Assembly (NCBI RefSeq): GCF_000513995.1
Contig: NZ_AZVB01000012.1
Span: 1 to 64,000 of the forward strand
Length of the DNA stretch: 64,000 nucleotides
Source: Pseudoxanthomonas sp. J35
GTDB lineage: Bacteria > Pseudomonadota > Gammaproteobacteria > Xanthomonadales > Xanthomonadaceae
Reading direction: 5' to 3'
Within the stretch, counting starts at the first letter, position 1, and each line of letters starts with the position of its first letter. The notes beneath the pieces were generated by a model that saw only the letters and a list, made by a program, of their open reading frames with translations, did not search any database and had not been told where the DNA came from. Positions 1 to 64,000 of the stretch are shown piece by piece. A program made the translations under genes and the position numbers.

Positions 1-154
1 GCTGGCCGCAGCCGCTGCAGCAACGCCGCACGCCCTCCTGCGGATCAAGCTCGATCACCAGCCAGCGTTGGCCGCCGCGCGGCTCGCGATGCCAGCGGCT
101 CACGCCATATCCCGCCCAGCCTCCCAGCGGGAACATACAATCCAACTCGGCCAC
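1..154 (-). CDS. Putative ISL3-family transposase, N-terminal fragment
   Basis: The minus-strand frame is open to the window edge. It gives about 50 residues ending in a cysteine-rich CCSGCG motif, preceded by a strand pattern around GGQRWLVIELDP. This fits the N-terminus of ISL3 transposases, where a zinc ribbon precedes the helix-turn-helix and DDE domain. The GTG at 154 was chosen because a GGGG tract lies just upstream and because residues further upstream overlap the putative terminal repeat; the ATG at 136 is an alternative. The catalytic domain lies outside the window, so the family call is tentative. Confidence 0.5.
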   Translation of the reverse strand, partial: MAELDCMFPLGGWAGYGVSRWHREPRGGQRWLVIELDPQEGVRRCCSGCGQ

Positions 155-237
155 GGCCGGCCCCAGTTTGTTGTCTAGACACCAGCAAGTCTGCCGGGTC
201 GGCCGTGTGCCTCTCTCCCTCACTTGGGAGAAGAACC
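1..237 (-). mobile_element. ISL3-like insertion sequence, one end only (runs off window)
   Basis: Read on the minus strand, the segment starts at 237 with GGTTCTTCTCCCAAG, which resembles the GG(T/C)TCTT-type terminal repeats of ISL3 elements. It continues into a transposase-like reading frame that leaves the window. The eight bases just outside, 238-245, are AAAAAATT; ISL3 elements usually duplicate 8 bp of AT-rich target, so this may be a target-site duplication. The other end is outside the window, so neither the paired terminal repeat nor the second target copy can be checked. The family call is inferred from the end sequence and the N-terminal protein pattern. Confidence 0.5.
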
Positions 238-1122
238 AAAAAATTGGCGTCCCTGCTGGGCAAGGACGAGACCTGATGGTCACGATCCAGCAGGGACTGC
301 GGGCGGACGGGTTCGAGGTGTCGATGGTGCAGCTGTGTCGCTGGTTCGGGGTGGCACGGCGCAGCGTGTACTACCGGCCAACCAAGGCGCCGCCGTCGGT
401 GAAGCCGGAGCTGGCCGAGCCGATCAAAGCGTTGATCGAGGAAGAGCCTTCGTTCGGTTACCGCACGGTGGCCGGGCTGTTGGGCATGAACAAGAACACC
501 GTGCAGCGGGTGTTCCAGCTGATGGGCTGGCAGGTCCGCAAGCGGGCCGTGGGCATGCGGCCGCGGATCCAGGCCCTGCCTTCGGTGGCGCAGGCGCCTG
601 ACGAACGTTGGGCGACCGACCTGTGCCGGATCTGGGGCGGCCGTGATGGATGGCTGACCCTGGCGCTGGTGATCGACTGCTACACCCGGCAGTTGCTGGG
701 CTGGCAGCTGTCGCGCAGCGGCAAGGCGACGACGGCAGCCGCAGCATTGGAGCAGGCGTTGATCACCCGCTTCGGCGTGCTGGGTCGCGTGCCGACGCCC
801 TTCCTGCTGCGCTCGGACAATGGCCTGGTCTTCACCAGTCGTGACTACACCCGGCTGGTCCGCAGCTACGGCCTGCGCCAGGAGTTCATCACCCCCCACT
901 GCCCGCAGCAGAACGGCATGGTCGAGCGGGTTATCCGCACCTTGAAGGAACAGTGCGCCCATCGTCACCGCTTCGAGAGCCAGCAGCACGCCACCCGCGT
1001 GGTCGGCGACTGGATCCAGTTCTACAACCACCGGCGCCCGCACCAGGCGCTGGGCATGAAGACACCCGCTGAGGCATATGCGTTAGCGGCCTGACCTGTG
1101 CAGAAACCGCTGGGTCATTACA
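238..1122 (+). mobile_element. IS3-family element, left end missing
   Basis: The segment holds the last 12 codons of an orfA-like frame (238-276, ending GKDET-stop), an intact orfB (276-1094) and a short right end. The right end reads GAAACCGCTGGGTCATTACA and stops at the terminal CA near 1122, where IS3 elements are expected to end. The left half, including most of orfA and the left terminal repeat, is absent where the ISL3-like end begins at 237. The element is therefore probably an immobile remnant, although OrfB alone could still be expressed. The right boundary is inferred from the CA end and from the resumption of a TPR coding frame immediately after it. Confidence 0.65.
276..1094 (+). 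CDS. IS3-family transposase OrfB (integrase core)
   Basis: This 272-residue protein is the catalytic half of an IS3-type transposase. It has an N-terminal HTH_21-like stretch (AEPIKALIEEEPSFGYRTV) and a retroviral-type integrase core. The catalytic triad is visible as D115 (WATDL), D181 (RSDNG) and E217 (NGMVERV), with the canonical 35 residues between the second D and the E. The ATG at 276 overlaps the stop of the orfA remnant in a TGATG arrangement, typical of the orfA/orfB junction. The same frame continues upstream of 276, but that part corresponds to the orfA overlap and the neighbouring element. No frameshift is seen, so OrfB itself looks intact. Confidence 0.9.
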   Translation: MVTIQQGLRADGFEVSMVQLCRWFGVARRSVYYRPTKAPPSVKPELAEPIKALIEEEPSFGYRTVAGLLGMNKNTVQRVFQLMGWQVRKRAVGMRPRIQALPSVAQAPDERWATDLCRIWGGRDGWLTLALVIDCYTRQLLGWQLSRSGKATTAAAALEQALITRFGVLGRVPTPFLLRSDNGLVFTSRDYTRLVRSYGLRQEFITPHCPQQNGMVERVIRTLKEQCAHRHRFESQQHATRVVGDWIQFYNHRRPHQALGMKTPAEAYALAA

Positions 1123-1123
1123 G

Positions 1124-1351
1124 GTGCGCCCGTACCTGGGCGCGGCGCTGCTGGATGCCGGCGACGCGAAAGGCGCGGCCGAGGTGTTCGCGCAGGACCT
1201 GCGCAACTATCCGGAGAATGGCTGGTCGCTGTTCTGCCTCGCCCAGGCGCAGCGCGCGCTGGGCAGGACCGCGGAGGCGGGGGCCACCGCCGGCCGCCAG
1301 GCCGCGGCCTGGCAGTGGGCCGACGCGCCGCTGGCGGCGGCGCGCTACTGA
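1124..1351 (+). pseudogene. TPR protein, C-terminal remnant cut by insertion sequence
   Basis: The frame encodes about 75 residues with helix-turn-helix repeats of TPR type: RPYLGAALLDAGD, then AAEVFAQDLRNYPENGWSLF, then LAQAQRALGRTAEA. This is the usual C-terminus of bacterial TPR-repeat proteins. There is no credible start; the frame opens directly at the right end of the IS3 element. Most of the gene has therefore been removed or separated by the insertion, and the N-terminal part is not in the window. The GTG at 1124 is in frame but has no ribosome site. Function is probably lost. Confidence 0.8.
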
Positions 1352-1585
1352 GGATTCGTGCGGCGTTCCATCGCGCGCGATGCGATGCACGTGCGCAGTT
1401 CGCCGGAGTCGCCGCGGCTCCGGCGTCGCCGCGGGCGTGTCCGCGGACGTCCGCGATGTCCGCAGTGTCCGCGCCCTGCCGCGCGTGGGGATGACCAACG
1501 GCCCGCGACGTTCCTGCGACTGCTGTCGCAGCATCGTCCCGGCGGTGCGACTAGCATCCGCCGCTTCCCTGGTTACGGAGGTCGC
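1352..1585. other. Intergenic region, no gene
   Basis: This is GC-rich non-coding DNA between the TPR remnant and the hydrolase gene. It contains four closely spaced GTCCGC direct repeats at about 1438-1475. A TAGCAT hexamer near 1551 could be a -10 element for the downstream gene. Nothing else is recognisable. Confidence 0.5.
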
Positions 1586-2734
1586 ATGCCCATCCTGTCC
1601 CGTGTACGCCGTCCCTCGCGCATGCTGCTGGCGCTGGCATCGTTGCTGCTGCCCGTGCTGTCGCTGCCCGCGCTGGCCGAGGATTGCCCCGATCGCTCCA
1701 GCTACGCGCCGGCGCGCGAGATCATCGCCGACCTCGGCCGCATCACCGCGCCGACCGGCGTGCAGGAGGATTACGCGGTCGAGATCGGCGGCCTGAAGCA
1801 GTGGGTCAACGTGCGTGGCCAGGACCGCGACAATCCGCTGCTGCTGCTGGTGCACGGCGGCCCGGCCTCGCCGGTGACCCCGACGCTGTGGCAGTTCCAG
1901 CGTCCGCTGGAGGAATACTTCACCGTCGCCAACTACGACCAGCGCGGCGCCGGCAAGACCTTCCTGCTCAATCCGCAGGAGGCCGTCGCCGACACGATCA
2001 GGATCCAGCGCTACGTCGACGACGCCATCGAACTGGCCGAGTACCTGCGCAAGCGCTACCACAAGCGCAAGCTGGTCCTGGCCGGGCACAGCTGGGGCAC
2101 GGTGGTGGCCATGCACGCGGCGTTGCAGCGGCCGGACCTGTTCCACGCCTACGTCGGCATGGGCCAGGTGATCAACGTGCGCACCAACGAACGGGTCAGC
2201 TTCGAGTATGGCCTGCGCACCGCGCGCGAGCGCGGCAACCTGGCGGCGGTGCGCGAGATGGAATCGATCGCGCCGTATCCGGGCGACCAGCCGATCACCC
2301 GCGACCGCATCGTCATCGCCCGCAAGTGGCCGCAGTACTACGGCGGGATGAGCGCGTTCCGCGACGAGTCGAAGTACTTCTTCCAGGGGCCGCGGCTGTC
2401 GCCGGACTACGACGACGCGGCGCGCTGCGCGATCAACGCCGGCAACGTGTTCACCCTGGGCCGGCTGCTGGACGAGTTCCTGCAGGTGGATTTCACCGGG
2501 GTGAAGCGCTTCCCCATCCCGGTGGTGATGTTCATGGGCCGCCACGACTACACCACGCCGTCCGAACCCAATGCCGCCTGGCTGGCCCAGGTGCAGGCGC
2601 CGTACAAGGCCGGCGTGTGGTTCGAGCGCTCGGCACACATGATCCCGTGGGAGGAGCCGGGCAAGACCCTGGTCAGCCTGCTGGAGCATGTGCGCCCGCT
2701 GGCGGAGCAGGGCGAGACCGAGGCGCCGCGCTGA
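1586..2734 (+). CDS. Secreted alpha/beta hydrolase, proline iminopeptidase-like
   Basis: The protein has 382 residues. An N-terminal signal peptide (about residues 1-30, ending ALA) points to export. The alpha/beta-hydrolase fold is shown by the oxyanion motif HGGP (H90) and by the nucleophile elbow GHSWGT with Ser169. The DQRGAG motif is typical of the S33 proline iminopeptidase group, which cleaves N-terminal proline or other residues from peptides or amides. The C-terminal SAHMIPWE supplies the likely catalytic histidine. The ATG at 1586 follows GGAGG at the right spacing; in-frame codons upstream lack a ribosome site. The substrate cannot be deduced. It stands alone between the TPR remnant and an NTF2-like gene. 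Confidence 0.85.
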   Translation: MPILSRVRRPSRMLLALASLLLPVLSLPALAEDCPDRSSYAPAREIIADLGRITAPTGVQEDYAVEIGGLKQWVNVRGQDRDNPLLLLVHGGPASPVTPTLWQFQRPLEEYFTVANYDQRGAGKTFLLNPQEAVADTIRIQRYVDDAIELAEYLRKRYHKRKLVLAGHSWGTVVAMHAALQRPDLFHAYVGMGQVINVRTNERVSFEYGLRTARERGNLAAVREMESIAPYPGDQPITRDRIVIARKWPQYYGGMSAFRDESKYFFQGPRLSPDYDDAARCAINAGNVFTLGRLLDEFLQVDFTGVKRFPIPVVMFMGRHDYTTPSEPNAAWLAQVQAPYKAGVWFERSAHMIPWEEPGKTLVSLLEHVRPLAEQGETEAPR

Positions 2735-2776
2735 GCCGCATCCATTCCATTGCATCCATTCCGATCCGGAGGTCAC

Positions 2777-3226
2777 GTGTCACTCGCCACCCTCGTTCTC
2801 GCCGCGGCCGCGGCCGCGGCGTCCGCCGCACCCGCCATCGAGCCCGCCACCCGCGCGGCGATCGAGGCCACCTGCTTCGACTACGTCGACGGCCAGCTCG
2901 AGGGCGACCCGGCGCGGGTGGCGCGCGCGCTGCATCCGGACCTGGCCAAGCGTGCGGTGCTGGGCGACACGCCGGACGAGCGCCTGGGCCTGCGCCGGAT
3001 GGGCAAGGAGGAGCTGGTCGCACTGACCCGGCAGGGCGTGCTGAAGACGCCGAAGGCGCAGTGGGACCGCAGCTGCACGGTGCTGGACGTGGCCGGCAAT
3101 GCCGCGGTGGTGCGTGCCGAGACACCGTGGTTCGTCGACTTCTTCCACATCGGCCGTTTCGGCGAACGCTGGATCATCGTCAACGCGCTGTGGTACCCGA
3201 AGCCGAAGCCCGAACAGGCGCCGTGA
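2777..3226 (+). CDS. Secreted NTF2/lumazine-binding-like protein
   Basis: This 149-residue protein begins with an alanine-rich signal peptide (LATLVLAAAAAAASAAPA). The mature part has the pattern of SnoaL/NTF2-fold or putative lumazine-binding proteins: an alpha helix with CFDYVDGQLEGDPARVARALHPDL, then strands ending in FFHIGRFGERWIIVNALW. Such domains bind small ligands or act as accessory domains; no catalytic residue can be assigned. The GTG at 2777 is preferred over the in-frame ATG at 2750 because GGAGG ends 5 bases before it and because it starts the signal peptide cleanly. It lies 42 bp after the hydrolase gene and may be co-transcribed with it. Confidence 0.75.
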   Translation: MSLATLVLAAAAAAASAAPAIEPATRAAIEATCFDYVDGQLEGDPARVARALHPDLAKRAVLGDTPDERLGLRRMGKEELVALTRQGVLKTPKAQWDRSCTVLDVAGNAAVVRAETPWFVDFFHIGRFGERWIIVNALWYPKPKPEQAP

Positions 3227-3335
3227 ACGGGGCCGGCAACCGCGGCTGAATGATCGCCGCGGGCACCAACCAATGGCAGGGCGGCCCCCGCCCCGGCCCG
3301 GCTTAGGCTTGGCAGCGAACCCAAGGGGATCCTCC

Positions 3336-4046
3336 ATGCGCACGCCCATCGCTGCCCTGCCCGCTATCGCCCTCGTCCTGCTCCTGTCGGCCTGCACCAC
3401 CGCGCAGGTCCGGTTGCCGGCGGGTTTTGCGGAGCAGGCCGAGGCCTACGACGTCAGCGGCCATTCGCCGCGCCGCTTCGGCGAGCCGGTGCGCTTCGGT
3501 CCCTACAGCGCGCTGGAAATGCGCGAGGGCTCGACGTTCTCCTGGACGGTGCCGGCGCTGGTCGCCGACCTGACCCGCACCTCCAGACCATATGCGTACA
3601 CCCTGGTGGCGCGCGACCTGCCGCCGGTGCAGGTCCAGTGCCATGCGCGTGCGTGGACGGCCGGCACCGGCAGCGAATCGCGCCGCCTGGAAGTGGACCT
3701 CACCGCGATGGCCGGCCCGCTGCTGGCCTGCGGCCTGAGCCTGGACGGGCAGGAGGCGCAGCCGCTGCAGATCGTGCGCGAGGCCGGCCGTTACGACGGT
3801 CGCCTGGCCGCGCCGTGGGGCGGCGAATACGCGGTGCGCGCGATCCATGCCTACGACAGCACGCCGGTCGCCTCCGGCATTCCCACCGGCTACGCCATCG
3901 TCGATGGCGACGTGACGCTGGCCGTGGTCGACGTGGTGAACCATGGACGCGTGCACCTGGTCCGCGGCCTGGACGAGGAGCGGCGCGTGTACTTCGCTGC
4001 GACTGCCGCGGCGCTGCTGCTGCTCGATCCGGAGCTGGGCGGCTGA
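3336..4046 (+). CDS. Putative lipoprotein of unknown function
   Basis: The 236-residue product has a lipoprotein signal peptide with lipobox LSAC at about residues 17-20, so it is probably anchored to a membrane after export. No known domain is recognised in the remainder. It has a predicted beta-rich middle (VRFGPYSALEMREGS, PYAYTLVARDL) and two cysteines in the mature part. The C-terminal region with AIVDGDVTLAVVDVVNHGRV looks globular. It is followed by a 175-bp gap and another lipoprotein gene on the same strand. Function is unknown. Confidence 0.7.
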   Translation: MRTPIAALPAIALVLLLSACTTAQVRLPAGFAEQAEAYDVSGHSPRRFGEPVRFGPYSALEMREGSTFSWTVPALVADLTRTSRPYAYTLVARDLPPVQVQCHARAWTAGTGSESRRLEVDLTAMAGPLLACGLSLDGQEAQPLQIVREAGRYDGRLAAPWGGEYAVRAIHAYDSTPVASGIPTGYAIVDGDVTLAVVDVVNHGRVHLVRGLDEERRVYFAATAAALLLLDPELGG

Positions 4047-4093
4047 CGGACGCTTGCATCGGATCGCAGTGACGCATGCTTGATACGCACGCA

Positions 4094-4117
4094 TGGCGCC
4101 ACGCATCCGTGGCGCCA
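4094..4117. other. Perfect 10-bp inverted repeat with 4-base loop
   Basis: TGGCGCCACG at 4094-4103 pairs with CGTGGCGCCA at 4108-4117 around the loop CATC. No T-run follows, so it is not a clear intrinsic terminator. It may end or protect the upstream transcript. Just upstream, 16 bases (CGGATCGCAGTGACGC) also occur at about 36943. Confidence 0.6.
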
Positions 4118-4221
4118 CTCCGCTGATGCCATCGAAGCATGTGATCGGCGAACGCGGCGATTGGGCGCGCCCCGGCCGACGGCGTATCGTGGGCAGGGTT
4201 TCCCCACGACCCTACGCCACC

Positions 4222-5175
4222 ATGAAGCATGCCCGCCTGATCGCCGTTTCCGTGTCCGCCGTGCTCGCCCTGGCCGGCTGCAAGCCCGCGCAGGAAAGCA
4301 CCACGTCCAGCGCCGATGCGGTCGCAGCTGCCGACGCCGCCAGCAAGGACCAGGCCTATCTCGATTCGGTCGAGCAGTGGCGCCAGGAGCGCGAGGCCAG
4401 GCTGCGCGATCCGGACGGCTGGCTCAGCTTCACCGGTTCGGGCCAGGTCGCCGTCGGCACGCACCGCGTCGGCAGCGCCAATGACAACGACATCGTCGTG
4501 CCCGGCGGTCCGGCGCACTGGGGCGTGCTGACCGTGCCCGCCGATGGCGCGCCGGTGTTCCAGCCGGCCGCCGGTGCCGGCCTGCAGGTGGACGGCAAGC
4601 CGTTCGCCGGCGGTCCGCTGCTGACCCAGCTCGACGAGGGCGGCCCGACCGGTATCCATTCCGGCGCGCAGCGCTTCTACCTGGTACGCACCGGCGAGGT
4701 GTACGGCTGGCGGTACCGCGATCCGGAATCGCCGGCGCTGAAGGCGTTCGCCGGCGTGCCGCATTTCCCGGTGGATCCGGCCTGGCGCATCGAGGCGAAG
4801 TGGACCGCGTTCGAGCCGGCGCGCACGCTGGACCTGGTCACCACCAACGGCACGATCGAACCGGCGCGCGTGCCGGGGCAGGCCGAGTTCGAGCTCGAAG
4901 GCCAGCGCCACGTGCTGCTGCCGGTGCAGGAGAAGGAGGGCGACGAGCTGTTCTTCATCATCGCCGACCGCACCAGCGGCCGCGAAACCTACGGTGGCGC
5001 GCGCTTCCTGTACGTGCCGGCGCCGCAAGGCGACAGCGTGGTGCTCGACTTCAACCGTGCGCAGAACCCGCCGTGCGCGCTCAACGGCCACGTGGTCTGC
5101 CCGACCGCGCCGCCGGAGAACCGCCTGCCGCTGCGCATCACCGCCGGCGAGAAGACCTACCCGCTGGCGCATTGA
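4222..5175 (+). CDS. DUF1684 family lipoprotein
   Basis: The 317-residue protein has a lipoprotein signal with lipobox LAGC (residues 15-18). The body matches the DUF1684 pattern: an early helix WRQEREARLRDPDGWLS, a pleckstrin-like middle, and a C-terminal signature FLYVPAPQGDSVVLDFNRAQNPPCA followed by CPTAPPENRLPL. That end is the most conserved part of the family, which has no established biochemical role. The ATG at 4222 was chosen because it starts the signal peptide; the in-frame codons from 4093 give no leader. It is transcribed in the same direction as its neighbours but is spaced from them. Confidence 0.85.
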   Translation: MKHARLIAVSVSAVLALAGCKPAQESTTSSADAVAAADAASKDQAYLDSVEQWRQEREARLRDPDGWLSFTGSGQVAVGTHRVGSANDNDIVVPGGPAHWGVLTVPADGAPVFQPAAGAGLQVDGKPFAGGPLLTQLDEGGPTGIHSGAQRFYLVRTGEVYGWRYRDPESPALKAFAGVPHFPVDPAWRIEAKWTAFEPARTLDLVTTNGTIEPARVPGQAEFELEGQRHVLLPVQEKEGDELFFIIADRTSGRETYGGARFLYVPAPQGDSVVLDFNRAQNPPCALNGHVVCPTAPPENRLPLRITAGEKTYPLAH

Positions 5176-5238
5176 GGCTTTCACCGGCGCTTCCATCGCC
5201 TCTGGCAGGCTGGTGCCTGTCCCCGCGAGGAACCGCCG

Positions 5239-5610
5239 ATGCCACGTTGCACGCGCAACCCGGCCACCGCCGCTACCCAGTTGCTGGAGCTGGGCGTGTC
5301 GGTGCCACAGGTGATGGCCGCGCGGCTGCAGCGCATGGCGCAGGCTGGCGCCCTGCCCTCGGCCCGCGACCGCCGCGAGTTCGCCGGCATGGTCATGGAG
5401 AAGCCCTTCGCCTTCGCCCAGGCCTGGATGGCGATGTGGACCGAGACCACCCTCGCCCAGCAGCAGCTGGCGCTGTCGCTGCTGTCCGGCGCGGGACCGG
5501 CCGCGCAGTTCGCGCAGGGCGCGGCGGCGCTGGAGCGCATCGCCGGGCGTGGCCTGGCGCCGGTGCGGCGCAAGGCCGGCGCCAATGCGCGGCGCCTGGG
5601 CAAGCGCTGA
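5239..5610 (+). CDS. Phasin-like helical protein
   Basis: This 123-residue cytoplasmic protein is almost entirely helical, with amphipathic segments rich in A, L, Q and M (FAFAQAWMAMWTETTLAQQQLALSLL) and a basic C-terminus (RRKAGANARRLGKR). This composition is seen in small phasins and polyhydroxyalkanoate granule-associated proteins. No diagnostic motif is present, so the assignment rests on composition and on the occurrence of a second, clearer phasin-like gene at 7191-7766. A GAGGAA ribosome site precedes the ATG. No PHA synthase gene is in the window. Confidence 0.5.
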   Translation: MPRCTRNPATAATQLLELGVSVPQVMAARLQRMAQAGALPSARDRREFAGMVMEKPFAFAQAWMAMWTETTLAQQQLALSLLSGAGPAAQFAQGAAALERIAGRGLAPVRRKAGANARRLGKR

Positions 5611-5722
5611 TCGCTGCGAAGGTTCCCTTTGCGGATGCCAGCGGCCAGCCGCCGTTCAACCCGCGGGTGCCAGCATGGCTCCGATGCCGTCCCTTGCGGG
5701 GACGCGAGGAACCTGGAACACG

Positions 5723-6184
5723 ATGCGCCCGACTATCGCCTGTGCCCTGATCCTGTCGCTGGCCGCCATGCCGGCCTTCGCCGGCGAAGCCATGCAGCCG
5801 GGCGAGCTCGACACGCTGGACCTGTCGCTGCCCGACCAGGCCTACCGTAACGATCCGCCGGGGACCTGGTACGGCGACACCTCCGGCGTGCCGGCCAGCG
5901 AAGGCACGGCCGTGGCGCGTCGCAGCGCCTGCCCGACCGCGCCGGATGGCAGCGAGCGCGACGTCACCGGCAGCGTCAGCGCCGGCATCGGCCATTCCTC
6001 GCGGTTCGGCAACAGCAACTGGCAGGCCGCGTCGTTGAACTACTGCAAGGAATCGGCGGACGACGACGGCAACCCGCGCAGCTTCAACCTGCGCCTGGAC
6101 GTCGGCACCTTCGATGGCCTGCCGCCTGGTGCGTGGATGGGGCCGCCGCCCGGCCCGCATCCGTGGGGACGCGGGCCGCGCTGA
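5723..6184 (+). CDS. Secreted protein of unknown function
   Basis: The product has 153 residues and a clear signal peptide (RPTIACALILSLAAMPAFAGEA). The mature protein contains two cysteines (RRSACPTAPDG and LNYCKESAD), which may form a disulphide. Around them is a segment SVSAGIGHSSRFGNSNWQAASLNYC that resembles a small beta-barrel. The C-terminus is rich in proline and glycine. The start at 5723 is chosen because the signal peptide follows immediately. It converges on the SMP-30-like gene, with only 6 bp between the stops. Function is unknown. Confidence 0.7.
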   Translation: MRPTIACALILSLAAMPAFAGEAMQPGELDTLDLSLPDQAYRNDPPGTWYGDTSGVPASEGTAVARRSACPTAPDGSERDVTGSVSAGIGHSSRFGNSNWQAASLNYCKESADDDGNPRSFNLRLDVGTFDGLPPGAWMGPPPGPHPWGRGPR

Positions 6185-6190
6185 AGCCGC

Positions 6191-7099
6191 CTACTCGGCC
6201 GGCGCCGGCGCCCAGCGGTAGGCGCGCACCTGGTCGTCCAGCAGCAGCGGGATCACCAGCAGCTGGCGGTCGGCCAGGTAGAGGTGGTCGGCCGAACCCT
6301 TCGCCAGCTGCAGCAGCGGCGTGGCATTGCCGTCGCCGTCCACGTGCAGCAGCTGGCCCCGGGTCCAGTCGGTGATCGTCCAGCCGCCCCGGCCGTCCGG
6401 CTCGATGCCGTCGATATGGCCGATCGGCGCGCTGCCGATGCGGCCCAGGGTGCGGTCGGCCAGCGCCACTGTCGACAGGTGGCCGAGCTGCTGGCCATCC
6501 GGCGGCACCTGCCAGCTGCCCATCAGCAGGCGTTCGCCGTCCACGCGCAGGCCGTTGGGCCGGCCGGTCACCGCCGGATCCAGTTCCAGCCACGGCTCGA
6601 AGCGCCCCCCGGCGAGGCGGAACACGGTGTCCAGGTGCCGGCTGAAGACATAGACGTTGCCGTCGGCATCGGCGGTGGCGTCGTTGAACTGTCCCGGGCC
6701 GCCATCGGCTGGCGCATGGCGGGCGAGGATCGTCCCGGCCTCGATGTCGATCTCCACCAGCGCATCGTCGTCGCCGGCGTAGAGGCGGCCGTTGGCCAGC
6801 GCCAGTCCCTTGGGGTTCTCCAGGCCGGTCACCCATTGCAGGTCGAGCACGCGACCGTCGCTATCGAGGCGGCTGATGAAACCGTCGCCCGGCACCGCGC
6901 CTTCGCCACGCGTGGCCATGTTGGATACGTAGAACACGCTGCGCTGCGGGTCGAACACCACCGACTCGGGCGTGCTGAAGCCCTCGGCCACCCACAGCGG
7001 CTCGGGCGCCGGATGGGAGGTGGCGGCCAGCGCGCCGGTGCAGGCCAGGGCCAGCAGCGCGGCCAGCGCCACGCGGGAAGCATCGGGGTTGCGGCGCAT
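6191..7099 (-). CDS. Secreted SMP-30/gluconolactonase-like beta-propeller protein
   Basis: The 302-residue protein has an N-terminal signal peptide (VALAALLALACTGALAATS). Repeated blades such as PESVVFDPQRSVFYVSNM, NPKGLALANGRLYAGD and FNDATADADGNVYV fit a six-bladed propeller of the SMP-30/strictosidine synthase type. Acidic residues in the N-D-A and R-P-N-G-L turns are where the family binds divalent metal. Enzymes of the family hydrolyse sugar lactones, but many members are uncharacterised, so the substrate is left open. The ATG at 7099 has AGGAGG upstream and begins the signal peptide; an upstream in-frame ATG at 7168 is less likely. Confidence 0.75.
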   Translation of the reverse strand: MRRNPDASRVALAALLALACTGALAATSHPAPEPLWVAEGFSTPESVVFDPQRSVFYVSNMATRGEGAVPGDGFISRLDSDGRVLDLQWVTGLENPKGLALANGRLYAGDDDALVEIDIEAGTILARHAPADGGPGQFNDATADADGNVYVFSRHLDTVFRLAGGRFEPWLELDPAVTGRPNGLRVDGERLLMGSWQVPPDGQQLGHLSTVALADRTLGRIGSAPIGHIDGIEPDGRGGWTITDWTRGQLLHVDGDGNATPLLQLAKGSADHLYLADRQLLVIPLLLDDQVRAYRWAPAPAE

Positions 7100-7190
7100 G
7101 GGACCTCCTTGCCTGTGACCGCGCGCAGTATCGCCCGTGCAACCGCTCGCGTGGCCGCGCGCGATCATCCGCTACCCCGGCGCAGCGACG

Positions 7191-7766
7191 TCAGTGGCGC
7201 GCGGGTTTGCCGGTACTGCTGGAGCGCGAAGCCGCCTTCTTCGCAGGCACCTGCTTCTTCGTCGCCTTGGTCCGAGTGGTGGCCGGGCGCCTGGCCGCGC
7301 CTTCGCTCGCGCCGGCGGCGGCAACGCCGGGCGGGTGCAGCCAGGCGTCCCAGCCCTCGAACACATTGGCCCAGGCCGGATCGAACGCCGGCGCCGCCGA
7401 GGCCAGGCCGGCCTCGTCCAGCGCGGCGACGGTGTCGCGCTGCCAGGCCTGCAAGGCTTCCTGCACGCCCTGGGCGAACCCGGCCTGCGCGGCGACGGCG
7501 ATCTCCGCGGCCGCCTGGTGGTCGCCGAAGCGCTGCTGCAGCTGGCGCCAGAACGCGTCGGCCGGCAGCGACAGCAGCTTCTGCCAGTCCTGCGTGCGCA
7601 GCATCTCCTGCACGTCGCTGCTGTCGTCGACCATCCCCTCGTTGATCATGCGCTGGCCGAACTCCAGCCACATCAGGGCACTGTCCTGGACCAGTTCGGC
7701 CAGGCGCGACTGCAGCTCGCTGTTGGCCCGGTACAGGGCCAGGGGTAATGCGGTGGGATCTTTCAT
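7191..7766 (-). CDS. Phasin-family / PHA granule-associated protein
   Basis: This 191-residue protein has a helical phasin-like region (SELQSRLAELVQDSALMWLE and a long following helix). It ends in a lysine/alanine/threonine-rich tail (about residues 155-191, with TKATKKQVPAKKAA). The combination is seen in PhaF-like proteins, where the helical part coats polyhydroxyalkanoate granules and the basic tail binds DNA. The ATG at 7766 follows GGAGGA. No phaC gene is nearby. A gene at 5239-5610 may encode a related protein. The granule role is inferred from composition, not from a diagnostic motif. Confidence 0.65.
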   Translation of the reverse strand: MKDPTALPLALYRANSELQSRLAELVQDSALMWLEFGQRMINEGMVDDSSDVQEMLRTQDWQKLLSLPADAFWRQLQQRFGDHQAAAEIAVAAQAGFAQGVQEALQAWQRDTVAALDEAGLASAAPAFDPAWANVFEGWDAWLHPPGVAAAGASEGAARRPATTRTKATKKQVPAKKAASRSSSTGKPARH

Positions 7767-7799
7767 GCGGGCGTCCTCCGGCGAGGGTGGGGATAGCGG

Positions 7800-8234
7800 C
7801 TATCCCTCGAAGCGGATGCGGACCGAGTCGGCGCTGCGCTCGGCCGGGCCGTGGTGCACGGCCTCGATGTTGTTGCCGTCCGGGTCCAGCACGAACGCGG
7901 CGTAGTAGCCGGGATGGTAGCCGCGCAGGCCCGGCGCGCCGTTGTCGCGGCCACCATTGGCCAGCGCCGCGGCGTGGAAGGCGTCGACCATGGCGCGGTC
8001 GCGCGCCTGGAAGGCGAGGTGGTGGCGGCCGGTCAGCTGGCCGGTGGCTGCCTCGCTGCCGGCGGTGGACACAAACAGTTCGTCGGCCCAGAACCAGTCC
8101 TCGCCCTCGCCGCCGATCGGGATGCCGAGCGCCTGCAGCACCGCGCCGTAGAAGGCGCGGCTGGCGTCGAGGTCGCGCACCACCAGTTGCAGGTGGTCGA
8201 TCAGGCGGCCGCGGTGCAATTCGCTGGTTTCCAT
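7800..8234 (-). CDS. VOC family protein (glyoxalase/bleomycin-resistance fold)
   Basis: The 144-residue protein has the paired beta-alpha-beta-beta-beta modules of the vicinal oxygen chelate fold. HLQLVVRDLDASRAFYGAVL forms the first module and HHLAFQARDRAMVDAFHAAAL the start of the second. The C-terminus DPDGNNIEAVHHGP is typical of small, single-domain dioxygenase/glyoxalase-like VOC proteins. Metal-ligand candidates are the histidine near residue 13, the one in HHLAFQ and the glutamate in NIEAV. The substrate is unknown. No clear ribosome site is visible, but the start matches the family N-terminus. Confidence 0.85.
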   Translation of the reverse strand: METSELHRGRLIDHLQLVVRDLDASRAFYGAVLQALGIPIGGEGEDWFWADELFVSTAGSEAATGQLTGRHHLAFQARDRAMVDAFHAAALANGGRDNGAPGLRGYHPGYYAAFVLDPDGNNIEAVHHGPAERSADSVRIRFEG

Positions 8235-8327
8235 CCGGAGGGGGCCTTGAAGAAGGGCGGCCCCAGTCTGCGCAGGCCGGGTTCAGCGGGCGTGAGCATG
8301 CGCCCGGAGCCCCTCCCTTCGGGGGAG

Positions 8328-8367
8328 CGCACCGGTAGAGTCGGGCTTGCCCGACTCTACCGGTGCG
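8328..8367. repeat. GTAG-type palindromic repeat (REP/SMAG-like), copy 1
   Basis: Perfect 19-base arms at 8328-8346 and 8349-8367 flank a central TT. The core is GTAGAGTCGGGC-TT-GCCCGACTCTAC. It matches the GTAG-ended palindromic repeats described in Stenotrophomonas maltophilia and related genera. It lies between the VOC gene and an EF-hand gene. Confidence 0.8.
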
Positions 8368-8393
8368 TTTCCCGCTTGGGCGGAGAGGGAGCC

Positions 8394-8417
8394 GTAGAGG
8401 CGGGGCTTGCCCCGCTG
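8394..8417. repeat. GTAG-type palindromic repeat, copy 2
   Basis: GTAGAGGCGGGGC-TT-GCCCCGC is a variant of the same palindrome with a different stem sequence, 27 bp after copy 1 in the same orientation. The right side diverges after the stem and lacks the closing CTAC. Confidence 0.75.
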
Positions 8418-8449
8418 CTTCTTCACGCGAGCGGGGGTACCCATCGGGC

Positions 8450-8471
8450 AGTCGGGCAAGCCCGACTCTAC
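8450..8471. repeat. GTAG-type palindromic repeat, copy 3 (inverted)
   Basis: AGTCGGGC-AA-GCCCGACTCTAC is the same element in the opposite orientation, with its CTAC end on the right. Together with copies 1 and 2 it fills the gap between the convergent VOC side and the EF-hand gene. Confidence 0.75.
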
Positions 8472-8520
8472 GTCCGCTACCCCTCTCCCGGGGGAGAGGG
8501 GGCTGTATCCGGCGGCTGGT

Positions 8521-8859
8521 TTACGGCATCGGTGCGGGCGACTTCGGATTGGTGCTGGGCACCGGATGCGCCTTGGCGCGCGCGTCCTTCTTCTCGCCCG
8601 GGGTCATGCCCCGTTCCTTGCCGGCATCGATTTCCTCGTCGGTGACGTAGCCGTCACCGTTGACGTCGTACTTGGCGAAATCGTCCGCGGTCTTGCGGCC
8701 GCCGGCGGTGAACTCGGCCAGGCTCAGGCGGTTGTCGCCATCGGTGTCCATCTTCTTCACCTTGTCGGTGCTGGACATGTTGCCGTCGCCGGCGAAGGCT
8801 GCGCCGGCGGTGAACGCGCCGGTCAGGGCGGCAAGGGCAAGCAGCTGGATCTTTTTCAT
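8521..8859 (-). CDS. Secreted EF-hand protein
   Basis: This 112-residue protein has a signal peptide (KKIQLLALAALTGAFTAGAAFA) and two EF-hand loops. One is DTDGDNRLSLAEF at about residues 39-51 and the other DVNGDGYVTDEEI at about 65-77; both have Asp/Asn at the calcium-coordinating positions and a closing Glu. It is probably a periplasmic calcium-binding protein. The C-terminal tail is rich in lysine and proline. The ATG follows GGAGGAA. A similar secreted EF-hand protein is encoded at 30754-31107. Its partner is unknown. Confidence 0.85.
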   Translation of the reverse strand: MKKIQLLALAALTGAFTAGAAFAGDGNMSSTDKVKKMDTDGDNRLSLAEFTAGGRKTADDFAKYDVNGDGYVTDEEIDAGKERGMTPGEKKDARAKAHPVPSTNPKSPAPMP

Positions 8860-8977
8860 CGGTTCCTCCCGGAGGACTGCGGTGGTGCGGGGACAGGCGC
8901 GAATGCACCGTGCCGCCCATCTTCCGTGGCGCGACGTTGCCTGCGCGGCAACGCGGCGATGACACGGAGTGAAAGGT

Positions 8978-9832
8978 TCAGCCTGCCAGCGCCAGCCCGG
9001 CGGCTCCCGGAGAAGCGAGCAGGGGCTGGCGGGTCTCGTCGGTCCACACCTGGAAGCGCTCCAGGGTGTTGGGGCCGAAAGTGCTGCTGATCGCCACGTC
9101 CGCCGCGTCGCGGCCGCGCGCGATCAGCACGCGGCCGATGCGCGGGGTGTTGTGGCGCGCGTCGAAGGTGTACCAGTCGCCGTCCAGCCAGGCCTCGAAC
9201 CAGGCCGAGAAATCCATCGGCGCGTCCACCGGCGGGATGCCGATGTCGCCGAGGTAGCCGGTGCAGTAGCGCGCCGGGATGTTCATGCAGCGGCACAGGG
9301 CGATGGCGGCATGGGCGAAGTCGCGGCACACGCCGCGGCCTTCCTCGAGCGCGCGCAGTGCGCCGCGGGTCGGGTCGGCGTGGTGGTAGCCGAACTCGAT
9401 CGCCTCGTGCACGTGGTCGCAGATGGCCTGCACCCGCGCCCAGCCCGGCGGTATGTGGCCGAACCGGTCCCAGGCGTACTGCATCAGCACGTCGGTCTCG
9501 CAGTAGCGGCTGGCGCGCAGGAACACCAGGGCCTCGTCCGGCAGCGCCTCCACCGGCATCTGCATCGCGTCGGGCGCCTGCCGGTCGGGCAGGCCGCTGT
9601 CGCGGACCACCGCGTCGGCGGTGAGCAGCAGCAGTCCGGCCGGCGCCAACAGGCGCGTGCAGGTGTTGCCGAAGGCGTCGCGGAACTGCCGCGTCGGCAG
9701 CAGCGGCCAGGTCGACAGCGGCTGCGCGTCGACGATGTCGTGGCTGCGCGAGCCATGGATGTCGAGCATCACCACCATCGGCGTGGGCTGCAGGAAGCGG
9801 TAGGAGATCTCGAACCCGAGGCGGATCAGCAT
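8978..9832 (-). CDS. Transglutaminase-like cysteine protease family protein
   Basis: The 284-residue cytoplasmic protein has an N-terminal beta-rich domain (residues 1-120, MLIRLGFEISYRF) followed by a transglutaminase core. The catalytic cysteine is Cys169 in GVCRDFAHAA, the histidine lies in FDARHN and an aspartate precedes it in the same segment. The arrangement is that of the bacterial transglutaminase-like superfamily, whose members are usually proteases or amidases. The N-terminal domain with LEISYRF-type strands is a common partner in this subgroup. There is no signal peptide. Neighbouring genes give no clue to the substrate. Confidence 0.85.
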   Translation of the reverse strand: MLIRLGFEISYRFLQPTPMVVMLDIHGSRSHDIVDAQPLSTWPLLPTRQFRDAFGNTCTRLLAPAGLLLLTADAVVRDSGLPDRQAPDAMQMPVEALPDEALVFLRASRYCETDVLMQYAWDRFGHIPPGWARVQAICDHVHEAIEFGYHHADPTRGALRALEEGRGVCRDFAHAAIALCRCMNIPARYCTGYLGDIGIPPVDAPMDFSAWFEAWLDGDWYTFDARHNTPRIGRVLIARGRDAADVAISSTFGPNTLERFQVWTDETRQPLLASPGAAGLALAG

Positions 9833-10006
9833 CGGCGTGGCCCGTGGGGGATGGGGGAAGCCGATTGCACCGGGCGCGCGCGCAAGGCAGCGTGAAACAA
9901 CCCGCCTTCGCGTGCATGGAAACTGTCGCGTTCAGCCGCCGCCGACGCATCGTTGACGCCGCGCTGCGCGACGATCCGCTGGTCCCGGTCGCGAGGAACA
10001 TCCACG

Positions 10007-10354
10007 ATGCAGCACCGCAGACTGCGTTTCGGCCGCGGCTTCCGTCTCGTCGCCGAATGCCGCGGCGTGCAGGCCGCGCAGATGGTGATCGCCCCCGGCG
10101 ACAGCGAGGGTGGGCCCGACAACCGCCACCGCGCCGTCGAGCAGTGGCTGTTCGTGGTCTCCGGCAGCGGCGTGGCCATCGTCGACGGCGTGCGCCGGCG
10201 GCTGGGCGAGGGCAGCCTGCTGCTGGTCGAACGCGGCGAGGCGCACGAGATCCGCAACACCGGGCGGACGCCGCTGCGCACGCTCAACTTCTACTCACCT
10301 CCCGCGTACACGGAAGCGGGCAATCCGCGTCCGCCGGCGCGGCGCCCCCGATGA
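10007..10354 (+). CDS. Cupin domain protein
   Basis: The 115-residue protein is a single cupin domain. Cupin motif 1 appears as PDNRHRAVEQWLFVVSG and motif 2 as GEAHEIRNTGRTPLRTLNFY. The residues H, E and H in these motifs are the likely metal ligands. The ATG at 10007 follows GAGGAA and was preferred over an upstream in-frame start at 9953, which would add unrelated sequence. Small single-domain cupins have many roles (isomerases, dioxygenases, sugar binding), so no specific function is assigned. The C-terminus is basic and proline-rich. Confidence 0.8.
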   Translation: MQHRRLRFGRGFRLVAECRGVQAAQMVIAPGDSEGGPDNRHRAVEQWLFVVSGSGVAIVDGVRRRLGEGSLLLVERGEAHEIRNTGRTPLRTLNFYSPPAYTEAGNPRPPARRPR

Positions 10355-10453
10355 CGGGCACGGCCGGGCGCTGCCCGGGGGGCACTGCCGCCGGCGCCGG
10401 CAAGGGCGTAGGCTCGGCCCGGCGGCACTGGCGCCGCGGAAGGGGAGGCAGAC

Positions 10454-10891
10454 ATGCAGACGCAAACGGTAGCCTCGAGGCCCACGGCCTACCGGCTTCT
10501 CGCGATCCTGACGCTGGTCTGGAACCTGATCGGCGTGGCGATGTTCTACGTGCAGGTGACGATGGACGACACCCGCCTGGCGACCCTGACCGAGCTGCAG
10601 CGGCAGGTGTACCAGGCCACGCCGGCATGGGTGGACGTGGCCTTCGCCTTTGCCGTGTTTGGTGGGCTGCTCGGCGCGATCGGATTGCTGGTACGGCGGC
10701 GCTGGGCAGTGACGATGTTCGGCATCTCGCTGCTGGCGCTGCTGGTGCAGTTCCTTGGCGCCTACCTGGTGACGCCGGCATGGGCGGCCTACGGCGCGGC
10801 GGGGCTGGCGATGCCGCTGCTGCTGGTGGTCGTTGCCGCGTTCCTGTGGAGCTATGCGCGGCGGGCGCTGGCCCGCGGCTGGCTGCGTTGA
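10454..10891 (+). CDS. Small integral membrane protein
   Basis: The 145-residue protein has four predicted membrane helices: LLAILTLVWNLIGVAMFYV, WVDVAFAFAVFGGLLGAIGLL, VTMFGISLLALLVQFLGAYLV and AGLAMPLLLVVVAAFLWSYA. Between helices 1 and 2 is a hydrophilic segment with TELQRQVYQATPAW. The pattern is common in small uncharacterised inner-membrane proteins of the Xanthomonadaceae. The ATG has a good GGGAGG ribosome site. No function can be given. Confidence 0.75.
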   Translation: MQTQTVASRPTAYRLLAILTLVWNLIGVAMFYVQVTMDDTRLATLTELQRQVYQATPAWVDVAFAFAVFGGLLGAIGLLVRRRWAVTMFGISLLALLVQFLGAYLVTPAWAAYGAAGLAMPLLLVVVAAFLWSYARRALARGWLR

Positions 10892-10949
10892 GATCCCGGG
10901 CCGGCGCGCCGCACCTGCGCGGCCGCCGGTCGACGCGAACGGAGGTGGC

Positions 10950-11858
10950 ATGGATATCGGCATGATCGGGTTGGGCCGGATGGGGGCGAACATGGCCGCG
11001 CGGCTCAAGCGTGGCGGGCATCGGGTGGTCGGCTTCGACCCTGGCGCCGGCGCCCGCGAACGCGCCGCCAGCGCACACGGGCTGGAGACGGTGGAATCGC
11101 TGCAGGCGCTGGTGGCCGCGCTGCCGGCGCCACGCGCGTTGTGGCTGATGGTGCCGGCCGGCGAACCGGTCGACGCCACCCTGGCCGCGCTGTTGCCGCT
11201 GCTGCATGGCGGCGACGTGGTGGTCGACGGCGGCAACTCCAACTACCGCGACAGCCAGCGCCGCGCCGCGCAATGCCGCGCGCAGGGCGTCGACTTCCTC
11301 GATTGCGGCACCAGCGGCGGCGTGTGGGGCCTGCAGGAGGGCTACAGCCTGATGGTCGGCGGCGACGCGGCGGCCTGCGAGCGGCTGCGACCGCTGTTCG
11401 AGACGCTGGCGCCGGCGCCGGACCGCGGCTGGGGCCGGGTCGGCCCGGAAGGCGCGGGCCACTTCGCCAAGATGGTGCACAACGGCATCGAGTACGGAAT
11501 GATGCAGGCCTATGCCGAGGGCTTCGCGATCATGCAGCGCAAGGAGGAACTGGCGCTGGACCTGCCGCAGGTGGCCGGGATCTGGCGCCATGGCAGCGTG
11601 GTCCGTTCCTGGCTGCTGGACCTGGCCGCCGACGCGCTGCGCGACAATCCCTCGCTGGAAGGGATCGCGGCGTGGGTGCCGGATTCAGGCGAGGGCCGCT
11701 GGACCGTGGCCGAGGCGGTGGAGCTGGACGTGCCGGCGCCGGTAATCACGCTGTCGCTGCTGGAGCGGCTGCGCTCGCGCGACCGCGAGTCCTTCAGCGA
11801 CCGTCTGCTGGCGGCGCTGCGCGACCGATTCGGCGGGCATGGGGTGAAGCGCGAGTAG
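10950..11858 (+). CDS. gnd: 6-phosphogluconate dehydrogenase, short (NAD-type) form
   Basis: The enzyme oxidises 6-phosphogluconate to ribulose 5-phosphate and CO2. At 302 residues it belongs to the short form (about 300 residues, GndA/YqeC type) rather than the 470-residue form, and these usually prefer NAD+. The Rossmann motif GLGRMGANMA starts at residue 7. Substrate-site motifs are VDGGNSNYRDS, GTSGGVWGL and HFAKMVHNGIEYGMMQAYAE, in which the lysine is the catalytic base. The ATG at 10950 follows GGAGG. No other pentose-phosphate genes are adjacent. A tandem-repeat array begins 32 bp after the stop. Confidence 0.92.
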   Translation: MDIGMIGLGRMGANMAARLKRGGHRVVGFDPGAGARERAASAHGLETVESLQALVAALPAPRALWLMVPAGEPVDATLAALLPLLHGGDVVVDGGNSNYRDSQRRAAQCRAQGVDFLDCGTSGGVWGLQEGYSLMVGGDAAACERLRPLFETLAPAPDRGWGRVGPEGAGHFAKMVHNGIEYGMMQAYAEGFAIMQRKEELALDLPQVAGIWRHGSVVRSWLLDLAADALRDNPSLEGIAAWVPDSGEGRWTVAEAVELDVPAPVITLSLLERLRSRDRESFSDRLLAALRDRFGGHGVKRE

Positions 11859-11890
11859 TGCCGGCGGGTGGGCGCAACGTCGGGCACAGC

Positions 11891-12024
11891 AAGGCAACAG
11901 CAAGGCAACAGCAAGGCAACAGCAAGGCAACAGCAAGGCAACAGCAAGGCAACAGCAAGGCAACAGCAACAGCAAGGCAACAGCAACAGCAAGGCAACAG
12001 CAACAGCAAGGCAACAGCAACAGC
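11891..12024 (+). repeat. Tandem array of 11-bp then 17-bp units (AAGGCAACAGC)
   Basis: The unit AAGGCAACAGC repeats at strict 11-bp spacing, with unit starts at 11891, 11902, 11913, 11924, 11935, 11946 and 11957. The spacing then changes to 17 bp by insertion of CAACAG, with starts at 11974, 11991 and 12008. Degenerate CAACGG copies continue to about 12045. Neither period is in the coding frame of a recognisable gene. Array length is likely to vary between strains. It abuts a dispersed repeat that recurs at 36806-37118. Confidence 0.9.
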
Positions 12025-12028
12025 AAGA

Positions 12029-12270
12029 GCAACGGCAACGGCGTTGAGGTGGCAGGCTTCGGACGGAGCCGCGGCAGCACGGGGTATGCCGCATCGCGCG
12101 GTTCCGCGTCCTGCTCCAACGCGCGAACGCGGCACATCCATGTGCCGCTTGCGGCATACCCCCGCGCCACCGCGTCTTTCGGCCCGCCTGGATCGTGGCT
12201 TCGTTCTTTTCTCTCCCCCGGCGAGCGGGCCTGGGACGCGGCGCTCCTGTAGAGCGGGGCTTGCCCCGCT
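12029..12270 (+). repeat. Composite dispersed repeat, copy A
   Basis: This block begins with AGCAACGGCAACGGCG, continues through GGCTTCGGACGGAGCCGCGG and GCATCGCGCGGTTCCGCGTC, and later has TCGTGGCTTCGTTCT. It ends in a GTAG palindrome (GTAGAGCGGGGC-TT-GCCCCGC, 12249-12270). The same modules in the same order occur on the minus strand at 36806-37118, with about 90% identity by eye over the central 60 bases. No open frame in it is convincing. Together with the tandem array it occupies the 425-bp gap between gnd and the oxidoreductase gene. Confidence 0.75.
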
Positions 12271-12283
12271 GCGCCCGCGTCCG

Positions 12284-13324
12284 TCAGGCAGGCGCGATCT
12301 CCCGCCGTTCGTCATTGCTGCGCAGGCCGGCCTCGATCACCCGGATCGTGGCCAGCGCATCCTCCACGGACACAGGCAGCGGGGCTCCGTCGGCGATCGC
12401 GTCGCGCAGCTGCGCGTAGTAGGCGAGGTAGTCACCCGGCGGTGTCGGCGAGGCTTCCTCGCGCACGCTGCCGTCCGGCTGCACACGCAGCAGCGTGCCG
12501 GGGCGCGGATCGCGGCCCCAGTCCGGTCCTCCAGGGATGTGGCCGGCGCGCAGCGCGTCCTCCTGGGGATCCAGGCCGTGCTTGATCCAGCTGCCGCCGC
12601 TGCCGTGCACGGCGAAGCGCAGGCCGTGGCCGGGGACCAGGGAGCCGGCGTGCAGTACCGCGCGCAGGCGTGGATAGCGCAGCTGCACGTGGAAGTAGTC
12701 GACCGCGTTGGCGCCGTCGCGCTGCATGCCCAGGTCGGCGTGGACGGCAAGCGGCGTGCCGAACAGCTGCAGGGCCTGGTCGACCAGGTGCGGGCCAAGG
12801 TCGTACCACAGTCCGCTGCCGGGGCCGGCGCGGTCGCGCCAGCGGTCCGGCACCTGCGGGCGGAAGCGGTCGAAGTGCGAGTGGAACTCGGCCACTTCGC
12901 CCAGCGCGCCGGCCTGGAGCAGTCCGCGCAGGGCAAGGAAGTCCGCGTCCCAGCGCCGGTTGTGGAACACGGCCAGCACCCGCCCGTGCCTGCGCGCGGC
13001 CTCGGCCATCGCCTGCGCCTGGGCCGTGTCCAGGGCGAAGGGCTTGTCGACGACGACGTGCTTGCCGGCGGCCAGCGCCTGCAGCGCCAGCGGCGCATGG
13101 GTGTCGTTGGGCGTGGCGAGCACGACCAGCTGGATCGCCGGTTCGGCAAAGGCCGCGACCGGCTCCGGGAGCACGTGCACCTGCGGAAGCCTGTCGTGCA
13201 CCTTGGCCGGTTCGCTGGAGACCACGGTGTGCAGATGCAGCCCAGGCGTGGCCTCGATCAGCGGGGCGTGGAACACGCGACCGGCCAGGCCGTAACCGAC
13301 CAGCGCGACCTCGATGCCTGCCAT
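12284..13324 (-). CDS. Gfo/Idh/MocA family NAD(P)-dependent oxidoreductase
   Basis: The 346-residue enzyme has the nucleotide-binding motif VGYGLAGRVFHAPL at about residues 8-21 and the family motif DKPFALD, in which the lysine is catalytic (VVVDKPFALDTAQAQ). A second motif, DLGPHLVDQALQLFG, carries the aspartate and histidine of the C-terminal domain active site. This subgroup resembles E. coli YdgJ-like proteins, which act on sugars or inositols; the actual substrate is unknown. The ATG at 13324 was chosen because it begins MAGIEVALVGYG; an upstream in-frame ATG adds nine residues. It is transcribed towards the repeat block. Confidence 0.9.
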   Translation of the reverse strand: MAGIEVALVGYGLAGRVFHAPLIEATPGLHLHTVVSSEPAKVHDRLPQVHVLPEPVAAFAEPAIQLVVLATPNDTHAPLALQALAAGKHVVVDKPFALDTAQAQAMAEAARRHGRVLAVFHNRRWDADFLALRGLLQAGALGEVAEFHSHFDRFRPQVPDRWRDRAGPGSGLWYDLGPHLVDQALQLFGTPLAVHADLGMQRDGANAVDYFHVQLRYPRLRAVLHAGSLVPGHGLRFAVHGSGGSWIKHGLDPQEDALRAGHIPGGPDWGRDPRPGTLLRVQPDGSVREEASPTPPGDYLAYYAQLRDAIADGAPLPVSVEDALATIRVIEAGLRSNDERREIAPA

Positions 13325-13488
13325 GCGCGTGTCCTTGCGGGAATCCAGCACGGATTACACGCGTGCAGGCGTGGTCCGGGCAAGCGGGGGACGCCTGAAT
13401 CCTGCACAACCTTCACGCCAGGATTCACCGATGCTAGACGCACGGACCGCGAGACTCGCCCCACATCCACAGGAAAGGAGTTTCGCCA

Positions 13489-13833
13489 ATGCGCAGGAAT
13501 GCATCGATTCTCGCGGTTGCCCTGGTCGCCGCGCTGGGCGCCAACATGGCGCTGGCCAATGACGAGAAGCCGCAGAAGAAGCCGGCCGCCGACGCTGATT
13601 CGTCGCAGCCGGTCAACGACACCTGGATCACCACCAAGGTGAAGTCGAGCCTGCTGGCCGACAGCGATGTGTCCGGCACGAAGATCGAGGTGGACACGGT
13701 CAATGGCGTGGTCTACCTGACCGGTACCGCCGAGACCCAGGCGCAGGCCGACAAGGCCAAGGAGATCGCCAAGGGCATCGAGGGCGTGTCCAAGGTCGAC
13801 GCCACCAAGGTGAAGGTCACCGGTTCGCGCTGA
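13489..13833 (+). CDS. Periplasmic BON-domain protein (OsmY-like)
   Basis: The 114-residue protein has a signal peptide (ILAVALVAALGANMALA) and one BON domain (about residues 44-112), with DTWITTKVKSSLLADSDV followed by NGVVYLTGTAETQAQADKA. BON domains occur in OsmY and related envelope proteins induced by osmotic stress and are thought to bind phospholipid. OsmY has two BON domains; this protein has one. The ribosome site is AGGAAAGGAG. A strong terminator follows at 13877, so the gene is probably monocistronic. Confidence 0.88.
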   Translation: MRRNASILAVALVAALGANMALANDEKPQKKPAADADSSQPVNDTWITTKVKSSLLADSDVSGTKIEVDTVNGVVYLTGTAETQAQADKAKEIAKGIEGVSKVDATKVKVTGSR

Positions 13834-13876
13834 CCGGCGCGAAGGTTCTGGCGCACCGGGGTGACGACGGCGCGCC

Positions 13877-13920
13877 AAGCGGCGCGGGGCCCTTCCGGGG
13901 CTCCGCGCCGCTTTCTTTCT
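13877..13920 (+). terminator. Intrinsic terminator after the BON-domain gene
   Basis: AAGCGGCGCGG at 13877-13887 pairs with CCGCGCCGCTT at 13903-13913. The interior is partly paired, and a T-rich tract (TTTCTTTCT) follows. Confidence 0.85.
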
Positions 13921-14002
13921 GCCTGGGCCTCGCCCGCACGCGCCCGTTACAGCCCGTTACATGATCCCCTCCGGGGCTTCGCTGGCCGTTGGGGACGCCT
14001 CG

Positions 14003-14010
14003 GCTAGAAT
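14003..14010 (+). promoter_or_regulatory. Candidate extended -10 element (GCTAGAAT)
   Basis: GCTAGAAT lies 30 bp before the glucosidase start. The same octamer precedes the SPOR gene, tRNA-Thr and trpS in this window. No good -35 hexamer is visible at the usual distance. Confidence 0.5.
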
Positions 14011-14040
14011 CGGCCCCTTCCCCACGCCGCACCCCGCCGC

Positions 14041-16245
14041 ATGCCGATTGAAGCGAAGCCCACCGACGCGAGGGTCGAAGCCCTGCTGGCGCGCATGACC
14101 CTCGAAGAGAAGGTCGGCCAGCTGGGCATCTTCGCCGACATGGTCCGCCCCTTCGCCCCGGACGTGAATCCGGAGGCCAACGTCCGCAACGCCGCCGAAG
14201 TGCTCGAGCAGGTGCGCGCCGGCCGCGTGGGCGCGCTGTTCAATGGCGTTGGTGCGGAACAGGGTCGCGAGATCCAGCGCGTGGCGGTGGAGGAGAGCCG
14301 GCTCGGCATCCCGGTGCTGCTGGCCGCCGACGTGATCCACGGCATGCGCACCGTGTTCCCGATCCCGCTGGGCGAGGCGGCCAGCTTCGAGCCGGAGCTG
14401 GCCGAGCGCACCGCGCGCGCCACCGCGATCGAGGCCACCGCCGCCGGCCTGCACTGGACTTTCGCCCCGGCCGTGGACATTGCCCGCGACCAGCGCTGGG
14501 GCCGCGTCGCCGAAGGCGCCGGCGAGGACGTGCACCTGGGCTGCGCGTTCGCCGCCGCGCGCGTGCGCGGCTTCCAGGGCCCGGACCTGCGCGCGCACGA
14601 TTCGCTGCTGGCCACGCCCAAGCACTTCGCCGCCTACGGCGCGGTGGCCGCGGGCATGGAATACAACTACGTGGAGATCTCGCGCGGCACGCTGCGCGAC
14701 GTGCACCTGCCGCCATTCAAGGCCGCCTTCGACGCCGGCGCGCTGACGGTAATGACCGCGTTCAACGACATCAACGGTATCCCGGCCAGCGCCAACCACG
14801 CGCTGCTGACCACGCTGCTGCGCGGCGAATGGCAGTTCCCCGGCCTGGTGGTGTCCGACTACACCGCGGACATGGAGCTGGTCGCGCACGGCTACGCCGC
14901 CGACGAGCGCGACGCCACCCGCCTGGCGTTCACCGCCGGCATGGACATGAGCATGCAGAGCGGCCACTACGCCGCACACCTGCCGGCGCTGGTCGAGTCC
15001 GGCGTGGTGCCGGTCGAGGCGGTGGACGAGGCGGTGCGGCGGGTGCTGTCGGTGAAGGCGGCGATCGGCCTGTTCGACGATCCGTACCGCTCGCTGGACC
15101 CGGCGCGCGAAGCCGACACTTCGCACCGCGAGGCGCACGAGGCGCTGGCCCGCGACGCGGCGCGGCGCTCGATCGTCATGCTGAAGAACGAAGGCGGCGT
15201 GCTGCCGCTGCGTCGCGATGCGCGGGTCGCGCTCATCGGCCCGTTCGCGCGCGACCGCGACAACATCGAAGGCTGCTGGACCCTGTTCGGCGACCGCTCG
15301 CGCTACGTCACCCTGGAGGCCGGCATCGCCGCTGCGCTCGACGGGTCATCCGGCACGCTGGAAGTGGTCGACGGCTGCGGCCTCGAAACGCCTGTCGAAG
15401 GCGGCATCGAAGCGGCGGTGGCCGCGGCACGCCGCGCCGACGTGGTCCTGCTGGCGGTCGGCGAGCCACAGCGTTACAGCGGCGAGGCGCAGTCGCGTAC
15501 CCGCATCGTCATCCCGCCGGCGCAGCAGGCGCTGGCCGAGGCGGTGGCCGCGACCGGCACGCCGGTGGTGGTGCTGCTGCGCAACGGCCGCGCGCTGGCG
15601 CTGGAAGGCGCGGTGCGCGACGCGCAGGCGATCCTGGTGACCTGGTTCCTCGGCAGCCAGACCGGCCACGCGGTGGCCGACGTGCTGTTCGGCGAATATA
15701 GCCCGTCGGGCCGGCTGCCGGTGAGCTTCCCGCACGATTCCGGCCAGCAGCCGTACTTCTACAGCCATCCGCGCACCGGCCGCCCGGAGACGCCGGAGAT
15801 GTCCGAGTTCAAGGCGCGCTGGCGCGAGTACCCGAACACCGCGCTGTATCCGTTCGGGCACGGCCTGGGCTACGGCAGGATCGAGTACGGCCAAACCCGC
15901 GTCGATACCGCGACCCTGGTATGGGATGGCACCCTGACCGTGCGCTGCATGGTGCGCAACGGCGGCGAGCGCGCGGCGGAGGAAGTGGTGCAGCTGTACG
16001 TGCACGACCGCGTCGGCAGCCGGGTGCGCCCGGTGCGCGAGTTGAAGGGCTTCCGCAAGATCCTGCTGCAGCCGGGCGAAACCCGGGACGTGGAGTTCAC
16101 CCTGTCGCGCAGCGAACTCGCATTTACCCGGGCGGACGGCACGCATGGCGCCGAACCCGGATCGTTTGATGTGTGGATCGCGCCGTCTTCAGTCGCCGGA
16201 ACCCCCGCACGCTTCGAACTGCTCGCGCCGGCGGACGGACGCTGA
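14041..16245 (+). CDS. bglX: Glycoside hydrolase family 3 beta-glucosidase
   Basis: The 734-residue enzyme has the GH3 domains in order: a TIM-barrel domain (about residues 10-330), an alpha/beta sandwich (about 370-600) and a fibronectin III-like domain (about 640-720). The catalytic nucleophile is Asp273 in VVSDY. Substrate-binding motifs TPKHFAAYGA and RDQRWGRVAEGAGEDVHL are intact. The family hydrolyses terminal beta-glucosides (BglX-type) and, in some members, xylosides. Unlike E. coli BglX there is no obvious signal peptide from the ATG at 14041, so it may be cytoplasmic. An alternative start upstream is not seen. A GCTAGAAT -10 element lies 30 bp upstream. Confidence 0.9.
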   Translation: MPIEAKPTDARVEALLARMTLEEKVGQLGIFADMVRPFAPDVNPEANVRNAAEVLEQVRAGRVGALFNGVGAEQGREIQRVAVEESRLGIPVLLAADVIHGMRTVFPIPLGEAASFEPELAERTARATAIEATAAGLHWTFAPAVDIARDQRWGRVAEGAGEDVHLGCAFAAARVRGFQGPDLRAHDSLLATPKHFAAYGAVAAGMEYNYVEISRGTLRDVHLPPFKAAFDAGALTVMTAFNDINGIPASANHALLTTLLRGEWQFPGLVVSDYTADMELVAHGYAADERDATRLAFTAGMDMSMQSGHYAAHLPALVESGVVPVEAVDEAVRRVLSVKAAIGLFDDPYRSLDPAREADTSHREAHEALARDAARRSIVMLKNEGGVLPLRRDARVALIGPFARDRDNIEGCWTLFGDRSRYVTLEAGIAAALDGSSGTLEVVDGCGLETPVEGGIEAAVAAARRADVVLLAVGEPQRYSGEAQSRTRIVIPPAQQALAEAVAATGTPVVVLLRNGRALALEGAVRDAQAILVTWFLGSQTGHAVADVLFGEYSPSGRLPVSFPHDSGQQPYFYSHPRTGRPETPEMSEFKARWREYPNTALYPFGHGLGYGRIEYGQTRVDTATLVWDGTLTVRCMVRNGGERAAEEVVQLYVHDRVGSRVRPVRELKGFRKILLQPGETRDVEFTLSRSELAFTRADGTHGAEPGSFDVWIAPSSVAGTPARFELLAPADGR

Positions 16246-16286
16246 CGCGCGGGGCGCATCCGCGTCCGTCCGCCATCCAATACGGA

Positions 16287-16601
16287 TCAGATGCCGTGGG
16301 GTTCGCCGCGTTCCCAGGCGCGCAGCACGGCGTGGCGGGCGCGGTTCCAGTCCAGGCGCGACGGCCCCTTGCTGGCTTCCCATTCCTGCTGCAGCTGGGC
16401 CTCGAGGCTGCCGAAGTCGTGCTGCGGGTGGCGCCGGCGCGCGCCGTAGCCGAGGCGGTAGGCCGGATCGAAGTCCTCGTAGCTGTCGCCCTCGAGGTAG
16501 TAGGGCTCGCGGTTGTACTGCTGCTGCCAGTAGCTCGAATCGGTGAACGAATCGACCGGTTCGCGGCCGGGGATCTGGTAGCTGGGTTGCTGCGGGGCCA
16601 T
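16287..16601 (-). CDS. Small hypothetical protein
   Basis: The 104-residue soluble protein has a tyrosine- and proline-rich N-terminal half (QIPGREPVDSF, YWQQQYNREPYYLEG) and a helical C-terminal half ending SRLDWNRARHAVLRAWERG. The pattern of a YRLGYGARRRHP-type segment followed by W-x(n)-SRLxWxxA is shared by small stress-associated proteins of proteobacteria. No enzymatic motif is present. The ATG at 16601 is preferred; an in-frame ATG at 16634 would add 11 residues. It converges on the GH3 gene. Confidence 0.6.
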   Translation of the reverse strand: MAPQQPSYQIPGREPVDSFTDSSYWQQQYNREPYYLEGDSYEDFDPAYRLGYGARRRHPQHDFGSLEAQLQQEWEASKGPSRLDWNRARHAVLRAWERGEPHGI

Positions 16602-16700
16602 GGCGTCTCTCACGCTGGTCAGGTGAGCCTGCAACGTAGCGGCGCGGCGGTTAACGCCGGTGTCCGCCGGCGTGATCGCGAGGTTATGCGCAGGCGCGGT

Positions 16701-17198
16701 TCAGCTGACCGCGCTGGGTGCGTCGTACGGCATGGGGGCCGCGCCGGCGCGCAGCACGGCCGCTTCGGCACGCGGAAGCGCCTCGTCCTCGGCGTCGATC
16801 ACCAGCAGGATGCGGCCGGCCTCGATCTCTTCCTCGAAGCGGCGGCGCACCGGATCCGGCACGGTGGCGCCCATCAGGGCCGAAGACCAGCTGCCGACCA
16901 GCGCGCCCACCGCGGCCATGATGCCGGCACCGGCCAGGGTGATGCCCAGCGGCGGGATCGCGACCGCGGCCAGGCCGGCGAGCAGGCCCGCCGCGCCGCC
17001 GCCGGCGGCCCCGCGCAGTGCCGCAGGAATGGTATCGGTGTGCGCCTCGCGCAGGTCGTCGGGGACCGCTTCCATCTCGATGTCCGAGCGCGCGATCAGC
17101 GACAGCGAGTCGCGGTCGATGCCGGCTTCGTGGGCGGCGGCCAGCGCCGCCTGCGCCGCGGCCAGGTTCGGGGTCGAGTAGATGCGTCGGGTCTTCAT
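16701..17198 (-). CDS. Glycine-zipper protein, DUF1269/general-stress-like
   Basis: The 165-residue protein starts with a ferredoxin-like module (MKTRRIYSTPNLAAAQAAL, then SLSLIARSDIEME). A glycine/alanine-rich hydrophobic stretch follows (about residues 64-105, with AAGGGAAGLLAGLAAVAIPP), resembling a glycine zipper or two short membrane helices. The C-terminal part contains RILLVIDAEDEALPRAEAAV, a second module of the same type. Such an arrangement is found in general stress or DUF1269-type proteins. The ATG at 17198 is preceded by GAGCG; longer in-frame starts overlap the symporter region and are unlikely. Confidence 0.65.
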   Translation of the reverse strand: MKTRRIYSTPNLAAAQAALAAAHEAGIDRDSLSLIARSDIEMEAVPDDLREAHTDTIPAALRGAAGGGAAGLLAGLAAVAIPPLGITLAGAGIMAAVGALVGSWSSALMGATVPDPVRRRFEEEIEAGRILLVIDAEDEALPRAEAAVLRAGAAPMPYDAPSAVS

Positions 17199-17295
17199 CG
17201 CGCGCTCCGGCATTGGCAAGGGCGCCAATGTCGGGCCGCGGCGGTGATCCACGCGTGAGCGCGTGGAGGCGCGATTCAGCCCCGCCGGGGAAACG

Positions 17296-18555
17296 TCACG
17301 AAGCCGGTGGCGTGTCGGCGACGTCACCGCTCTGGCGCGCGACGATCGCGGTGGCGGTGAGGTCGCCGGTGACATTGCCGGTGGTGGCGAACACGTCGGG
17401 GATGGTGTCCACCGCCAGCAGCAGGCCCAGCGGTTCCACCGGCAGGCCCATCGACTGGGTCACCGGCATCACCGTGGCCATGAAGCTCACCTGCCCGGGC
17501 AGGCCCACCGAACCGAGGCTGATCACCACCGCCAGCGCCGAGCCGGCGGCCAGCTGCAGCGCGCCAAGCTCGATGCCGTAGGCCCAGGCCACGAACGCGG
17601 CGGCGACGATGTACTGGATCGGCGAGGTGATCCGGAACAGGGTCACCGCCATCGGCAGTACCAGCGCCGCCACCGAGGGCGACAGCCCCAGGCGCTCGCG
17701 CGCGCTCTCCAGCATCGCCGGCAGCGAGGCCAGCGAGGACTGGGTGCTGGCGGCCACCACCTGCGCCGGCAGGATCGCGCTGGCGAAGGCCGCCGGCGAG
17801 CGCCGCGCGAACGCCGCGACCAGGCCGTAGCAGATCACGATCGCGCCGATGTACATCGCGCACTGCAGGACGATGTAGCCGGCCAGCGCGCCGACCACGC
17901 CCAAGCCGGCCTGCGCGCACACCGCCAGCATCAGCGAGAACACGCCCAGCGGCGCGGCCAGCAGCACCCAGTGCACGATCACGATCATGGTGTCGGCGAT
18001 GCCATGGCACAGGCCGACCACCTGCACGCGCCGGTCCACCGGCACGCGGGTGAGGGCGAAGCCGAAGAACAGGGCGAACACCACCAGCGGCAGCATCGCG
18101 CCCTGCGCGGCGGCCATGATCGCGTTGGAGGGGATGATGTTGCCGATCCACTGCGCCAGCGACGGCGCCTCGCCGGCCGCCATCGCCGCCGGCGAGGCCT
18201 GCAGGGTCGCCGCCAGCTGCGGGCTGCGCGGCACCAGCGACAGCAGCGCCGGCGCCACCAGCGCCGCGTAGGCGGCGAACAGCGACAGCAGCACCACGAA
18301 GGTGATGAGCGCGCGCCGGGCCACGCGCCCGGAGGCGGCGGCGTCGGCGGCGGTGGCCACGCCCAGGATCACCAGCGCCAGCACCAGCGGCACCACGGTC
18401 ATCTGCAGCGCGCTCAGCCACAGCTTGCCGACCGGCTGGGCGATGCTGGCGGCGGTCGCCGCCGCGCCGGGATGCCAGTGGGCCAGGGCCAAGCCGACCA
18501 CGGCGCCGGCCAGCAGGGCGATCAGGACCCGCGCGGTCGCGCCCGGCCACCTCAT
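17296..18555 (-). CDS. Dicarboxylate/amino acid:cation symporter (DAACS family)
   Basis: The 419-residue membrane protein belongs to the GltP/DctA family, which couples import of glutamate, aspartate or C4-dicarboxylates to H+ or Na+. Eight membrane helices and two re-entrant hairpins are expected. Visible signatures include the serine-rich first hairpin (ASTQSSLASLPAML), the helix-7 region (ALVLPMAVTLFRITSP) and the second hairpin (SVGLPGQVSFMATVMPVTQS). The helix-8 motif DTIPDVFATTGNVTGDLTATAI carries the substrate-binding Asp/Thr/Asn positions. Its ATG overlaps the stop of the upstream YkuD-type gene (ATGA), so translation is coupled. As the last gene of a murein-peptide operon, it may import glutamate or a related acid released by the pathway. 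Confidence 0.88.
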   Translation of the reverse strand: MRWPGATARVLIALLAGAVVGLALAHWHPGAAATAASIAQPVGKLWLSALQMTVVPLVLALVILGVATAADAAASGRVARRALITFVVLLSLFAAYAALVAPALLSLVPRSPQLAATLQASPAAMAAGEAPSLAQWIGNIIPSNAIMAAAQGAMLPLVVFALFFGFALTRVPVDRRVQVVGLCHGIADTMIVIVHWVLLAAPLGVFSLMLAVCAQAGLGVVGALAGYIVLQCAMYIGAIVICYGLVAAFARRSPAAFASAILPAQVVAASTQSSLASLPAMLESARERLGLSPSVAALVLPMAVTLFRITSPIQYIVAAAFVAWAYGIELGALQLAAGSALAVVISLGSVGLPGQVSFMATVMPVTQSMGLPVEPLGLLLAVDTIPDVFATTGNVTGDLTATAIVARQSGDVADTPPAS

Positions 18556-19361
18556 CGGACGGCCTCCTGCGCGGCCGGCAGCTGCCAGTCCGCCGCCAGG
18601 CGCGCGTGCTCGGCCGCCGGCAGCAGCACGAAGCGCGGCTGCGCGGCCGGATCCAGCCAGGCCAGCAACGCCTCCATGTCCGCGTCGGCCATTGCGGTGC
18701 AGCCGGCGGTGGCTTCGCCGGGCTTGCGCCACAGGTGGGCGAAGATGCAGCTGCCGCCCTGCGGCACGTTGCCGGGGTTGTGGCCGATCACCAGGCCCAG
18801 GCGGTAACGCGGGTCGCCCTTGCCGTGCAGGTCCAGGCGCATCGGTTCGCTGGAACCGGCCACGGCGGCCTCGCCGACCTCGCGCGCGTCGACGATGAGG
18901 TTGTAGTGCGGCGAGTCTGGCACGTCCATGCACCAGTGGCTGGCCTGCATCGGCAGGTAAGGCACGGCGGTGCCGGCCTGGGCGGCGTAACCGAAGGCCG
19001 GGCCGATCGCGAACGCCCCGGCCGGGCTGCGCCCGTCGCCCTCGCGCTTGCGCGGGCCTGCGCCCAGGTCGGCGTCGGCGTGCAGGCCGGTGCCCCAGGC
19101 GCTGCCGTTGCGGCCGATCGCCACGGCGAAACCGCCGGCCTCGCGCCAGCCATCGGCGTCGCCTTCGCGCTGGTAGTAGCGCAGCGTGCCCTGGCTGGCG
19201 TCCCAGCCGGCGGTGGTCACCAGCACCAGCTGGCGCGCGCCCTGCAGCGGACTGCCGGCCAGCGCCGCCGCGCTCGCGCACAGGGCCAGCAGCAGGGTGC
19301 AGAGGCGGGCGCCGAACCGGCCGGCGCAGGTGGAACGGGAGCGGTCGGCAGAGTAGGCCAT
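18552..19361 (-). CDS. Secreted L,D-transpeptidase-like (YkuD-fold) protein
   Basis: The 269-residue protein has an N-terminal signal peptide (about residues 1-36, LCTLLLALCASAAALAGS). The C-terminal half carries a YkuD-type active site: IFAHLWRK with the histidine, then TAGCTAM with the likely catalytic cysteine. The usual SHGCxRx motif is replaced by AGCTAM, as in the YafK/DpaA-like branch rather than in classical cross-linking enzymes. The substrate is probably murein or a murein-linked peptide; transpeptidase versus hydrolase activity cannot be decided. It lies 13 bp after the regulator gene and overlaps the symporter by 4 bp, so it belongs to the same operon. Confidence 0.8.
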   Translation of the reverse strand: MAYSADRSRSTCAGRFGARLCTLLLALCASAAALAGSPLQGARQLVLVTTAGWDASQGTLRYYQREGDADGWREAGGFAVAIGRNGSAWGTGLHADADLGAGPRKREGDGRSPAGAFAIGPAFGYAAQAGTAVPYLPMQASHWCMDVPDSPHYNLIVDAREVGEAAVAGSSEPMRLDLHGKGDPRYRLGLVIGHNPGNVPQGGSCIFAHLWRKPGEATAGCTAMADADMEALLAWLDPAAQPRFVLLPAAEHARLAADWQLPAAQEAVR

Positions 19362-19374
19362 GCGGTCGGGTCCG

Positions 19375-20226
19375 TCAGGTATCCAGCAGGTGCCGGATGC
19401 GTTCGAGGTTGGTGCCGAGCTGGCGGTGCCGCTCCGGGTTGGCGTGGCACAGCAGCACGAACAGGAAGTCGAGCAGGTACTGCAGCGAGGAACGGTACAG
19501 CAGCGCCTCCACGTGCGGCAGCGGGTCGTGCGCGGACACCACCAGCGAGGCGTCGGCGTGGGCGCGCAGCGGGTTGGCGGTGTGGCGGGTGATCGAGACC
19601 ACCTTGCCTTCGCAGGCCTGGAACTGGCGGCTGATCTGCGACAGCTGCGGCAGCTGGCCGAACTCGGAGAACAGCAGCATCACGTCGCCGGGCCGCGCCG
19701 CCGACAGGTTGGCCATCATCAGGATCGGGTCGGCGTGGTGCACGGTCAGCACGCCCAGCAGCGACAGGCGCATGGAGAACTCGCGGGCGAACAGGCCGTC
19801 GTCGCCGAGGCCGAACACGAAGACCTTGTCGGCGCCGTCGAGCAGGCCGACGATCTCCTCGATCCGCGAGCGCGGGTTGAGCAGCCGCGTCTCCTCCTCG
19901 GCGGCGACCTTGCTGCGGCGCAGGCCTTCCTCGATGCGGGCGAAGTCGTCGCGCTCGCCGGCGACCGGGGCGGCCTGGGCCGGCGCGTCGGCGCCGTTGC
20001 GCGCCACCGCCTGGCCGATGCTGTACTTCAGGTCGGGGTAGCCGCGGAAGCCGAACTTCTGGCTGAACTTGACCACCGACGACTGGCTCACCCCCAGCGC
20101 GCTGGCCAGTTGCTGCGAGGAGTAGTCGCGCAGCAGGTGGGCGTTGTCGAGGATGAAGTCGGCGATGCGGCGTTCGATCGCCGACATGTGGTCGCGTTCG
20201 GAGCGGATCTTCACCAGTGGCGGCAT
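19375..20226 (-). CDS. RpiR/MurR-family regulator with atypical SIS domain
   Basis: The 283-residue protein has an N-terminal HTH_6 DNA-binding domain (IADFILDNAHLLRDYSSQQL, then LGVSQSSVVKFSQKFGFRGY) and a C-terminal SIS domain (about residues 130-260). Family members usually sense phosphosugars, as MurR senses MurNAc-6-phosphate. Here the usual GxGxS turn reads GLGDDG and the usual SxSG motif reads SEFG, so key phosphosugar-contacting positions differ. The gene sits inside the murein-peptide operon and probably controls it. The ATG at 20226 was chosen because MPPLVKIRSERD looks like a family N-terminus; the ATG at 20259 would add 11 residues and is also possible. Confidence 0.85.
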   Translation of the reverse strand: MPPLVKIRSERDHMSAIERRIADFILDNAHLLRDYSSQQLASALGVSQSSVVKFSQKFGFRGYPDLKYSIGQAVARNGADAPAQAAPVAGERDDFARIEEGLRRSKVAAEEETRLLNPRSRIEEIVGLLDGADKVFVFGLGDDGLFAREFSMRLSLLGVLTVHHADPILMMANLSAARPGDVMLLFSEFGQLPQLSQISRQFQACEGKVVSITRHTANPLRAHADASLVVSAHDPLPHVEALLYRSSLQYLLDFLFVLLCHANPERHRQLGTNLERIRHLLDT

Positions 20227-20270
20227 GGGCGCGATCTTGGTCCGGGGGACGGCGGCCATGCAACCGGCGC

Positions 20271-21368
20271 TCAGCGCGCCAGCAGCTCCAGCCCGCGGAT
20301 CTCGCTGATCCCCAGGCCGGGCGCGTCGGTGATGCTGATCTCCGACTCGTTGAAGATCACCCCGCCCTCGACCGGGTTGAACTGGCCCAGCGACGGACCG
20401 TCCAGGTCGACCTTGCTGATCGCGTCGGCCTTGGCCACGGCCACGTGCACGGCCGCGGCGACCGAGACCGCCGATTCGATCATGCAGCCGATCATGCACT
20501 GCACCCCGTAGATCGAGGCGATGTCGGCGATGCGGATGGCGTTGGAGATGCCGCCGGTCTTCATCAGCTTGATGTTGATGATGTCCGCGGCGCGGCGCTG
20601 GATCAGGTCGAACACCTGGCTCGGCCCGAACACGCTCTCGTCGGCCATCACCGGGGTGTGGACCCGGTCGGTGACGTACTTCAGGCCTTCGATGTCGGCG
20701 GCCTTGACCGGCTGCTCCAGCAGTTCCAGCAGCACGCCGGCGTTCTCCAGCGTGTGCATGGCGTAGACCGCCTGCTTGGCGGTCCAGCCCTGGTTGGCGT
20801 CCAGGCGCAGCAGGGCGCGGCCCTCGACCGCGGCGTGGATCGCCTTGACCCGCTCGATGTCCAGGCCGATGTCCTTGCCGACCTTGATCTTCAGCGAATC
20901 GAAGCCGCGCTCCACCGCGGCGATCGAGTCGGCCACCATCTTGTCGATGTGGTCCACCGAGATGGTGATGTCGGTGGTGATCACCGGGTCGCCGCCGCCG
21001 AGCATCTTGTACAGCGGCGCGTCGTACAGCTGGCCCCACAGGTCGTAGATGGCGATCTCCACCGCCGCCTTGGCACTGGTGTTGCGCTCCAGCGAACCCT
21101 GGATCAGGGCGCAGATGCGGTTGAGGTTGGCGATCTCCTGGCCGATCAGGCGCGGCTTGATGAAGCGGTCGATCGCCTCGATGATCGAACCGTGGGTATC
21201 GCCGGTGATCACCGCGGTGGCCGGCGCCTCGCCGTAGCCGGTGTGGCCGGTGTCGGTGCGGACCAGGACGACGATGTCCTCGACCGTGTCGACGGTGCGC
21301 AGCGCGGTCTTGAACGGCGTCTTCAAGGGCACGCGCAGCATGCCCAGTTCGATGTCGGTGATCTTCAT
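20271..21368 (-). CDS. Dipeptide epimerase (L-Ala-D/L-Glu epimerase type)
   Basis: The 365-residue enzyme is an enolase-superfamily member of the muconate-lactonising subgroup. The acid/base lysines are in SLKIKVG (KxK) and NIKLMKTGG. Metal ligands are the aspartate in RLDANQGW, the glutamate in ELLEQPV and the aspartate in MADESVFG. A terminal DLDGP gives the DxD motif that contacts the dipeptide amino group in L-Ala-D/L-Glu epimerases (YcjG/YkfB). The reaction converts L-Ala-D-Glu from murein into L-Ala-L-Glu, which ordinary peptidases can cleave. Its ATG overlaps the stop of the NlpC/P60 gene (ATGA), so translation is coupled. Confidence 0.9.
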   Translation of the reverse strand: MKITDIELGMLRVPLKTPFKTALRTVDTVEDIVVLVRTDTGHTGYGEAPATAVITGDTHGSIIEAIDRFIKPRLIGQEIANLNRICALIQGSLERNTSAKAAVEIAIYDLWGQLYDAPLYKMLGGGDPVITTDITISVDHIDKMVADSIAAVERGFDSLKIKVGKDIGLDIERVKAIHAAVEGRALLRLDANQGWTAKQAVYAMHTLENAGVLLELLEQPVKAADIEGLKYVTDRVHTPVMADESVFGPSQVFDLIQRRAADIINIKLMKTGGISNAIRIADIASIYGVQCMIGCMIESAVSVAAAVHVAVAKADAISKVDLDGPSLGQFNPVEGGVIFNESEISITDAPGLGISEIRGLELLAR

Positions 21369-22825
21369 TGGGAGGCTTGGGTTTCCGGATTCACGGGCCG
21401 CATCCGCTGGATGCTGGTCATGCGGTCCACGTAGGTTTCTTCGTCGCCGAACAGCATCGGCTCCAGCGGGGTCACCGACACGCCGTTGAGGCCAGCGCGC
21501 ACGCGCTGGCCGCCGGCGCCGAGCCAGCTGCCGCCGTTGGTGTCGTGGATCATGTAGGCGGTGCCGTCCTGGTGGCCGATGGCCACCATCACGTGGCCGG
21601 GGATGTAGACCAGGTCGCCGGCCTGCAGGCCGCGCACGGCTTCCATGCGCTTGTCGCGGCTGTCGCCGCGGTCGAAGCCGATGCGGTCCAGCGCCGGGCT
21701 CACCGCCTGGTCGCGGGTGTTGCGCGGGACCAGCACGCCGAAGCTGCGGTAGATCTCCGAGACGAAGCCGCTGCAGTCGCGGGCATCGTAGGAATGGCCC
21801 CAGCCATAGCGCTCGCCGAGGAACTTGAAGGCCTGGCGAATGAGGTTGGCGCGGGTCAGCGGCAGATAGTCGTCCGCGACATCGGCCGAACGCGGCACCA
21901 GCGCCGGCACGAACTCCAGCCGGCCGTTGGCATCCCGCACCGGCAGGTCGACCACGTGCGAGGCGTAGGGGTGCTGGCCGTTGACGCGCTGGTCGGCGGG
22001 CCAGTCGCTGCGCAGCGGCAGGCGCAGACCCATGTCCAGCTGCAGCGCCGAGACGCGCGGCTCCTCCGGGGTAAAGGTGGTGCGCACGGTGGCGCCGGTC
22101 ACCACGATGTACGGGGCGCGTTGCGCGTAGCCCAGCACCGCGTCGCGCTCGCCGATGGCCACGTGGCGGGCCTCGATCCACGCGCTGTAGCGCTCGCTGG
22201 CCACGAACAGCCAATGCCCGTCGCGGCTGCGGTGCAGCACGGCCACCGCGTCGCCGGGGAACAGCGCCGATTCCTGGAAGCGGTCGATGTCGGTGTCGCC
22301 GGGCGAACTGAACACCCGCAGCGAGGTCGGGAACGCGCGCAGGGCGGCGCGGTGCACGACCAGGCCGAAGCGCAGCGGCTGGCTGGCCGGGATCGCGTCC
22401 AGCGCGACCGCGCGCTGCAGCGCGTCGAGTTCGCGCTTCGGCACGGCCTTGCCGTGCACGTCGTACAAGGTGCGGGTCGGGGACGCCGACAGCGCCTCGA
22501 CCCGCTCGCGCACCAGTTCCCGCGGCAACGGGTCTGGCAGAGCGGCGATATCGTGGATCGAAGGATCCATGGCGCGCATGCGCGCGTTCTGCGCCTCGAT
22601 CTGGGCACGGTCCAGGACCAGGGCATCCGGATCGGGCAGCTGCGCGATCCAGTGCTCCGGCGTCAGCTCGGCCAAGGTCACGCCGATGACGGCGGTGGGC
22701 GTGGCCGGCGCGGGCGCCGGTTCGCGGGCGGCCAGGGTGGCCGGCAGCAGCGCCGCCAGCAGCAGCCAGGCGCGCGGACGGTGCGCACGGCGACGGGCCG
22801 CGGGCGCGTGACTCAGGGCGTTCAT
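21365..22825 (-). CDS. Secreted NlpC/P60 murein-peptide endopeptidase with SH3-like domains
   Basis: The 486-residue protein has a signal peptide (WLLLAALLPATLAAREP), a proline-rich linker, SH3-like modules (about residues 150-290) and a C-terminal NlpC/P60 domain (about 325-470). Catalytic Cys351 is in DARDCSGFVSEIYR; the histidine is in GHVMVAIGH, with a third polar residue in MIHDTNGG. The layout is that of YkfC-type gamma-D-glutamyl-diaminopimelate endopeptidases, which release L-Ala-D-Glu from murein stem peptides. The ATG at 22825 follows GGAGGA and starts the leader; the in-frame ATG at 22891 lies in the promoter region. It is the first gene of a five-gene leftward operon. Confidence 0.9.
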   Translation of the reverse strand: MNALSHAPAARRRAHRPRAWLLLAALLPATLAAREPAPAPATPTAVIGVTLAELTPEHWIAQLPDPDALVLDRAQIEAQNARMRAMDPSIHDIAALPDPLPRELVRERVEALSASPTRTLYDVHGKAVPKRELDALQRAVALDAIPASQPLRFGLVVHRAALRAFPTSLRVFSSPGDTDIDRFQESALFPGDAVAVLHRSRDGHWLFVASERYSAWIEARHVAIGERDAVLGYAQRAPYIVVTGATVRTTFTPEEPRVSALQLDMGLRLPLRSDWPADQRVNGQHPYASHVVDLPVRDANGRLEFVPALVPRSADVADDYLPLTRANLIRQAFKFLGERYGWGHSYDARDCSGFVSEIYRSFGVLVPRNTRDQAVSPALDRIGFDRGDSRDKRMEAVRGLQAGDLVYIPGHVMVAIGHQDGTAYMIHDTNGGSWLGAGGQRVRAGLNGVSVTPLEPMLFGDEETYVDRMTSIQRMRPVNPETQASQ

Positions 22826-22964
22826 GTCGCCGGATCCTCCCCTTGAGGCGGGTTGCGGAAGAATAGTTATTCCGAATATCGGCGCCGTCAAGAATAAATT
22901 ATTGACCCGCTACCGGGGTCGTGTTACATCACGCCCTGCCACCGCACAAAGGGGAAGTGTCGCC
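22826..22964. promoter_or_regulatory. Divergent promoter region with two AT-rich palindromes
   Basis: This 139-bp gap separates the two divergent murein-peptide operons. A palindrome GAATAGTTATTC lies at 22861-22872 and a second, AATAAATTATT, at 22893-22903. Such AT-rich stretches are rare in this genome. A rightward -35 candidate TTGACC at 22902-22907 overlaps the second palindrome, with a weak -10 (TACATC) after 17 bases. A leftward -35 candidate, TTGACG on the minus strand near 22890, would place its -10 on the first palindrome. The layout suggests repression of both operons by one regulator, most simply the RpiR-type protein encoded at 19375-20226. Confidence 0.65.
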
Positions 22965-24530
22965 GTGGAACACCGCCGCCGCCAGCGCCTTGCATCACTG
23001 GCCGTGCGCAGGTCCCGCCGGGGCCTGGCGCCGCTGGGTGCGGCCGCGTTGCTGCTGGCCATCACGGTGTCTTCCGCCGGCGCGCGCGTGCCGGCGCCCG
23101 CCCCGGCGGAGCTGGTCGCGACGGTGGACCGTGGCGACTTCCGCGGGGCCGAGGCGAGGATCGCCGCCGCGCTGGCCGATCCGGCGCTGCCGGTGACGCA
23201 GCGCGAGGCGCTGGAGTACCAGCGCGAACGCATGCGCCGCATCCGCCTGGACTTCAGCCTGGACCGAGCCGCGGCCATGGCGCAGCTGCGCAAGTCGATC
23301 CCGGACCTGCGCGAGGACGAGTTCGACGCCTGGGACCGCGCCGGCCTGATCGAGCGCATGGACATCGACGGGGAGCCGCGCTACTTCAAGCGCGCCATCT
23401 CCAACCTGTTCCGGCTCAGCCCGGAAGCGGCCGCGCGCCGCGCGCCGCCGGTGCGGCCTTTCAGCGAAGGTCCCTTCGAAACCCTTCATCCGCACCATGC
23501 CGAAGTGCTCGCCGCCGCCCGCGACGGCGGCGCCACCAGCGTGGCGCCGCGGCGCCTGCGGGTGACCCAGTCGCTGGTCGTGGACGCCGACGCGGTGCCG
23601 GCCGGCGAGGTGGTCAGCGCCTGGATCCCGTTCCCGCGCGCGATCCCCGGCCAGCAGGAGGGCATCCGCCTGCTCGGCACCGTGCCCGAGGGCGGGCAGC
23701 TGGCGCCCGAATCGGCGCTGCAGCGCACCGTGCATATGCAGCGCACCGCCCAGGCCGGCACCCCGGTCGAGTTCTCGGTGAGCTACGAGCTGACCGTGTT
23801 CGCCCGCCACTTCGACATCGACCCGGCGCGCGTGCAGCCGACGCCCGCCGACGCCGGGCTGGCGCCGTTCCTGGCCGAGGAAGCGCCGCACATCGTGTTC
23901 ACCCCGCAGCTGCGCGAGTTCTCGCGCCAGGTGGTGGGTGGGGAGACCAATCCGTACCTGGTCGCGCGCAAGCTGTTCGAGGCCGTGGACCGGATCCCGT
24001 GGGCCGGGGCGCGCGAGTACTCGACGATCTCCAACATCAGCGACTACGCGCTGCACGCCGGCCACGCCGACTGCGGCCAGCAGACCCTGCTGCTGATCGC
24101 GCTGCTGCGGCTCAACGGCATCCCCGCGCGCTGGCAGTCCGGCTGGGTCTATTCCGACGACGATGTCGGCTACGACAACATGCACGACTGGGGCTGGCTG
24201 TACCTGGCCCCGTACGGCTGGGTCCCGATGGACGTGACCACCGGCCAGCTGGCCAGCGACGATCCGGCGCTGCGCTGGTTCTACCTCGGTGGGCTGGACG
24301 CGTACCGCATCGCGTTCAACGACGCCATTTCCCGGGATTTCGTTCCGGCCAAGCGCCACTTCCGCTCCGAGACCGTGGATTCACAACGCGGCGAGGCGGA
24401 ATGGCGCGGTGGGAACCTCTATTTCGACCAATGGGACTACCGGTTCGAATGGCAGCTGCTGCCACTAGGCAATGACGCCACCAGCGCGGGCGACAACACC
24501 AACACCACTGTGGGAGAGACACGGGGATGA
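22965..24530 (+). CDS. Secreted transglutaminase-like peptidase-family protein
   Basis: The 521-residue protein has an N-terminal signal peptide (LGAAALLLAITVSSAGARV) after a basic stretch. The C-terminal third is a transglutaminase core: Cys370 in HADCGQQTLLLIALL, the histidine in NMHDWGWLYLAP, and the aspartate in VPMDVTTG. The N-terminal 200 residues form a helical domain followed by a beta domain. It is the first gene of the rightward operon and its stop overlaps the receptor start (ATGA). In this context it probably acts on murein peptides in the periplasm, but the activity is inferred. The GTG at 22965 has a GGGGA ribosome site; earlier in-frame codons overlap the promoter. Confidence 0.85.
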   Translation: MEHRRRQRLASLAVRRSRRGLAPLGAAALLLAITVSSAGARVPAPAPAELVATVDRGDFRGAEARIAAALADPALPVTQREALEYQRERMRRIRLDFSLDRAAAMAQLRKSIPDLREDEFDAWDRAGLIERMDIDGEPRYFKRAISNLFRLSPEAAARRAPPVRPFSEGPFETLHPHHAEVLAAARDGGATSVAPRRLRVTQSLVVDADAVPAGEVVSAWIPFPRAIPGQQEGIRLLGTVPEGGQLAPESALQRTVHMQRTAQAGTPVEFSVSYELTVFARHFDIDPARVQPTPADAGLAPFLAEEAPHIVFTPQLREFSRQVVGGETNPYLVARKLFEAVDRIPWAGAREYSTISNISDYALHAGHADCGQQTLLLIALLRLNGIPARWQSGWVYSDDDVGYDNMHDWGWLYLAPYGWVPMDVTTGQLASDDPALRWFYLGGLDAYRIAFNDAISRDFVPAKRHFRSETVDSQRGEAEWRGGNLYFDQWDYRFEWQLLPLGNDATSAGDNTNTTVGETRG

Positions 24531-27500
24531 AGAGCAGGACTTTCAGGAAGGCGGCGCTCTATGTGGCGCTGGGGGCGTGCCTCGGCGCGATGACGCCGAT
24601 GGTAGCGATGGCGCAGAGTGCCACCGGTGCGGTCGCCGGCCGCGCCACGGCGGGCGACCAGATCGTGGTCACCAACGTCGCGACGGGCGCCTCGCGCACC
24701 GTCACGGTCGGCAAGGACGGCGTCTACCGCCTGACCCAGCTGCCGGTCGGCGACTACAAGCTGCAGCTGATGCGTGACGGCCAGCCGGTCGGCGAGGGCG
24801 CCACGGTCAACGTCGGCCTGGGCGGCACCACCTCGGTGAACCTCGGTTCCGAGGGCAACCTGGTCAACCTCGACACCGTCGAGGTGGTCGGTTCGCGCGT
24901 GATCAACCGCGTCGACGTGTTCTCGACCGAGTCGGTCACCACGGTCAACCGCGAGGAACTGGCGCGGATGCCGGTCGACCAGACCTTCAGCTCGGTCGCG
25001 CTGCTGGCGCCGGGCGTGGTCGGCGGCAACTCCTCGCTCGGCGGCCTGTCCTTCGGCGGCTCGTCGATCGCCGAGAACTCGGTGTTCATCAACGGCCTCA
25101 ACGTCACCGACTTCTACCGCCGGCAGAGCTTCTCCACCGCGCCGTTCGCGTTCTTCCAGGAGTTCCAGGTCAAGACCGGTGGCTACTCGGTCGAGTTCGG
25201 CCGCAGCACCGGCGGCGTGATCAACGCGGTGACCCGCCGTGGCACCAACGAGCTGCAGGGCGGCGTGGAGGTGACCTTCGAGCCGGCCGCGTGGCGTTCC
25301 CACACCGAGGACCGCTACTACGACGATGGCAGCATCAACGTGCTCGGCAGCCACGACCGCCAGAGCTGGATGAAGACCAACGTCTGGGCGTCCGGCCCGC
25401 TGGTCAAGGACAAGCTCTTCCTGTTCGCGATGTACGAGTATCGCGACAACGACTCGCGCGCCACCAACGCCCTCGGCACCCGCATGAGCTACGCCGACTC
25501 CGGCAACGGCTTCTGGGGCACCAAGCTCGACTGGCAGATCACCGACGACCACCTGCTGGAGCTGCTGGCCTTCTCCGACGAGGGCGAGAGCGTCACCGAT
25601 ACCTACGAGTACGACTTCGACAGCCGCACGCGCGGCGACTACGTCGGTTCGACCACCAGCGAGAGCGGCGGCAAGAACGGCTCGATCACCTACACCGGCC
25701 ACTTCGGCGAGAACTTCACCGCCAAGGCCATGTACGGCGTGAACCGCAGCCAGGGCCTGTCCTACTCGCCGGCCGACCTGCTCTGCTCGCAGGTGATCAT
25801 CAACACCACCTACAACGCGGTGTACACCGCGATGGGCCGTCCGCCGGTGTCCTGCCACCCGAGCACCTCCAGCTCGGTGGTCGACCACCACGACGAGCGC
25901 AAGGTCGGCCGCCTGGACTTCGAGTGGGCGCTGGGCGACCACCTGCTGCGCTTCGGCTTCGACCGCGAGGAGATGAACACCGAGCGCTTCACCAAGTACC
26001 CGGGCGACGGCTTCCGCTACACGGTGACCGCGCAGAACCCCGGCGACCTGCTGTCCAACGGCGGCGTCGTGCCGGCCGGCGTGAACGCGGTGATCACCGG
26101 CCGCCGGCGCTTCGACGGCGGCGAGTTCGACACCACCGCCAACGCGTTCTACATCGAGGACGTGTGGAGCATCACCCCGACCCTGCTGCTGAACCTCGGC
26201 ATCCGCGTGGACACGTTCGAGAACATGGACGCCACCGGCAAGACCTTCATCAAGCAGGACAACCTGGTCGCGCCGCGCTTCGGCTTCTCCTGGGACATGA
26301 AGGGTGACGGCACCACCAAGCTGTACGGCAACGTCGGCCGCTACTACCTGCCGATCCCGAGCATCATCAACTACAACTTCGCCGGCGGCCTGACCGACGA
26401 GTACACCTACTGGGCGCTGGACGGCTGGAGCCCGGCCACCAACCCGGTCACCGGCGCCTCGTACATGGCCCCGGTGTTCGGCCAGCAGATCGGCCCGGTG
26501 GACACCTCGATGAACATCTCGGCGGCCGATACCCGCCAGAGCGTGGACCGCGACCTGGATGCGGTGTACCAGGACGAGGCGATCCTCGGCTTCCAGCAGA
26601 TGATCAACCAGGCCTGGTCGTGGGGCGTCAACGCCACCTACCGCCGCATGACCAACGACATCGGCGACATCCGCATCAACGCGCTGTGCGGCGTGCGCCA
26701 CGGCAACCTGTGGCCGATCGCCAATCCGGGCGACAAGCTGACCCTGTGGGGCACCAAGGCCCAGGGCTGCGCCGAGGACGGCTGGGTGACGATCGACACC
26801 TCGAAGGAGGGCTACATCACCTCAGGCAGCAACCGGATCATCGGCTACAAGGATCCGAAGCGCACCTACAAGGCGGTCGAGTTCCAGATCGACCGCGCCT
26901 GGGACGACAAGTGGACCTTCAACGCGTCCTACCTGTGGTCTAAGTCGGAGGGCAACTTCGAAGGCCCGGTCAACTCCGACACCAACTACGGCGACACCGG
27001 CATGACCCAGCACTGGGACCATCCGGCCAACAACGAGCGCTACGGCGTCCTGTTCAACGACCACGAGCACCAGATCAAGCTGCGCGGCAGCTACAAGCTG
27101 AACGACATGTGGACCTTCGGCAGCACGCTGACGGCGATGTCCGGCGGCCCGATCACCGCCTTCGGCGTGACCTGGCCGGACGAGAACCTGGCGGTCGCCA
27201 GCTACACCTCCACCGGCAGCGGCGGCGGTACCGGCTGGCTGTGCGTGCAGAACTGCTCGGGCTCGTACGACCAGCGCGTGTACGAGTGGTCGCCGCGCGG
27301 CGCGTTCGGCAACATGCCGTGGACCTACAACCTGGGCGCCAGCGTGACCTGGACCCTGCCGGTCCCGGGCATCGACCTGAAGGCGCGCCTGTCGGTCTAC
27401 AACCTGCTCAACGAGCAGGAAGTGATCAACGTCAGCGCCCGCTACGAGGCGCAGCCGGGCCAGCGCCGCGATACCTTCGGCACCGGCACCCGCTGGCAGT

Positions 27501-27541
27501 CGCCGCGCTACACCCAGCTGGTCCTGACCTGGAACTTCTGA
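24527..27541 (+). CDS. TonB-dependent receptor, Oar-like with CarboxypepD-reg domain
   Basis: The 1004-residue outer-membrane protein has a signal peptide ending MVAMAQS, then a carboxypeptidase-regulatory-like beta-sandwich (about residues 28-95, with GKDGVYRLTQLPVGDYKLQL). The segment LDTVEVVGSR resembles a TonB box. A plug follows (about 110-230, with SVALLAPGV, NVTDFYRRQ and YSVEFGRSTGGVINAVTRRG), then a 22-strand barrel ending in the terminal phenylalanine of TQLVLTWNF. The fold suits uptake of large or peptide ligands. Its operon partners suggest murein peptides as substrate; that is an inference. The ATG overlaps the preceding stop by 4 bp. A perfect hairpin follows the gene. Confidence 0.9.
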   Translation: MKSRTFRKAALYVALGACLGAMTPMVAMAQSATGAVAGRATAGDQIVVTNVATGASRTVTVGKDGVYRLTQLPVGDYKLQLMRDGQPVGEGATVNVGLGGTTSVNLGSEGNLVNLDTVEVVGSRVINRVDVFSTESVTTVNREELARMPVDQTFSSVALLAPGVVGGNSSLGGLSFGGSSIAENSVFINGLNVTDFYRRQSFSTAPFAFFQEFQVKTGGYSVEFGRSTGGVINAVTRRGTNELQGGVEVTFEPAAWRSHTEDRYYDDGSINVLGSHDRQSWMKTNVWASGPLVKDKLFLFAMYEYRDNDSRATNALGTRMSYADSGNGFWGTKLDWQITDDHLLELLAFSDEGESVTDTYEYDFDSRTRGDYVGSTTSESGGKNGSITYTGHFGENFTAKAMYGVNRSQGLSYSPADLLCSQVIINTTYNAVYTAMGRPPVSCHPSTSSSVVDHHDERKVGRLDFEWALGDHLLRFGFDREEMNTERFTKYPGDGFRYTVTAQNPGDLLSNGGVVPAGVNAVITGRRRFDGGEFDTTANAFYIEDVWSITPTLLLNLGIRVDTFENMDATGKTFIKQDNLVAPRFGFSWDMKGDGTTKLYGNVGRYYLPIPSIINYNFAGGLTDEYTYWALDGWSPATNPVTGASYMAPVFGQQIGPVDTSMNISAADTRQSVDRDLDAVYQDEAILGFQQMINQAWSWGVNATYRRMTNDIGDIRINALCGVRHGNLWPIANPGDKLTLWGTKAQGCAEDGWVTIDTSKEGYITSGSNRIIGYKDPKRTYKAVEFQIDRAWDDKWTFNASYLWSKSEGNFEGPVNSDTNYGDTGMTQHWDHPANNERYGVLFNDHEHQIKLRGSYKLNDMWTFGSTLTAMSGGPITAFGVTWPDENLAVASYTSTGSGGGTGWLCVQNCSGSYDQRVYEWSPRGAFGNMPWTYNLGASVTWTLPVPGIDLKARLSVYNLLNEQEVINVSARYEAQPGQRRDTFGTGTRWQSPRYTQLVLTWNF

Positions 27542-27553
27542 TCGGCTGAGATG

Positions 27554-27585
27554 GGAGGCGCGTCCCCGGCGGGGGACGCGCCTCC
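27554..27585 (+). other. Perfect 14-bp intergenic hairpin between receptor and hydrolase genes
   Basis: GGAGGCGCGTCCCC (27554-27567) and GGGGACGCGCCTCC (27572-27585) pair around the loop GGCG. No T-run follows, so it is more likely an RNA-stabilising or attenuating element within the operon than a full terminator. Confidence 0.75.
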
Positions 27586-27602
27586 GGATTCGGGGAAGAA
27601 CA

Positions 27603-29153
27603 ATGCGCAGGATCCTCCCGTTCGCGGCCGCACTGGCGGCCGCTTTTCTTTTCCAGCCGGCCCTGGCCGCGCAGGCCGGCGACGAGGCCGCGGCGATCGC
27701 GCGCGCGGTCGATGACGCGGTGGCCCGCTACCAGCTGCCCGGCATCGCCGTCGGCGTGATCCGCGATGGCCAGGTGGTGGCCGTGGAAACCCGCGGCGAG
27801 CTGGCCGCCGGTGGCGGCGAGCCGGTCACGCCGGACACGCTGTTCAAGATCGCCTCCAACACCAAGGCCATGACCGGCGCGGTGCTGGCACGCCTGGTCG
27901 ACCAGGGCAAGCTGCGCTGGGACGACCCGGTGACGAAGCACCTGCCGCAGTTCCGCATGCACGACCCGTGGGTCACGGCGAACATGCAGGTCCGCGACCT
28001 GCTGGTCCACAACAGCGGCCTGGGCCTGGGTGCCGGCGACCTGATGCTGTGGCCGGAACCGAACGACTTCACCCGCGCCGACATCATCGCCGGCCTCGAG
28101 CACCTCAAGCCGGTGACCAGCTTCCGTTCCGGCTACGCCTACGACAACCTGCTGTACGTGGTCGCGGGCGAAGTCGCCGCCGCCGCCGGCGGTGCGCCCT
28201 ACGAGGAACTGGTGCGTCGCGAGATCTTCGCGCCGCTGCGCATGGATGGCTGCCGCGTCGGCAGCTGGAAGCTCAGCGAGGCCGGGCCGGTCGCGCTGCC
28301 GCACCGCCGCGTCGATGGTCGCAACGTGGCCATCCACGAGGACGAAGAGCTGGTGCCGGACATCACCTCGATGGCCGCCGGCGGCATCCGCTGCGGCGTC
28401 GATGACATGCTCAAGTGGATGCAGGCCTGGCTGGATCCGGCCAACCCGTGGCTGTCGCCGGCGCAGCGCCGCGCGGTGTGGACCGGGCACATGCCGATGC
28501 CGGTCAGCGAGCGCATGCGTGCCTGGGACAACACGCACTTCTCCGCCTACGGCTTCGGCTGGCGCCTGTCCGACGTGAACGGCCACTGGAAGGTGGCGCA
28601 CACCGGCACGCTGACCGGCATGTATTCCTCGCTGATCCTGCTGCCGGACCTGCGCGCGGGGGTCATCATCCTGATCAACGGGCCGGGCGAGCACGCCCGC
28701 ACCGCGCTGGGGCAGGTGCTGATGGAGCGCTTCACCGCGCCGCAGGCCGGCCACGACCTGGCCCACTTCGCCGGCCTGCTGGAGCAGGAGCGCGCGCAGC
28801 GGAAGGCGGCCGAACCGCTGCCGGATACCTCATCGCGGCGCCCGGCCACCGTGGCCGAGGCCCGCGACCTGCTCGGCGTGTGGCGCGATCCGTGGTTCGG
28901 CGAAGTGGCGATCTGCCGGCGCGCCGACGGCATCGGCTTCGCCTCGGCGCGTTCGCCGGTGATGCGCGGACGGCTGATGCGCGTGGGCGAACGCTGGCTG
29001 GTGGAGTGGGACGACGTCGAGGTCGACGCCGAGGCCTGGCTGCATCCGCCCGCCACCGGCGCTACCCTCACCCTGTCCCACGTCGATCCCGAAGCGGACT
29101 TCAGCTACGACTATGCCGACCTCGCCTTCACCCGCCAGCGCGACTGTCCCTGA
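27603..29153 (+). CDS. Secreted serine hydrolase, class C beta-lactamase/DD-peptidase family
   Basis: The 516-residue protein has a signal peptide (LPFAAALAAAFLFQPALAAQ). The catalytic SxxK is S85-N-T-K88 in KIASNTKAMTG; the second motif is YAYDN and the third is AHTGTLTG. These are the S12 family signatures (D-aminopeptidases, DD-carboxypeptidases, esterases). A C-terminal beta domain (about residues 410-516) matches the lipocalin-like tail seen in many family members. The gene follows the receptor by 61 bp and overlaps the dipeptidase gene by 41 bp. In this context a role in trimming D-amino-acid-containing murein peptides is likely, but the substrate is not shown by the sequence. Confidence 0.88.
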   Translation: MRRILPFAAALAAAFLFQPALAAQAGDEAAAIARAVDDAVARYQLPGIAVGVIRDGQVVAVETRGELAAGGGEPVTPDTLFKIASNTKAMTGAVLARLVDQGKLRWDDPVTKHLPQFRMHDPWVTANMQVRDLLVHNSGLGLGAGDLMLWPEPNDFTRADIIAGLEHLKPVTSFRSGYAYDNLLYVVAGEVAAAAGGAPYEELVRREIFAPLRMDGCRVGSWKLSEAGPVALPHRRVDGRNVAIHEDEELVPDITSMAAGGIRCGVDDMLKWMQAWLDPANPWLSPAQRRAVWTGHMPMPVSERMRAWDNTHFSAYGFGWRLSDVNGHWKVAHTGTLTGMYSSLILLPDLRAGVIILINGPGEHARTALGQVLMERFTAPQAGHDLAHFAGLLEQERAQRKAAEPLPDTSSRRPATVAEARDLLGVWRDPWFGEVAICRRADGIGFASARSPVMRGRLMRVGERWLVEWDDVEVDAEAWLHPPATGATLTLSHVDPEADFSYDYADLAFTRQRDCP

Positions 29154-29886
29154 GCGCGGCCGCGCTTCCATCGCACCGCGCCGCCGACCCGCCCTGGCAT
29201 GCGCCGGCGTGGCCCTGGCCGCCGGCGCGGCCTTCGCGGCCGACCCGCCGGCAGTGTCGCCGGCGGCCGATGCCGCCGCCGCCGGCATGGTCGACGTCGC
29301 CACGCTGGCGCCGGGCATCGCAGTGGAGATGCGCTACTTCGGCAGCAACAACTTCACCGGCGCGCCGGTGCCCGGTTACGAGGCCGACCGCTGCTACCTG
29401 CTGCGCCCGGCCGCCGAGGCATTGGCGCGGGTGCAGGCCGCGCTGGAGTCCGGGGGCCTGCGCCTGCGCGTGCACGACTGCTACCGGCCGGTCCGCTCGG
29501 TGAAGCACTTCATGCGCTGGGTCGCCGCGCCCGACGACCCGGCGCTGAAGGCACGCTGGTACCCGAACGTGGACAAGGCGGCGCTGACGTCCGGCTACAT
29601 CGCCGAGACCTCCGGCCACAGCCGCGGCGCCACCGTCGACCTGACCATGGAGCGCTGCGACGCCGATGGCTGCACGCCGCTGGAGATGGGCACGCCGTAC
29701 GACTTCTTCGATCCGTCCGCGCACACCGACGCCCCCGGCACCGCGCCGGAGGCGCGCGCCAACCGCGACCGCCTGCGCGCGGCGATGGAAGCCGAAGGCC
29801 TGGCCAACTATCCGGGCGAGTGGTGGCACTTCACCCTCAAGCCGGAGCCCGACCCGGGCACGGCCTACGACTTCCCGGTGCGCTGA
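29113..29886 (+). CDS. ddpX: D-alanyl-D-alanine dipeptidase (VanX/DdpX, peptidase M15D)
   Basis: The 257-residue zinc peptidase hydrolyses D-Ala-D-Ala. It has an N-terminal signal peptide (ALACAGVALAAGAAFAADP), so it acts outside the cytoplasm. The family signatures are intact: RVHDCYRP with the transition-state arginine, SGHSRGATVDLT with the first zinc ligands (H and D), and GEWWHF with the catalytic glutamate and third ligand. The start at 29113 lies inside the preceding hydrolase gene, a 41-bp overlap in a different frame that suggests coupled expression. It is not near vanR/vanS/vanH/vanA genes, so vancomycin resistance is unlikely. Use of D-Ala-D-Ala as nutrient or in murein turnover fits the operon. 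Confidence 0.9.
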   Translation: MPTSPSPASATVPERGRASIAPRRRPALACAGVALAAGAAFAADPPAVSPAADAAAAGMVDVATLAPGIAVEMRYFGSNNFTGAPVPGYEADRCYLLRPAAEALARVQAALESGGLRLRVHDCYRPVRSVKHFMRWVAAPDDPALKARWYPNVDKAALTSGYIAETSGHSRGATVDLTMERCDADGCTPLEMGTPYDFFDPSAHTDAPGTAPEARANRDRLRAAMEAEGLANYPGEWWHFTLKPEPDPGTAYDFPVR

Positions 29887-30074
29887 TGGCCGGCCGGGTG
29901 CAGCGGCAGTGTCCCTACTGCGGCGAGCCCATCGAGCTGGTCTTCGGGCCGGAGGACGGCGACCAGGACTACATCGAGGACTGCGCCGTGTGCTGCCGGC
30001 CGATCGCGGTGCGCCTGCGCGTGGACCATGACGGGGAAGCGCAGCTGGAACTGCGGCGCGACGACGAGGCCTGA
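29886..30074 (+). CDS. CPXCG-motif cysteine-rich small protein
   Basis: The 62-residue protein has two cysteine pairs: CPYCG at residues 9-13 and CAVCCRP at about 33-39. These are the features of the CPXCG-motif family (zinc-ribbon-like). The spacing and the acidic linker (FGPEDGDQDYIEDC) match that family. The function is unknown; zinc binding is probable. The ATG at 29886 overlaps the stop of the VanX-type gene in a TGATG arrangement, so it is translated from the same message, although a functional link is not evident. Confidence 0.85.
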   Translation: MAGRVQRQCPYCGEPIELVFGPEDGDQDYIEDCAVCCRPIAVRLRVDHDGEAQLELRRDDEA

Positions 30075-30141
30075 GCAGGCGCAGGCGTACCCGCCGGCCC
30101 GCCTCGTTTAGACTTCCACGGCCTCCACACCCCCGATCACG

Positions 30142-30525
30142 ATGAACCTGTCGCTGCATACCGGACTGCTCGGCGCCCTCGAAGCCGGCCTGATCGCCTT
30201 CTTCGTCGGCCTGGTCGTCTATGGCCTGTGGGCCTGGGTGTGCCGGCGCAGCGGCTGGGGCATCGGCTATGCGATCGGCTGGGGCGCGGCGATCGCGGTG
30301 GTGATCGCCGCGGGCATCGACAGCTGGAACCTGTTCTACCTGGGCGTGGCGCGGCTGGAATCGCCGCTGTACGCGCGGCTGGCGTTGCAGGGCATCCACG
30401 ATGCCGATTCGCTGGGCACGCGCGTGGTGTTCGAAGTTGTCGGCGCGCTGACCGGCACGGTGGTCGGCTGGTGGCTGTTCAGCGGCCGACATGGCCACCA
30501 CGACAGCGGCAATGCCGCGGAATAG
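30142..30525 (+). CDS. Small integral membrane protein
   Basis: The 127-residue protein has three predicted membrane helices: LEAGLIAFFVGLVVYGLWAW, GIGYAIGWGAAIAVVIAAGI and VVFEVVGALTGTVVGWWLF. A periplasmic or cytoplasmic loop with LFYLGVARLESPLYARLAL lies between helices 2 and 3, and a His-rich tail (GRHGHHDSG) ends the protein. No family is recognised. It follows the CPXCG gene by 67 bp and may share its transcript. Confidence 0.65.
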   Translation: MNLSLHTGLLGALEAGLIAFFVGLVVYGLWAWVCRRSGWGIGYAIGWGAAIAVVIAAGIDSWNLFYLGVARLESPLYARLALQGIHDADSLGTRVVFEVVGALTGTVVGWWLFSGRHGHHDSGNAAE

Positions 30526-30753
30526 GGCGGCAGAGAGCGCTCCGGCGCACGTTTGAACCGGCCGCTAACGCGGCGCCCACGCATCGCTAACCAGCGGCAT
30601 AGACGCATCCGGAGCATGTGTGGTTAATGGCGCGTGCACGCGACGGTTGCGGCGCAAGCACCATTCATCGCCGCGCTGGCAGGGTGCGGTCCGTGGGTTG
30701 CAGCGCGGCTTCCGCGCGGTGCCCACGACTTCCACCCGAGTCAGGAGCAGCAC

Positions 30754-31107
30754 ATGCACAGCACCAGGCGCATCACTTCCGGTTTCCTCATCCTCGGCAT
30801 GATGGCCGCCGCGCCACTGGCATTGGCCCAGCAGACCCCGCCGACGGGTGGCCAGCAGTCGCCTCCGGGCAGTACGGCGCAGGACCAGCCGGCGCAGTCG
30901 CAGTCCCAGGCCTCCGGTGGCCAGGGCCTGAGCTGGGCCGACCTCGATACCGACGGCAACGGCAACCTCAGCAAGACCGAGGCGCAGCGCCATGCCGGCC
31001 TGGCCGCGGTCTTCGCCGAAGCCGACACCAATGGCGACAACGAACTGACCGCCGACGAATACCGCGCCTTCGTCGAGAAGCAGCAGTCCAACGCGACCGG
31101 CCAGTAA
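30754..31107 (+). CDS. Secreted EF-hand protein
   Basis: The 117-residue protein has a signal peptide (FLILGMMAAAPLALAQQ), a flexible Q/P/S-rich region (residues 30-60) and two EF-hand loops, DTDGNGNLSKTE and DTNGDNELTADEY. Calcium binding in the periplasm is likely. It resembles the protein at 8521-8859 in plan but not closely in sequence. The ATG at 30754 follows AGGAGC. The 228 bp upstream hold no other gene. No partner is known. Confidence 0.85.
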   Translation: MHSTRRITSGFLILGMMAAAPLALAQQTPPTGGQQSPPGSTAQDQPAQSQSQASGGQGLSWADLDTDGNGNLSKTEAQRHAGLAAVFAEADTNGDNELTADEYRAFVEKQQSNATGQ

Positions 31108-31280
31108 GGAACGGGCGGGGCGTGGCCGCCGTGCCACGCCGCCGCAATGCTGCCGTGGAGCGGGTGGGTGGGATGCCCGCTCTCCCCTTGCCGGACACCC
31201 GCAGCCGCCACCGTGGGCCGACCACGGCTGGCAGTCGCCGCGCTGGTATCCTGCGCGTCCCCGCACGGCGCAGGACCTCC

Positions 31281-32006
31281 ATGAACGACATCCGCCTGGT
31301 CGGCTTCGACGGCGACGATACCCTCTGGCGCAGCGAGGACTACTACCGCGCCGCCGAGAAGCAGTACGAGGAAATCATCGGCCGCTACATCGACCTGCAC
31401 GACGCCGGCACCCTGCGCCACCTGCTGGAGGTCGAGCGCCGCAACCTGCAGGTGTTCGGCTATGGCGTGAAGGGCATGACCCTGTCGATGATCGAGGCGG
31501 CGATCGAACTCACCGATGGCCGCATCGCTGCGCGCGACCTGCAGCAGGTAGTCGAGATCGGCCGCGCCACCCTGCAGCATCCGGTCGAACTGATCGACGG
31601 CATCCGCGGCGCGGTCGAGCAGATCGCCGCCGAACTGCCGGTGGTGCTGATCACCAAGGGCGACCTGTTCCACCAGGAAGCCAAGATCGCCGCCTCCGGG
31701 CTGGCCGACCTGTTCCCGCGCATCGAGATCGTGTCGGAGAAGGATCCGGCGACCTATGCGCGCGTGCTGTCGGAGTTCGGCATCGACGCCTCGCAGTTCG
31801 TGATGGTCGGCAACTCGCTGCGCTCGGACATCGAGCCGGTGGTGCGGCTGGGCGGCTGGGGCGTGCACATCCCCTACGCGATCACCTGGGCGCACGAGGC
31901 CGAACACGGCCTGGCCGGAGCGCATCCGCGGGTGCAGTCGGTGGAGCACGCCGCGCAGCTGCCGCAGGCCATCGGCCGCATCGTGGCTGGCGAAGTCGCC
32001 GGCTGA
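31281..32006 (+). CDS. HAD-superfamily hydrolase
   Basis: The 241-residue protein has HAD motif I as FDGDDTLW (residues 9-16) instead of the commoner DxDGT, motif II as VVLITKGD, a motif III lysine in VSEKDPATYARVL and motif IV as MVGNSLRSDIEP. The cap domain lies between motifs I and II (about residues 20-100), giving subfamily I. Such enzymes are usually phosphatases acting on small phosphorylated metabolites; the substrate is not evident. The ATG follows GGACC. A gene of unknown function follows 11 bp downstream. Confidence 0.88.
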   Translation: MNDIRLVGFDGDDTLWRSEDYYRAAEKQYEEIIGRYIDLHDAGTLRHLLEVERRNLQVFGYGVKGMTLSMIEAAIELTDGRIAARDLQQVVEIGRATLQHPVELIDGIRGAVEQIAAELPVVLITKGDLFHQEAKIAASGLADLFPRIEIVSEKDPATYARVLSEFGIDASQFVMVGNSLRSDIEPVVRLGGWGVHIPYAITWAHEAEHGLAGAHPRVQSVEHAAQLPQAIGRIVAGEVAG

Positions 32007-32017
32007 GGCGCGGCACA

Positions 32018-32659
32018 ATGGCCCCCATGCCCGGTTCCCGCGCCCAGTCCTTCCCGCGCCGTCGCCCTCGCTGCCTGCTGCCGATGTTTTGCCTGGCTGC
32101 CTGCGTGGCCCTGGCCCCGGCAGCATTCGCCCAGGAGGGTGTCCGCAGTGGCGCCGGGACTGCGGCGGCCGAAGCCGCGGCGCGGCCCGCGCGCAGCACC
32201 GGCGACGCCTGGCTTGACGGCCGCCTGGTCGACATCGACCGTTACGCCGCGCGCTACCCGGACGCCTTCGCCGACGAACTGGAGCGCTACGCCGGCGTGC
32301 CCCGCGCCTACGTCGCCGGCCTGCTCGCGCAGCCGCGCTGGTCCGGCGGCGATGCCTGGTTCGCCTGCTTCCTGGCCCGGGCGGTGCAGGCCACCTGCCG
32401 CAGCGTGGTGCGCACGCGCACCCGCCTCGGCCCGGAGGCCGACTGGGAGGCCGTGGCGGCGGAGTTCGATGCCGCCCCCGGCTCGGACGCCTACGCCAGC
32501 GTGCGCCTGGCCCTGGCCGACAGCTATCGGCGCTGGGACCGCCCGCTGCAGCCCGATGCCGCGCTCAGGCGCGCCCTGCGCGAGCGCGAGGCGGAGGTCG
32601 CCGCCGCCGCGAAAGCCGCCGCTGGTTCGAAGGGCACGGCGGGAGCCACGGCCCGCTGA
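32018..32659 (+). CDS. Secreted hypothetical protein
   Basis: The 213-residue product has a signal peptide after a basic N-terminus (LLPMFCLAACVALAPAAFAQE). The mature protein is helical, with the segments VDIDRYAARYPDAFADEL, VPRAYVAGLLAQPRWSGGD and FACFLARAVQATC, and two cysteines that may pair. The C-terminus is rich in Arg, Glu and Ala. No family is recognised, though a helical region of this kind is found in conserved proteins of the Xanthomonadaceae. The ATG at 32018 was taken; the ATG at 32027 is equally possible. It follows the HAD gene by 11 bp. Confidence 0.65.
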   Translation: MAPMPGSRAQSFPRRRPRCLLPMFCLAACVALAPAAFAQEGVRSGAGTAAAEAAARPARSTGDAWLDGRLVDIDRYAARYPDAFADELERYAGVPRAYVAGLLAQPRWSGGDAWFACFLARAVQATCRSVVRTRTRLGPEADWEAVAAEFDAAPGSDAYASVRLALADSYRRWDRPLQPDAALRRALREREAEVAAAAKAAAGSKGTAGATAR

Positions 32660-32779
32660 CCCGGCTGGTCTGCCGGCGGACAGGCGCGGGCGTGTAACCT
32701 AGCGCCCCTCCACGTGACCGCCGCGGCGCCCAGGCGCCCCGCCGTGCCGTGGCTCCCGTCCCGCCGCACATCACGCACC

Positions 32780-33811
32780 ATGGTCGCCCACGTTCCCGAT
32801 ACCGCCACCCCTCCGGCCGCCGGCCCGCGCCACCTGGCGCAGGCGCGGCTGAGCGTGGCGCCGATGATGGACTGGACCGACCGCCACTGCCGGGTCTTCC
32901 ACCGCCTGCTGGCGCCGAACGCCCGCCTGTACACCGAGATGGTCCACGCCAATGCGGTGGTCCTGGGCGACCGCGAGCGGCTGCTGGGCTTCGACCCGGT
33001 CGAGCACCCGGTGGCCCTGCAGCTGGGCGGCAGCGAGCCGGAAGCGCTGGCCCAGGCCGCGCGGATCGGCGCGGAGTGGGGTTACGACGAGGTCAACCTC
33101 AACTGCGGCTGCCCGTCCGACCGGGTCCAGGCCGGGCGATTCGGCGCCTGCCTGATGCGCGAGCCGTCGCTGGTGGCCGAGTGCGTGGCGGCGATGGCCG
33201 CCGCCAGCCCCGTGCCGGTGACGGTGAAGTGCCGGCTGGGCGTGGACGACGACCACGAGTACGAACGCTTCGAGGCGTTCGTCGATACCGTGGCCGCGGC
33301 CGGCTGCGCCACCTTCGTGGTGCATGCGCGCAATGCCTGGCTGCAGGGCCTGTCGCCGAAAGAGAACCGCGAGGTTCCGCCGCTGCGCTACGACTGGGCC
33401 TGGCGGCTCAAGGCCGGGCGGCCTGGCCTGCAGGTGCTGGTCAACGGCGGCATCGCCACGGTCGAGCAGGCGCAGGCCCAGCTGGCCCATGTCGACGGGG
33501 TGATGGTCGGCCGCGCCGCCTACCACGACCCCTACGTGCTGCACGCCATGGACGTGGCCCTGCATGGTGGCCAGCTGCGTCCCCGCGACGAACTGCTGCG
33601 CGCGCTGCGGCCCTACGTCGAGGCCCAGCTGGCCCGCGGGGTCGAGCTCAAGCACATCGTCCGCCACGTGCTGGGCCTGTTCCATGGCCAGCCGGGCGGG
33701 CGCGCGTTCCGCCAGGTGCTCAGCGAGGGAGCGCACCGCGAAGGCGCCGGCTGGGAGCTGGTCGAGCGCGCGCTGCAGGCCACCGCCAGCCCGCGGCGGG
33801 CCGCCGCGTGA
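32780..33811 (+). CDS. dusA: tRNA-dihydrouridine(20/20a) synthase DusA
   Basis: The 343-residue flavoenzyme reduces uridine to dihydrouridine at positions 20/20a of the tRNA D-loop using FMN and NADPH. It has the TIM-barrel start LSVAPMMDWTDRHCRVFHR, the catalytic cysteine in NLNCGCPSDRVQAGRFGA, FMN-binding motifs VKCRLGVDD and NGGIAT, and the DusA-type VHARNAWLQGLSPKENR. The C-terminal helical domain (residues 250-335) binds tRNA. The length fits the family. The ATG at 32780 gives the family-like start; in-frame codons from 32714 precede it without a ribosome site. Confidence 0.93.
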   Translation: MVAHVPDTATPPAAGPRHLAQARLSVAPMMDWTDRHCRVFHRLLAPNARLYTEMVHANAVVLGDRERLLGFDPVEHPVALQLGGSEPEALAQAARIGAEWGYDEVNLNCGCPSDRVQAGRFGACLMREPSLVAECVAAMAAASPVPVTVKCRLGVDDDHEYERFEAFVDTVAAAGCATFVVHARNAWLQGLSPKENREVPPLRYDWAWRLKAGRPGLQVLVNGGIATVEQAQAQLAHVDGVMVGRAAYHDPYVLHAMDVALHGGQLRPRDELLRALRPYVEAQLARGVELKHIVRHVLGLFHGQPGGRAFRQVLSEGAHREGAGWELVERALQATASPRRAAA

Positions 33812-34040
33812 GCCAGCGCCCCGGGTGTGGCCGGTATAGGCATCGGCGGGGCGGCACGCTACCGTATGGCGGTGTCCACTTGCCGCTCACCAGGCTGAAC
33901 CGGGGCGTCCCGCCATGTGGATAAGTTCAGACCGGATTCACCGCTTTCTAACGACCATCTTCGCCCAGCCCATGCATTGGCCAGTCCGCCGTCCCACGGC
34001 GACATTTGCCATTGCCGCCAGAGTCCGTTAGGAAGTCGTG

Positions 34041-34496
34041 ATGCCACGCCTGTTCCGCCTGATGATCGCCATGCTCCCGCTCGCGCTGGGCACGGCCACC
34101 GTGGGCGCGCAGGAGGCCCGTCCTGGCGGCCGGGGCGGCCCGCACATGGAGCGTCCGCAGGTCCAGCCGTCGAACCAGGGGCCGCGCGAGGTGCGTCCCC
34201 GCGAGTCGCTGATGCAGCAGCCGCCGCGCCGGCGCGACCCGGAGCCGTCCTTCGCCCCGCAACCACCGCCGCCGCAGTCGCAGCCCCAGGCGCAGGAGCG
34301 GCGTTCGATGTCCGACGCCATCCGCCACGTGCAGCGCGCCACCGGCGGCCAGATCCTCAGCGCCGAGCAGGTTCCGTTCGAGGGTCGTAACATCACCCGG
34401 GTGAAGTACATGGACGAGCGGGGCCGGGTCCGCTATATGGACGCTCCAGGGACGTCCGAGCGACGCCCGCGACGCGCCGATAACGACACCCCATAG
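34041..34496 (+). CDS. Secreted PepSY-like protein upstream of phoP-phoQ
   Basis: The 151-residue protein has a signal peptide (LMIAMLPLALGTATVGAQ), a long proline/arginine/glutamine-rich region (residues 25-90) and a C-terminal PepSY-like module (SMSDAIRHVQRATGGQILSA, then RNITRVKYMDERGRVRYM). PepSY modules occur next to two-component systems and are thought to influence protease or sensor activity outside the cytoplasm. The gene lies 81 bp before phoP on the same strand, so it probably belongs to that transcript. The role as an input to the sensor is inferred. An in-frame GTG at 34038 is an alternative start. Confidence 0.75.
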   Translation: MPRLFRLMIAMLPLALGTATVGAQEARPGGRGGPHMERPQVQPSNQGPREVRPRESLMQQPPRRRDPEPSFAPQPPPPQSQPQAQERRSMSDAIRHVQRATGGQILSAEQVPFEGRNITRVKYMDERGRVRYMDAPGTSERRPRRADNDTP

Positions 34497-34577
34497 AGAC
34501 TGGCCGGTGCCGCCTGGGGCCGGCCCAGGGGAAGCCCTGGCAAGATCCCACACAGAAAACCGCAACAGGGAGAGTGC

Positions 34578-35261
34578 ATGCGAATCCTTCTGGTCGAAGA
34601 CGAAGCCCCGCTGCGCGAGACGCTCGCCGCGCGCCTGAAGCGCGAAGGCTTTGCGGTCGACGCCGCCCAGGACGGTGAGGAAGGCCTGTACATGGGCCGT
34701 GAGGTCCCGTTCGACGTGGCCATCATCGACCTGGGCCTGCCGAAGATGTCGGGCATGGAACTGGTGAAGGCGCTCCGCGACGAGGGCAAGAACTTCCCGG
34801 TGCTGATCCTGACTGCCCGTTCCAGCTGGCAGGACAAGGTCGAGGGCCTCAAGCAGGGCGCCGACGACTACCTGGTCAAGCCGTTCCACGTCGAGGAACT
34901 GCTGGCGCGCCTCAACGCGCTGGTGCGCCGCGCCGCCGGCTGGTCCAAGCCGGTGCTCGAATGCGGCCCGGTGGCGCTGGACCTGGCCGCGCAGACGGTG
35001 TCGGTCAACGGCAGCAACGTCGACCTGACCAGCTACGAGTACAAGGTCCTTGAGTACCTGATGATGCACGCCGGCGAACTGGTCTCGAAGGCCGACCTCA
35101 CCGAGCACATCTACCAGCAGGACTTCGACCGTGACTCCAACGTGCTGGAGGTCTTCATCGGCCGCCTGCGCAAGAAGCTGGATCCGGATGGCGAGCTGAA
35201 GCCGATCGAGACCGTGCGCGGCCGCGGCTACCGGTTCGCGATCCCGCGTACCGACGGCTGA
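34578..35261 (+). CDS. phoP: Response regulator PhoP (OmpR family)
   Basis: The 227-residue protein has a receiver domain (residues 1-118) with acidic pocket VEDE, phosphoacceptor Asp51 in IIDLGLPKMSG, T/S in LTARSS and Lys in LVKPFHVEELLARL. The C-terminal winged-helix domain (125-222) shows TSYEYKVLEYLM and a recognition helix region RDSNVLEVFIGRLRKKL, ending ETVRGRGYRF. It matches PhoP-type regulators of Xanthomonadaceae, which respond to low Mg2+ or antimicrobial peptides and affect virulence genes in plant pathogens. It is paired with the kinase gene 30 bp downstream. Confidence 0.92.
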   Translation: MRILLVEDEAPLRETLAARLKREGFAVDAAQDGEEGLYMGREVPFDVAIIDLGLPKMSGMELVKALRDEGKNFPVLILTARSSWQDKVEGLKQGADDYLVKPFHVEELLARLNALVRRAAGWSKPVLECGPVALDLAAQTVSVNGSNVDLTSYEYKVLEYLMMHAGELVSKADLTEHIYQQDFDRDSNVLEVFIGRLRKKLDPDGELKPIETVRGRGYRFAIPRTDG

Positions 35262-35291
35262 TCCGCGACCGGCGGAGGCCCAGGGGAACCG

Positions 35292-36710
35292 GTGGAGCGC
35301 AGTCGATTCGGGTTCCGGCCATGGCGGCCGCGCTCGCTCAAGGCACGCCAGCTCACCGCGGCCAGCATCAGCCTGGTCGCGTTCCTCATGCTCGCCGGCT
35401 ACGCGCTGGACCGGGCCTTCGCCGAGACGGCGGAGGCCAACCTGCGGCAGCGCCTGAAGAGCTACGCGATGGCCTATGTCGACAACATCGACTTCGGCCG
35501 CGACGGTTCGCTGTACACGCCTGACGTCGGCCCGGACCCGCGTTTCCACCGGCCTGGCAGCGGTCTCTACGCCGAGGTGCTGATGCCCAACGGGCACTGG
35601 GCCTCGCTGTCGGCCGACGGCCCGCTGTTGCCGGAAGTGCCCGGGCAGCTGGCGCCGCGCGAGGAACGCTTCGACGGCCCGCTGGCGATGACCCAGATCG
35701 ACGGCAGCCCTGGCGAGGTCTACCGCTACGGCATCGGCCTGGTCTGGGCCGAGCGCGGTCCGGACAACGAGTTCCCGTACACCATCTTCGTGATGGAGGA
35801 CGCGCAGATCCTGGCCGCCCAGGTACGCGTGTTCCGCGCCGCGCTGTGGGTGTATCTCGGCGGCGCGGGCCTGTTCCTGCTGCTGCTGCAGGTGGTGATC
35901 CTCAACTGGAGCCTGCGCCCGCTGCAGCGGGTGATCGCCGAGCTGACCAAGGTCCAGCGCGGCCAGCTGCAGCGCATGAGCGAGCGCCATCCGCGCGAAC
36001 TGGAACCGCTGACCGAGAGCATCAACGCGCTGATCGATTCGGAGCGCGAGAACCTGGAGCGCCAGCGCAACACGCTGGCCGACCTGGCGCACAGCCTGAA
36101 GACGCCGCTGGCGGTGCTGCGCACGCAGCTGGACGCGGGTGCCGGCGAGGGGGCGCTGCGCCAGGAGCTGGACGCGCAGCTCAAGCGCATGAACGACCTG
36201 GTCTCGTACCAGCTGGCGCGTGCGGCGTCCGGCGGCCACAAGCTGTTCTCGGCGCCGGTGCCGATCGAGTCCACCGCCGAGGAGATCGTGCGCGGGCTGG
36301 AGAAGGTGTACGCGGGCAAGAACGTGCTGTGCGAGTTCGAGATCGCCCCCGGCGTGCAGTTCTACGGCGAGGCCGGCGACCTGCAGGAGCTGCTCGGCAA
36401 CCTGCTGGAGAACGCCTTCAAGTGGGCGCGCCGCCGCGTCCTGCTGACCGCCCGTCCCGGCCCTGCCGCGCCCAACCGCCGCGCCGGCCTGATGCTGGCG
36501 GTGGAGGACGACGGCCCCGGCATCGCCCCCGAGGACGTGGCCAAGGTCCTGCAGCGCGGCGTCCGCGGCGACGAGCGCGTGCAGGGCCACGGCATCGGCC
36601 TGTCGATCGTGCAGGACCTGGTCCGCGACTACCGCGGCGAACTGCAGGTCGGCCGCTCCCAGGAACTGGGCGGCGCCAAGTTCGAAGTGACCCTCCCCCC
36701 GGGCCTCTGA
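35292..36710 (+). CDS. phoQ: Sensor histidine kinase PhoQ
   Basis: The 472-residue kinase has two membrane helices (about residues 20-45 and 185-205) flanking an extracytoplasmic sensor domain with an acidic patch (LPEVPGQLAPREERFDGP). A HAMP region follows (WSLRPLQRVIAELTKVQRG). The H-box is LADLAHSLKTPLAVLR with the phosphorylated His267. The ATPase domain has N (GNLLENAFKWA), G1 (DDGPGIAPED) and G2 (GHGIGLSIV) motifs. It starts with GTG at 35292 after an AGGGGAACC ribosome site. It is paired with PhoP. Autophosphorylation and transfer to Asp51 of PhoP are expected from the family. Confidence 0.9.
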   Translation: MERSRFGFRPWRPRSLKARQLTAASISLVAFLMLAGYALDRAFAETAEANLRQRLKSYAMAYVDNIDFGRDGSLYTPDVGPDPRFHRPGSGLYAEVLMPNGHWASLSADGPLLPEVPGQLAPREERFDGPLAMTQIDGSPGEVYRYGIGLVWAERGPDNEFPYTIFVMEDAQILAAQVRVFRAALWVYLGGAGLFLLLLQVVILNWSLRPLQRVIAELTKVQRGQLQRMSERHPRELEPLTESINALIDSERENLERQRNTLADLAHSLKTPLAVLRTQLDAGAGEGALRQELDAQLKRMNDLVSYQLARAASGGHKLFSAPVPIESTAEEIVRGLEKVYAGKNVLCEFEIAPGVQFYGEAGDLQELLGNLLENAFKWARRRVLLTARPGPAAPNRRAGLMLAVEDDGPGIAPEDVAKVLQRGVRGDERVQGHGIGLSIVQDLVRDYRGELQVGRSQELGGAKFEVTLPPGL

Positions 36711-36751
36711 GCCCGCAGCTGCGCAGCCCCCAACCCGGTGGGACGCCAACC

Positions 36752-36774
36752 GTAGAGTCGGGCTTGCCCGACTC
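36752..36774. repeat. GTAG-type palindromic repeat
   Basis: GTAGAGTCGGGC-TT-GCCCGACTC has the same core as the element at 8328-8367, but the right arm ends early (CCCACG instead of TAC). It lies 42 bp after the phoQ stop. Confidence 0.75.
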
Positions 36775-36805
36775 CCACGCCGGATGTCGCAGCGCGCGCG
36801 AAAAG

Positions 36806-37118
36806 CAGCGCGGCAAGCCCCGCTCTACAGAAGGGCGCAGCACGCCAAAGCCCCCCTCCCGGAGGGAGAGGGGAAGAGAACGAAGCCACGACCGGAACGC
36901 CCCCGCGCTGCCGCGGCTCCGTCCGGGCCCGTCACCTTCCCCAGCGGATCGCAGTGACGCGTAAGGCAGCAGGCGCGTGGCGACGCGCCAGACGGCGCCA
37001 GCGCCCTGGTGCATTCCCGGCGCGGACGCGGAACCGCGCGATGCGCCATGCCACCGCGCTGCCGCGGCTCCGCCGAAGCCGACCACCCAGACGCCGTTGC
37101 TTCTGCCACGGCAGTTGC
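36806..37118 (-). repeat. Composite dispersed repeat, copy B
   Basis: Read on the minus strand, the modules follow the order of copy A at 12029-12270: AGCAACGGCG, GGCTTCGGCGGAGCCGCGG, GCATCGCGCGGTTCCGCGTC, a spacer, TCGTGGCTTCGTTCT, then a GTAG palindrome with core GTAGAGCGGGGCTT (36807-36828). Its spacer is about 70 bp longer than in copy A and contains a second GGACGGAGCCGCGGCAGC. It lacks the long 11/17-bp tandem array and has only a single AAGGCAACGG beyond the end. Confidence 0.7.
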
Positions 37119-37218
37119 CGTTGCCTTGCAGGACGAACGGCAGGCACCTGGTCCGGCGACAGGCGAAGCGTCCCCGGATGCGGCCCCATCCGGGCGACGC
37201 GTACTGCGCTTGAGGCGG

Positions 37219-37977
37219 TCAGCCCGCCCGCATCGGGGAGGGGCCGTAGAACCGCGCCAGGTGCGCCGCCACTTCCGGCATCGCCTCCTCCAGCACCTCC
37301 GGCGCCGAGAAGTGGTACTCCGTGCACACCGCGAAGAACTCCTCCGGCGCCTCGGCCGCGTACGGATCGATCGCCATCTCCCGTCCCGCATCCACCTCGG
37401 CGCAGAACGCGTCGTACGCCCGCTGGAAATCCCGCGCCCATTGCCGGTACCAGCCCGAAGGCAGCGGCGGCGTCCCGTCCAGCTCGCCGTCCAGCACGTC
37501 GAGCTTGTGCGCCATCTCGTGCACGGCCACGCAGAAGCCGGCGTCCGGTTCCGCGAGGTCCGCGCACACGTCGGCCCATGACAGGATCAGCGGGCCGTGG
37601 TCCCAGGCTTCGCCGGCAAGTTCGTCGTCCCATTCGTGCAGCACGCCGGCCGCATCGACATGGCTGCGGCGCACGCGGAACGCATCCGGGTAGACCAGCA
37701 GCTGCGACCAGCCGCGCAGGCCGCCTTCGCCGAATTCCAGCAGGGGCAGACAGCACAGCGCGGCCAGCAGGATGCGCTCGTGGTCGCCCAGCTCCAGGTC
37801 GCCGAGCGGGGTGATGGTCTTCTCGTGGAGGAAGCGCGCGGCCAGGGTGCGCAGGCGTTCGCGGCGCTGCCGGTCGAGCGACGCCGCCCACGGCAGGGCT
37901 TCGCAGGCGGCCTGCCAGGGTTCGTCGGGAATCGTGGGAGCGCGCGGCCGCAGCCAGCGCGAAAGCCTCTTGATCAG
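37219..37977 (-). CDS. mtfA: MtfA-type zinc metallopeptidase (M90 family)
   Basis: The 252-residue protein has the zinc-binding motif HEMAHKLD, with the third ligand in PEEFFAVCTEYHFS, and the N-terminal pattern ERLRTLAARFLHEKTITPLGDLEL of MtfA. In E. coli MtfA binds the repressor Mlc and has aminopeptidase-like activity, linking it to glucose uptake control. No ATG, GTG or TTG lies in frame near the family N-terminus. The CTG at 37977, giving (M)IKRLSRWLR, overlaps the stop of the upstream gene (CTGA) and aligns with the MIKxxW start of the E. coli protein, so a CTG start is proposed. The upstream-extended frame has no support. Confidence 0.85.
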   Translation of the reverse strand: MIKRLSRWLRPRAPTIPDEPWQAACEALPWAASLDRQRRERLRTLAARFLHEKTITPLGDLELGDHERILLAALCCLPLLEFGEGGLRGWSQLLVYPDAFRVRRSHVDAAGVLHEWDDELAGEAWDHGPLILSWADVCADLAEPDAGFCVAVHEMAHKLDVLDGELDGTPPLPSGWYRQWARDFQRAYDAFCAEVDAGREMAIDPYAAEAPEEFFAVCTEYHFSAPEVLEEAMPEVAAHLARFYGPSPMRAG

Positions 37978-38264
37978 CGGAACATGCCCGGCAGGAAACT
38001 GTGCCAGCGCGGGCTGCGGGTGCGCTGCATGACCGCGTCGCCCTCGTTGCCGCCACCACCGCTGCCGGTGGTGCGCGGCACGCTGCGCGCCGCCGGGGGT
38101 ACCGGCGTCCGCGCCTGCGCCGAATCGGCTTCCGCTGCGCTGGCCGGCGCGGAGGCGCGCGCGTACACGCAGGCCCCGTTCTTCGGGGCCAGTTCGTCGT
38201 CGGAAGCCGCCGCCCAGCACAGCGCCGGGACGGCGAGCAGCAGAAGCGGTAGCAGGCGGCGCAT
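37974..38264 (-). CDS. Small secreted protein of unknown function
   Basis: The 96-residue protein has a signal peptide (LLPLLLLAVPALCWAAA), one cysteine in the mature part (NGACVYARA) and a C-terminal half that is basic and glycine-rich (TTGSGGGGNEGDAVMQRTR, ending FLPGMFR). No family is recognised. It is upstream of mtfA and their stop and start overlap, so the two are probably translated from one message. Confidence 0.65.
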   Translation of the reverse strand: MRRLLPLLLLAVPALCWAAASDDELAPKNGACVYARASAPASAAEADSAQARTPVPPAARSVPRTTGSGGGGNEGDAVMQRTRSPRWHSFLPGMFR

Positions 38265-38387
38265 CGGAGGATCCGTCGACCGGGGGCGGGATTGCCTGAC
38301 TATACCGCGCCGGCGGCGTCCCGGCATGTGTCCGCGCCGGCCTCCCGGGCGATAATCGGCGGCCTTGGGCGGACCGGCCCGACGGGG

Positions 38388-39365
38388 GTGGACTTGGACG
38401 ATCGCGAACTGCTGGTCCGGCTGGGCGCCGGCGGGGTCTCCGGCGACGCGCTGGCGCGCGAGGCCGGCATCACCCGTGCCGCCGTCTGGAAGCGGATCCA
38501 GGCCCTGCGCGCGGCCGGCGTGGAGGTGGAGGCGCGGCCCGGACAGGGCTACGCCCTGGTCCGCGCCCCGGACCTGCTCGATGCCGACGCCCTGCGCGCG
38601 GCCCTGCCGCCCTCCGTGGCGGCCGGCCTGGCCTCGCTGGAGGTGGCCTGGAGCGTCGGTTCGACCAATACAGAACTCCTGCATGGGCCGGCGCCGGCCG
38701 CCGGCGCACGAGTGCTGCTGGCCGAGCGCCAGACCGCCGGCCGCGGCCGCCTGGGCCGCGCCTGGACCTCGCCGCTGGGCGCCCAGGTGTGCCTGTCGGT
38801 GCGCCGCGGCTTCGAGGGCGGCCTGGCCCGGTTGGGTGGTCTGGGCCTGGTGGCCGGCGTGGCGGCGGTCGAGGCGCTGCACGACCTCGGCTTCGCCGCG
38901 GCCGGGCTGAAGTGGCCGAACGACGTGGTGGTCGCCGACCGCAAGCTGGCCGGCCTGCTGGTAGAAGGTGGCGGCGAGCATGGCGGGCCGGTCCACGCGG
39001 TGATCGGGCTGGGGCTCAACGTGCGCCTGCCGGCGTCGGCGGGCGCGGCCATCGACCAGCCGTGGACCGACCTGGCGCAGGTGGCCGGTGCGGGCAGCGT
39101 CCCCACCCGCAATGCGATTGCCGCCGCGGTGCTGGCCCGGCTGCTGCCGGCGCTGGACGAGTTCGACCGCGAAGGCCTGGCGCCGTTCCTGCGCCGCTAT
39201 GCACCGCTGGACGCGCTGGCCGGGCGCCCCGTGCGGGTGCTGGGCGGACGCGAGACGATCGAGGGCGAAGCGCTGGGGCTGGCCGCCGACGGCGCCCTGC
39301 GCGTGCGGACCGATGCCGGCGAACGCCTGTTCCACGCGGGCGAAGTGAGCGTGAGGCCACGATGA
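38388..39365 (+). CDS. birA: Biotin--[acetyl-CoA-carboxylase] ligase BirA
   Basis: The 325-residue protein activates biotin with ATP and attaches it to the carboxyl-carrier lysine of acetyl-CoA carboxylase. An N-terminal winged helix (residues 3-62, with ALAREAGITRAAVWKRIQALR) shows that it can also act as a biotin-operon repressor. The catalytic domain has the biotinoyl-AMP loop GRGRLGRAW, the KWPNDVVV motif and GLGLNVRLP. The C-terminal SH3-like domain is present (VRVLGGRETIEGEALGLA). The GTG at 38388 was chosen as the first plausible start before the HTH; a TTG two codons later is possible. The stop overlaps the coaX start (ATGA). Confidence 0.93.
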   Translation: MDLDDRELLVRLGAGGVSGDALAREAGITRAAVWKRIQALRAAGVEVEARPGQGYALVRAPDLLDADALRAALPPSVAAGLASLEVAWSVGSTNTELLHGPAPAAGARVLLAERQTAGRGRLGRAWTSPLGAQVCLSVRRGFEGGLARLGGLGLVAGVAAVEALHDLGFAAAGLKWPNDVVVADRKLAGLLVEGGGEHGGPVHAVIGLGLNVRLPASAGAAIDQPWTDLAQVAGAGSVPTRNAIAAAVLARLLPALDEFDREGLAPFLRRYAPLDALAGRPVRVLGGRETIEGEALGLAADGALRVRTDAGERLFHAGEVSVRPR

Positions 39366-40114
39366 GCGACTGGCTGTTCGACCTGGGCAATTCCCGCTTC
39401 AAGGCGGCGCCGTGGCGCGGAGGCGCGAACGTGGGCGAGGTCCTGGCCTGGCCGCATGGCGCCGACGCCCTGGCCGCCGGCGATACCAGCCATGGCGCGC
39501 TGCCGCAGGGGCGCCGCGCCTGGGTGGCCAGCGTCGCCGCGCCGGCGCTGACCACGCAGATGCTCGCGCTGCTGCGGCAGCGCTTCGAGCACGTACACGT
39601 CGCACGCACCAGCGCCGAATGCGCCGGTGTGCGCATCGCCTACGCCGAACCGGCGCGGATGGGCGTGGACCGCTTCCTCGCGCTGCTCGGCGCGCATCGC
39701 GGCGGCCAGGGCGGGGACGTGCTGGTCGTCGGCGTCGGCACCGCGCTGACCATTGACCTGCTTGACGCCCAAGGCCGCCACCATGGCGGCCGCATCGCCG
39801 CCTCGCCGACGCTGATGCGCCAGGCGTTGCACCAGCGCGCCGCGCAGCTGCCCGAAGCCGGTGGCCGCTACGTGGAATTCGCCGACGACACCTGGGACGC
39901 GCTCGCCTCCGGCTGCGATGGCGCCGCGATCGCGCTGGTGGAGCGCTCGCTGGCCCAGGCGGCGCAGCAACTCGGTCGCGCGCCGGCGCTGCTGCTGCAT
40001 GGCGGCGGCGCGCCGACGCTGCTGCCGCTGCTGCCGCAGGCACGGCTGCGCGAGGCGCTGGTGCTGGAAGGCCTGGCGGTATGGGCGCGCACGGCCGGCA
40101 GCGGGCTGCCGTGA
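39362..40114 (+). CDS. coaX: Type III pantothenate kinase CoaX
   Basis: The 250-residue enzyme phosphorylates pantothenate, the first step of coenzyme A synthesis, in an ATP- and monovalent-cation-dependent reaction. Family motifs are the N-terminal DLGNSRFK, the MGVDRFLALLG motif and VGVGTALTIDLLD, with the catalytic aspartates in the first and last. A C-terminal LLLHGGGAPTLLPLL segment completes the ASKHA fold. Type III enzymes are not feedback-inhibited by CoA. The birA-coaX-SPOR order is typical of Xanthomonadaceae. Translation is coupled to birA. Confidence 0.93.
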   Translation: MSDWLFDLGNSRFKAAPWRGGANVGEVLAWPHGADALAAGDTSHGALPQGRRAWVASVAAPALTTQMLALLRQRFEHVHVARTSAECAGVRIAYAEPARMGVDRFLALLGAHRGGQGGDVLVVGVGTALTIDLLDAQGRHHGGRIAASPTLMRQALHQRAAQLPEAGGRYVEFADDTWDALASGCDGAAIALVERSLAQAAQQLGRAPALLLHGGGAPTLLPLLPQARLREALVLEGLAVWARTAGSGLP

Positions 40115-40130
40115 GCGCGGCCGCCCCTCG

Positions 40131-40138
40131 GCTAGAAT
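40131..40138 (+). promoter_or_regulatory. Candidate extended -10 element (GCTAGAAT)
   Basis: GCTAGAAT lies 9 bp before the SPOR gene start, immediately after coaX. If used, transcription would begin within a few bases of the ATG, giving a leaderless or nearly leaderless message. Confidence 0.4.
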
Positions 40139-40146
40139 CGCCGCCC

Positions 40147-40845
40147 ATGTTCGTCCGTGCCCTGATCGTCGTGCTGGTCGCGCTCAACCTCGGCGTTGCG
40201 GCGTGGTGGCTTTCGCGTCCGGAAGCGGTGGAACCACCGCCGCCGGTGTCCACCCGCGGTGGCGTCGAACTGCAGCTGCTGCCGGCCCCTACGGAGCCAC
40301 CGGGCGGCGCGCCTGCGCTGCCCGCGGCGAAGGCTGCGCCGGTGCCGGAACCGCCTGCGGCCCCGGCCGCTCCTGCCGCTGCGGCGCCGCTGGCCTGCCT
40401 GCGCCTGGGGCCGTTCCCCGATCGCGCCGCCGCCGACGTGGCGCGTGCCGGGCTCGGCGCGCTGCTGCGCGATCCGGTGCTGGACGAGGAGGCCGGGACG
40501 GCCACCGGCTACCGCGTGCTGCTGCCGCCGGCGCCGGACCGCGCACAGGCGCAGGCCACTGCGCGGCGCATCGCTGCGGCCGGCTTCGAGGATTTCATCG
40601 TGCTCACCAGGGGCGATGAGGCCAACGCCATCGCCCTCGGCGCCTACCGCAACCGCGATACCGCCGAGCGTCGCGTCGCCAGCCTGCGTGCGGCCGGCTT
40701 CCCCGCCGAGCTGCGCGCGCAGGGCGGCGGCGCTTCGCGCTGGTGGCTGCAAGGCGCGACCAGCGACCCGGCGCAGGTGCGCGCCACCTTCCCCGCGGCG
40801 CGCGACGTGGACTGTGCGGCCGTGCCGGGTGCCGGGCTACGCTAG
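40147..40845 (+). CDS. SPOR-domain membrane-anchored protein
   Basis: The 232-residue protein has one N-terminal membrane helix (ALIVVLVALNLGVAAWWLS), a proline/alanine-rich linker (residues 27-82) and a C-terminal region of SPOR type (CLRLGPFPDRAAADVARAGL, then ALGAYRNRDTAERRVASLRAAG). SPOR domains bind denuded glycan strands and direct proteins to the division septum. The first repeat is partly degenerate, so two SPOR-like halves may be present. It follows coaX by 32 bp. The stop codon TAG is part of the next GCTAGAAT element. Confidence 0.8.
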   Translation: MFVRALIVVLVALNLGVAAWWLSRPEAVEPPPPVSTRGGVELQLLPAPTEPPGGAPALPAAKAAPVPEPPAAPAAPAAAAPLACLRLGPFPDRAAADVARAGLGALLRDPVLDEEAGTATGYRVLLPPAPDRAQAQATARRIAAAGFEDFIVLTRGDEANAIALGAYRNRDTAERRVASLRAAGFPAELRAQGGGASRWWLQGATSDPAQVRATFPAARDVDCAAVPGAGLR

Positions 40846-40848
40846 AAT
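40841..40848 (+). promoter_or_regulatory. Candidate extended -10 element for tRNA-Thr
   Basis: GCTAGAAT overlaps the SPOR stop codon and lies 68 bp before the tRNA. A GC-rich stretch (GGTATCGGGCCC) follows, resembling the discriminator of stringently controlled stable-RNA promoters. Confidence 0.5.
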
Positions 40849-40916
40849 CCGGTATCGGGCCCGACGGCGTAGACTGCTGGTGGCGTCGGGACCGGCTTCG
40901 GCAAGAACGCGACATT

Positions 40917-40992
40917 GCCGCTTTAGCTCAGCTGGTAGAGCACCTGATTTGTAATCAGTAGGTCGTCCGTTCGAATCGGACAAGCGGCACCA
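40917..40992 (+). tRNA. tRNA-Thr (anticodon UGU)
   Basis: The 76-nt sequence forms a full cloverleaf. The acceptor stem is GCCGCTT with AAGCGGC, the D-loop contains AGCTCAGCTGGTAGAGC, and the anticodon stem-loop is CTGATTTGTAATCAG with anticodon TGT. The T-loop is GTTCGAATC. The CCA tail is encoded (40990-40992). It reads ACA and, by wobble, other threonine codons. Confidence 0.97.
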
Positions 40993-41366
40993 CCTTCCTG
41001 CTGCGTGATGCACGGCCGCTACGGGCGCGGTCGCGCACTGCGGTCACGCGCATCTGGACGGGGAGATCGATCTCCCCTGGCGCCGTGCATCCTTCGCAGG
41101 GTCCCCCGGCCCGGCGCCCCGCCGGTGGCTTCGTCCCTGCCGGGCATATGTCCCTGGCCTGTGCATGCCCGCTGCCGGGGTAGCCGCAGCGTCGCGCGCG
41201 CGAAGCGGCCGGGACAATCAGCCGATGCCGCCGCGTTGCCCAGGAAAACTCCCATCGCGGCAGCGGGCAGGACGTCCGGCACGGCTTCCATGCGGCGCTG
41301 CGGCGGGTCCGCCGCGCGCCCGCTGGCTAGACTGGCCGGATCACAGGAATCATCGACGGAGCAAGC
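40993..41366. other. 374-bp intergenic region after tRNA-Thr
   Basis: No gene is supported. A short inverted repeat (GGGGAGATCGATCTCCCC) lies at about 41059-41076. A CTAGACT hexamer region near 41325 could be a -10 for the arginase gene. No integrase or duplicate of the tRNA 3' end was found, so the tRNA shows no sign of being an occupied attachment site. Confidence 0.6.
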
Positions 41367-42290
41367 ATGGCCCGAAGCTATCCACCGGTTTCCCTGATCG
41401 GCGTGCCGACCGACGTCGGCGCCGGCCACCGAGGCGCCTCGCTCGGTCCGGAAGCGCTGCGCATCGCCGGCCTGGGCGAGGCGCTGGCGGCGCGTGGCGT
41501 GGATGTGCGCGATTGCGGCAACCTGGCCGGTCCGGCCAACCCGTGGCAGCCGCCGGTCGACGGTTACCGCCACCTCGAGCAGGTGGTGGCGTGGAACGGC
41601 GCGCTGATGGAAGCGAGCCTGCGCGAGCTGCGTGCCGGGCGCATGCCGGTGATGCTGGGTGGCGACCACTGCCTGGCGATCGGCTCGATCACCGCGGTCG
41701 CGCGCCACTGCCGCGAGACCGGCCGCAAGCTGCGCGTGCTGTGGCTTGACGCGCACGCGGACTTCAACACCAGCGAGGTCACGCCCTCGGGCAACGTCCA
41801 CGGCATGCCGGTGGCCTGCCTGTGCGGGCTGGGACCGGATGCGCTCACGCGCCTGGGCGGCGACGCGCCGGCGCTGCGGCCGGAGCAGGTGCGGCAGATC
41901 GGCATCCGTTCGGTGGATCCGGAGGAGAAACGCCTGGTCAAGCAGCACCGGCTGGACATCTACGACATGCGCTACATCGACGAGATCGGGATGAAGGCGG
42001 TGATGCAGCAGGCGCTGGAAGGCGTGGACGAGGACACGCACCTGCACGTGAGCTTCGACGTGGACTTCCTCGATCCCGGCATCGCCCCGGGCGTGGGCAC
42101 CACGGTGCCAGGCGGGGTGAACTACCGCGAAGCGCAGCTGGTGATGGAGATGATCGCCGACACCGGGCGGATGGGCTCGCTGGATATCGTCGAGCTCAAC
42201 CCGGTGCTGGACAACCACAACATGACCGCCGAACTGGCGGTGGACCTGGTGGAAAGCCTGTTCGGCAAGTCCACGCTGATGCGCGACTGA
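41367..42290 (+). CDS. rocF: Arginase
   Basis: The 307-residue enzyme of the ureohydrolase family hydrolyses arginine to ornithine and urea. The binuclear manganese site is complete: GGDHCLAIGS, WLDAHADFNT and SFDVDFLDPGIAPG, with histidine and aspartate ligands as in bacterial arginases. Substrate-side residues lie in NTSEVTPSGNVHGMP, which distinguishes arginases from agmatinases and supports the call. The N-terminus (VSLIGVPTDVGAGHRGASLGP) is also arginase-like. No urease or ornithine-catabolic genes are adjacent. Confidence 0.92.
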   Translation: MARSYPPVSLIGVPTDVGAGHRGASLGPEALRIAGLGEALAARGVDVRDCGNLAGPANPWQPPVDGYRHLEQVVAWNGALMEASLRELRAGRMPVMLGGDHCLAIGSITAVARHCRETGRKLRVLWLDAHADFNTSEVTPSGNVHGMPVACLCGLGPDALTRLGGDAPALRPEQVRQIGIRSVDPEEKRLVKQHRLDIYDMRYIDEIGMKAVMQQALEGVDEDTHLHVSFDVDFLDPGIAPGVGTTVPGGVNYREAQLVMEMIADTGRMGSLDIVELNPVLDNHNMTAELAVDLVESLFGKSTLMRD

Positions 42291-42393
42291 ACGCCGCCGT
42301 CAGCGGGTTCACGCCGGTTCCACGGAGGGCAAGGGAGATTTGCGCCACACCGCATGCGTGCGGACGCAACGTCACCCCGAGGAGCCAAACATC

Positions 42394-42546
42394 ATGAAGC
42401 GCATCATCGCTCTGGTCCTGATCAGCCTGTTCTCCACTTCCATGCTCACCGCCTGCAACACCATGGCCGGTGCCGGCCAGGACATCCAGAAGGCCGGCGA
42501 AAAGGTCGAGGACAAGGCGCAGGACTGCAAGGACGGCAAGTGCTGA
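42394..42546 (+). CDS. Entericidin-like small lipoprotein
   Basis: This 50-residue protein has a lipoprotein signal with lipobox TAC after LFSTSMLTAC (C20). The remainder (NTMAGAGQDIQKAGEKVEDK) matches the entericidin A/B family, small membrane lipoproteins linked to stationary-phase or osmotic stress. An extra C-terminal CKDGKC motif gives two cysteines absent from E. coli EcnB. The ribosome site is GAGGAG. A strong terminator follows at 42571. Confidence 0.88.
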   Translation: MKRIIALVLISLFSTSMLTACNTMAGAGQDIQKAGEKVEDKAQDCKDGKC

Positions 42547-42570
42547 GGCATGCCTGCCAATGCTTCCCCG

Positions 42571-42596
42571 GGGGCCGGTTCTACCGGCCCCTTTTT
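42571..42596 (+). terminator. Intrinsic terminator after the entericidin-like gene
   Basis: GGGGCCGG (42571-42578) pairs with CCGGCCCC (42584-42591) around the loop TTCTA and is followed by five T residues. Confidence 0.92.
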
Positions 42597-42762
42597 CTGG
42601 CCTCCGCGAAGGCGCGGGGCGCGTGCACGTGGCGTGAGGCGTTCAGCCGCCTAACCGCACGTTGACGCGCGTTGGACCCGTGGCCAACGCGGCGCCACGG
42701 AAGATGGTCCCACGCGGCCATCGGAGGTCGCCGTCACCTAGAACGAAGCAGAGGAGCAGCGC

Positions 42763-42978
42763 ATGAATCGCGACATCATCGCCGGCAACTGGAAGCAGCT
42801 GAAGGGCCAGATCAAGGCCAAGTGGGGCGATCTCACCGATGACGACTTCGACGTCGTCGAAGGCAACACCCAGTACCTGGCGGGCAAGCTGCAGGAGCGC
42901 TACGGCTGGGAGAAGGATCGCGCCGAGCAGGAAATCCGCGACTTCGCGCGCACGCTGGACGACAGCTACCGGCACTGA
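42763..42978 (+). CDS. CsbD-family stress protein
   Basis: The 71-residue soluble protein matches CsbD/Yjb[21 protein letters not shown], then [15 protein letters not shown] and a helical end with [11 protein letters not shown]. The family is induced by stress (SigB in Bacillus, RpoS in E. coli) and has no known biochemical activity. The ribosome site AGGAGC is 6 bases upstream. It lies downstream of the entericidin-like gene, separated by a terminator, so it has its own promoter. Confidence 0.92.
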
Positions 42979-43069
42979 CCGGGCACGACCGGGGTCGACG
43001 GCGGCGCCGGTCGTACAGTCTGCCCCGCGCTGTAAGCAGGTGTTCCTCACGGCGGCAGGCGCGGGCGGG

Positions 43070-43097
43070 GCGGCGGACCCAGGTCCGCCGCTTTTAT
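43070..43097 (+). terminator. Intrinsic terminator after csbD-like gene
   Basis: GCGGCGGAC (43070-43078) pairs with GTCCGCCGC (43083-43091) around CCAG, followed by TTTTAT. The remaining 195 bp to trpS contain no gene. Confidence 0.85.
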
Positions 43098-43256
43098 GTG
43101 CGACGTCCCAGTTGCCCCTCGGCAGATCCGGCGGCACGTCCTGGGCGTGGCGCCCGGCGGGAGTGCCGGCTGGCGGGACTGCAACCGGGGTGGCCGTCGC
43201 CCGAGGCCCCTCGATGTGCCCAAGCGAGGACCCCGCCTGTGCCCGCGTGCCGGCGC

Positions 43257-43264
43257 GCTAGAAT
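43257..43264 (+). promoter_or_regulatory. Candidate extended -10 element for trpS
   Basis: GCTAGAAT lies 28 bp before the trpS start, at a distance that would give a short leader. Confidence 0.5.
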
Positions 43265-43291
43265 TGGCAGGTCTTTCACGCCGTAGCTGCC

Positions 43292-44656
43292 ATGACCGTC
43301 CGCGTCCTCACCGGCATCACCACCACCGGTACCCCGCACCTGGGCAATTACGCCGGCGCCATCCGCCCGGCCATTGCCGCCAGCCGCGCCGCCGGGGTGG
43401 AGAGCTTCTTCTTCCTCGCCGACTACCACGCCCTGATCAAGGCCGACGACCCGGCCCGCGTGGCCCGCTCGCGCCTGGAGATCGCGGCGACCTGGCTGGC
43501 CTGCGGTCTGGATCCGCAGAAGGTCACCTTCTACCGGCAGTCGGACATCCCGGAAATCCCGCAGCTGACCTGGCTGCTGACCTGCGTCACCGCCAAGGGC
43601 CTGCTCAACCGCGCCCACGCCTACAAGGCCGCGGTGGACAAGAACGCCGAGGCCGGCGAGGACCCGGATTTCGGCGTCACCGCCGGCCTGTACATGTACC
43701 CGGTGCTGATGGCCGCCGACATCCTCGCCTTCGGCGCGCACAAGGTGCCGGTGGGCCGCGACCAGATCCAGCACATCGAGATGGCGCGCGACATCGGCCA
43801 GCGCTTCAACCACATCTACGGCGAATCCTGGCGCGCGGCCACCGGCGCCAGCGGCGACCCGCTGGTGCTGCCGGAAGTGCAGATCGACGAGAACGTGGCG
43901 ACGCTGCCGGGCCTGGACGGCCGCAAGATGTCCAAGAGCTACGACAACACCATACCGCTGTTCGCGCCGCCGGCGGAACTGAAGAAGCTGGTGATGTCGA
44001 TCGTCACCGACTCGCGCGCGCCGGGCGAGCCGAAGGACACCGAGGGTTCTACCCTGTTCCAGCTGTACCAGGCCTTCGCCACGCCGGCGCAGACCGAGGA
44101 GATGCGCCACGCCTTCGCCGACGGCATCGGCTGGGGCGATGCCAAGCAGCGCCTGTTCAACCTGGTCGACGACACCGTCGCGCCGATGCGCGAGCAGTAC
44201 GCGCAGCTGATGGCGCGCCCGGCGCAGCTCGAGGAGATCCTGCTGGAAGGCGCGCGCAAGGCCCGCGACATCACCGTGCCGCTGCTGGACGGCCTGCAGC
44301 GTGCGGTAGGCCTGGGCGCGTTCTCCGCGCCGGTGGTCGCCAAGGGCAAGGCCAGGGCTTCGGCCGGCGCGCGCCTGCCACAGATCAAGCAGTACCGCGA
44401 GGCCGACGGCCGCTTCCACTTCAAGCTGGTCGACGGCGAAGGCCGCCTGCTGCTGCAGGGCGACGGCTTCGAATCGCCGCGCGAGGCAGGACAGGTGATC
44501 GCGCGCCTGCGCCGCGAAGGCCTCGACGCGCTGCACGAGCTGGAACAGCGTGCGGTCGGCCTGCTCGGCGAGCGCATCGGCACGCTGGGCGAAGGCCTGG
44601 CCGGCGTCGACGAAGTGCGGGAAGCATTGCGCCAGCTGGTGGAGGCCGAAAGCTGA
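43292..44656 (+). CDS. trpS: Tryptophanyl-tRNA synthetase with C-terminal extension
   Basis: The 454-residue class I enzyme charges tRNA-Trp. The HIGH-like motif is TPHLGNYAGA and the KMSKS loop is GRKMSKSYDN. The tryptophan pocket motif GVTAGLYMYPVLMAADIL and the VGRDQIQHIEMARDI segment are intact. The usual enzyme is about 330-350 residues. Here residues 365-420 add a module (QIKQYREADGRFHFKLVDG, then GRLLLQGDGFESPREAGQVI) that resembles a DUF1508/YegP unit, and a helical tail follows. Its role is unknown. The ATG at 43292 follows a GCTAGAAT promoter element. Confidence 0.93.
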   Translation: MTVRVLTGITTTGTPHLGNYAGAIRPAIAASRAAGVESFFFLADYHALIKADDPARVARSRLEIAATWLACGLDPQKVTFYRQSDIPEIPQLTWLLTCVTAKGLLNRAHAYKAAVDKNAEAGEDPDFGVTAGLYMYPVLMAADILAFGAHKVPVGRDQIQHIEMARDIGQRFNHIYGESWRAATGASGDPLVLPEVQIDENVATLPGLDGRKMSKSYDNTIPLFAPPAELKKLVMSIVTDSRAPGEPKDTEGSTLFQLYQAFATPAQTEEMRHAFADGIGWGDAKQRLFNLVDDTVAPMREQYAQLMARPAQLEEILLEGARKARDITVPLLDGLQRAVGLGAFSAPVVAKGKARASAGARLPQIKQYREADGRFHFKLVDGEGRLLLQGDGFESPREAGQVIARLRREGLDALHELEQRAVGLLGERIGTLGEGLAGVDEVREALRQLVEAES

Positions 44657-44967
44657 TGGCCTGGTTGTCGCTGCTGCTGTTCCTGCCCTGGTTCGCGCTG
44701 CTGGGCGCGCTGTACTGGTTCTACCCGCGCACGCCGCGCCCGGCCGCGCGCCGCGCCTACGACGGCGTGGTGCTCGTGGTCGCGCTGCTGCTGAGCATCG
44801 CCGGCATGCACTGGGGCTACGACACCGGCGCGGCCGACGCGCGCAGCGGCCCGATCTGGCGCCAGGTGCTGGCCGTGCTCTACGCCTACGGCGCGTTCCT
44901 GGCCGTGCTGGCGCTGGCGATCCCGCTGCGCATGCGGTTGATGGCCGGCTGGCGCGCACGCGGCTGA
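44656..44967 (+). CDS. Small integral membrane protein
   Basis: The 103-residue protein has three predicted membrane helices: LSLLLFLPWFALLGALYWF, GVVLVVALLLSIAGMHWGY and VLAVLYAYGAFLAVLALAI. A conserved-looking loop YDTGAADARSGPIWRQV lies between helices 2 and 3. The ATG overlaps the trpS stop (TGATG), so it is translated from the same message. No family function is known. Confidence 0.8.
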   Translation: MAWLSLLLFLPWFALLGALYWFYPRTPRPAARRAYDGVVLVVALLLSIAGMHWGYDTGAADARSGPIWRQVLAVLYAYGAFLAVLALAIPLRMRLMAGWRARG

Positions 44968-45108
44968 CCTGTTCCCCGCGTAGCCGTCGTGCCGTGTATC
45001 GACGGTGAACATCTGCGACATCCCGCCTACGACCAAAGCCGGGTCGCAGGCGCGCTGGGCCTTCCCTAGGATGGCTGCTGCAGGGGGAGGACAACACGGA
45101 AGCGGTCC

Positions 45109-46038
45109 ATGCCAGAACACGGCATCTACACCATCGATACCGACTATGTCCGTCCCGGCTTCGACGCGGCGTACCTGGTCACCGAGAACGGCCGCGGCGC
45201 CTTCATCGACTGCGGCACCAACCACAGCGTCCCGCACCTGCTGCGCGCGCTCGACGCCGCGGGCCTGGCCCCGGCCGACGTCGACTGGCTGGTCCTGACC
45301 CACGCCCACCTCGACCACGCTGGCGGCGCCGGCCTGCTGATGCGGCAGCTGCCCAATGCGCGCCTGGTCGCGCATCCGCGCGCGGCCCCGCACATGATCG
45401 ATCCGGCGAAGCTGGTCGCCGGCGCCACCGCGGTCTACGGAGAAGCGGCGTTCGCCCGCCATTACGGCGAACTGGTGCCGGTGCCGGCCGGGCGCGTGGT
45501 CATGGCCGACGATGGCCACGTCGTCGACCTGGCCGGCCGGCCGCTGCTGTGCATCGACACCCCCGGCCACGCCCGCCACCACCTGTGCGTGTGGGACGCG
45601 CGCAGCCGCAGCTGGTTCACCGGCGACACCTTCGGCCTGTCCTACCGCGAGCTGGACAGCGGGCGCGGCGCCTTCATCATCCCCACGTCCTCGCCGGTGC
45701 AGTTCGAACCGGAGGCGATGCAGGCCTCGATCAAGCGGATGATGGCGCGCGCGCCGCTGGCGATGTACCTGACCCATTACGGGCGGGTGGAGGACGTGGC
45801 GCGCCTGGCCGCGGAGATGCACGAGCAGGTCGATGCCATGGTCTCGCTGGCGCAGGCCTGCGACGGCGGCGCCGACCGCCACCGCGCGCTGGTCGCGGCG
45901 CTGTCGGAGTACTACCTCGAGCGCGCCCAGGCGCACGGCTGCGCGCTGGACGACACGGCGGTGCTGCGCGTGCTGGAAATGGACATCGAGCTCAACGCGC
46001 AGGGCCTGGAGATCTGGCTGGACCGCAGCCGCCGCTGA
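45109..46038 (+). CDS. MBL-fold metallo-hydrolase
   Basis: The 309-residue protein has the metallo-beta-lactamase fold with motif THAHLDHAGG (H65, H67, D69, H70 as metal ligands), a third histidine in DTPGHARHHLCVW and an aspartate in FTGDTFG. A distal histidine in LTHYGRVEDV completes the site. A helical C-terminal domain (residues 215-309) follows. It resembles single-domain hydrolases of the glyoxalase II-like group, with no thioredoxin or flavodoxin partner domain. The substrate is unknown. The ribosome site is GGAAG. Confidence 0.9.
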   Translation: MPEHGIYTIDTDYVRPGFDAAYLVTENGRGAFIDCGTNHSVPHLLRALDAAGLAPADVDWLVLTHAHLDHAGGAGLLMRQLPNARLVAHPRAAPHMIDPAKLVAGATAVYGEAAFARHYGELVPVPAGRVVMADDGHVVDLAGRPLLCIDTPGHARHHLCVWDARSRSWFTGDTFGLSYRELDSGRGAFIIPTSSPVQFEPEAMQASIKRMMARAPLAMYLTHYGRVEDVARLAAEMHEQVDAMVSLAQACDGGADRHRALVAALSEYYLERAQAHGCALDDTAVLRVLEMDIELNAQGLEIWLDRSRR

Positions 46039-46059
46039 GCGGCTGCGATCCGGCGCCGG

Positions 46060-46443
46060 TCATTCCCAGCGGTTGAGGTGCGGGCCGAACGGCTTGCGCT
46101 GCTGGCGTACCACGCAGAAGCGGTGCCCGCTCGGCGCCTCCATCACCCACCAGCGCTTGACGAAGGCGACCTTGCGCGCGCCGAGCTTCTCCAGGCGATC
46201 GGCCTCGGCGTCGACGTCGTCGGCCTCGATGTCCAGGTGCACGCGCGACTCGTGGTCGACCTTCTGCAGCAGGATGACCGGTTCGTCGGCGTCGGTGCGC
46301 AGCTCGGCGTAGCGGCCATCGCCGTCCTGGTCGGCATCGGTGATGGGCTTGCCCAGCGCCGCACTCCAGAATTCCAGCGAGGCCTGCAGGTCGTCGACCT
46401 TGCAGTCCAGGACCAGGGTGCTGAGGCGGCTGTGGTGAGGCAT
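46060..46443 (-). CDS. VOC family protein
   Basis: The 127-residue protein has two VOC modules: STLVLDCKVDDLQASLEFWS and VHLDIEADDVDAEADRLEKLG. The C-terminus MEAPSGHRFCVVRQQ fits the glyoxalase-like group found in actinobacteria and proteobacteria. The metal-ligand residues expected in metal-dependent enzymes are only partly visible (H in VHLDIEAD), so it may bind rather than turn over a ligand. It is convergent with the MBL gene and lies 37 bp after the E2 gene on the same strand. Confidence 0.85.
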   Translation of the reverse strand: MPHHSRLSTLVLDCKVDDLQASLEFWSAALGKPITDADQDGDGRYAELRTDADEPVILLQKVDHESRVHLDIEADDVDAEADRLEKLGARKVAFVKRWWVMEAPSGHRFCVVRQQRKPFGPHLNRWE

Positions 46444-46480
46444 CGTCGGGCTCCGCTGCTTCTCTTTCCGGCGGTGTCGC

Positions 46481-47869
46481 TCAGTTGGGGAGCGACATGT
46501 CGTCGAGGAGCGCCTTGAGGAAGCGGGCGGCTTCGCCGCCGGTGGCGGCGCGGTGGTCGAAGGTCAGCGAGATCGGCAGGCGGCGGTGCACCTCGATGCC
46601 GCCCATCACCGCGACCACGTCGTGGCTGAGCCTGCCGGCGCCGACGATGGCCACGCACGGCGGCACCACCACCGGGGTGGCGTAGCGGCCGGCGAACATG
46701 CCGAAGTTGGACAGCGAGATGGTGTAGCCGGACAGCTCGCTGGCGGCGATGCTGCGGTCCTCGACCTGGGCGCGCAGGCGGTTGATGCCTTCGCGGATGC
46801 CGCGCGCGTCGAGCATGTCGGCATTGCGCAGCGCCGGCACGAACAGGCCGTCGTCGGTGTCGACCGCGATACCCACGTCCACGTGCGGATGGCGGGTCAC
46901 CGCCAGCGCCTCGCCGTCGAACCAGGCGTTGAGCGCCGGCACCGCCTTGCATGCGGCGACGATCGCGCGGACCAGGCGCGCGGTGATGTCCTGCTTGCCG
47001 ATCCAGGCGTGCAGGTCGGCGTCGTCGACCAGGGTGGTCGGCACGACCTTGCTGTGCGAGTTGGCCATCACCCGCGCCATGTTGCGGCGCACGCCCTTGA
47101 GCTGTTCCGGCTGGCCGCTGGCCGGCGCGGCGGCGCTGCCCGGCGGGCGGGTGCGCATCGGGCGGCCCGAGGCGGAAACCGGGGTGCGCTGCTGGGGAGC
47201 AGACGCGGGGGCCGGCGCCGCGGCCTGCGCCACCCGGGCCTCGCCGCCGGCGCCGCTCCCGGTGGCAGAGGCGAGGAGGCGCGACGGATCGGCCGCGGCC
47301 TGCTTCACGTCGGCCAGGGTCACGGTGCCTTCGGCGCCGGTGGGCTGCACCCGCGCCAGGTCCACACCCAGCTTCTTCGCCAGCGCGCGCACGGCCGGCA
47401 TCGCCTTCACGCCGCCGACCGCGACCGCCTGCTCGGCGTGCACCGCGTCGGAGGTCTGCATCGCGCCGACCACGGTGCCGGCGTCGCCGCCGCGCGCCTC
47501 GGACGGAGCGGGCGAGGTCCCCACCTCGCCGCCGTCATCGCTGGCGGTGGCCTTGGCCGGCGCGGCAGGCGCGCCGCCGTGGTGGTGGCCGGTGTCCTGG
47601 CCTTCGGCGCGCTGCGGCAGCGAGGGATCGGGTTCGAACACGGCCAGCATCGCGCCGGTGACGACCACGTCGCCCGGGCCGCCGGCCAGCTTCAGCACCT
47701 TGCCGGACACCGGCGAGGGCACCTCGACCACGGCCTTGGCGGTCTCCATCGAGACCAGCGGCTCGTCCAGGCGGATGGTGTCGCCTTCCTTGACGAACCA
47801 CTCGACGATGGTGGCGTCCGGCAGGCCTTCGCCCAGGTCGGGCAGGTGGAAGGTCTTGGTCTGGCTCAT
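46481..47869 (-). CDS. bkdB: Branched-chain 2-oxoacid dehydrogenase E2 (dihydrolipoamide acyltransferase)
   Basis: The 462-residue protein is the core of a 2-oxoacid dehydrogenase complex. It has an N-terminal lipoyl domain (residues 1-80) with the lipoylated Lys45 in METAKAVVEV, a linker, and a peripheral-subunit-binding domain (about 155-190, MPAVRALAKKLGVDLARV). A second linker precedes the acyltransferase catalytic domain (235-462) with DHRAATGG. Together with the E1alpha and E1beta genes upstream it forms a branched-chain 2-oxoacid dehydrogenase operon. No lipoamide dehydrogenase (E3) gene follows in this window. The linkers are rich in Ala and Pro, as expected. Confidence 0.9.
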   Translation of the reverse strand: MSQTKTFHLPDLGEGLPDATIVEWFVKEGDTIRLDEPLVSMETAKAVVEVPSPVSGKVLKLAGGPGDVVVTGAMLAVFEPDPSLPQRAEGQDTGHHHGGAPAAPAKATASDDGGEVGTSPAPSEARGGDAGTVVGAMQTSDAVHAEQAVAVGGVKAMPAVRALAKKLGVDLARVQPTGAEGTVTLADVKQAAADPSRLLASATGSGAGGEARVAQAAAPAPASAPQQRTPVSASGRPMRTRPPGSAAAPASGQPEQLKGVRRNMARVMANSHSKVVPTTLVDDADLHAWIGKQDITARLVRAIVAACKAVPALNAWFDGEALAVTRHPHVDVGIAVDTDDGLFVPALRNADMLDARGIREGINRLRAQVEDRSIAASELSGYTISLSNFGMFAGRYATPVVVPPCVAIVGAGRLSHDVVAVMGGIEVHRRLPISLTFDHRAATGGEAARFLKALLDDMSLPN

Positions 47870-47968
47870 GCGGAGTACTCTGGCAGGTCTGGGCGGGCGC
47901 GGCGAAGGCGCCGCGCCGGCAGGTCGGGTTCAAAGGTACCGCGGCCGGGGCCGCGGCACCGGGAGGGA

Positions 47969-48967
47969 TCAGCCGTGCGCGACCGCGCGGCGCGCGGCGG
48001 CGACGATCCGGTCCACGCCCGGCAGGTACTTCATTTCCAGCCGGAACAGCGGGATGTGCGTGTCGTAGCCGGTGACGCGCTCGACCGGCGCGACCAGGTC
48101 GTACATCGACTGCTCGGCCAGGCGCGCGGCGATCTCGGCGCCGAAGCCGGCGGTGCGCGGGGCTTCCTGCACGATCACGCAGCGGCCGGTGCGCGAGACC
48201 GATTCGGCGATGGTGTCGAAGTCCAGCGGACGCAGCGTGGCCACGTCGATCACCTCGGCGCTGATGCCTTCCTTCGCCAGGGCGTCGGCGGCCTCCAGCG
48301 CTTCCTTCACCTGCGCGCCCCAGGCGACCAGGGTCACGTCGGTGCCGTCGCGCAGCACGAAGCACACGTCCAGCGGCAGCGCCTCGCCGTCGTTGGCGAC
48401 CACTTCCTTGTACTGGCGGTAGATCCGCTTCGGCTCCATGTAGATGACCGGGTCCGGCTCGCGGATCGCGGCCAGCAGCAGGCCGTAGGCGCGCTGCGGC
48501 GAGGACGGCATGACCACGCGCAGGCCCGGGACGTTGGTGAAGATCGCCTCGTTGGCCTCGCTGTGGTGCTCCGGCGCGCGGATGCCGCCGCCCCACGGCA
48601 CGCGCAGCACCATCGGGCAGTGCAGGCGGCCGCGGGTGCGGTTGCGCAGGCGCGCGGCGTGGCAGACCAGGTGATCGACCATCGGGTAGACGAAGCCGTC
48701 GAACTGGGCTTCGGCCACCGGCTTCATGCCCTGCGCGGCCAGGCCGACCGACAGGCCGGCGATGGTGGTCTCGTCCAGCGGCGTGTCGAGCACGCGCTGC
48801 GGGCCGAACTTCTGCTGCAGGCCGGCGGTGGCGCGGAACACGCCGCCGTTGACGCCCACGTCCTCGCCCAGCACCAGCACCGACGGGTCGTGTTCCAGTT
48901 CCCAGGCCAGCGCCTGGGTGATGGCCTCGATCAGGGTGATCGGCGCGGCGGTGGGCGTGGCGGTCAT
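47969..48967 (-). CDS. bkdA2: Branched-chain 2-oxoacid dehydrogenase E1 beta subunit
   Basis: The 332-residue subunit pairs with E1alpha to decarboxylate branched-chain 2-oxoacids with thiamine diphosphate. It has the transketolase-like motif LGEDVGVNGGVFRATAGLQ, the pyrimidine-binding region DTPLDETTIAGLSVGLAAQG and the C-terminal transketolase domain (DVTLVAWGAQ, RVTGYDTHIP). The ATG at 48967 was chosen: GTGGAGC precedes it and MTATPTAAPITLIEAI fits the family. The in-frame ATG at 49069 would overlap E1alpha by 8 bases and add 34 residues. The gap to E2 is 99 bp. Confidence 0.9.
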   Translation of the reverse strand: MTATPTAAPITLIEAITQALAWELEHDPSVLVLGEDVGVNGGVFRATAGLQQKFGPQRVLDTPLDETTIAGLSVGLAAQGMKPVAEAQFDGFVYPMVDHLVCHAARLRNRTRGRLHCPMVLRVPWGGGIRAPEHHSEANEAIFTNVPGLRVVMPSSPQRAYGLLLAAIREPDPVIYMEPKRIYRQYKEVVANDGEALPLDVCFVLRDGTDVTLVAWGAQVKEALEAADALAKEGISAEVIDVATLRPLDFDTIAESVSRTGRCVIVQEAPRTAGFGAEIAARLAEQSMYDLVAPVERVTGYDTHIPLFRLEMKYLPGVDRIVAAARRAVAHG

Positions 48968-49061
48968 CGGCTGGGCTCCACGGTCGTGGGCGCGCGAGGC
49001 GTCGTGGCCGAGGCCATTGTCGACCGGCCCGGCCTGGGTGTCGCGGTGGTGGCTGCGGATG

Positions 49062-50159
49062 TCATCCATGGCGCTGCTCCAGGGCACGCTGTTCAAGGGC
49101 CATCGCGGCAGCCCGCTGGGCCAGCAGCTCCGGCGGCGGATCCGCGTACAGGTAATCGAACATGGCTTCCACCGGTTGCACCGGGGTGGCCAGGTAGGCG
49201 TCCACCTCGATGGCGATCAGGCGGTCGCATTCCTCCTTCCAGGCCGCTTCCTCGGCCTCGCTCCACGCGCCGTGCGCGGTGAGCCAGGTACGCAGGCGGG
49301 CGATCGGCTCCTCCTGCCAGGCGGCCTTGACCTCGGCGTCGTCGCGGTAGCGGCGCGCGTCGTCGGCGGTGGTGTGGTCGGACAGGCGGTAGGTCATGAA
49401 CTCGATGACGGTGCCACCGCCGCCGTTGCGGGCGCGTTCGACGGCCTGGCGCATGCCTTCCAGCACCGCGACCAGGTCGTTGCCGTCCACCTGCAGGCAG
49501 TGCAGGCCGCCGGCGATGCCCTTCTGCGCCAGGGTCTGCGCGCCGGTCTGCGCCGAGCGCGGCACCGAGATGGCCCAGCCGTTGTTGACCACGCCCAGCA
49601 CCAGCGGCAGCCGGTAGGCGCCGGCGGAGTTGAGCGCGGCGTAGAAGTCGGTCTTGGAGGTGCCGCCGTCGCCGCAGGTGGCCACGGCCACGTTGGGCTG
49701 GCCGCGCAGCTTGAACGACAGCGCCGCGCCGGCCGCGTGCAGGCATTGGGTGGAGATCGGCACGCAGAACGGGAAGTCGTGGCGCGCGCCGCCTTCCTGG
49801 AAGTCGTTGCCGCGCTCGTCGCCGCCCCAGTAGAGCAGGACCTCGCGCGGGCGCACGCCACGCATGAACAGGGTGCCGTATTCGCGGTAGCTGGGGGCGT
49901 AGACGTCGTCCTCGGCCATCGCGGCGCCGATGCCGACGTGGGTGGCCTCGTGGCCCAGGCAGGAGGCGTAGGTGCCGAGCTTGCCGGTGCGCTGAAGCGC
50001 CACGGCCTTGGTGTCGAAATGGCGCACGTACAGCATCTGCTTGAACAGCGGCAGCAGCACCGCCGGATCGCGCAGGGCAGGGGGGAATTCCCGGACCGGC
50101 GTGCCATCCGGTCCGAGGTAGCGGAGGTACTGGATTTCGAAACTTGCGGCGAGGGTCAT
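49062..50159 (-). CDS. bkdA1: Branched-chain 2-oxoacid dehydrogenase E1 alpha subunit
   Basis: The 365-residue subunit binds thiamine diphosphate through [18 protein letters not shown], ending with VVNNGWAIS. The conserved histidine-rich loop [17 protein letters not shown] matches the phosphorylation-loop region of BCKDH E1alpha. The substrate preference is branched-chain rather than pyruvate because E1beta and E2 are of the Bkd type; this remains an inference. The ATG at 50159 begins [12 protein letters not shown]; upstream in-frame ATG codons at 50204 and 50189 are less family-like. It is the first gene of the leftward operon and is divergent from kynA. Confidence 0.9.
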
Positions 50160-50371
50160 CGCGTGCGTCACCGGGGGCGCGAACTGCATACGGGAAAGTT
50201 GCACATGGTACGGACTCGAGGCTGAAAACCCGCCCTGCGCTGCAACAACCCTTGTGTTCCGCGGACTTGCGCGGCGCCGCGACGCCGCCGTCCAGGCATG
50301 ACAACGGTGGGCAGGCGGGCCGCGAGAGCGGCTGGGTTACCCTCTGCGGCCCCACTATGCGACTCCTGCCG

Positions 50372-51235
50372 ATGAGCCTGGACAAGAACCAGCGTCCCCT
50401 CGAACCGGGCATCCACACCGACCTGGAAGGGCGGATGACCTACGCCGGCTACCTGCAGCTGGACCGCCTGCTGTCCGCACAGAAGCCGCTGTCGGACCCG
50501 CCGCACCACGACGAGATGCTGTTCATCATCCAGCACCAGGTCTCGGAGCTGTGGCTGAAGCTGCTGATGCACGAGCTGCAGGCCGCCAGGGTGTTCATGC
50601 GCGCCGACCAGGTCTGGCAGTGCCGCAAGGTCATGGCCCGCGGCAAGCAGGTGCTGCGCCAGCTGGTCGAGCAGTGGTCGGTGCTGGAGACGATGACGCC
50701 CTCCGAGTACATGGGCTTCCGCGACCTGCTGGGCCCGTCCTCGGGCTTCCAGTCGCTGCAGTACCGCGCCATCGAGTTCCTGCTGGGCAACAAGAACCCG
50801 GACATGGTCAAGGTGTTCGCCCACGACCCCGCCGGGCAGGCGGCGCTGCGCGCCGAGCTGGAGGCGCCGAGCCTGTACGAGGAGTTCCTGCGCTACCTGG
50901 CCCGCTTCGGCCACGCGATCCCGGCGCAGTACCTGGACCGGAGCCGGGACTGGACCGTGGCCCACGTCTCCGATCCGGCGCTGCTGCCGGTGTTCGAGCG
51001 GATCTACGAGGACACCGACCGCTACTGGCGCGAGTACTCGCTGTGCGAGGACCTGGTGGACCTGGAGACCCAGTTCCAGCTGTGGCGCTTCCGCCACATG
51101 CGCACGGTGATGCGGATCATCGGCTTCAAGCGCGGCACCGGCGGTTCCAGCGGCGTGGGGTTCCTGCGCGATGCGCTGGAACTGACGTTTTTCCCCGAGC
51201 TTTTCGCGGTGCGGACCAGCATCGGGCCGGGCTGA
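50372..51235 (+). CDS. kynA: Tryptophan 2,3-dioxygenase
   Basis: The 287-residue heme enzyme opens the indole ring of L-tryptophan to N-formylkynurenine. The distal histidine lies in [16 protein letters not shown], the substrate loop is [12 protein letters not shown] and the heme-ligand histidine is in [14 protein letters not shown]. The length matches the short bacterial form. The ATG at 50372 ([20 protein letters not shown]) fits the family start; the in-frame ATG at 50357 would add five residues. It stands alone: no kynurenine formamidase or kynureninase is nearby, so the rest of the pathway must be elsewhere. Confidence 0.93.
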
Positions 51236-51404
51236 ACGCGGCCTCCACGGCCGCGGGGCGCGGGCAAACGGCTGAAATGCAAGGGGAAGCCGCCTCGTCG
51301 CCGCGCCGCCGGCGGCGTTTCCGCATTGACGCACGGCGCCGCGTCGGGGATGCTCGCCCGACCCCGCGGGTCGCCCCGCCAGTATCGAAGCCACAAGGAA
51401 TTCC

Positions 51405-53144
51405 ATGAGCGCCGACGTCGTCGAGCCCAAGGTCGCGGCACCGCCGCGCAACCCGTCCATCCCCGAGTTCGCCCAGGTCATGGGCCATCCGCGCCCGCTG
51501 TGGATGCTGTTCATGACCGAGTTCTGGGAACGCTTCGCCTTCTACGGCATGCGCTGGGCGCTGGTGCTGTACATCGTCGCCCAGTTCTACAACGGCGACG
51601 CCAAGGGCGAGGCCCCGGCCAGCGAGCTGTACGGCGCCTACCTGGCGCTGGTGTACGCGGCGGCGATCTTCGGCGGCTACGTGGCCGACAAGCTGATCGG
51701 CTACCAGCGGTCGATCCTGGTCGGCGCCTCCTTCATGGCGGCCGGCCTGTTCATGATCATGGCCCCCAGCGAGACCATGCTGAAGCTGGGCCTGGCCACG
51801 ATCATCGTCGGCAACGGCCTGTTCAAGCCGATCATCTCCACCATGGTCGGCAAGCTCTACGCCACCGAGGACCAGCGCCGCGACTCGGGCTTCACCATCT
51901 TCTACATGGGCATCAACCTCGGTGCCTTCATCGCCCCGATCCTGACCGGCTGGCTGGCCGAGCGCATGTTCGGCGGCACCCCGGAGCTGCCGGCCTACAA
52001 GGTGGTGTTCATCGCCTCGGGCATCGGCATGCTGTTCAGCCTGCTGTGGTTCTGGTTCGGCCGCAGCCAGCTCAAGGGCATCGGCGCGGCCCCGGCCGAG
52101 GCCACCGGCCTGGGCCGCGTGGCCATGGTCATCGTCGGCGCGCTGGTCGCCATCCCGGTGTACTACTGGCTGCTGACCATCGGCGCCGGCGTGCTCAACT
52201 GGATCCTGATCGCGCTGTTCGTCGCCCCGGCGATCATGCTGCTGGTCGAGGGCATCCGCGAGGGCAAGGTGCAGCGCGACATGGTGATCGCGATGCTGAT
52301 CATCTTCGGCTTCAACGTGCTGTTCTGGATGTTCTTCGAGCAGGCCGGCAGCTCGTTCAACTTCCTCGCCCAGAACATCGTCAACCGCGACTTCGGCGGC
52401 TGGATCTTCCCGGTCGGCTGGTTCCAGTCGGTGAACTCGATCGCCATCATCACCCTGGCGCCGATCATCGCCTGGCTGTGGGTGAAGTTGGCTGGGATTT
52501 CGCTGGCCGAGCGCACCTCGCGGCTGCTCGCACTCGCCGCGGCGGTGGCCGGGTTCGTTATCCTGACCTTCGCCGGCCTGCGCGTGGCTGGGGCCATGGC
52601 CGCGTCTGGGGCTCCGCTCTGGATGTGGGCACTGGTTTCTGTAGTCGGGCTCGGCCTGCTTGCGCTTGTCGTCTACTCCGTAGTGCTTGATTTGCGTACA
52701 ACAGGCAAGTCCGCCAACCCGTCGATCCCGCGCAAGTTCGGCCTGGGCCTGATCTTCAACGGCCTGGCCTTCCTGCTGCTGATGTTCGCCCTGTCCAGCC
52801 TGGTCGACCCGGCCACGCTGAAGATCCCGTTCTGGACCCTGTTCATGGTCTACGTCATCCAGTCGGTGGGCGAGCTGTGCCTGTCGCCGATCGGCCTGTC
52901 GATGACCACCAAGCTGGCCCCGGCCAAGCTGACCGGCCTGGCCATGGGCGGCTGGTTCCTGTCGATCGCCATCGGCAACAACCTGTCGGGCATCTTCGCC
53001 TCCAGCGTCAGCGGCGAGGGCGGCATGACCACCGAGTCGGCGCTGGCCGGCTACACCTTCGGCTTCTGGGCGCTGCTGGGCGCCGGCGTGCTGCTGTTCC
53101 TGATCGCGCCGCTGATCCAGAAGCTGATGCACGGGGTGAAGTGA
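51405..53144 (+). CDS. POT-family peptide transporter with inserted two-helix segment
   Basis: The 579-residue protein imports di- and tripeptides with protons. The POT signatures are EFWERFAFYG (ExxER motif, TM1), FYMGINLGAFIAP (TM5) and FEQAGSS on TM7. TM1-TM6, the extra bacterial pair HA-HB and TM7-TM12 can be followed. Between TM8 (ending AWLWVK) and TM9 (starting NPSIPRKFGLGL), where family members have a short loop, there are about 75 extra residues (361-435) containing two predicted helices. Their codons (GTA, CTT, TCT, GCT, GGG, ACA, GAT) differ from the strongly GC-ending codons on either side. The gene remains in frame. The upstream gap of 169 bp holds no gene. Confidence 0.88.
   Translation: MSADVVEPKVAAPPRNPSIPEFAQVMGHPRPLWMLFMTEFWERFAFYGMRWALVLYIVAQFYNGDAKGEAPASELYGAYLALVYAAAIFGGYVADKLIGYQRSILVGASFMAAGLFMIMAPSETMLKLGLATIIVGNGLFKPIISTMVGKLYATEDQRRDSGFTIFYMGINLGAFIAPILTGWLAERMFGGTPELPAYKVVFIASGIGMLFSLLWFWFGRSQLKGIGAAPAEATGLGRVAMVIVGALVAIPVYYWLLTIGAGVLNWILIALFVAPAIMLLVEGIREGKVQRDMVIAMLIIFGFNVLFWMFFEQAGSSFNFLAQNIVNRDFGGWIFPVGWFQSVNSIAIITLAPIIAWLWVKLAGISLAERTSRLLALAAAVAGFVILTFAGLRVAGAMAASGAPLWMWALVSVVGLGLLALVVYSVVLDLRTTGKSANPSIPRKFGLGLIFNGLAFLLLMFALSSLVDPATLKIPFWTLFMVYVIQSVGELCLSPIGLSMTTKLAPAKLTGLAMGGWFLSIAIGNNLSGIFASSVSGEGGMTTESALAGYTFGFWALLGAGVLLFLIAPLIQKLMHGVK
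52488..52710 (+). other. Codon-anomalous insert within the POT transporter gene
   Basis: These bases encode two membrane helices (AAAVAGFVILTFAGLRVAG and WALVSVVGLGLLALVVYSVV) that have no counterpart in the usual 14-helix bacterial POT layout. The codon choice is unusual for this window: TTG, GCT, GGG, ATT, GCA, GTT, TCT, GTA, CTT, GAT, CGT and two ACA codons occur within about 70 codons, whereas the flanks use almost only GCC, CTG, GGC, GTC/GTG and ACC. Confidence 0.7.
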
Positions 53145-53146
53145 GG

Positions 53147-53788
53147 ATGGCGGCGGGCGTCCGCACGATGCTCCCGGCGGCCCTGGTCGTGGCCTTGCTG
53201 GCCGCCTGCAGCGGCCAAGAGCCGCCGCCGCCGTCGGGTCCGCCGCTGCCGGTGGACACCACGCCGCAGAAGCCGCCGGTGGCCGACACGAGCGAGCGGG
53301 TCGCCTCCGGCAACACGCGCGCGGCGGCCGACATCGCCGCCATCGCCGCGCTCGGCGCGGCCTTCGACCCGAACCGCAGCGCCGCCAACGACCTGGAGAC
53401 CGCCAAGGTCGAGGCCAAGCGCGGCAACCGCCGCATCGTGCTGGAGCTGGGCGATGCCAGCTGCGGCGAATGCGCGGCGCTGGACGAGGCGATCGAGGGC
53501 GAGGCGCCGCTGCGCCACCTGCGCGATGCCGGCTTCATCTGGGTCAAGGTCGACCGCAGCGCGGCGGCAAACGCCGATTTCCTCGCCCGTTACCCGGGCA
53601 GCGCCGAAGCGCCGGCACCGCACCTGCTGGTGCTGGATGCCGACGCGCAGGTGCTGCACGAACAGTCCAGCGGCGAGGGCGAGCTGCTGCGCAAGGGCAA
53701 GCCGGACCGGCGCAGGATCCGCGCCTTCCTCGAGGAATGGACGCCACCGGAACAGCCCGCGACGCCGGAGCCCGCATCCGGTGGATGA
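53147..53788 (+). CDS. Thioredoxin-like lipoprotein
   Basis: The 213-residue protein has a lipoprotein signal (LVVALLAAC, lipobox LAAC) and a proline-rich linker (residues 20-45). A thioredoxin-like fold follows, with IVLELGDASCGECAALDEAI containing the active-site CGEC, and IWVKVDRSAAAN, then HLLVLDADAQVLHEQSSGEG. It is probably a periplasmic redox protein anchored to a membrane. The CxxC and the position of the following charged residues resemble DsbD-gamma or thioredoxin-family lipoproteins. It begins 2 bp after the transporter stop and ends at a terminator, so the two form a transcript. Confidence 0.85.
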   Translation: MAAGVRTMLPAALVVALLAACSGQEPPPPSGPPLPVDTTPQKPPVADTSERVASGNTRAAADIAAIAALGAAFDPNRSAANDLETAKVEAKRGNRRIVLELGDASCGECAALDEAIEGEAPLRHLRDAGFIWVKVDRSAAANADFLARYPGSAEAPAPHLLVLDADAQVLHEQSSGEGELLRKGKPDRRRIRAFLEEWTPPEQPATPEPASGG

Positions 53789-53791
53789 AGG

Positions 53792-53825
53792 AACGGCGCC
53801 CTTGGGGGGCGCCGTTTCCTTTTGC
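53792..53825. terminator. Intrinsic terminator between convergent genes
   Basis: AACGGCGCCC (53792-53801) pairs with GGGCGCCGTT (53807-53816), followed by a T-rich run (TTCCTTTTG). It lies between the thioredoxin-like gene and the MarR gene and may serve the forward direction in particular. Confidence 0.85.
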
Positions 53826-53849
53826 GGTCCGCGTTTCCCGTGCGGCGGA

Positions 53850-54350
53850 TCAGGTGCCGTCGCGCAGCGCCGCCAGGCCGGGGCCGGACAGCTTCTGCAG
53901 CAGGCGGTCGAGGGTGGCGCGTTCCTCGGCGTCGAGGGTGGCGATCAGCCGCTGCTCGCAGGCCAGCGCCAGCGGCGCGACCTCGTCGTAGACGGTGTAG
54001 CCCACGTCGGAAAGCGCGAGCACGGAGCGGCGGCGGTCGTCGCTGTGGATCTCGCGCTTGATCAGCCCGCGTTCGAGCAGGCGCGCGACCGCACGGCTGA
54101 CCGCGACCTTGTCCATCGCGGTGCGCTCGGCGACCTCGTTGGCCGACAGGTCGGGGAAGCGGCCGAGCACGGCCATCACCCGCCATTCGGTGATCGCCAG
54201 GCCGAAACGCTTCTGGTAGAGGTCGGCGATGGTCTGGCTGACCCGGTTGGAGAGCACGCTCAACCGGTATGGCAGGAAGTTCTCCAGCGCCAGTTCCGCG
54301 TGGCCGGAGGCGCCCGCAGGCGCGGTGTCAGGAGCATTGGAAGCAGACAT
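53850..54350 (-). CDS. MarR-family regulator divergent from hpd
   Basis: The 166-residue protein has the MarR winged helix: LAITEWRVMAVLGRFPDLSA, recognition helix KVAVSRAVARLLERGLI and wing DDRRRSVLALSDVG. The C-terminal helices form the dimer interface. It is divergent from the 4-hydroxyphenylpyruvate dioxygenase gene and the 94-bp gap contains a palindrome, so it is likely to control hpd and its own expression in response to a tyrosine-pathway metabolite. That role is inferred from context; MarR regulators next to hpd or hmgA do this in related bacteria. Confidence 0.88.
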   Translation of the reverse strand: MSASNAPDTAPAGASGHAELALENFLPYRLSVLSNRVSQTIADLYQKRFGLAITEWRVMAVLGRFPDLSANEVAERTAMDKVAVSRAVARLLERGLIKREIHSDDRRRSVLALSDVGYTVYDEVAPLALACEQRLIATLDAEERATLDRLLQKLSGPGLAALRDGT

Positions 54351-54370
54351 TGCGGCAGGGCACCTTGCTT

Positions 54371-54390
54371 ATGGTTGCAGACGTAACTAT
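54371..54390. promoter_or_regulatory. Candidate MarR operator between marR gene and hpd
   Basis: ATGGTTGC-AGAC-GTAACTAT is an imperfect inverted repeat, with six of eight positions matched between arms. It lies 20 bp before the MarR gene start and 55 bp before hpd, where a repressor would block one or both promoters. Confidence 0.6.
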
Positions 54391-54444
54391 AAAGAGCGTT
54401 TCGACAGAACCCCGCTTCCCCGGCGGGGTGTTCAGGAAGCCATC

Positions 54445-55572
54445 ATGACCGCGCAATCGCAAGTCCTCCACACCTCCGCCGCCGGCCCGGGCGCGGATGC
54501 CCCCGCCGAGCTGTTCGAGAACCCGATGGGCATCGACGGCTTCGAGTTCGTCGAGTTCGCCGCGCCGCAGGGGCAGGGCCAGCTGCTGCACGACTACTTC
54601 CGCAAGCTGGGCTTCGTCCAGGTCGCGCGCCACAAGACCCGCCCGATCAGCACCTACCGCCAGGGCGACTGCACCTTCCTGGTCAACGAGGATCCGGATT
54701 CGTTCGCCGCGCGCTTCGCCGCCGAGCACGGCCCCAGCGCCTGCGGCTTCGCCATCCGGGTGAAGAAGCTGGCCGACTGGGTGCGCACCCAGACCTTGAA
54801 GAACGGCGCCGAGCCGTTCGCGCCGGAGGACGAGCTGACCAAGGCCGTCGCCGCGCCGGTGATCAAGGGCATCGGCGGCTGCATGCTGTACCTGGTCGAC
54901 CGCTACGACGACAAGGGCACCATCCACGACCCGGACTACGAATACGTGCCCGGCGTGGAGCTGATGCCGAAGGGCTTCGGCCTGACCTTCATCGACCACC
55001 TGACCCACAACCTGTACCAGGGCAACATGGCCAAGTGGGCGGACTACTACGAGCGGCTGTTCAACTTCCGCGAGATCCGCTACTTCGATATCAAGGGCGC
55101 CAAGACCGGCCTGCTGTCCAAGGCGATGACCGCGCCGGACGGCATGGTGCGCATCCCGCTCAACGAGTCCTCCGACCCGAAGTCGCAGATCAACGAGTAC
55201 CTGGACGCGTACCACGGCGAAGGCATCCAGCACGTGGCCTGCTTCACCGACGACATCTACGAGACGGTCGAGCAGATGCGCGAGGCCGGCGTCGAGTTCC
55301 TCGACACCCCGGACACCTACTTCGAGGTGATCGACCAGCGCATCCCCGAGCACGGCGAGGACCTGGAGCGCCTGCGCAGGAACCGCATCCTGATCGATGC
55401 CGACCCGGAGACGAAGAAGCGCAAGCTGCTGCAGATCTTCACCCAGAACGCGATCGGCCCGATCTTCTTCGAGATCATCCAGCGCAAGGGCAACCAGGGC
55501 TTTGGCGAAGGCAACTTCCAGGCGTTGTTCGAGAGCATCGAGCGCGACCAGATGCGCCGCGGGGTGCTCTGA
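54445..55572 (+). CDS. hpd: 4-hydroxyphenylpyruvate dioxygenase
   Basis: The 375-residue Fe(II) enzyme converts 4-hydroxyphenylpyruvate to homogentisate. Two VOC-type domains are present. Iron ligands are the histidines in [10 protein letters not shown] and [12 protein letters not shown] and the glutamate in [12 protein letters not shown]. The C-terminal region [21 protein letters not shown] closes the active site as in known enzymes. The length matches the bacterial form. The ATG at 54445 follows AGGAAG. It is upstream of hmgA (254 bp apart) and divergent from a MarR regulator. Confidence 0.95.
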
Positions 55573-55826
55573 CAGAACGATGGGCAGATCCCCTCTCCCT
55601 CCGGGGGAGGGGTAAGGGAGAGGGGAGGGATCATGGCGACCTCCCCCCGCTCCCCACGATTCTCCTTCGGAACGCCCGCCAGCCGGAGCGGGCGGACGGA
55701 GGCCGGACGAAGGTTGTGGAGATATCTGCGCGGTTCCCGACGCGATCTGGAATGCAGTCGGGGACCCTGCCCTCCCCCCCGCCCCTCTCCCGGCGGGAGA
55801 GGGGAGACAGACAAAGGCGGACGACG
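55573..55826. other. 254-bp intergenic region with two GC-rich hairpins
   Basis: CCCCTCTCCCTCCGGGGGAGGGG lies at about 55591-55613 (an imperfect hairpin) and a clear one, CCCCTCTCCC-GGC-GGGAGAGGGG, at 55781-55803. They resemble REP-like elements common in intergenic DNA of this group. No gene between hpd and hmgA is supported. A ribosome site is not obvious before hmgA (AAAGGCGG). Confidence 0.55.
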
Positions 55827-57128
55827 ATGAACGCTGTGAATGGACTGACCTACATGACCGGTTTCGGCAACGAGTTCGCCACCGAGGCGGTGGCGGGGAC
55901 GCTGCCGGTCGGGCAGAACTCGCCGCAGCGGGTGGCGCACGGGCTGTATGCCGAGCAGCTGTCCGGCAGCGCGTTCACCGCGCCGCGCGGGCAGAACCGG
56001 CGCAGTTGGCTGTACCGGATCCGCCCGGCGGTGATGCACGGCCGCTTCTCGCCGTTCGCGCAGCCGGCCTTCCACAACGACTTCGGCCACGGCCCGGTGC
56101 CGCCGGACCAGCTGCGCTGGGATCCGCTGCCACTGCCGTCGAAGCCGGCCGACTTCGTCGAGGGCCTGTACACCATGGCCGGCAACGGTTCGCCGGCGGT
56201 GCAGGCCGGCGTGGGCATCCACCTGTACGCCGCCGACCGCGACATGGCGGGGCGCTATTTCTACGACGCCGACGGCGAGCTGATGCTGGTGCCGCAGCTG
56301 GGCCGGCTGCGCGTCGCCACCGAGATGGGCGTGCTGGAGATCGAGCCGCAGCAGATCGCGGTGGTGCCGCGCGGCGTGCGCTTCCGCGTGGAGCTGCCGG
56401 ACGGCCCCTCGCGCGGTTACGTGCTGGAGAACTTCGGCGCGCCGCTGCGCCTGCCCGACCTGGGCCCGATCGGTGCCAACGGCCTGGCCAACCCGCGCGA
56501 CTTCGAGACGCCGGTGGCCGCTTACGAGGACCTGGAAGGCGGGTTCGAACTGGTCGCCAAGTTCCAGGGCCACCTGTGGCGCGCCGACATCGGCCACAGC
56601 CCGCTGGACGTGGTCGGCTGGCACGGCAACTACGCGCCGTACCGCTACGACCTGCGCCGCTTCAACACCATCGGCTCGATCAGCTACGACCACCCGGATC
56701 CGTCGATCTTCACCGTGCTCACCGGTCCCAGCGACACCCCGGGCACGGCGAACGTGGACTTCGCGATCTTCCCGCCGCGCTGGCTGGTGGCGCAGCACAC
56801 CTTCCGCCCGCCGTGGTTCCACCGCAACGTGGCCAGCGAGTTCATGGGTCTGGTGCACGGCGCCTACGACGCCAAGGCCGAGGGCTTCCTCCCCGGCGGC
56901 TGCTCCCTGCACAACTGCATGAGCGGGCATGGCCCGGATGCGGCGACCTTCGAGAAGGCGTCTGCGGCAGACCTGTCCAGGCCGGACGTGATCACCGACA
57001 CCATGGCTTTCATGTTCGAGACCCGCGGCGTGATCCGGCCGGCCGCGCAGGCGCTCGAAGCCGGGCACCGCCAGCGCGACTACCAGGAATGCTGGCGCGG
57101 GCTGCAGAAGCACTTCCGCACGCCCTGA
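55827..57128 (+). CDS. hmgA: Homogentisate 1,2-dioxygenase
   Basis: The 433-residue Fe(II) enzyme cleaves the homogentisate ring to maleylacetoacetate. Family motifs are [10 protein letters not shown] at the N-terminus, [29 protein letters not shown], the iron-ligand region [17 protein letters not shown] (H and E) and [15 protein letters not shown] with a third histidine. The length fits. It follows hpd on the same strand. The next pathway enzymes (maleylacetoacetate isomerase and fumarylacetoacetase) are not in the following 7 kb. Confidence 0.95.
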
Positions 57129-57232
57129 GCGCCCTGGCGCGGACGCGGGTGATTGCCCCGCCGCGGCCTTCGCCCGGCTTTGACGCGGTTTTCGTCAGCC
57201 TTTCACCTGACCAAACCGCGCCCGGGGAAACG

Positions 57233-57868
57233 ATGGCCCTTTGGAAATCCTTGGCCGGCCTGCTCGCGCTGGTCCTGCTGCTCGGCGGGTGCTCGCGCCC
57301 CCCGACGGCTGGCGAGCCGGCGGCACCCGACCTGGCGGTCGATCCCGACGGCGGGGACGAGCCGGCCGAAGACGTTCCGCCGGCCACCGCGCCGCATGCC
57401 GCCGGCGCGCTGGCGGCGACCGCGTCCGACCTGGCCGCCGGCCTGCCGGCACCGCTGGGCGCCGACGCGCAGGCGCTCCGCGACGGCTGGGGCCGGCCGC
57501 TGGAAGGCGGTCCGGACGCCGCCGACGCGGCGGCCTGCCACTACCTGTTCACCGATCCGGGCCGCGCCGAAGGCTTCGGCCAGGCCTTCATGTTCGAGGG
57601 CGGGCGCTTCGTGCGCATGGACGTGGACGACGCCGCGCTGGCCGCGCCCGGCGGCGGTCGCGTCGGCATGGATGCGGCGGCGGTGGCCGCGCTGTATCCG
57701 GGCCGGGTCGAGGGACAGCCGCACAAGTACGTGGAAGGCGCGCGCATCCTGCGGGTGACCGGCGACGGCGAGGCGGTGCTGGTATTCGCCACCGACGCGG
57801 CGGGCGTGGTCCGCTCCTGGCGCATCGGCCTGCCGCCGCAGGTCGACTACGTGGAAGGCTGCGGCTGA
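57233..57868 (+). CDS. Putative lipoprotein of unknown function
   Basis: The 211-residue product has a lipoprotein signal with lipobox LGGC (LLALVLLLGGC, C20) and an acidic proline/alanine-rich linker (residues 22-70). A globular part follows with two further cysteines (AAACHYLFTDPG and the C-terminal VEGCG), which may pair. Segments QAFMFEGGRFVRMDVDD and KYVEGARILRVTGDGEA look beta-rich. No family is recognised, though lectin-like lipoproteins of this plan are common in the group. The ATG follows GGGGAAACG. Confidence 0.7.
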   Translation: MALWKSLAGLLALVLLLGGCSRPPTAGEPAAPDLAVDPDGGDEPAEDVPPATAPHAAGALAATASDLAAGLPAPLGADAQALRDGWGRPLEGGPDAADAAACHYLFTDPGRAEGFGQAFMFEGGRFVRMDVDDAALAAPGGGRVGMDAAAVAALYPGRVEGQPHKYVEGARILRVTGDGEAVLVFATDAAGVVRSWRIGLPPQVDYVEGCG

Positions 57869-57947
57869 AGGGCGCAGGATCGACCGTGCCCTGCGCCCCG
57901 GGCTAGGATCGCGGGGGACCCGGGAGCCGGTCCAGGGAGAAGCGGCA

Positions 57948-58898
57948 ATGGCGGAAGCACTGGGACTGTTCGCGCTGGGCCTGCTCGGCCTGGCGCTGGG
58001 TGGCGATTCGGCGGTCAAGGGCCTGTCCGGGCTGGCCCAGCATTTCGGCGTGCGCGCGTTCGTCGCCGGCCTGTTGCTGGTGGCCTTCGGCACCTCGGTC
58101 CCGGAACTGGCGGTGAACCTGCGCGCGGTCCACGAGCAGCAGCCGCACCTGGCCCTGGGCAATGCCGTGGGCAGCAACATCGTCAACCTCGGCCTGACCC
58201 TGGGCCTGGCCGCACTGGCCGCGCCACTGCTGCTGCGCGCGCGGATGCTCGGGCCGCTGCTGTTGCTGCTGGCGGCCGCCTCGCTGGCGGTGATGCTGTT
58301 CGGCCTGGACGGCTACCTCGACCGCTGGGAAGGCACCGTGCTGCTGCTGGGCTTCCTCGCCAGCACCGGCTTCCTGCTGCGCAGCGGCCACCGCGAGCCG
58401 GAGCCGGTGCAGGCTGGGATCGCCGGACACGCCGCCACCCGCACTGGCCTGGGGCTGAACCTGCTGCGCCTGCTCATCGCCCTGGTGCTGCTGTACTTCG
58501 GCGCGCGCGCGGTGGTGTCCGGCGCCCTGCGCCTGGGCGAGGGCTGGGGCATGAGCCCGCTGATGGTCGGCCTGCTGCCGGTGGCGATCGGCACCGCGCT
58601 GCCGGAGGTCGCCGCGGCGGTGGCCGCGGCGCGGCGCGGTCACGGCGACATGGTCGCCGGCTTCGCGATCGGCTCCAGCCTGTTCAACACCCTGGCCATC
58701 GTCGGCGGCATGGCCGCCGTGCACCCGCTGGCGCTGCCGGCCTCGTTCGTGAAGTTCGAGCTGCCGGCGGTACTGGTGCTGGCCCTGCTGGTCTACCCGC
58801 TGCTGCGCGGCGACCACCGCATCAGCCGCCAGGAGGGCACGGTGCTGCTGCTGGTCTTCGCCGCCTGGATGGCGCTGGAGCTGCTGCTGTTCCTCTGA
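57948..58898 (+). CDS. Calcium/sodium antiporter-type CaCA exchanger
   Basis: The 316-residue membrane protein has about ten helices and two alpha-repeats: the first in FGTSVPELAVNLRAV with GNAVGSNIVNLGLT, the second in GTALPEVAAAVAAARRG with GFAIGSSLFNTLAI. These are the signatures of the CaCA superfamily (YrbG type), which exchanges Ca2+ for H+ or Na+. The first repeat has the GTSxPE motif intact; the second has GTALPE. The N-terminus contains GDSAVKGLSGLA, another family feature. It lies 17 bp from the convergent mnhG stop. Confidence 0.88.
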   Translation: MAEALGLFALGLLGLALGGDSAVKGLSGLAQHFGVRAFVAGLLLVAFGTSVPELAVNLRAVHEQQPHLALGNAVGSNIVNLGLTLGLAALAAPLLLRARMLGPLLLLLAAASLAVMLFGLDGYLDRWEGTVLLLGFLASTGFLLRSGHREPEPVQAGIAGHAATRTGLGLNLLRLLIALVLLYFGARAVVSGALRLGEGWGMSPLMVGLLPVAIGTALPEVAAAVAAARRGHGDMVAGFAIGSSLFNTLAIVGGMAAVHPLALPASFVKFELPAVLVLALLVYPLLRGDHRISRQEGTVLLLVFAAWMALELLLFL

Positions 58899-58915
58899 AC
58901 CCGGGCGCAGCGCGC

Positions 58916-59269
58916 TCAGCTGGCCTCGCGGCTGGTGTCGTCGGCCGCGTCGGTACCCGGCTGCGGCGGGCGCTCGGCCATGTGCAGCGACAGCGCGGCC
59001 TTGGCCATCAGGTGCGCGCTGATCGGCGCGGTGATGAACAGGAACGCGGTGATCAGCAGCTCTCGAGGCTGCGGATCGGTGCCGGCCAGCGCGTGGTAGC
59101 CCAGCGAGGCCGCCAGCACGCAGCCCACGCCCAGGGTGCTGGCCTTGGTCGGCGCGTGCAGGCGCTTGAAGAATTCCGACAGCTTCACCAGGCCGAGCGA
59201 GCCGACCACGATGAAGAAGCAGCCGGCGGCCAGCAGCAGCACCAGGGCGATGGCGAACACCCAGCTCAT
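58916..59269 (-). CDS. mnhG: Na+/H+ antiporter subunit G (MnhG/MrpG)
   Basis: The 117-residue protein has three membrane helices (ALVLLLAAGCFFIVVGSLGL, GVGCVLAASLGYHALAG, LLITAFLFITAPISAHLMA). The family motif FFKRLHAPTKASTLG lies after the first. It is the last subunit of the Mrp/Pha complex, an inner-membrane cation/proton antiporter needed for Na+ or K+ tolerance and pH homeostasis. Its ATG overlaps the stop of mnhF by 4 bp. The C-terminus is hydrophilic (PPQPGTDAADDTSREAS). Confidence 0.9.
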   Translation of the reverse strand: MSWVFAIALVLLLAAGCFFIVVGSLGLVKLSEFFKRLHAPTKASTLGVGCVLAASLGYHALAGTDPQPRELLITAFLFITAPISAHLMAKAALSLHMAERPPQPGTDAADDTSREAS

Positions 59270-59550
59270 TCGACGATGTCCCGGCGCAGCACGTACTTGC
59301 TCAGCACCACCGTGCCGACGAAGCCGAGCATGGCGATGACCAGCGCCGCCTCGAAGTACACCGGCGTGCCCAGCCACATGCCGAACAGCATCAGCTGGGC
59401 GATCGCGGCCACGAACAGGGTGTCCAGGGCGAGGATGCGGTCCGGCAGGGTCGGGCCGCGCAGCATCCGGTACAGCGCCATCAGCATGGACAGCCCGACC
59501 AGGTGCATCGAGACGACGATGGCGTAGCCGACCAGCGCCTGCGGGGTCAC
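59266..59550 (-). CDS. mnhF: Na+/H+ antiporter subunit F (MnhF/MrpF)
   Basis: The 94-residue subunit has three helices, with the family motif GPTLPDRILALDTL after the first and FEAALVIAMLGFVGTVVLSKY near the end. The start is GTG at 59550 and overlaps the stop of mnhE (GTGA). The gene is coupled to its neighbours on both sides. MrpF is a small core subunit of the antiporter complex. Confidence 0.92.
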   Translation of the reverse strand: MTPQALVGYAIVVSMHLVGLSMLMALYRMLRGPTLPDRILALDTLFVAAIAQLMLFGMWLGTPVYFEAALVIAMLGFVGTVVLSKYVLRRDIVE

Positions 59551-60047
59551 GGGAAGATCTCCATCAGCGGCTTCTCGTAGCGGGTCTTGATCTGGGCGAC
59601 GACCTCGTCGGCGTCGGCCAGGTTGAGCACGTGCACCAGCAGGTAGCGGCGGTCGTCCGACAGCGCCGACGATACGGTGCCCGGGGTCAGGGTGATGATG
59701 CTGGTCAGCACGGCGATGCCGTGGATGTTGCGGATGTCCAGCGGCACCCAGATGAAGCCGGGGTGGATCTCGCGCTCCGGTCCGAGCACCTGCAGGGCCA
59801 CGGTGATGTTGGAGCGGACGATGTCCAGCAGCAGGATACCGACCATCCGCGGCACCTGGCGCAGGCTGCCGATGCGGGCGAACTCGCGGTCCAGGCGCGC
59901 GGCGAACGGCGGGATCAGGATCGCCAGCACCAGGCCCATCACCGCGTCGCCGGCGCTGACTGCGTCGTTGAGCAGCAGCCAGAAGCAGAACACCAGCACG
60001 CTCAACGGCGGCGAGGGCAGCCAGCGCTTGCGCCAGGACCTGGCCAT
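59547..60047 (-). CDS. mnhE: Na+/H+ antiporter subunit E (MnhE/MrpE)
   Basis: The 166-residue subunit has two N-terminal helices (LSVLVFCFWLLLNDAV and DAVMGLVLAILIPPFAA) and a third segment VGILLLDIVRSNITVALQVL. The soluble C-terminal domain carries the family motif IHGIAVLTSIITLTPGTVSS and a DDRRYLLVHVLNLAD segment. The ATG at 60047 shares one base with the stop of mnhD. MrpE is needed for full activity and stability of the complex. Confidence 0.92.
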   Translation of the reverse strand: MARSWRKRWLPSPPLSVLVFCFWLLLNDAVSAGDAVMGLVLAILIPPFAARLDREFARIGSLRQVPRMVGILLLDIVRSNITVALQVLGPEREIHPGFIWVPLDIRNIHGIAVLTSIITLTPGTVSSALSDDRRYLLVHVLNLADADEVVAQIKTRYEKPLMEIFP

Positions 60048-61603
60048 CAGTGCCCCCTCACCGGCAGGGCCGCGCGCACCTGCTGCACGTAGTCGCCGGG
60101 CGACTGCAGCTGCGCGGCGGTGGCGCGGGTGTACTCGAGCAGCGGCGCGGCGGCCAGCACCATGGCCACCCCATAGCCCAGCAGCAGCACGGTGGCGGCC
60201 GTCTCCAGCGGCCGGTTCGGCACCACCTTCATCTGCTCCAGCGGCGTGTACGCGGCCAGTTTCTCCGGCGAGGCGTCCGGCCATGGTTCCACCCGCCAGA
60301 ACAGGCGGGTGCCGGCGCGAACCAGGCCGACCAGCATCATGAAGCTGCTACCCAGCACCAGCGCCCACACCCAGCCGGTGCTGGCGGCCGGCACCGCCTC
60401 CAGCAGCAGCAGCTTGCCGAGGAAGCCGGACAGCGGCGGCAGGCCGGCCAGCGACACGGCGGCGAGCAGGTACAGCACGCCCGGCACGGAGCGGTCCGGC
60501 AGCGCCGCCAACACGTCCTTGCGGTCGCCGGCGTGGCCGCGGCGGCGGCGGATCAGGTCGGCCAGCAGGAACAGCGCCGCGCCGGCGAAGGTGCTGTGCA
60601 CCAGGTAGTACAGGCCGGCGGAGACGGTGCCGGCGCTGGCCAGGGCGAAGGCGAGGAACAGCGTCGCCGCCGAGCCCAGCACCAGGTAGGCGGTCATCGC
60701 CCGCAGCTTGCGCGAGGCCAGCACGCCCAGCGAGGACAGGACCAGGGTGGTGGCGCCCAGCGCCAGCAGCGCCGGCCAGGCGAAGCCTTCCACCGTGCCG
60801 GTGCCGAAGCTGAGCGTGCACACCCGCAGCACCGCGTACAGGCCGACCTTGGTCATGATCGCGAACAGCCCGGCCACCGCCGCCGGCGCGTGGGTATAGG
60901 TCTGCGGCAGCCAGAAGTACATCGGGAACAGCGCCGCCTTGGCGCAGAACACCACCACCAGCAGGCCCGCCGCCGCCTGCACCAGGGCGACGTCCTCCAC
61001 GGGCAGCTCGGCCACGCGGGCCGCCAGTTCGGCCATGTTGAGCGTGCCCAGCAGGCCGTAGACCAGGCCCAGGCCGATCAGGAACAGCGCCGAGGCGGCG
61101 ATGTTGAAGGCCACGTAGTGCAGGCCGGCGCGCAGGCGCTCGCCGCGGCCGCCGCTGAGCATCAGCCCGTACGAGGCGATCAGCAGCACCTCGAAGAACA
61201 CGAACAGGTTGAAGATGTCGCCGGTCAGGAAGGCGCCGCTCAGGCCCATCATCTGGAACTGGAAGAAGGCGTGGAAATGCGGCGCGCGCCGGTCCCAGCC
61301 GGCGCAGGCGTGCAGCAGGCAGGCCACGCCCAGCAGCTGCGCGGCCAGCAGCATCAGCGCCGAGAGGCGGTCGACCATCAGCGCGATGCCCAGCCGGGCC
61401 GGCCAGTCGCCGACCAGGTACACCGCGATCTCGCCGGCGGCGGCGCGTTCGGCCAGCAGGATCGAGACCACCAGCATCGCCGCCATCGAGGTCCAGGCGA
61501 CCACGCGCTGCGGCGCCATGCCGAAGCGGCGATGTTCGAAGAACAGCGCCAGCGCGGCGGCGACCAGCGGCACCAGGATCGGCAGCAACGGAAGGTGGCT
61601 CAT
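60047..61603 (-). CDS. mnhD: Na+/H+ antiporter subunit D (MnhD/MrpD)
   Basis: The 518-residue protein is a proton-translocating subunit homologous to NuoN/NuoM of complex I. It has 14 predicted helices and the proton-channel signature GAFLTGDIFNLFVFFEVLLIASYGLML, with the conserved glutamate in FFEV. Channel lysines lie in FCAKAALFPMYFWLPQTYTHAP and YFWLPQ. The ATG overlaps the mnhC stop (ATGA). It follows the family length of about 500 residues. Confidence 0.93.
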   Translation of the reverse strand: MSHLPLLPILVPLVAAALALFFEHRRFGMAPQRVVAWTSMAAMLVVSILLAERAAAGEIAVYLVGDWPARLGIALMVDRLSALMLLAAQLLGVACLLHACAGWDRRAPHFHAFFQFQMMGLSGAFLTGDIFNLFVFFEVLLIASYGLMLSGGRGERLRAGLHYVAFNIAASALFLIGLGLVYGLLGTLNMAELAARVAELPVEDVALVQAAAGLLVVVFCAKAALFPMYFWLPQTYTHAPAAVAGLFAIMTKVGLYAVLRVCTLSFGTGTVEGFAWPALLALGATTLVLSSLGVLASRKLRAMTAYLVLGSAATLFLAFALASAGTVSAGLYYLVHSTFAGAALFLLADLIRRRRGHAGDRKDVLAALPDRSVPGVLYLLAAVSLAGLPPLSGFLGKLLLLEAVPAASTGWVWALVLGSSFMMLVGLVRAGTRLFWRVEPWPDASPEKLAAYTPLEQMKVVPNRPLETAATVLLLGYGVAMVLAAAPLLEYTRATAAQLQSPGDYVQQVRAALPVRGH

Positions 61604-62067
61604 CCGCGCGCCTCCGGCTCGCGCGCGGGCGCCGCTTCGCCGGCGGATGCCGCCCGGGCCGCGTCGGCCGCCAGCGTGGCCAGGCGCGCCTCCTCGTGGC
61701 GGCGCTGCTCGGCCAGCTGGAACTCGCGTTCGGCGATGCTGCCGTCGACGTGGTCGCTGTGGTTGTCGGCGCGGCTGCGGATGGCGATGACGATACTCAC
61801 CGCGGTCATCGCGAAGGAGATCACGATCGCGGTCAGCACCAGCGCCTGCGGCAGCGGATCGGTGTAGTGGGCCAGGTCGGTGGCCACGCCGTCGCGCAGC
61901 ACCGGCGGCTTGCCCACCACCAGGCGGCCGCTGGAGAAGATCAGCAGGTTGGTCGCGTACGAGAGCAGGGTCAGGCCCAGGATCAGGTCGAAGCTGCGCG
62001 CGCGCAGCAGCAGGTACACGCCCGCCGCGGTGAGCAGCCCGATCGCGCTCGCCATCGCCAGTTCCAT
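61600..62067 (-). CDS. mnhC: Na+/H+ antiporter subunit C (MnhC/MrpC)
   Basis: The 155-residue protein is homologous to NuoK. It has three helices (AIGLLTAAGVYLLLRARSF, LILGLTLLSYATNLLIFSSG, LPQALVLTAIVISFAMTAV). The C-terminal 45 residues (RHEEARLATLAADAARAASA) are hydrophilic and longer than in most family members. It begins 22 bp after the stop of the fused AB subunit gene and overlaps mnhD by 4 bp. Confidence 0.92.
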   Translation of the reverse strand: MELAMASAIGLLTAAGVYLLLRARSFDLILGLTLLSYATNLLIFSSGRLVVGKPPVLRDGVATDLAHYTDPLPQALVLTAIVISFAMTAVSIVIAIRSRADNHSDHVDGSIAEREFQLAEQRRHEEARLATLAADAARAASAGEAAPAREPEARG

Positions 62068-62089
62068 CAGCGCTCCGTCTCCATGTGCA

Positions 62090-64000
62090 TCACGGCCGCT
62101 CCCCCGTGAGGGTCGAGCGTTCGCCCGGTTCGATCACGCCCAGCCGCGCGACCCGGGTGCGCGAGGGCTTGATCGTGCCCAGCATCGACAGGATCAGCAT
62201 CGCCCCGCCGAACACCACCAGGTACACGCCGGTGTCGAAGCCCATCGCGCTGGCCAGCTCCAGTTCGCCCAGCAGCGGCAGGTCCAGCTCGGCATGGCCG
62301 CTGGTCAGGAACTCCAGCCCGAACAGGAACGAGGCCGCGCCGCTGGCCGCCGCCACCACCAGGCCGACGGCGATGCACTTGATGTAGTCGAAGCCGAAGC
62401 GCGACTCGACCGAGGCCGCGCCCTGGATCACGTACTGGATCAGCAGCGGCACGGCCAGCACCAGGCCGGCGATGAAACCGCCACCCGGGGCGTTGTGTCC
62501 GCGCAGGAACAGGAACACCGACACGGTGAGGGTCAGCGGGAACATGATCTGGGCCAGGTCGGCCGGCACCGGCAGCTTCACCGGTGGCCCGGCCATCACC
62601 TTCTCCGGCGCCATCCGCGCGCGCCGCAGCAGCGCGTGCACGATCAGCGCGGCGACGCCGAACACGGTGATCTCTCCGAAGGTATCGAAGCCGCGGAAGT
62701 CGACCAGGATCACGTTGACCACGTTGCGGCCGTAGGCCTCCGGCAGCGAGCGCGCCAGCATCTCCAGGCTGGCCGGCTCGCCCGGCACGCGGGTCATCAC
62801 CGCGTAGGAGAGCAGGCCCAGGCCGAGGCCGGCGGCCGCCGCCACGGCGATGTCGCGCAGGCGCCGGCGCGGCGTTCGCTCCGGCGGCGAACGCGGCGGC
62901 AGGTAGTGCAGGCCCAGCAGGAGCAGGGCCAGGCTGACCATTTCCACCAGCAGCTGGGTCAGGGCCAGGTCCGGTGCCGACAGGAACACGAAGGTCAGGC
63001 TCACCATCAGCCCGGCGCCGCCGAGCACGACCAGGGCCAGCAGGCGCTGGCGGTAGAACTTGATCGTCCACGCGGTGCAGGCCAGCAGCACCAGCCACAG
63101 CAGCCAGCCCAGCAGCGGCATCGGCTGCGGCGCGTGCCATTGCAGCGGCGGCGATACGCCGGACAGGAACGGCGCGGCGCCGGCGAACAGCGCCGCGGCG
63201 ACCAGCCAGACCAGGCTGCGCTGCAGGCTGCCGTTGGCCAGCTGCGAAGTGAAGCGCCCGGCCACCGCGTACAGCGCTTCCATGTTCCAGCGGAACACCT
63301 GCCGGCCCAGCGAGCTGCGCATGATCGCGTGCAGGTCCAGCAGCCGGCGCAGGCCGAAGTACAGGGCCACGCCGCCGACGATGCCGGCCAGGCTCATCAG
63401 CAGCGGCCGGTTGAGGCCGTGCCAGACCGCCAGGCTGTAGTGCGGCATCGCTTCGCCGAGGATCGCGCCGGCGCCGGCCTGCAGCACCGGGGCGATGGTC
63501 CACGCCGGCGCCACGCCGACGGCCACGCACAGCAGCACCAGCACCTCGACCGGGATCTTCATCCAGCGCGGCGGCTCGTGCGGCATCCGGTCCAGCCCGC
63601 GCGGGCCATCGCCGAAGAAGGTCTCGAAGATGAAGCGCAGGCTGTAGGCCACGCCGAAGATGCCGTACAGCAGCGCCGCCACCGCCACCCAGTTGCCCAT
63701 CGCCCGGTAGCGGTCCACGTCCAGCGCCTCGGCGAAGAACATCTCCTTGGACAGGAAGCCATTGAGCAGCGGGATGCCGGCCATCGACAGCGAGGCGATG
63801 ATCGCCAGCGCGCTGGTCCAGGGCATGTACCTTCGCAGGTTGCCCAGCCGGCGCATGTCGCGGGTACCGGTCTCGTGGTCGATGATGCCGGCGGCCATGA
63901 ACAGCGAGGCCTTGAAGGTGGCGTGGTTGAGGATGTGGAACACGCCGGCGACCACCGCCATCGGCGTGGACAGGCCGAACAGCACGGTGATCAGGCCCAG
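62090..64000 (-). CDS. mnhA: Na+/H+ antiporter subunit A fused to B (MnhAB/PhaAB), partial
   Basis: The frame is open to the right edge, so the N-terminus is missing. About 636 residues remain. The first part contains MrpA channel helices (VAGVFHILNHATFKASLFMA with the key lysine, SMAGIPLLNGFLSKEMFFAEA) and the C-terminal MrpA domains (SAPDLALTQLLVEMVSLALL). The last 170 residues are an MrpB domain (TLTVSVFLFLRGHNAPGGGF, IAGLVLAVPLLIQYVIQG). An A-B fusion in one reading frame is the arrangement of group 2 (Pha-type) operons in proteobacteria. The operon here therefore has six genes. Confidence 0.93.
   Translation of the reverse strand: MGLITVLFGLSTPMAVVAGVFHILNHATFKASLFMAAGIIDHETGTRDMRRLGNLRRYMPWTSALAIIASLSMAGIPLLNGFLSKEMFFAEALDVDRYRAMGNWVAVAALLYGIFGVAYSLRFIFETFFGDGPRGLDRMPHEPPRWMKIPVEVLVLLCVAVGVAPAWTIAPVLQAGAGAILGEAMPHYSLAVWHGLNRPLLMSLAGIVGGVALYFGLRRLLDLHAIMRSSLGRQVFRWNMEALYAVAGRFTSQLANGSLQRSLVWLVAAALFAGAAPFLSGVSPPLQWHAPQPMPLLGWLLWLVLLACTAWTIKFYRQRLLALVVLGGAGLMVSLTFVFLSAPDLALTQLLVEMVSLALLLLGLHYLPPRSPPERTPRRRLRDIAVAAAAGLGLGLLSYAVMTRVPGEPASLEMLARSLPEAYGRNVVNVILVDFRGFDTFGEITVFGVAALIVHALLRRARMAPEKVMAGPPVKLPVPADLAQIMFPLTLTVSVFLFLRGHNAPGGGFIAGLVLAVPLLIQYVIQGAASVESRFGFDYIKCIAVGLVVAAASGAASFLFGLEFLTSGHAELDLPLLGELELASAMGFDTGVYLVVFGGAMLILSMLGTIKPSRTRVARLGVIEPGERSTLTGERP

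Follow-up and report, generated by a model that had tools for sequence, protein, structure and literature searches.

The window analysed here, a stretch of 64,000 nucleotides from Pseudoxanthomonas sp. J35, contains between positions 17296 and 29886 nine uninterrupted reading frames, each with a start and a stop and free of internal stops, which form two divergent operons separated by exactly 139 bp (22826-22964). The leftward operon (minus strand) encodes, outward from this gap, an exported SH3b-NlpC/P60 endopeptidase (P0005, 21365-22825; PF12913 and PF00877), a YkfB-like dipeptide epimerase (P0004, 20271-21368), an RpiR/MurR-family regulator (P0003, 19375-20226), an exported YkuD-fold protein (P0002, 18552-19361) and a DAACS/SDF-family symporter (P0001, 17296-18555; PF00375 at 9e-80). 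The rightward operon (plus strand) begins with a GTG start and encodes an exported transglutaminase-like hydrolase (P0006, 22965-24530; PF01841), an Oar-like TonB-dependent receptor (P0007, 24527-27541), an exported S12 serine hydrolase (P0008, 27603-29153; PF00144) and an exported VanX-like M15 D,D-dipeptidase (P0009, 29113-29886; PF01427). An earlier note on this DNA had described the nine genes, the two divergent operons and the shared 139-bp region, and both the frames and, by domain search, the domains it had assigned to the nine proteins were recovered as described. Its remark that most starts and stops overlap holds approximately: of the seven same-strand junctions, four are overlapping (4 bp in three cases, 41 bp at S12/VanX), while the other three are gapped by 13, 44 and 61 bp. 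The N-termini, read by eye, carry signal-peptide-like leaders in the YkuD-fold, NlpC/P60, transglutaminase-like, S12 and VanX-like proteins, and no such leader is seen in the epimerase or the RpiR regulator.

This arrangement is shared by a wide range of bacteria from soil, water and plants. It occurs in Pseudoxanthomonas, Stenotrophomonas, Xanthomonas spp., Lysobacter, Luteimonas and Vulcaniibacterium, as well as in Rhodanobacter, Dyella, Luteibacter, Frateuria and Tahibacter, and in a sample of sixty 20-kb neighbourhoods and 80 named loci the order and strands are identical to those of J35. The earlier note had suggested a look for the same gene order in other Xanthomonadaceae, where it was indeed found on the same strands; 128 non-redundant loci around the epimerase gene were compared. 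The NlpC/P60 gene adjoins that of the epimerase in 124 of them, RpiR is present in 111 with the same order and strands, and the transglutaminase-like and Oar-type receptor genes are found in 101 each. The counts for S12 (87) and the VanX-like gene (65) are underestimates, since each locus was followed for no more than 20 kb, or to the end of its contig, and the later genes of the rightward operon can be missed. Such a grouping of genes exceeds chance. Neither a receptor nor an epimerase orthologue was found in 369 genomes of the class outside the family, a sample that covers one other family of the order; unlike this sample, the named loci from Rhodanobacteraceae do carry the locus.

The region between the operons contains a 20-bp palindrome, GTCAAGAATAAATTATTGAC (22887-22906), of which, with as many as three mismatches allowed, neither the window nor the genome has a second copy. 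Its core, GAATAAATTATTGAC, is kept against a variable flanking sequence in all 79 divergent promoter regions, and it occurs in 120 of the 122 loci with RpiR; a strict 20-bp pattern had missed 52 loci with RpiR, which the conserved 15-bp core resolved. Among 17 loci without RpiR, the operator is absent from 12, whereas four of the other five are truncated at contig ends and the genome of the fifth encodes RpiR in another cluster of the same contig. As the operator tracks the RpiR gene, control of both operons by RpiR is likely, and this co-occurrence makes the palindrome its probable binding site. Putative promoter elements read from the sequence overlap the operator, namely a -35 TTGACC and -10 TACATC for the rightward operon (22902-22930, plus strand) and a -35 TTGACG and -10 TAACTA for the leftward operon (22864-22891, minus strand); a consensus promoter scan reported neither of these candidate pairs. 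The regulator combines HTH_6 and SIS domains, as does MurR, and scores below the NCBIfam MurR equivalog cut-off (86 against 408 bits).

The closest relative of the epimerase in the PDB is B. subtilis YkfB (1jpm/1tkk, 1.7e-100), and the YkfB-type residues Arg24, Thr135, Lys160/Lys162, the metal ligands, Lys267 and Asp321/Asp323 are retained, the last pair being the DxD motif by which the earlier note had placed the protein among the enolase-family dipeptide epimerases. Across 60 sequences the active-site residues are invariant or nearly so. Arg24, which we take to contact the Glu side of the dipeptide, is present in all relatives, whereas the aligned epimerases of other specificity, 3jva and 2p88, have Gly at this position. 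Hence the active site does not align with a subgroup specific for other dipeptides, an outcome that would have told against the earlier interpretation, but with the L-Ala-D/L-Glu enzyme YkfB, Arg24 included. The scores remain below the NCBIfam dipeptide-epimerase equivalog cut-offs for the Thermotoga type (253 against 500 bits) and the E. coli type (108 against 343 bits), there being no B. subtilis-type equivalog among the models listed. The residue pattern makes a strong case that P0004 would act as an L-Ala-D/L-Glu epimerase of the YkfB type.

In the adjacent NlpC/P60 protein, the catalytic triad Cys351-His411-His427 is invariant in 135 proteins, and so are the S1-site residues (Tyr340, Trp342, Asp350 and Ser352), whose roles in the binding of gamma-D-Glu have been described (PMC2954226), and the SH3b tyrosine that corresponds to YkfC Tyr213. 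Asp256 of YkfC (compare PMC2954226) is replaced by Asn369 in all 135 relatives, and the best PDB match is 3m1u. Because of this replacement we regard P0005 as YkfC-like in action and nearer to 3m1u, outside the YkfC subfamily. Judged by family and site, its triad and S1 site correspond to those for gamma-D-Glu-diamino acid substrates.

The YkuD-fold protein matches PF03734 just above the cut-off and has invariant His209 and Cys221. Foldseek alone gave no significant match for it, and PDB sequence searches with the YkuD-fold, transglutaminase-like and receptor proteins returned nothing usable. Its structural model (pLDDT 72) aligns with Pgp2 (Z 11.4, rmsd 3.2, 132 aligned), YkuD (Z 11.2, rmsd 2.9, 112 aligned), Csd6, Bd1075 and DpaA, at Z scores of 8.4-11.4 in which entries less than 1 apart count as tied, so that the fold alone gives no choice between carboxypeptidase and transpeptidase. 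Some of these five proteins are presumably L,D-carboxypeptidases, and the fold together with the conserved Cys and His suggests P0002 as a candidate L,D-carboxypeptidase. In the transglutaminase-like protein Cys370-His407-Asp423 is invariant and the fold resembles that of 3isr, a putative cysteine protease; no close characterised relative was found by PDB sequence and fold comparison. The S12 protein has Ser85xxLys88, YDN and HTG motifs that are invariant in 91 sequences. P0009 matches VanX (1r44) at 8e-43 and conserves Arg125, His169, Asp176, Glu236 and His239, the active-site Arg, His, Asp, Glu and His of M15, with a score below the NCBIfam VanX equivalog cut-off (180 against 320 bits).

Relatives contain additional wall-peptide genes at the same place in the locus. 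A stand-alone diaminopimelate decarboxylase, above the equivalog cut-off, is inserted in 34 of the 128 loci, an AmpD-like amidase in 24 (with a lipobox in the copies from L109 and L138), an M19 dipeptidase in 22 and a DUF819 membrane protein in 35. We rejected the idea that the decarboxylase is a plain biosynthetic lysA, as it is an extra copy in 12 of 12 tested genomes, where a bifunctional aspartokinase-decarboxylase of about 890 aa persists elsewhere. The added genes make sense for murein stem peptides (L-Ala-D-Glu-DAP-D-Ala), and another explanation for them is not easily found. AmpG and Mpl are encoded at other places in the J35 genome, which implies that the locus comes on top of ordinary recycling. 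In a search of the same genome for X-Tfe domains there was no match, and all controls were equally silent, so that the negative outcome is no evidence of absence.

Because the NlpC/P60 enzyme is exported and the epimerase cytoplasmic, L-Ala-D-Glu must enter the cytoplasm whole. The proposal of the earlier note that released amino acids are taken up through the symporter finds no support in that form, since the dipeptide itself has to cross and the DAACS carrier lacks the arginine of acidic-amino-acid carriers. In 31 of 31 sequences the GltPh-type Arg397 is replaced by Ala, Ser or Cys and the NMDGT motif by F-R-[ILM]-x-S with an invariant Arg in TM7, and none of the 31 shows the GltP-type combination of TM8 Arg and TM7 NMDGT. 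By these residues the carrier belongs to a divergent subgroup apart from acidic-amino-acid carriers, and import of glutamate was dropped as unsupported, the pocket being altered. At the same position an APC amino-acid permease is found instead in 40 of the 128 loci and the DAACS carrier in 65, while no locus has both (p about 4e-17 in a Fisher test, which ignores relatedness). In 102 of 109 loci YkuD is found together with one or the other, which makes the YkuD product, e.g. D-Ala, a candidate cargo. A search for Opp/Dpp/MppA-type binding proteins found no hit to SBP_bac_5 anywhere in the genome although its controls matched; the genome does possess POT peptide carriers, one of them within the window. 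To describe a complete-looking system, as the earlier note had done, goes too far, no inner-membrane dipeptide carrier having been identified.

The linkage of the receptor to the epimerase was assessed in 149 genomes of the family, a receptor match of at least 44% identity being taken as an orthologue. P0007 consists of a CarboxypepD_reg domain, a plug (PF07715) and an outer-membrane barrel (OMP_b-brl_4, PF25183). Orthologues are present in 70 genomes, every one of which also possesses the epimerase. In 67 of these, 2.9-7.4 kb separate the two genes; two of the three exceptions have them on different contigs of fragmented assemblies and in one genome they are apparently truly apart. None of 79 paralogues (about 42% identity or less) lies near an epimerase, so that the orthologues, far from standing mostly beside unrelated nutrient genes as the earlier note had considered possible, are the ones found with this enzyme. 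A distant match of 40% (G327) was set aside, its neighbours being mnmE and yidC. This association makes it likely that the receptor takes up wall peptides in a TonB-dependent manner. Another TonB receptor type (TBDR2) is found at the same place in 11 of the 128 loci. Small loci of the order transporter-YkuD-epimerase-NlpC-VanX occur without a receptor in a congener (L113) and in Xanthomonas-like genomes (L106-L108), which indicates that the core reactions can run without it; nor is the need for a TonB receptor self-evident, because free tripeptides are small enough for porins.

The explanation we favour, with a probability of roughly 0.7, is a regulated locus for the utilisation of murein peptides that includes a TonB receptor of its own; the scavenging role put forward in the earlier note is well supported, the epimerase and the receptor linkage both having passed their tests. 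Wall fragments, i.e. stem peptides or peptide-bearing muropeptides from lysed or turned-over cells, would bind the Oar-like receptor and be pulled through the outer membrane by TonB energy. In the periplasm, D-Ala/cross-link or isopeptide bonds may be the targets of the S12 and transglutaminase-like enzymes, the YkuD-fold protein may trim as an L,D-carboxypeptidase, the VanX-like enzyme, by family and active site, would act on D-Ala-D-Ala, and the NlpC/P60 enzyme would cut the gamma-D-Glu-diaminopimelate bond. Candidate routes across the inner membrane are the DAACS carrier or its substitute, the APC permease, DUF819 in relatives, or housekeeping POT carriers. In the cytoplasm the epimerase, whose assignment is strong, would convert L-Ala-D-Glu to L-Ala-L-Glu, which ordinary dipeptidases could split, and RpiR would switch both operons from the one palindromic operator between the divergent promoters.

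It is possible, if unlikely, that the locus serves the turnover of the cell's own wall and that the receptor merely retrieves leaked self-fragments, as self-derived stem peptides would suit all enzymes equally well and the small loci without a TonB receptor exist. However, AmpG and Mpl are already available elsewhere, the epimerase and the extra diaminopimelate decarboxylase point to the breakdown of stem peptides rather than their re-use, and a local regulator with an outer-membrane importer suits an external nutrient better. We find it still harder to believe that the receptor takes up general peptides or D-amino-acid natural products, which the enzymes would dismantle or detoxify: Oar-like paralogues (35-41% identity) are numerous in the family, none with a solved relative found by sequence in the PDB, and a variety of D-peptides are substrates of S12 and M15 enzymes, but the active sites of the epimerase and the NlpC/P60 protein are of the L-Ala-D-Glu and gamma-D-Glu-diamino acid types, and the added amidase and diaminopimelate decarboxylase are murein-specific. 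A function in secretion or envelope assembly, as reportedly proposed for Oar of Myxococcus and compatible with the domain make-up of CarboxypepD_reg, plug and OMP_b-brl_4 barrel, is very improbable, given that the receptor gene overlaps a hydrolase gene translationally and that a TBDR2-type receptor substitutes at the same place in relatives, which suggests a shared import role.

Beyond murein-peptide utilisation by this locus, we lean slightly towards the wider view that in this clade the Oar-like proteins serve as dedicated TonB importers of murein peptides or muropeptides, within a single-operator regulon widespread in Lysobacterales in which two receptor types have been exchanged between close relatives. 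Murein recycling in Gram-negative bacteria is known mainly as the retrieval of self-made periplasmic fragments; if our reading is true, there are bacteria that actively gather wall peptides from their surroundings, those of neighbours they lyse included. In the open-licence literature searched we found no TonB receptor in connection with a dipeptide epimerase, a D-Ala-D-Ala dipeptidase or exogenous peptidoglycan, and no outer-membrane receptor for murein peptides or muropeptides, so that this receptor family would serve a nutrient class absent among the TonB cargoes described there. The locus also supplies candidate inner-membrane carriers for wall-derived products and offers, in Lysobacter and Stenotrophomonas for instance, a tractable regulon of two operons under one operator and one regulator.

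Catabolism of the ykf type and TonB nutrient loci are both known, while their combination has no precedent in the literature searched. As in Bacillus ykfABCD, epimerase and NlpC/P60 genes are adjacent and co-directional (124 of 128 loci here) and the same reactions are expected (PMC2954226); unlike it, the J35 locus has an exported endopeptidase, a TonB receptor and a YkuD-fold protein where the L,D-carboxypeptidase YkfA would be expected, and the genome has no Opp/Dpp-type peptide-ABC binding protein. With the TonB carbohydrate utilisation (CUT) loci of Xanthomonas it shares the combination of receptor, degradative enzymes, inner-membrane carrier and regulator (PMC1790865), but its enzymes would target wall peptides instead of sugars and its receptor belongs to the Oar-like subclass; the words murein, peptidoglycan and epimerase never occur in the main text of that paper. 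The N-acetylglucosamine TonB clusters of Caulobacter likewise unite a receptor, inner-membrane uptake and catabolism of a wall-derived compound, whereas their cargo is an amino sugar and the portion of the source consulted names no peptide enzymes (PMC13046382). P0009 shares the M15 fold and active-site residues of VanX, DdpX and PcgL and differs from them in its signal-peptide-like leader, its sub-cut-off VanX score and the absence of vancomycin resistance genes alongside. Finally, P0002 resembles ElsL and other YkuD-fold L,D-carboxypeptidases in fold, Cys/His and the expected step from tetrapeptide to tripeptide (PMC8649774), but ElsL lacks a leader and is cytoplasmic, whereas a signal-peptide-like leader is present on P0002 and a lipobox-like motif on several of its relatives.

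Two clean types of the Oar-like TonB-dependent receptor, with about 48% identity between them, occur at the same position of the locus (24527-27541 in the window; also L152 and L153, neighbourhoods of the epimerase gene in relatives), and the 69 receptors are divided between them 37 to 32. Differing types are found even in S. maltophilia strains whose epimerases are 98-99.5% identical. On the epimerase tree the receptor type changes 13 times, compared with a mean of 23 and a minimum of 18 upon shuffling. Between PC315 and SJTL3, 90% DNA identity extends up to a point within the receptor gene, from which the sequences diverge onward through the S12 hydrolase and VanX genes. Selection by phages or bacteriocins could have given rise to the two types; alternatively, they could serve different wall fragments.

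A DUF819 membrane protein gene is inserted beside the NlpC and epimerase genes in 35 of the 128 non-redundant loci (e.g. L088, 10907-12061; L104, 6293-7444), and this protein is a candidate for the transport of L-Ala-D-Glu or diaminopimelate. The window itself also encodes a POT-family peptide carrier (51405-53144), and a glycoside hydrolase family 3 gene (14041-16245) lies close to the locus.

In the near-identical loci L106 (3973-5328) and L107 (3759-5114), a candidate antibacterial type IV secretion effector with XVIPCD, peptidoglycan-binding and VgrG3-like domains is encoded between the amidase and VanX genes, hinting at a link of killing with harvesting. A further XVIPCD-like region is located close to the murein-peptide locus in L077/L142.

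L088 and L089 belong to a single genome, in which the locus is split into two separate parts of the same contig with two epimerase genes; the operator is retained even in the part without RpiR. The epimerase gene of L117 (G081:C7) is represented by two neighbouring matches that lie in different reading frames; sequencing error or decay may account for this, and the rest of the locus is intact.
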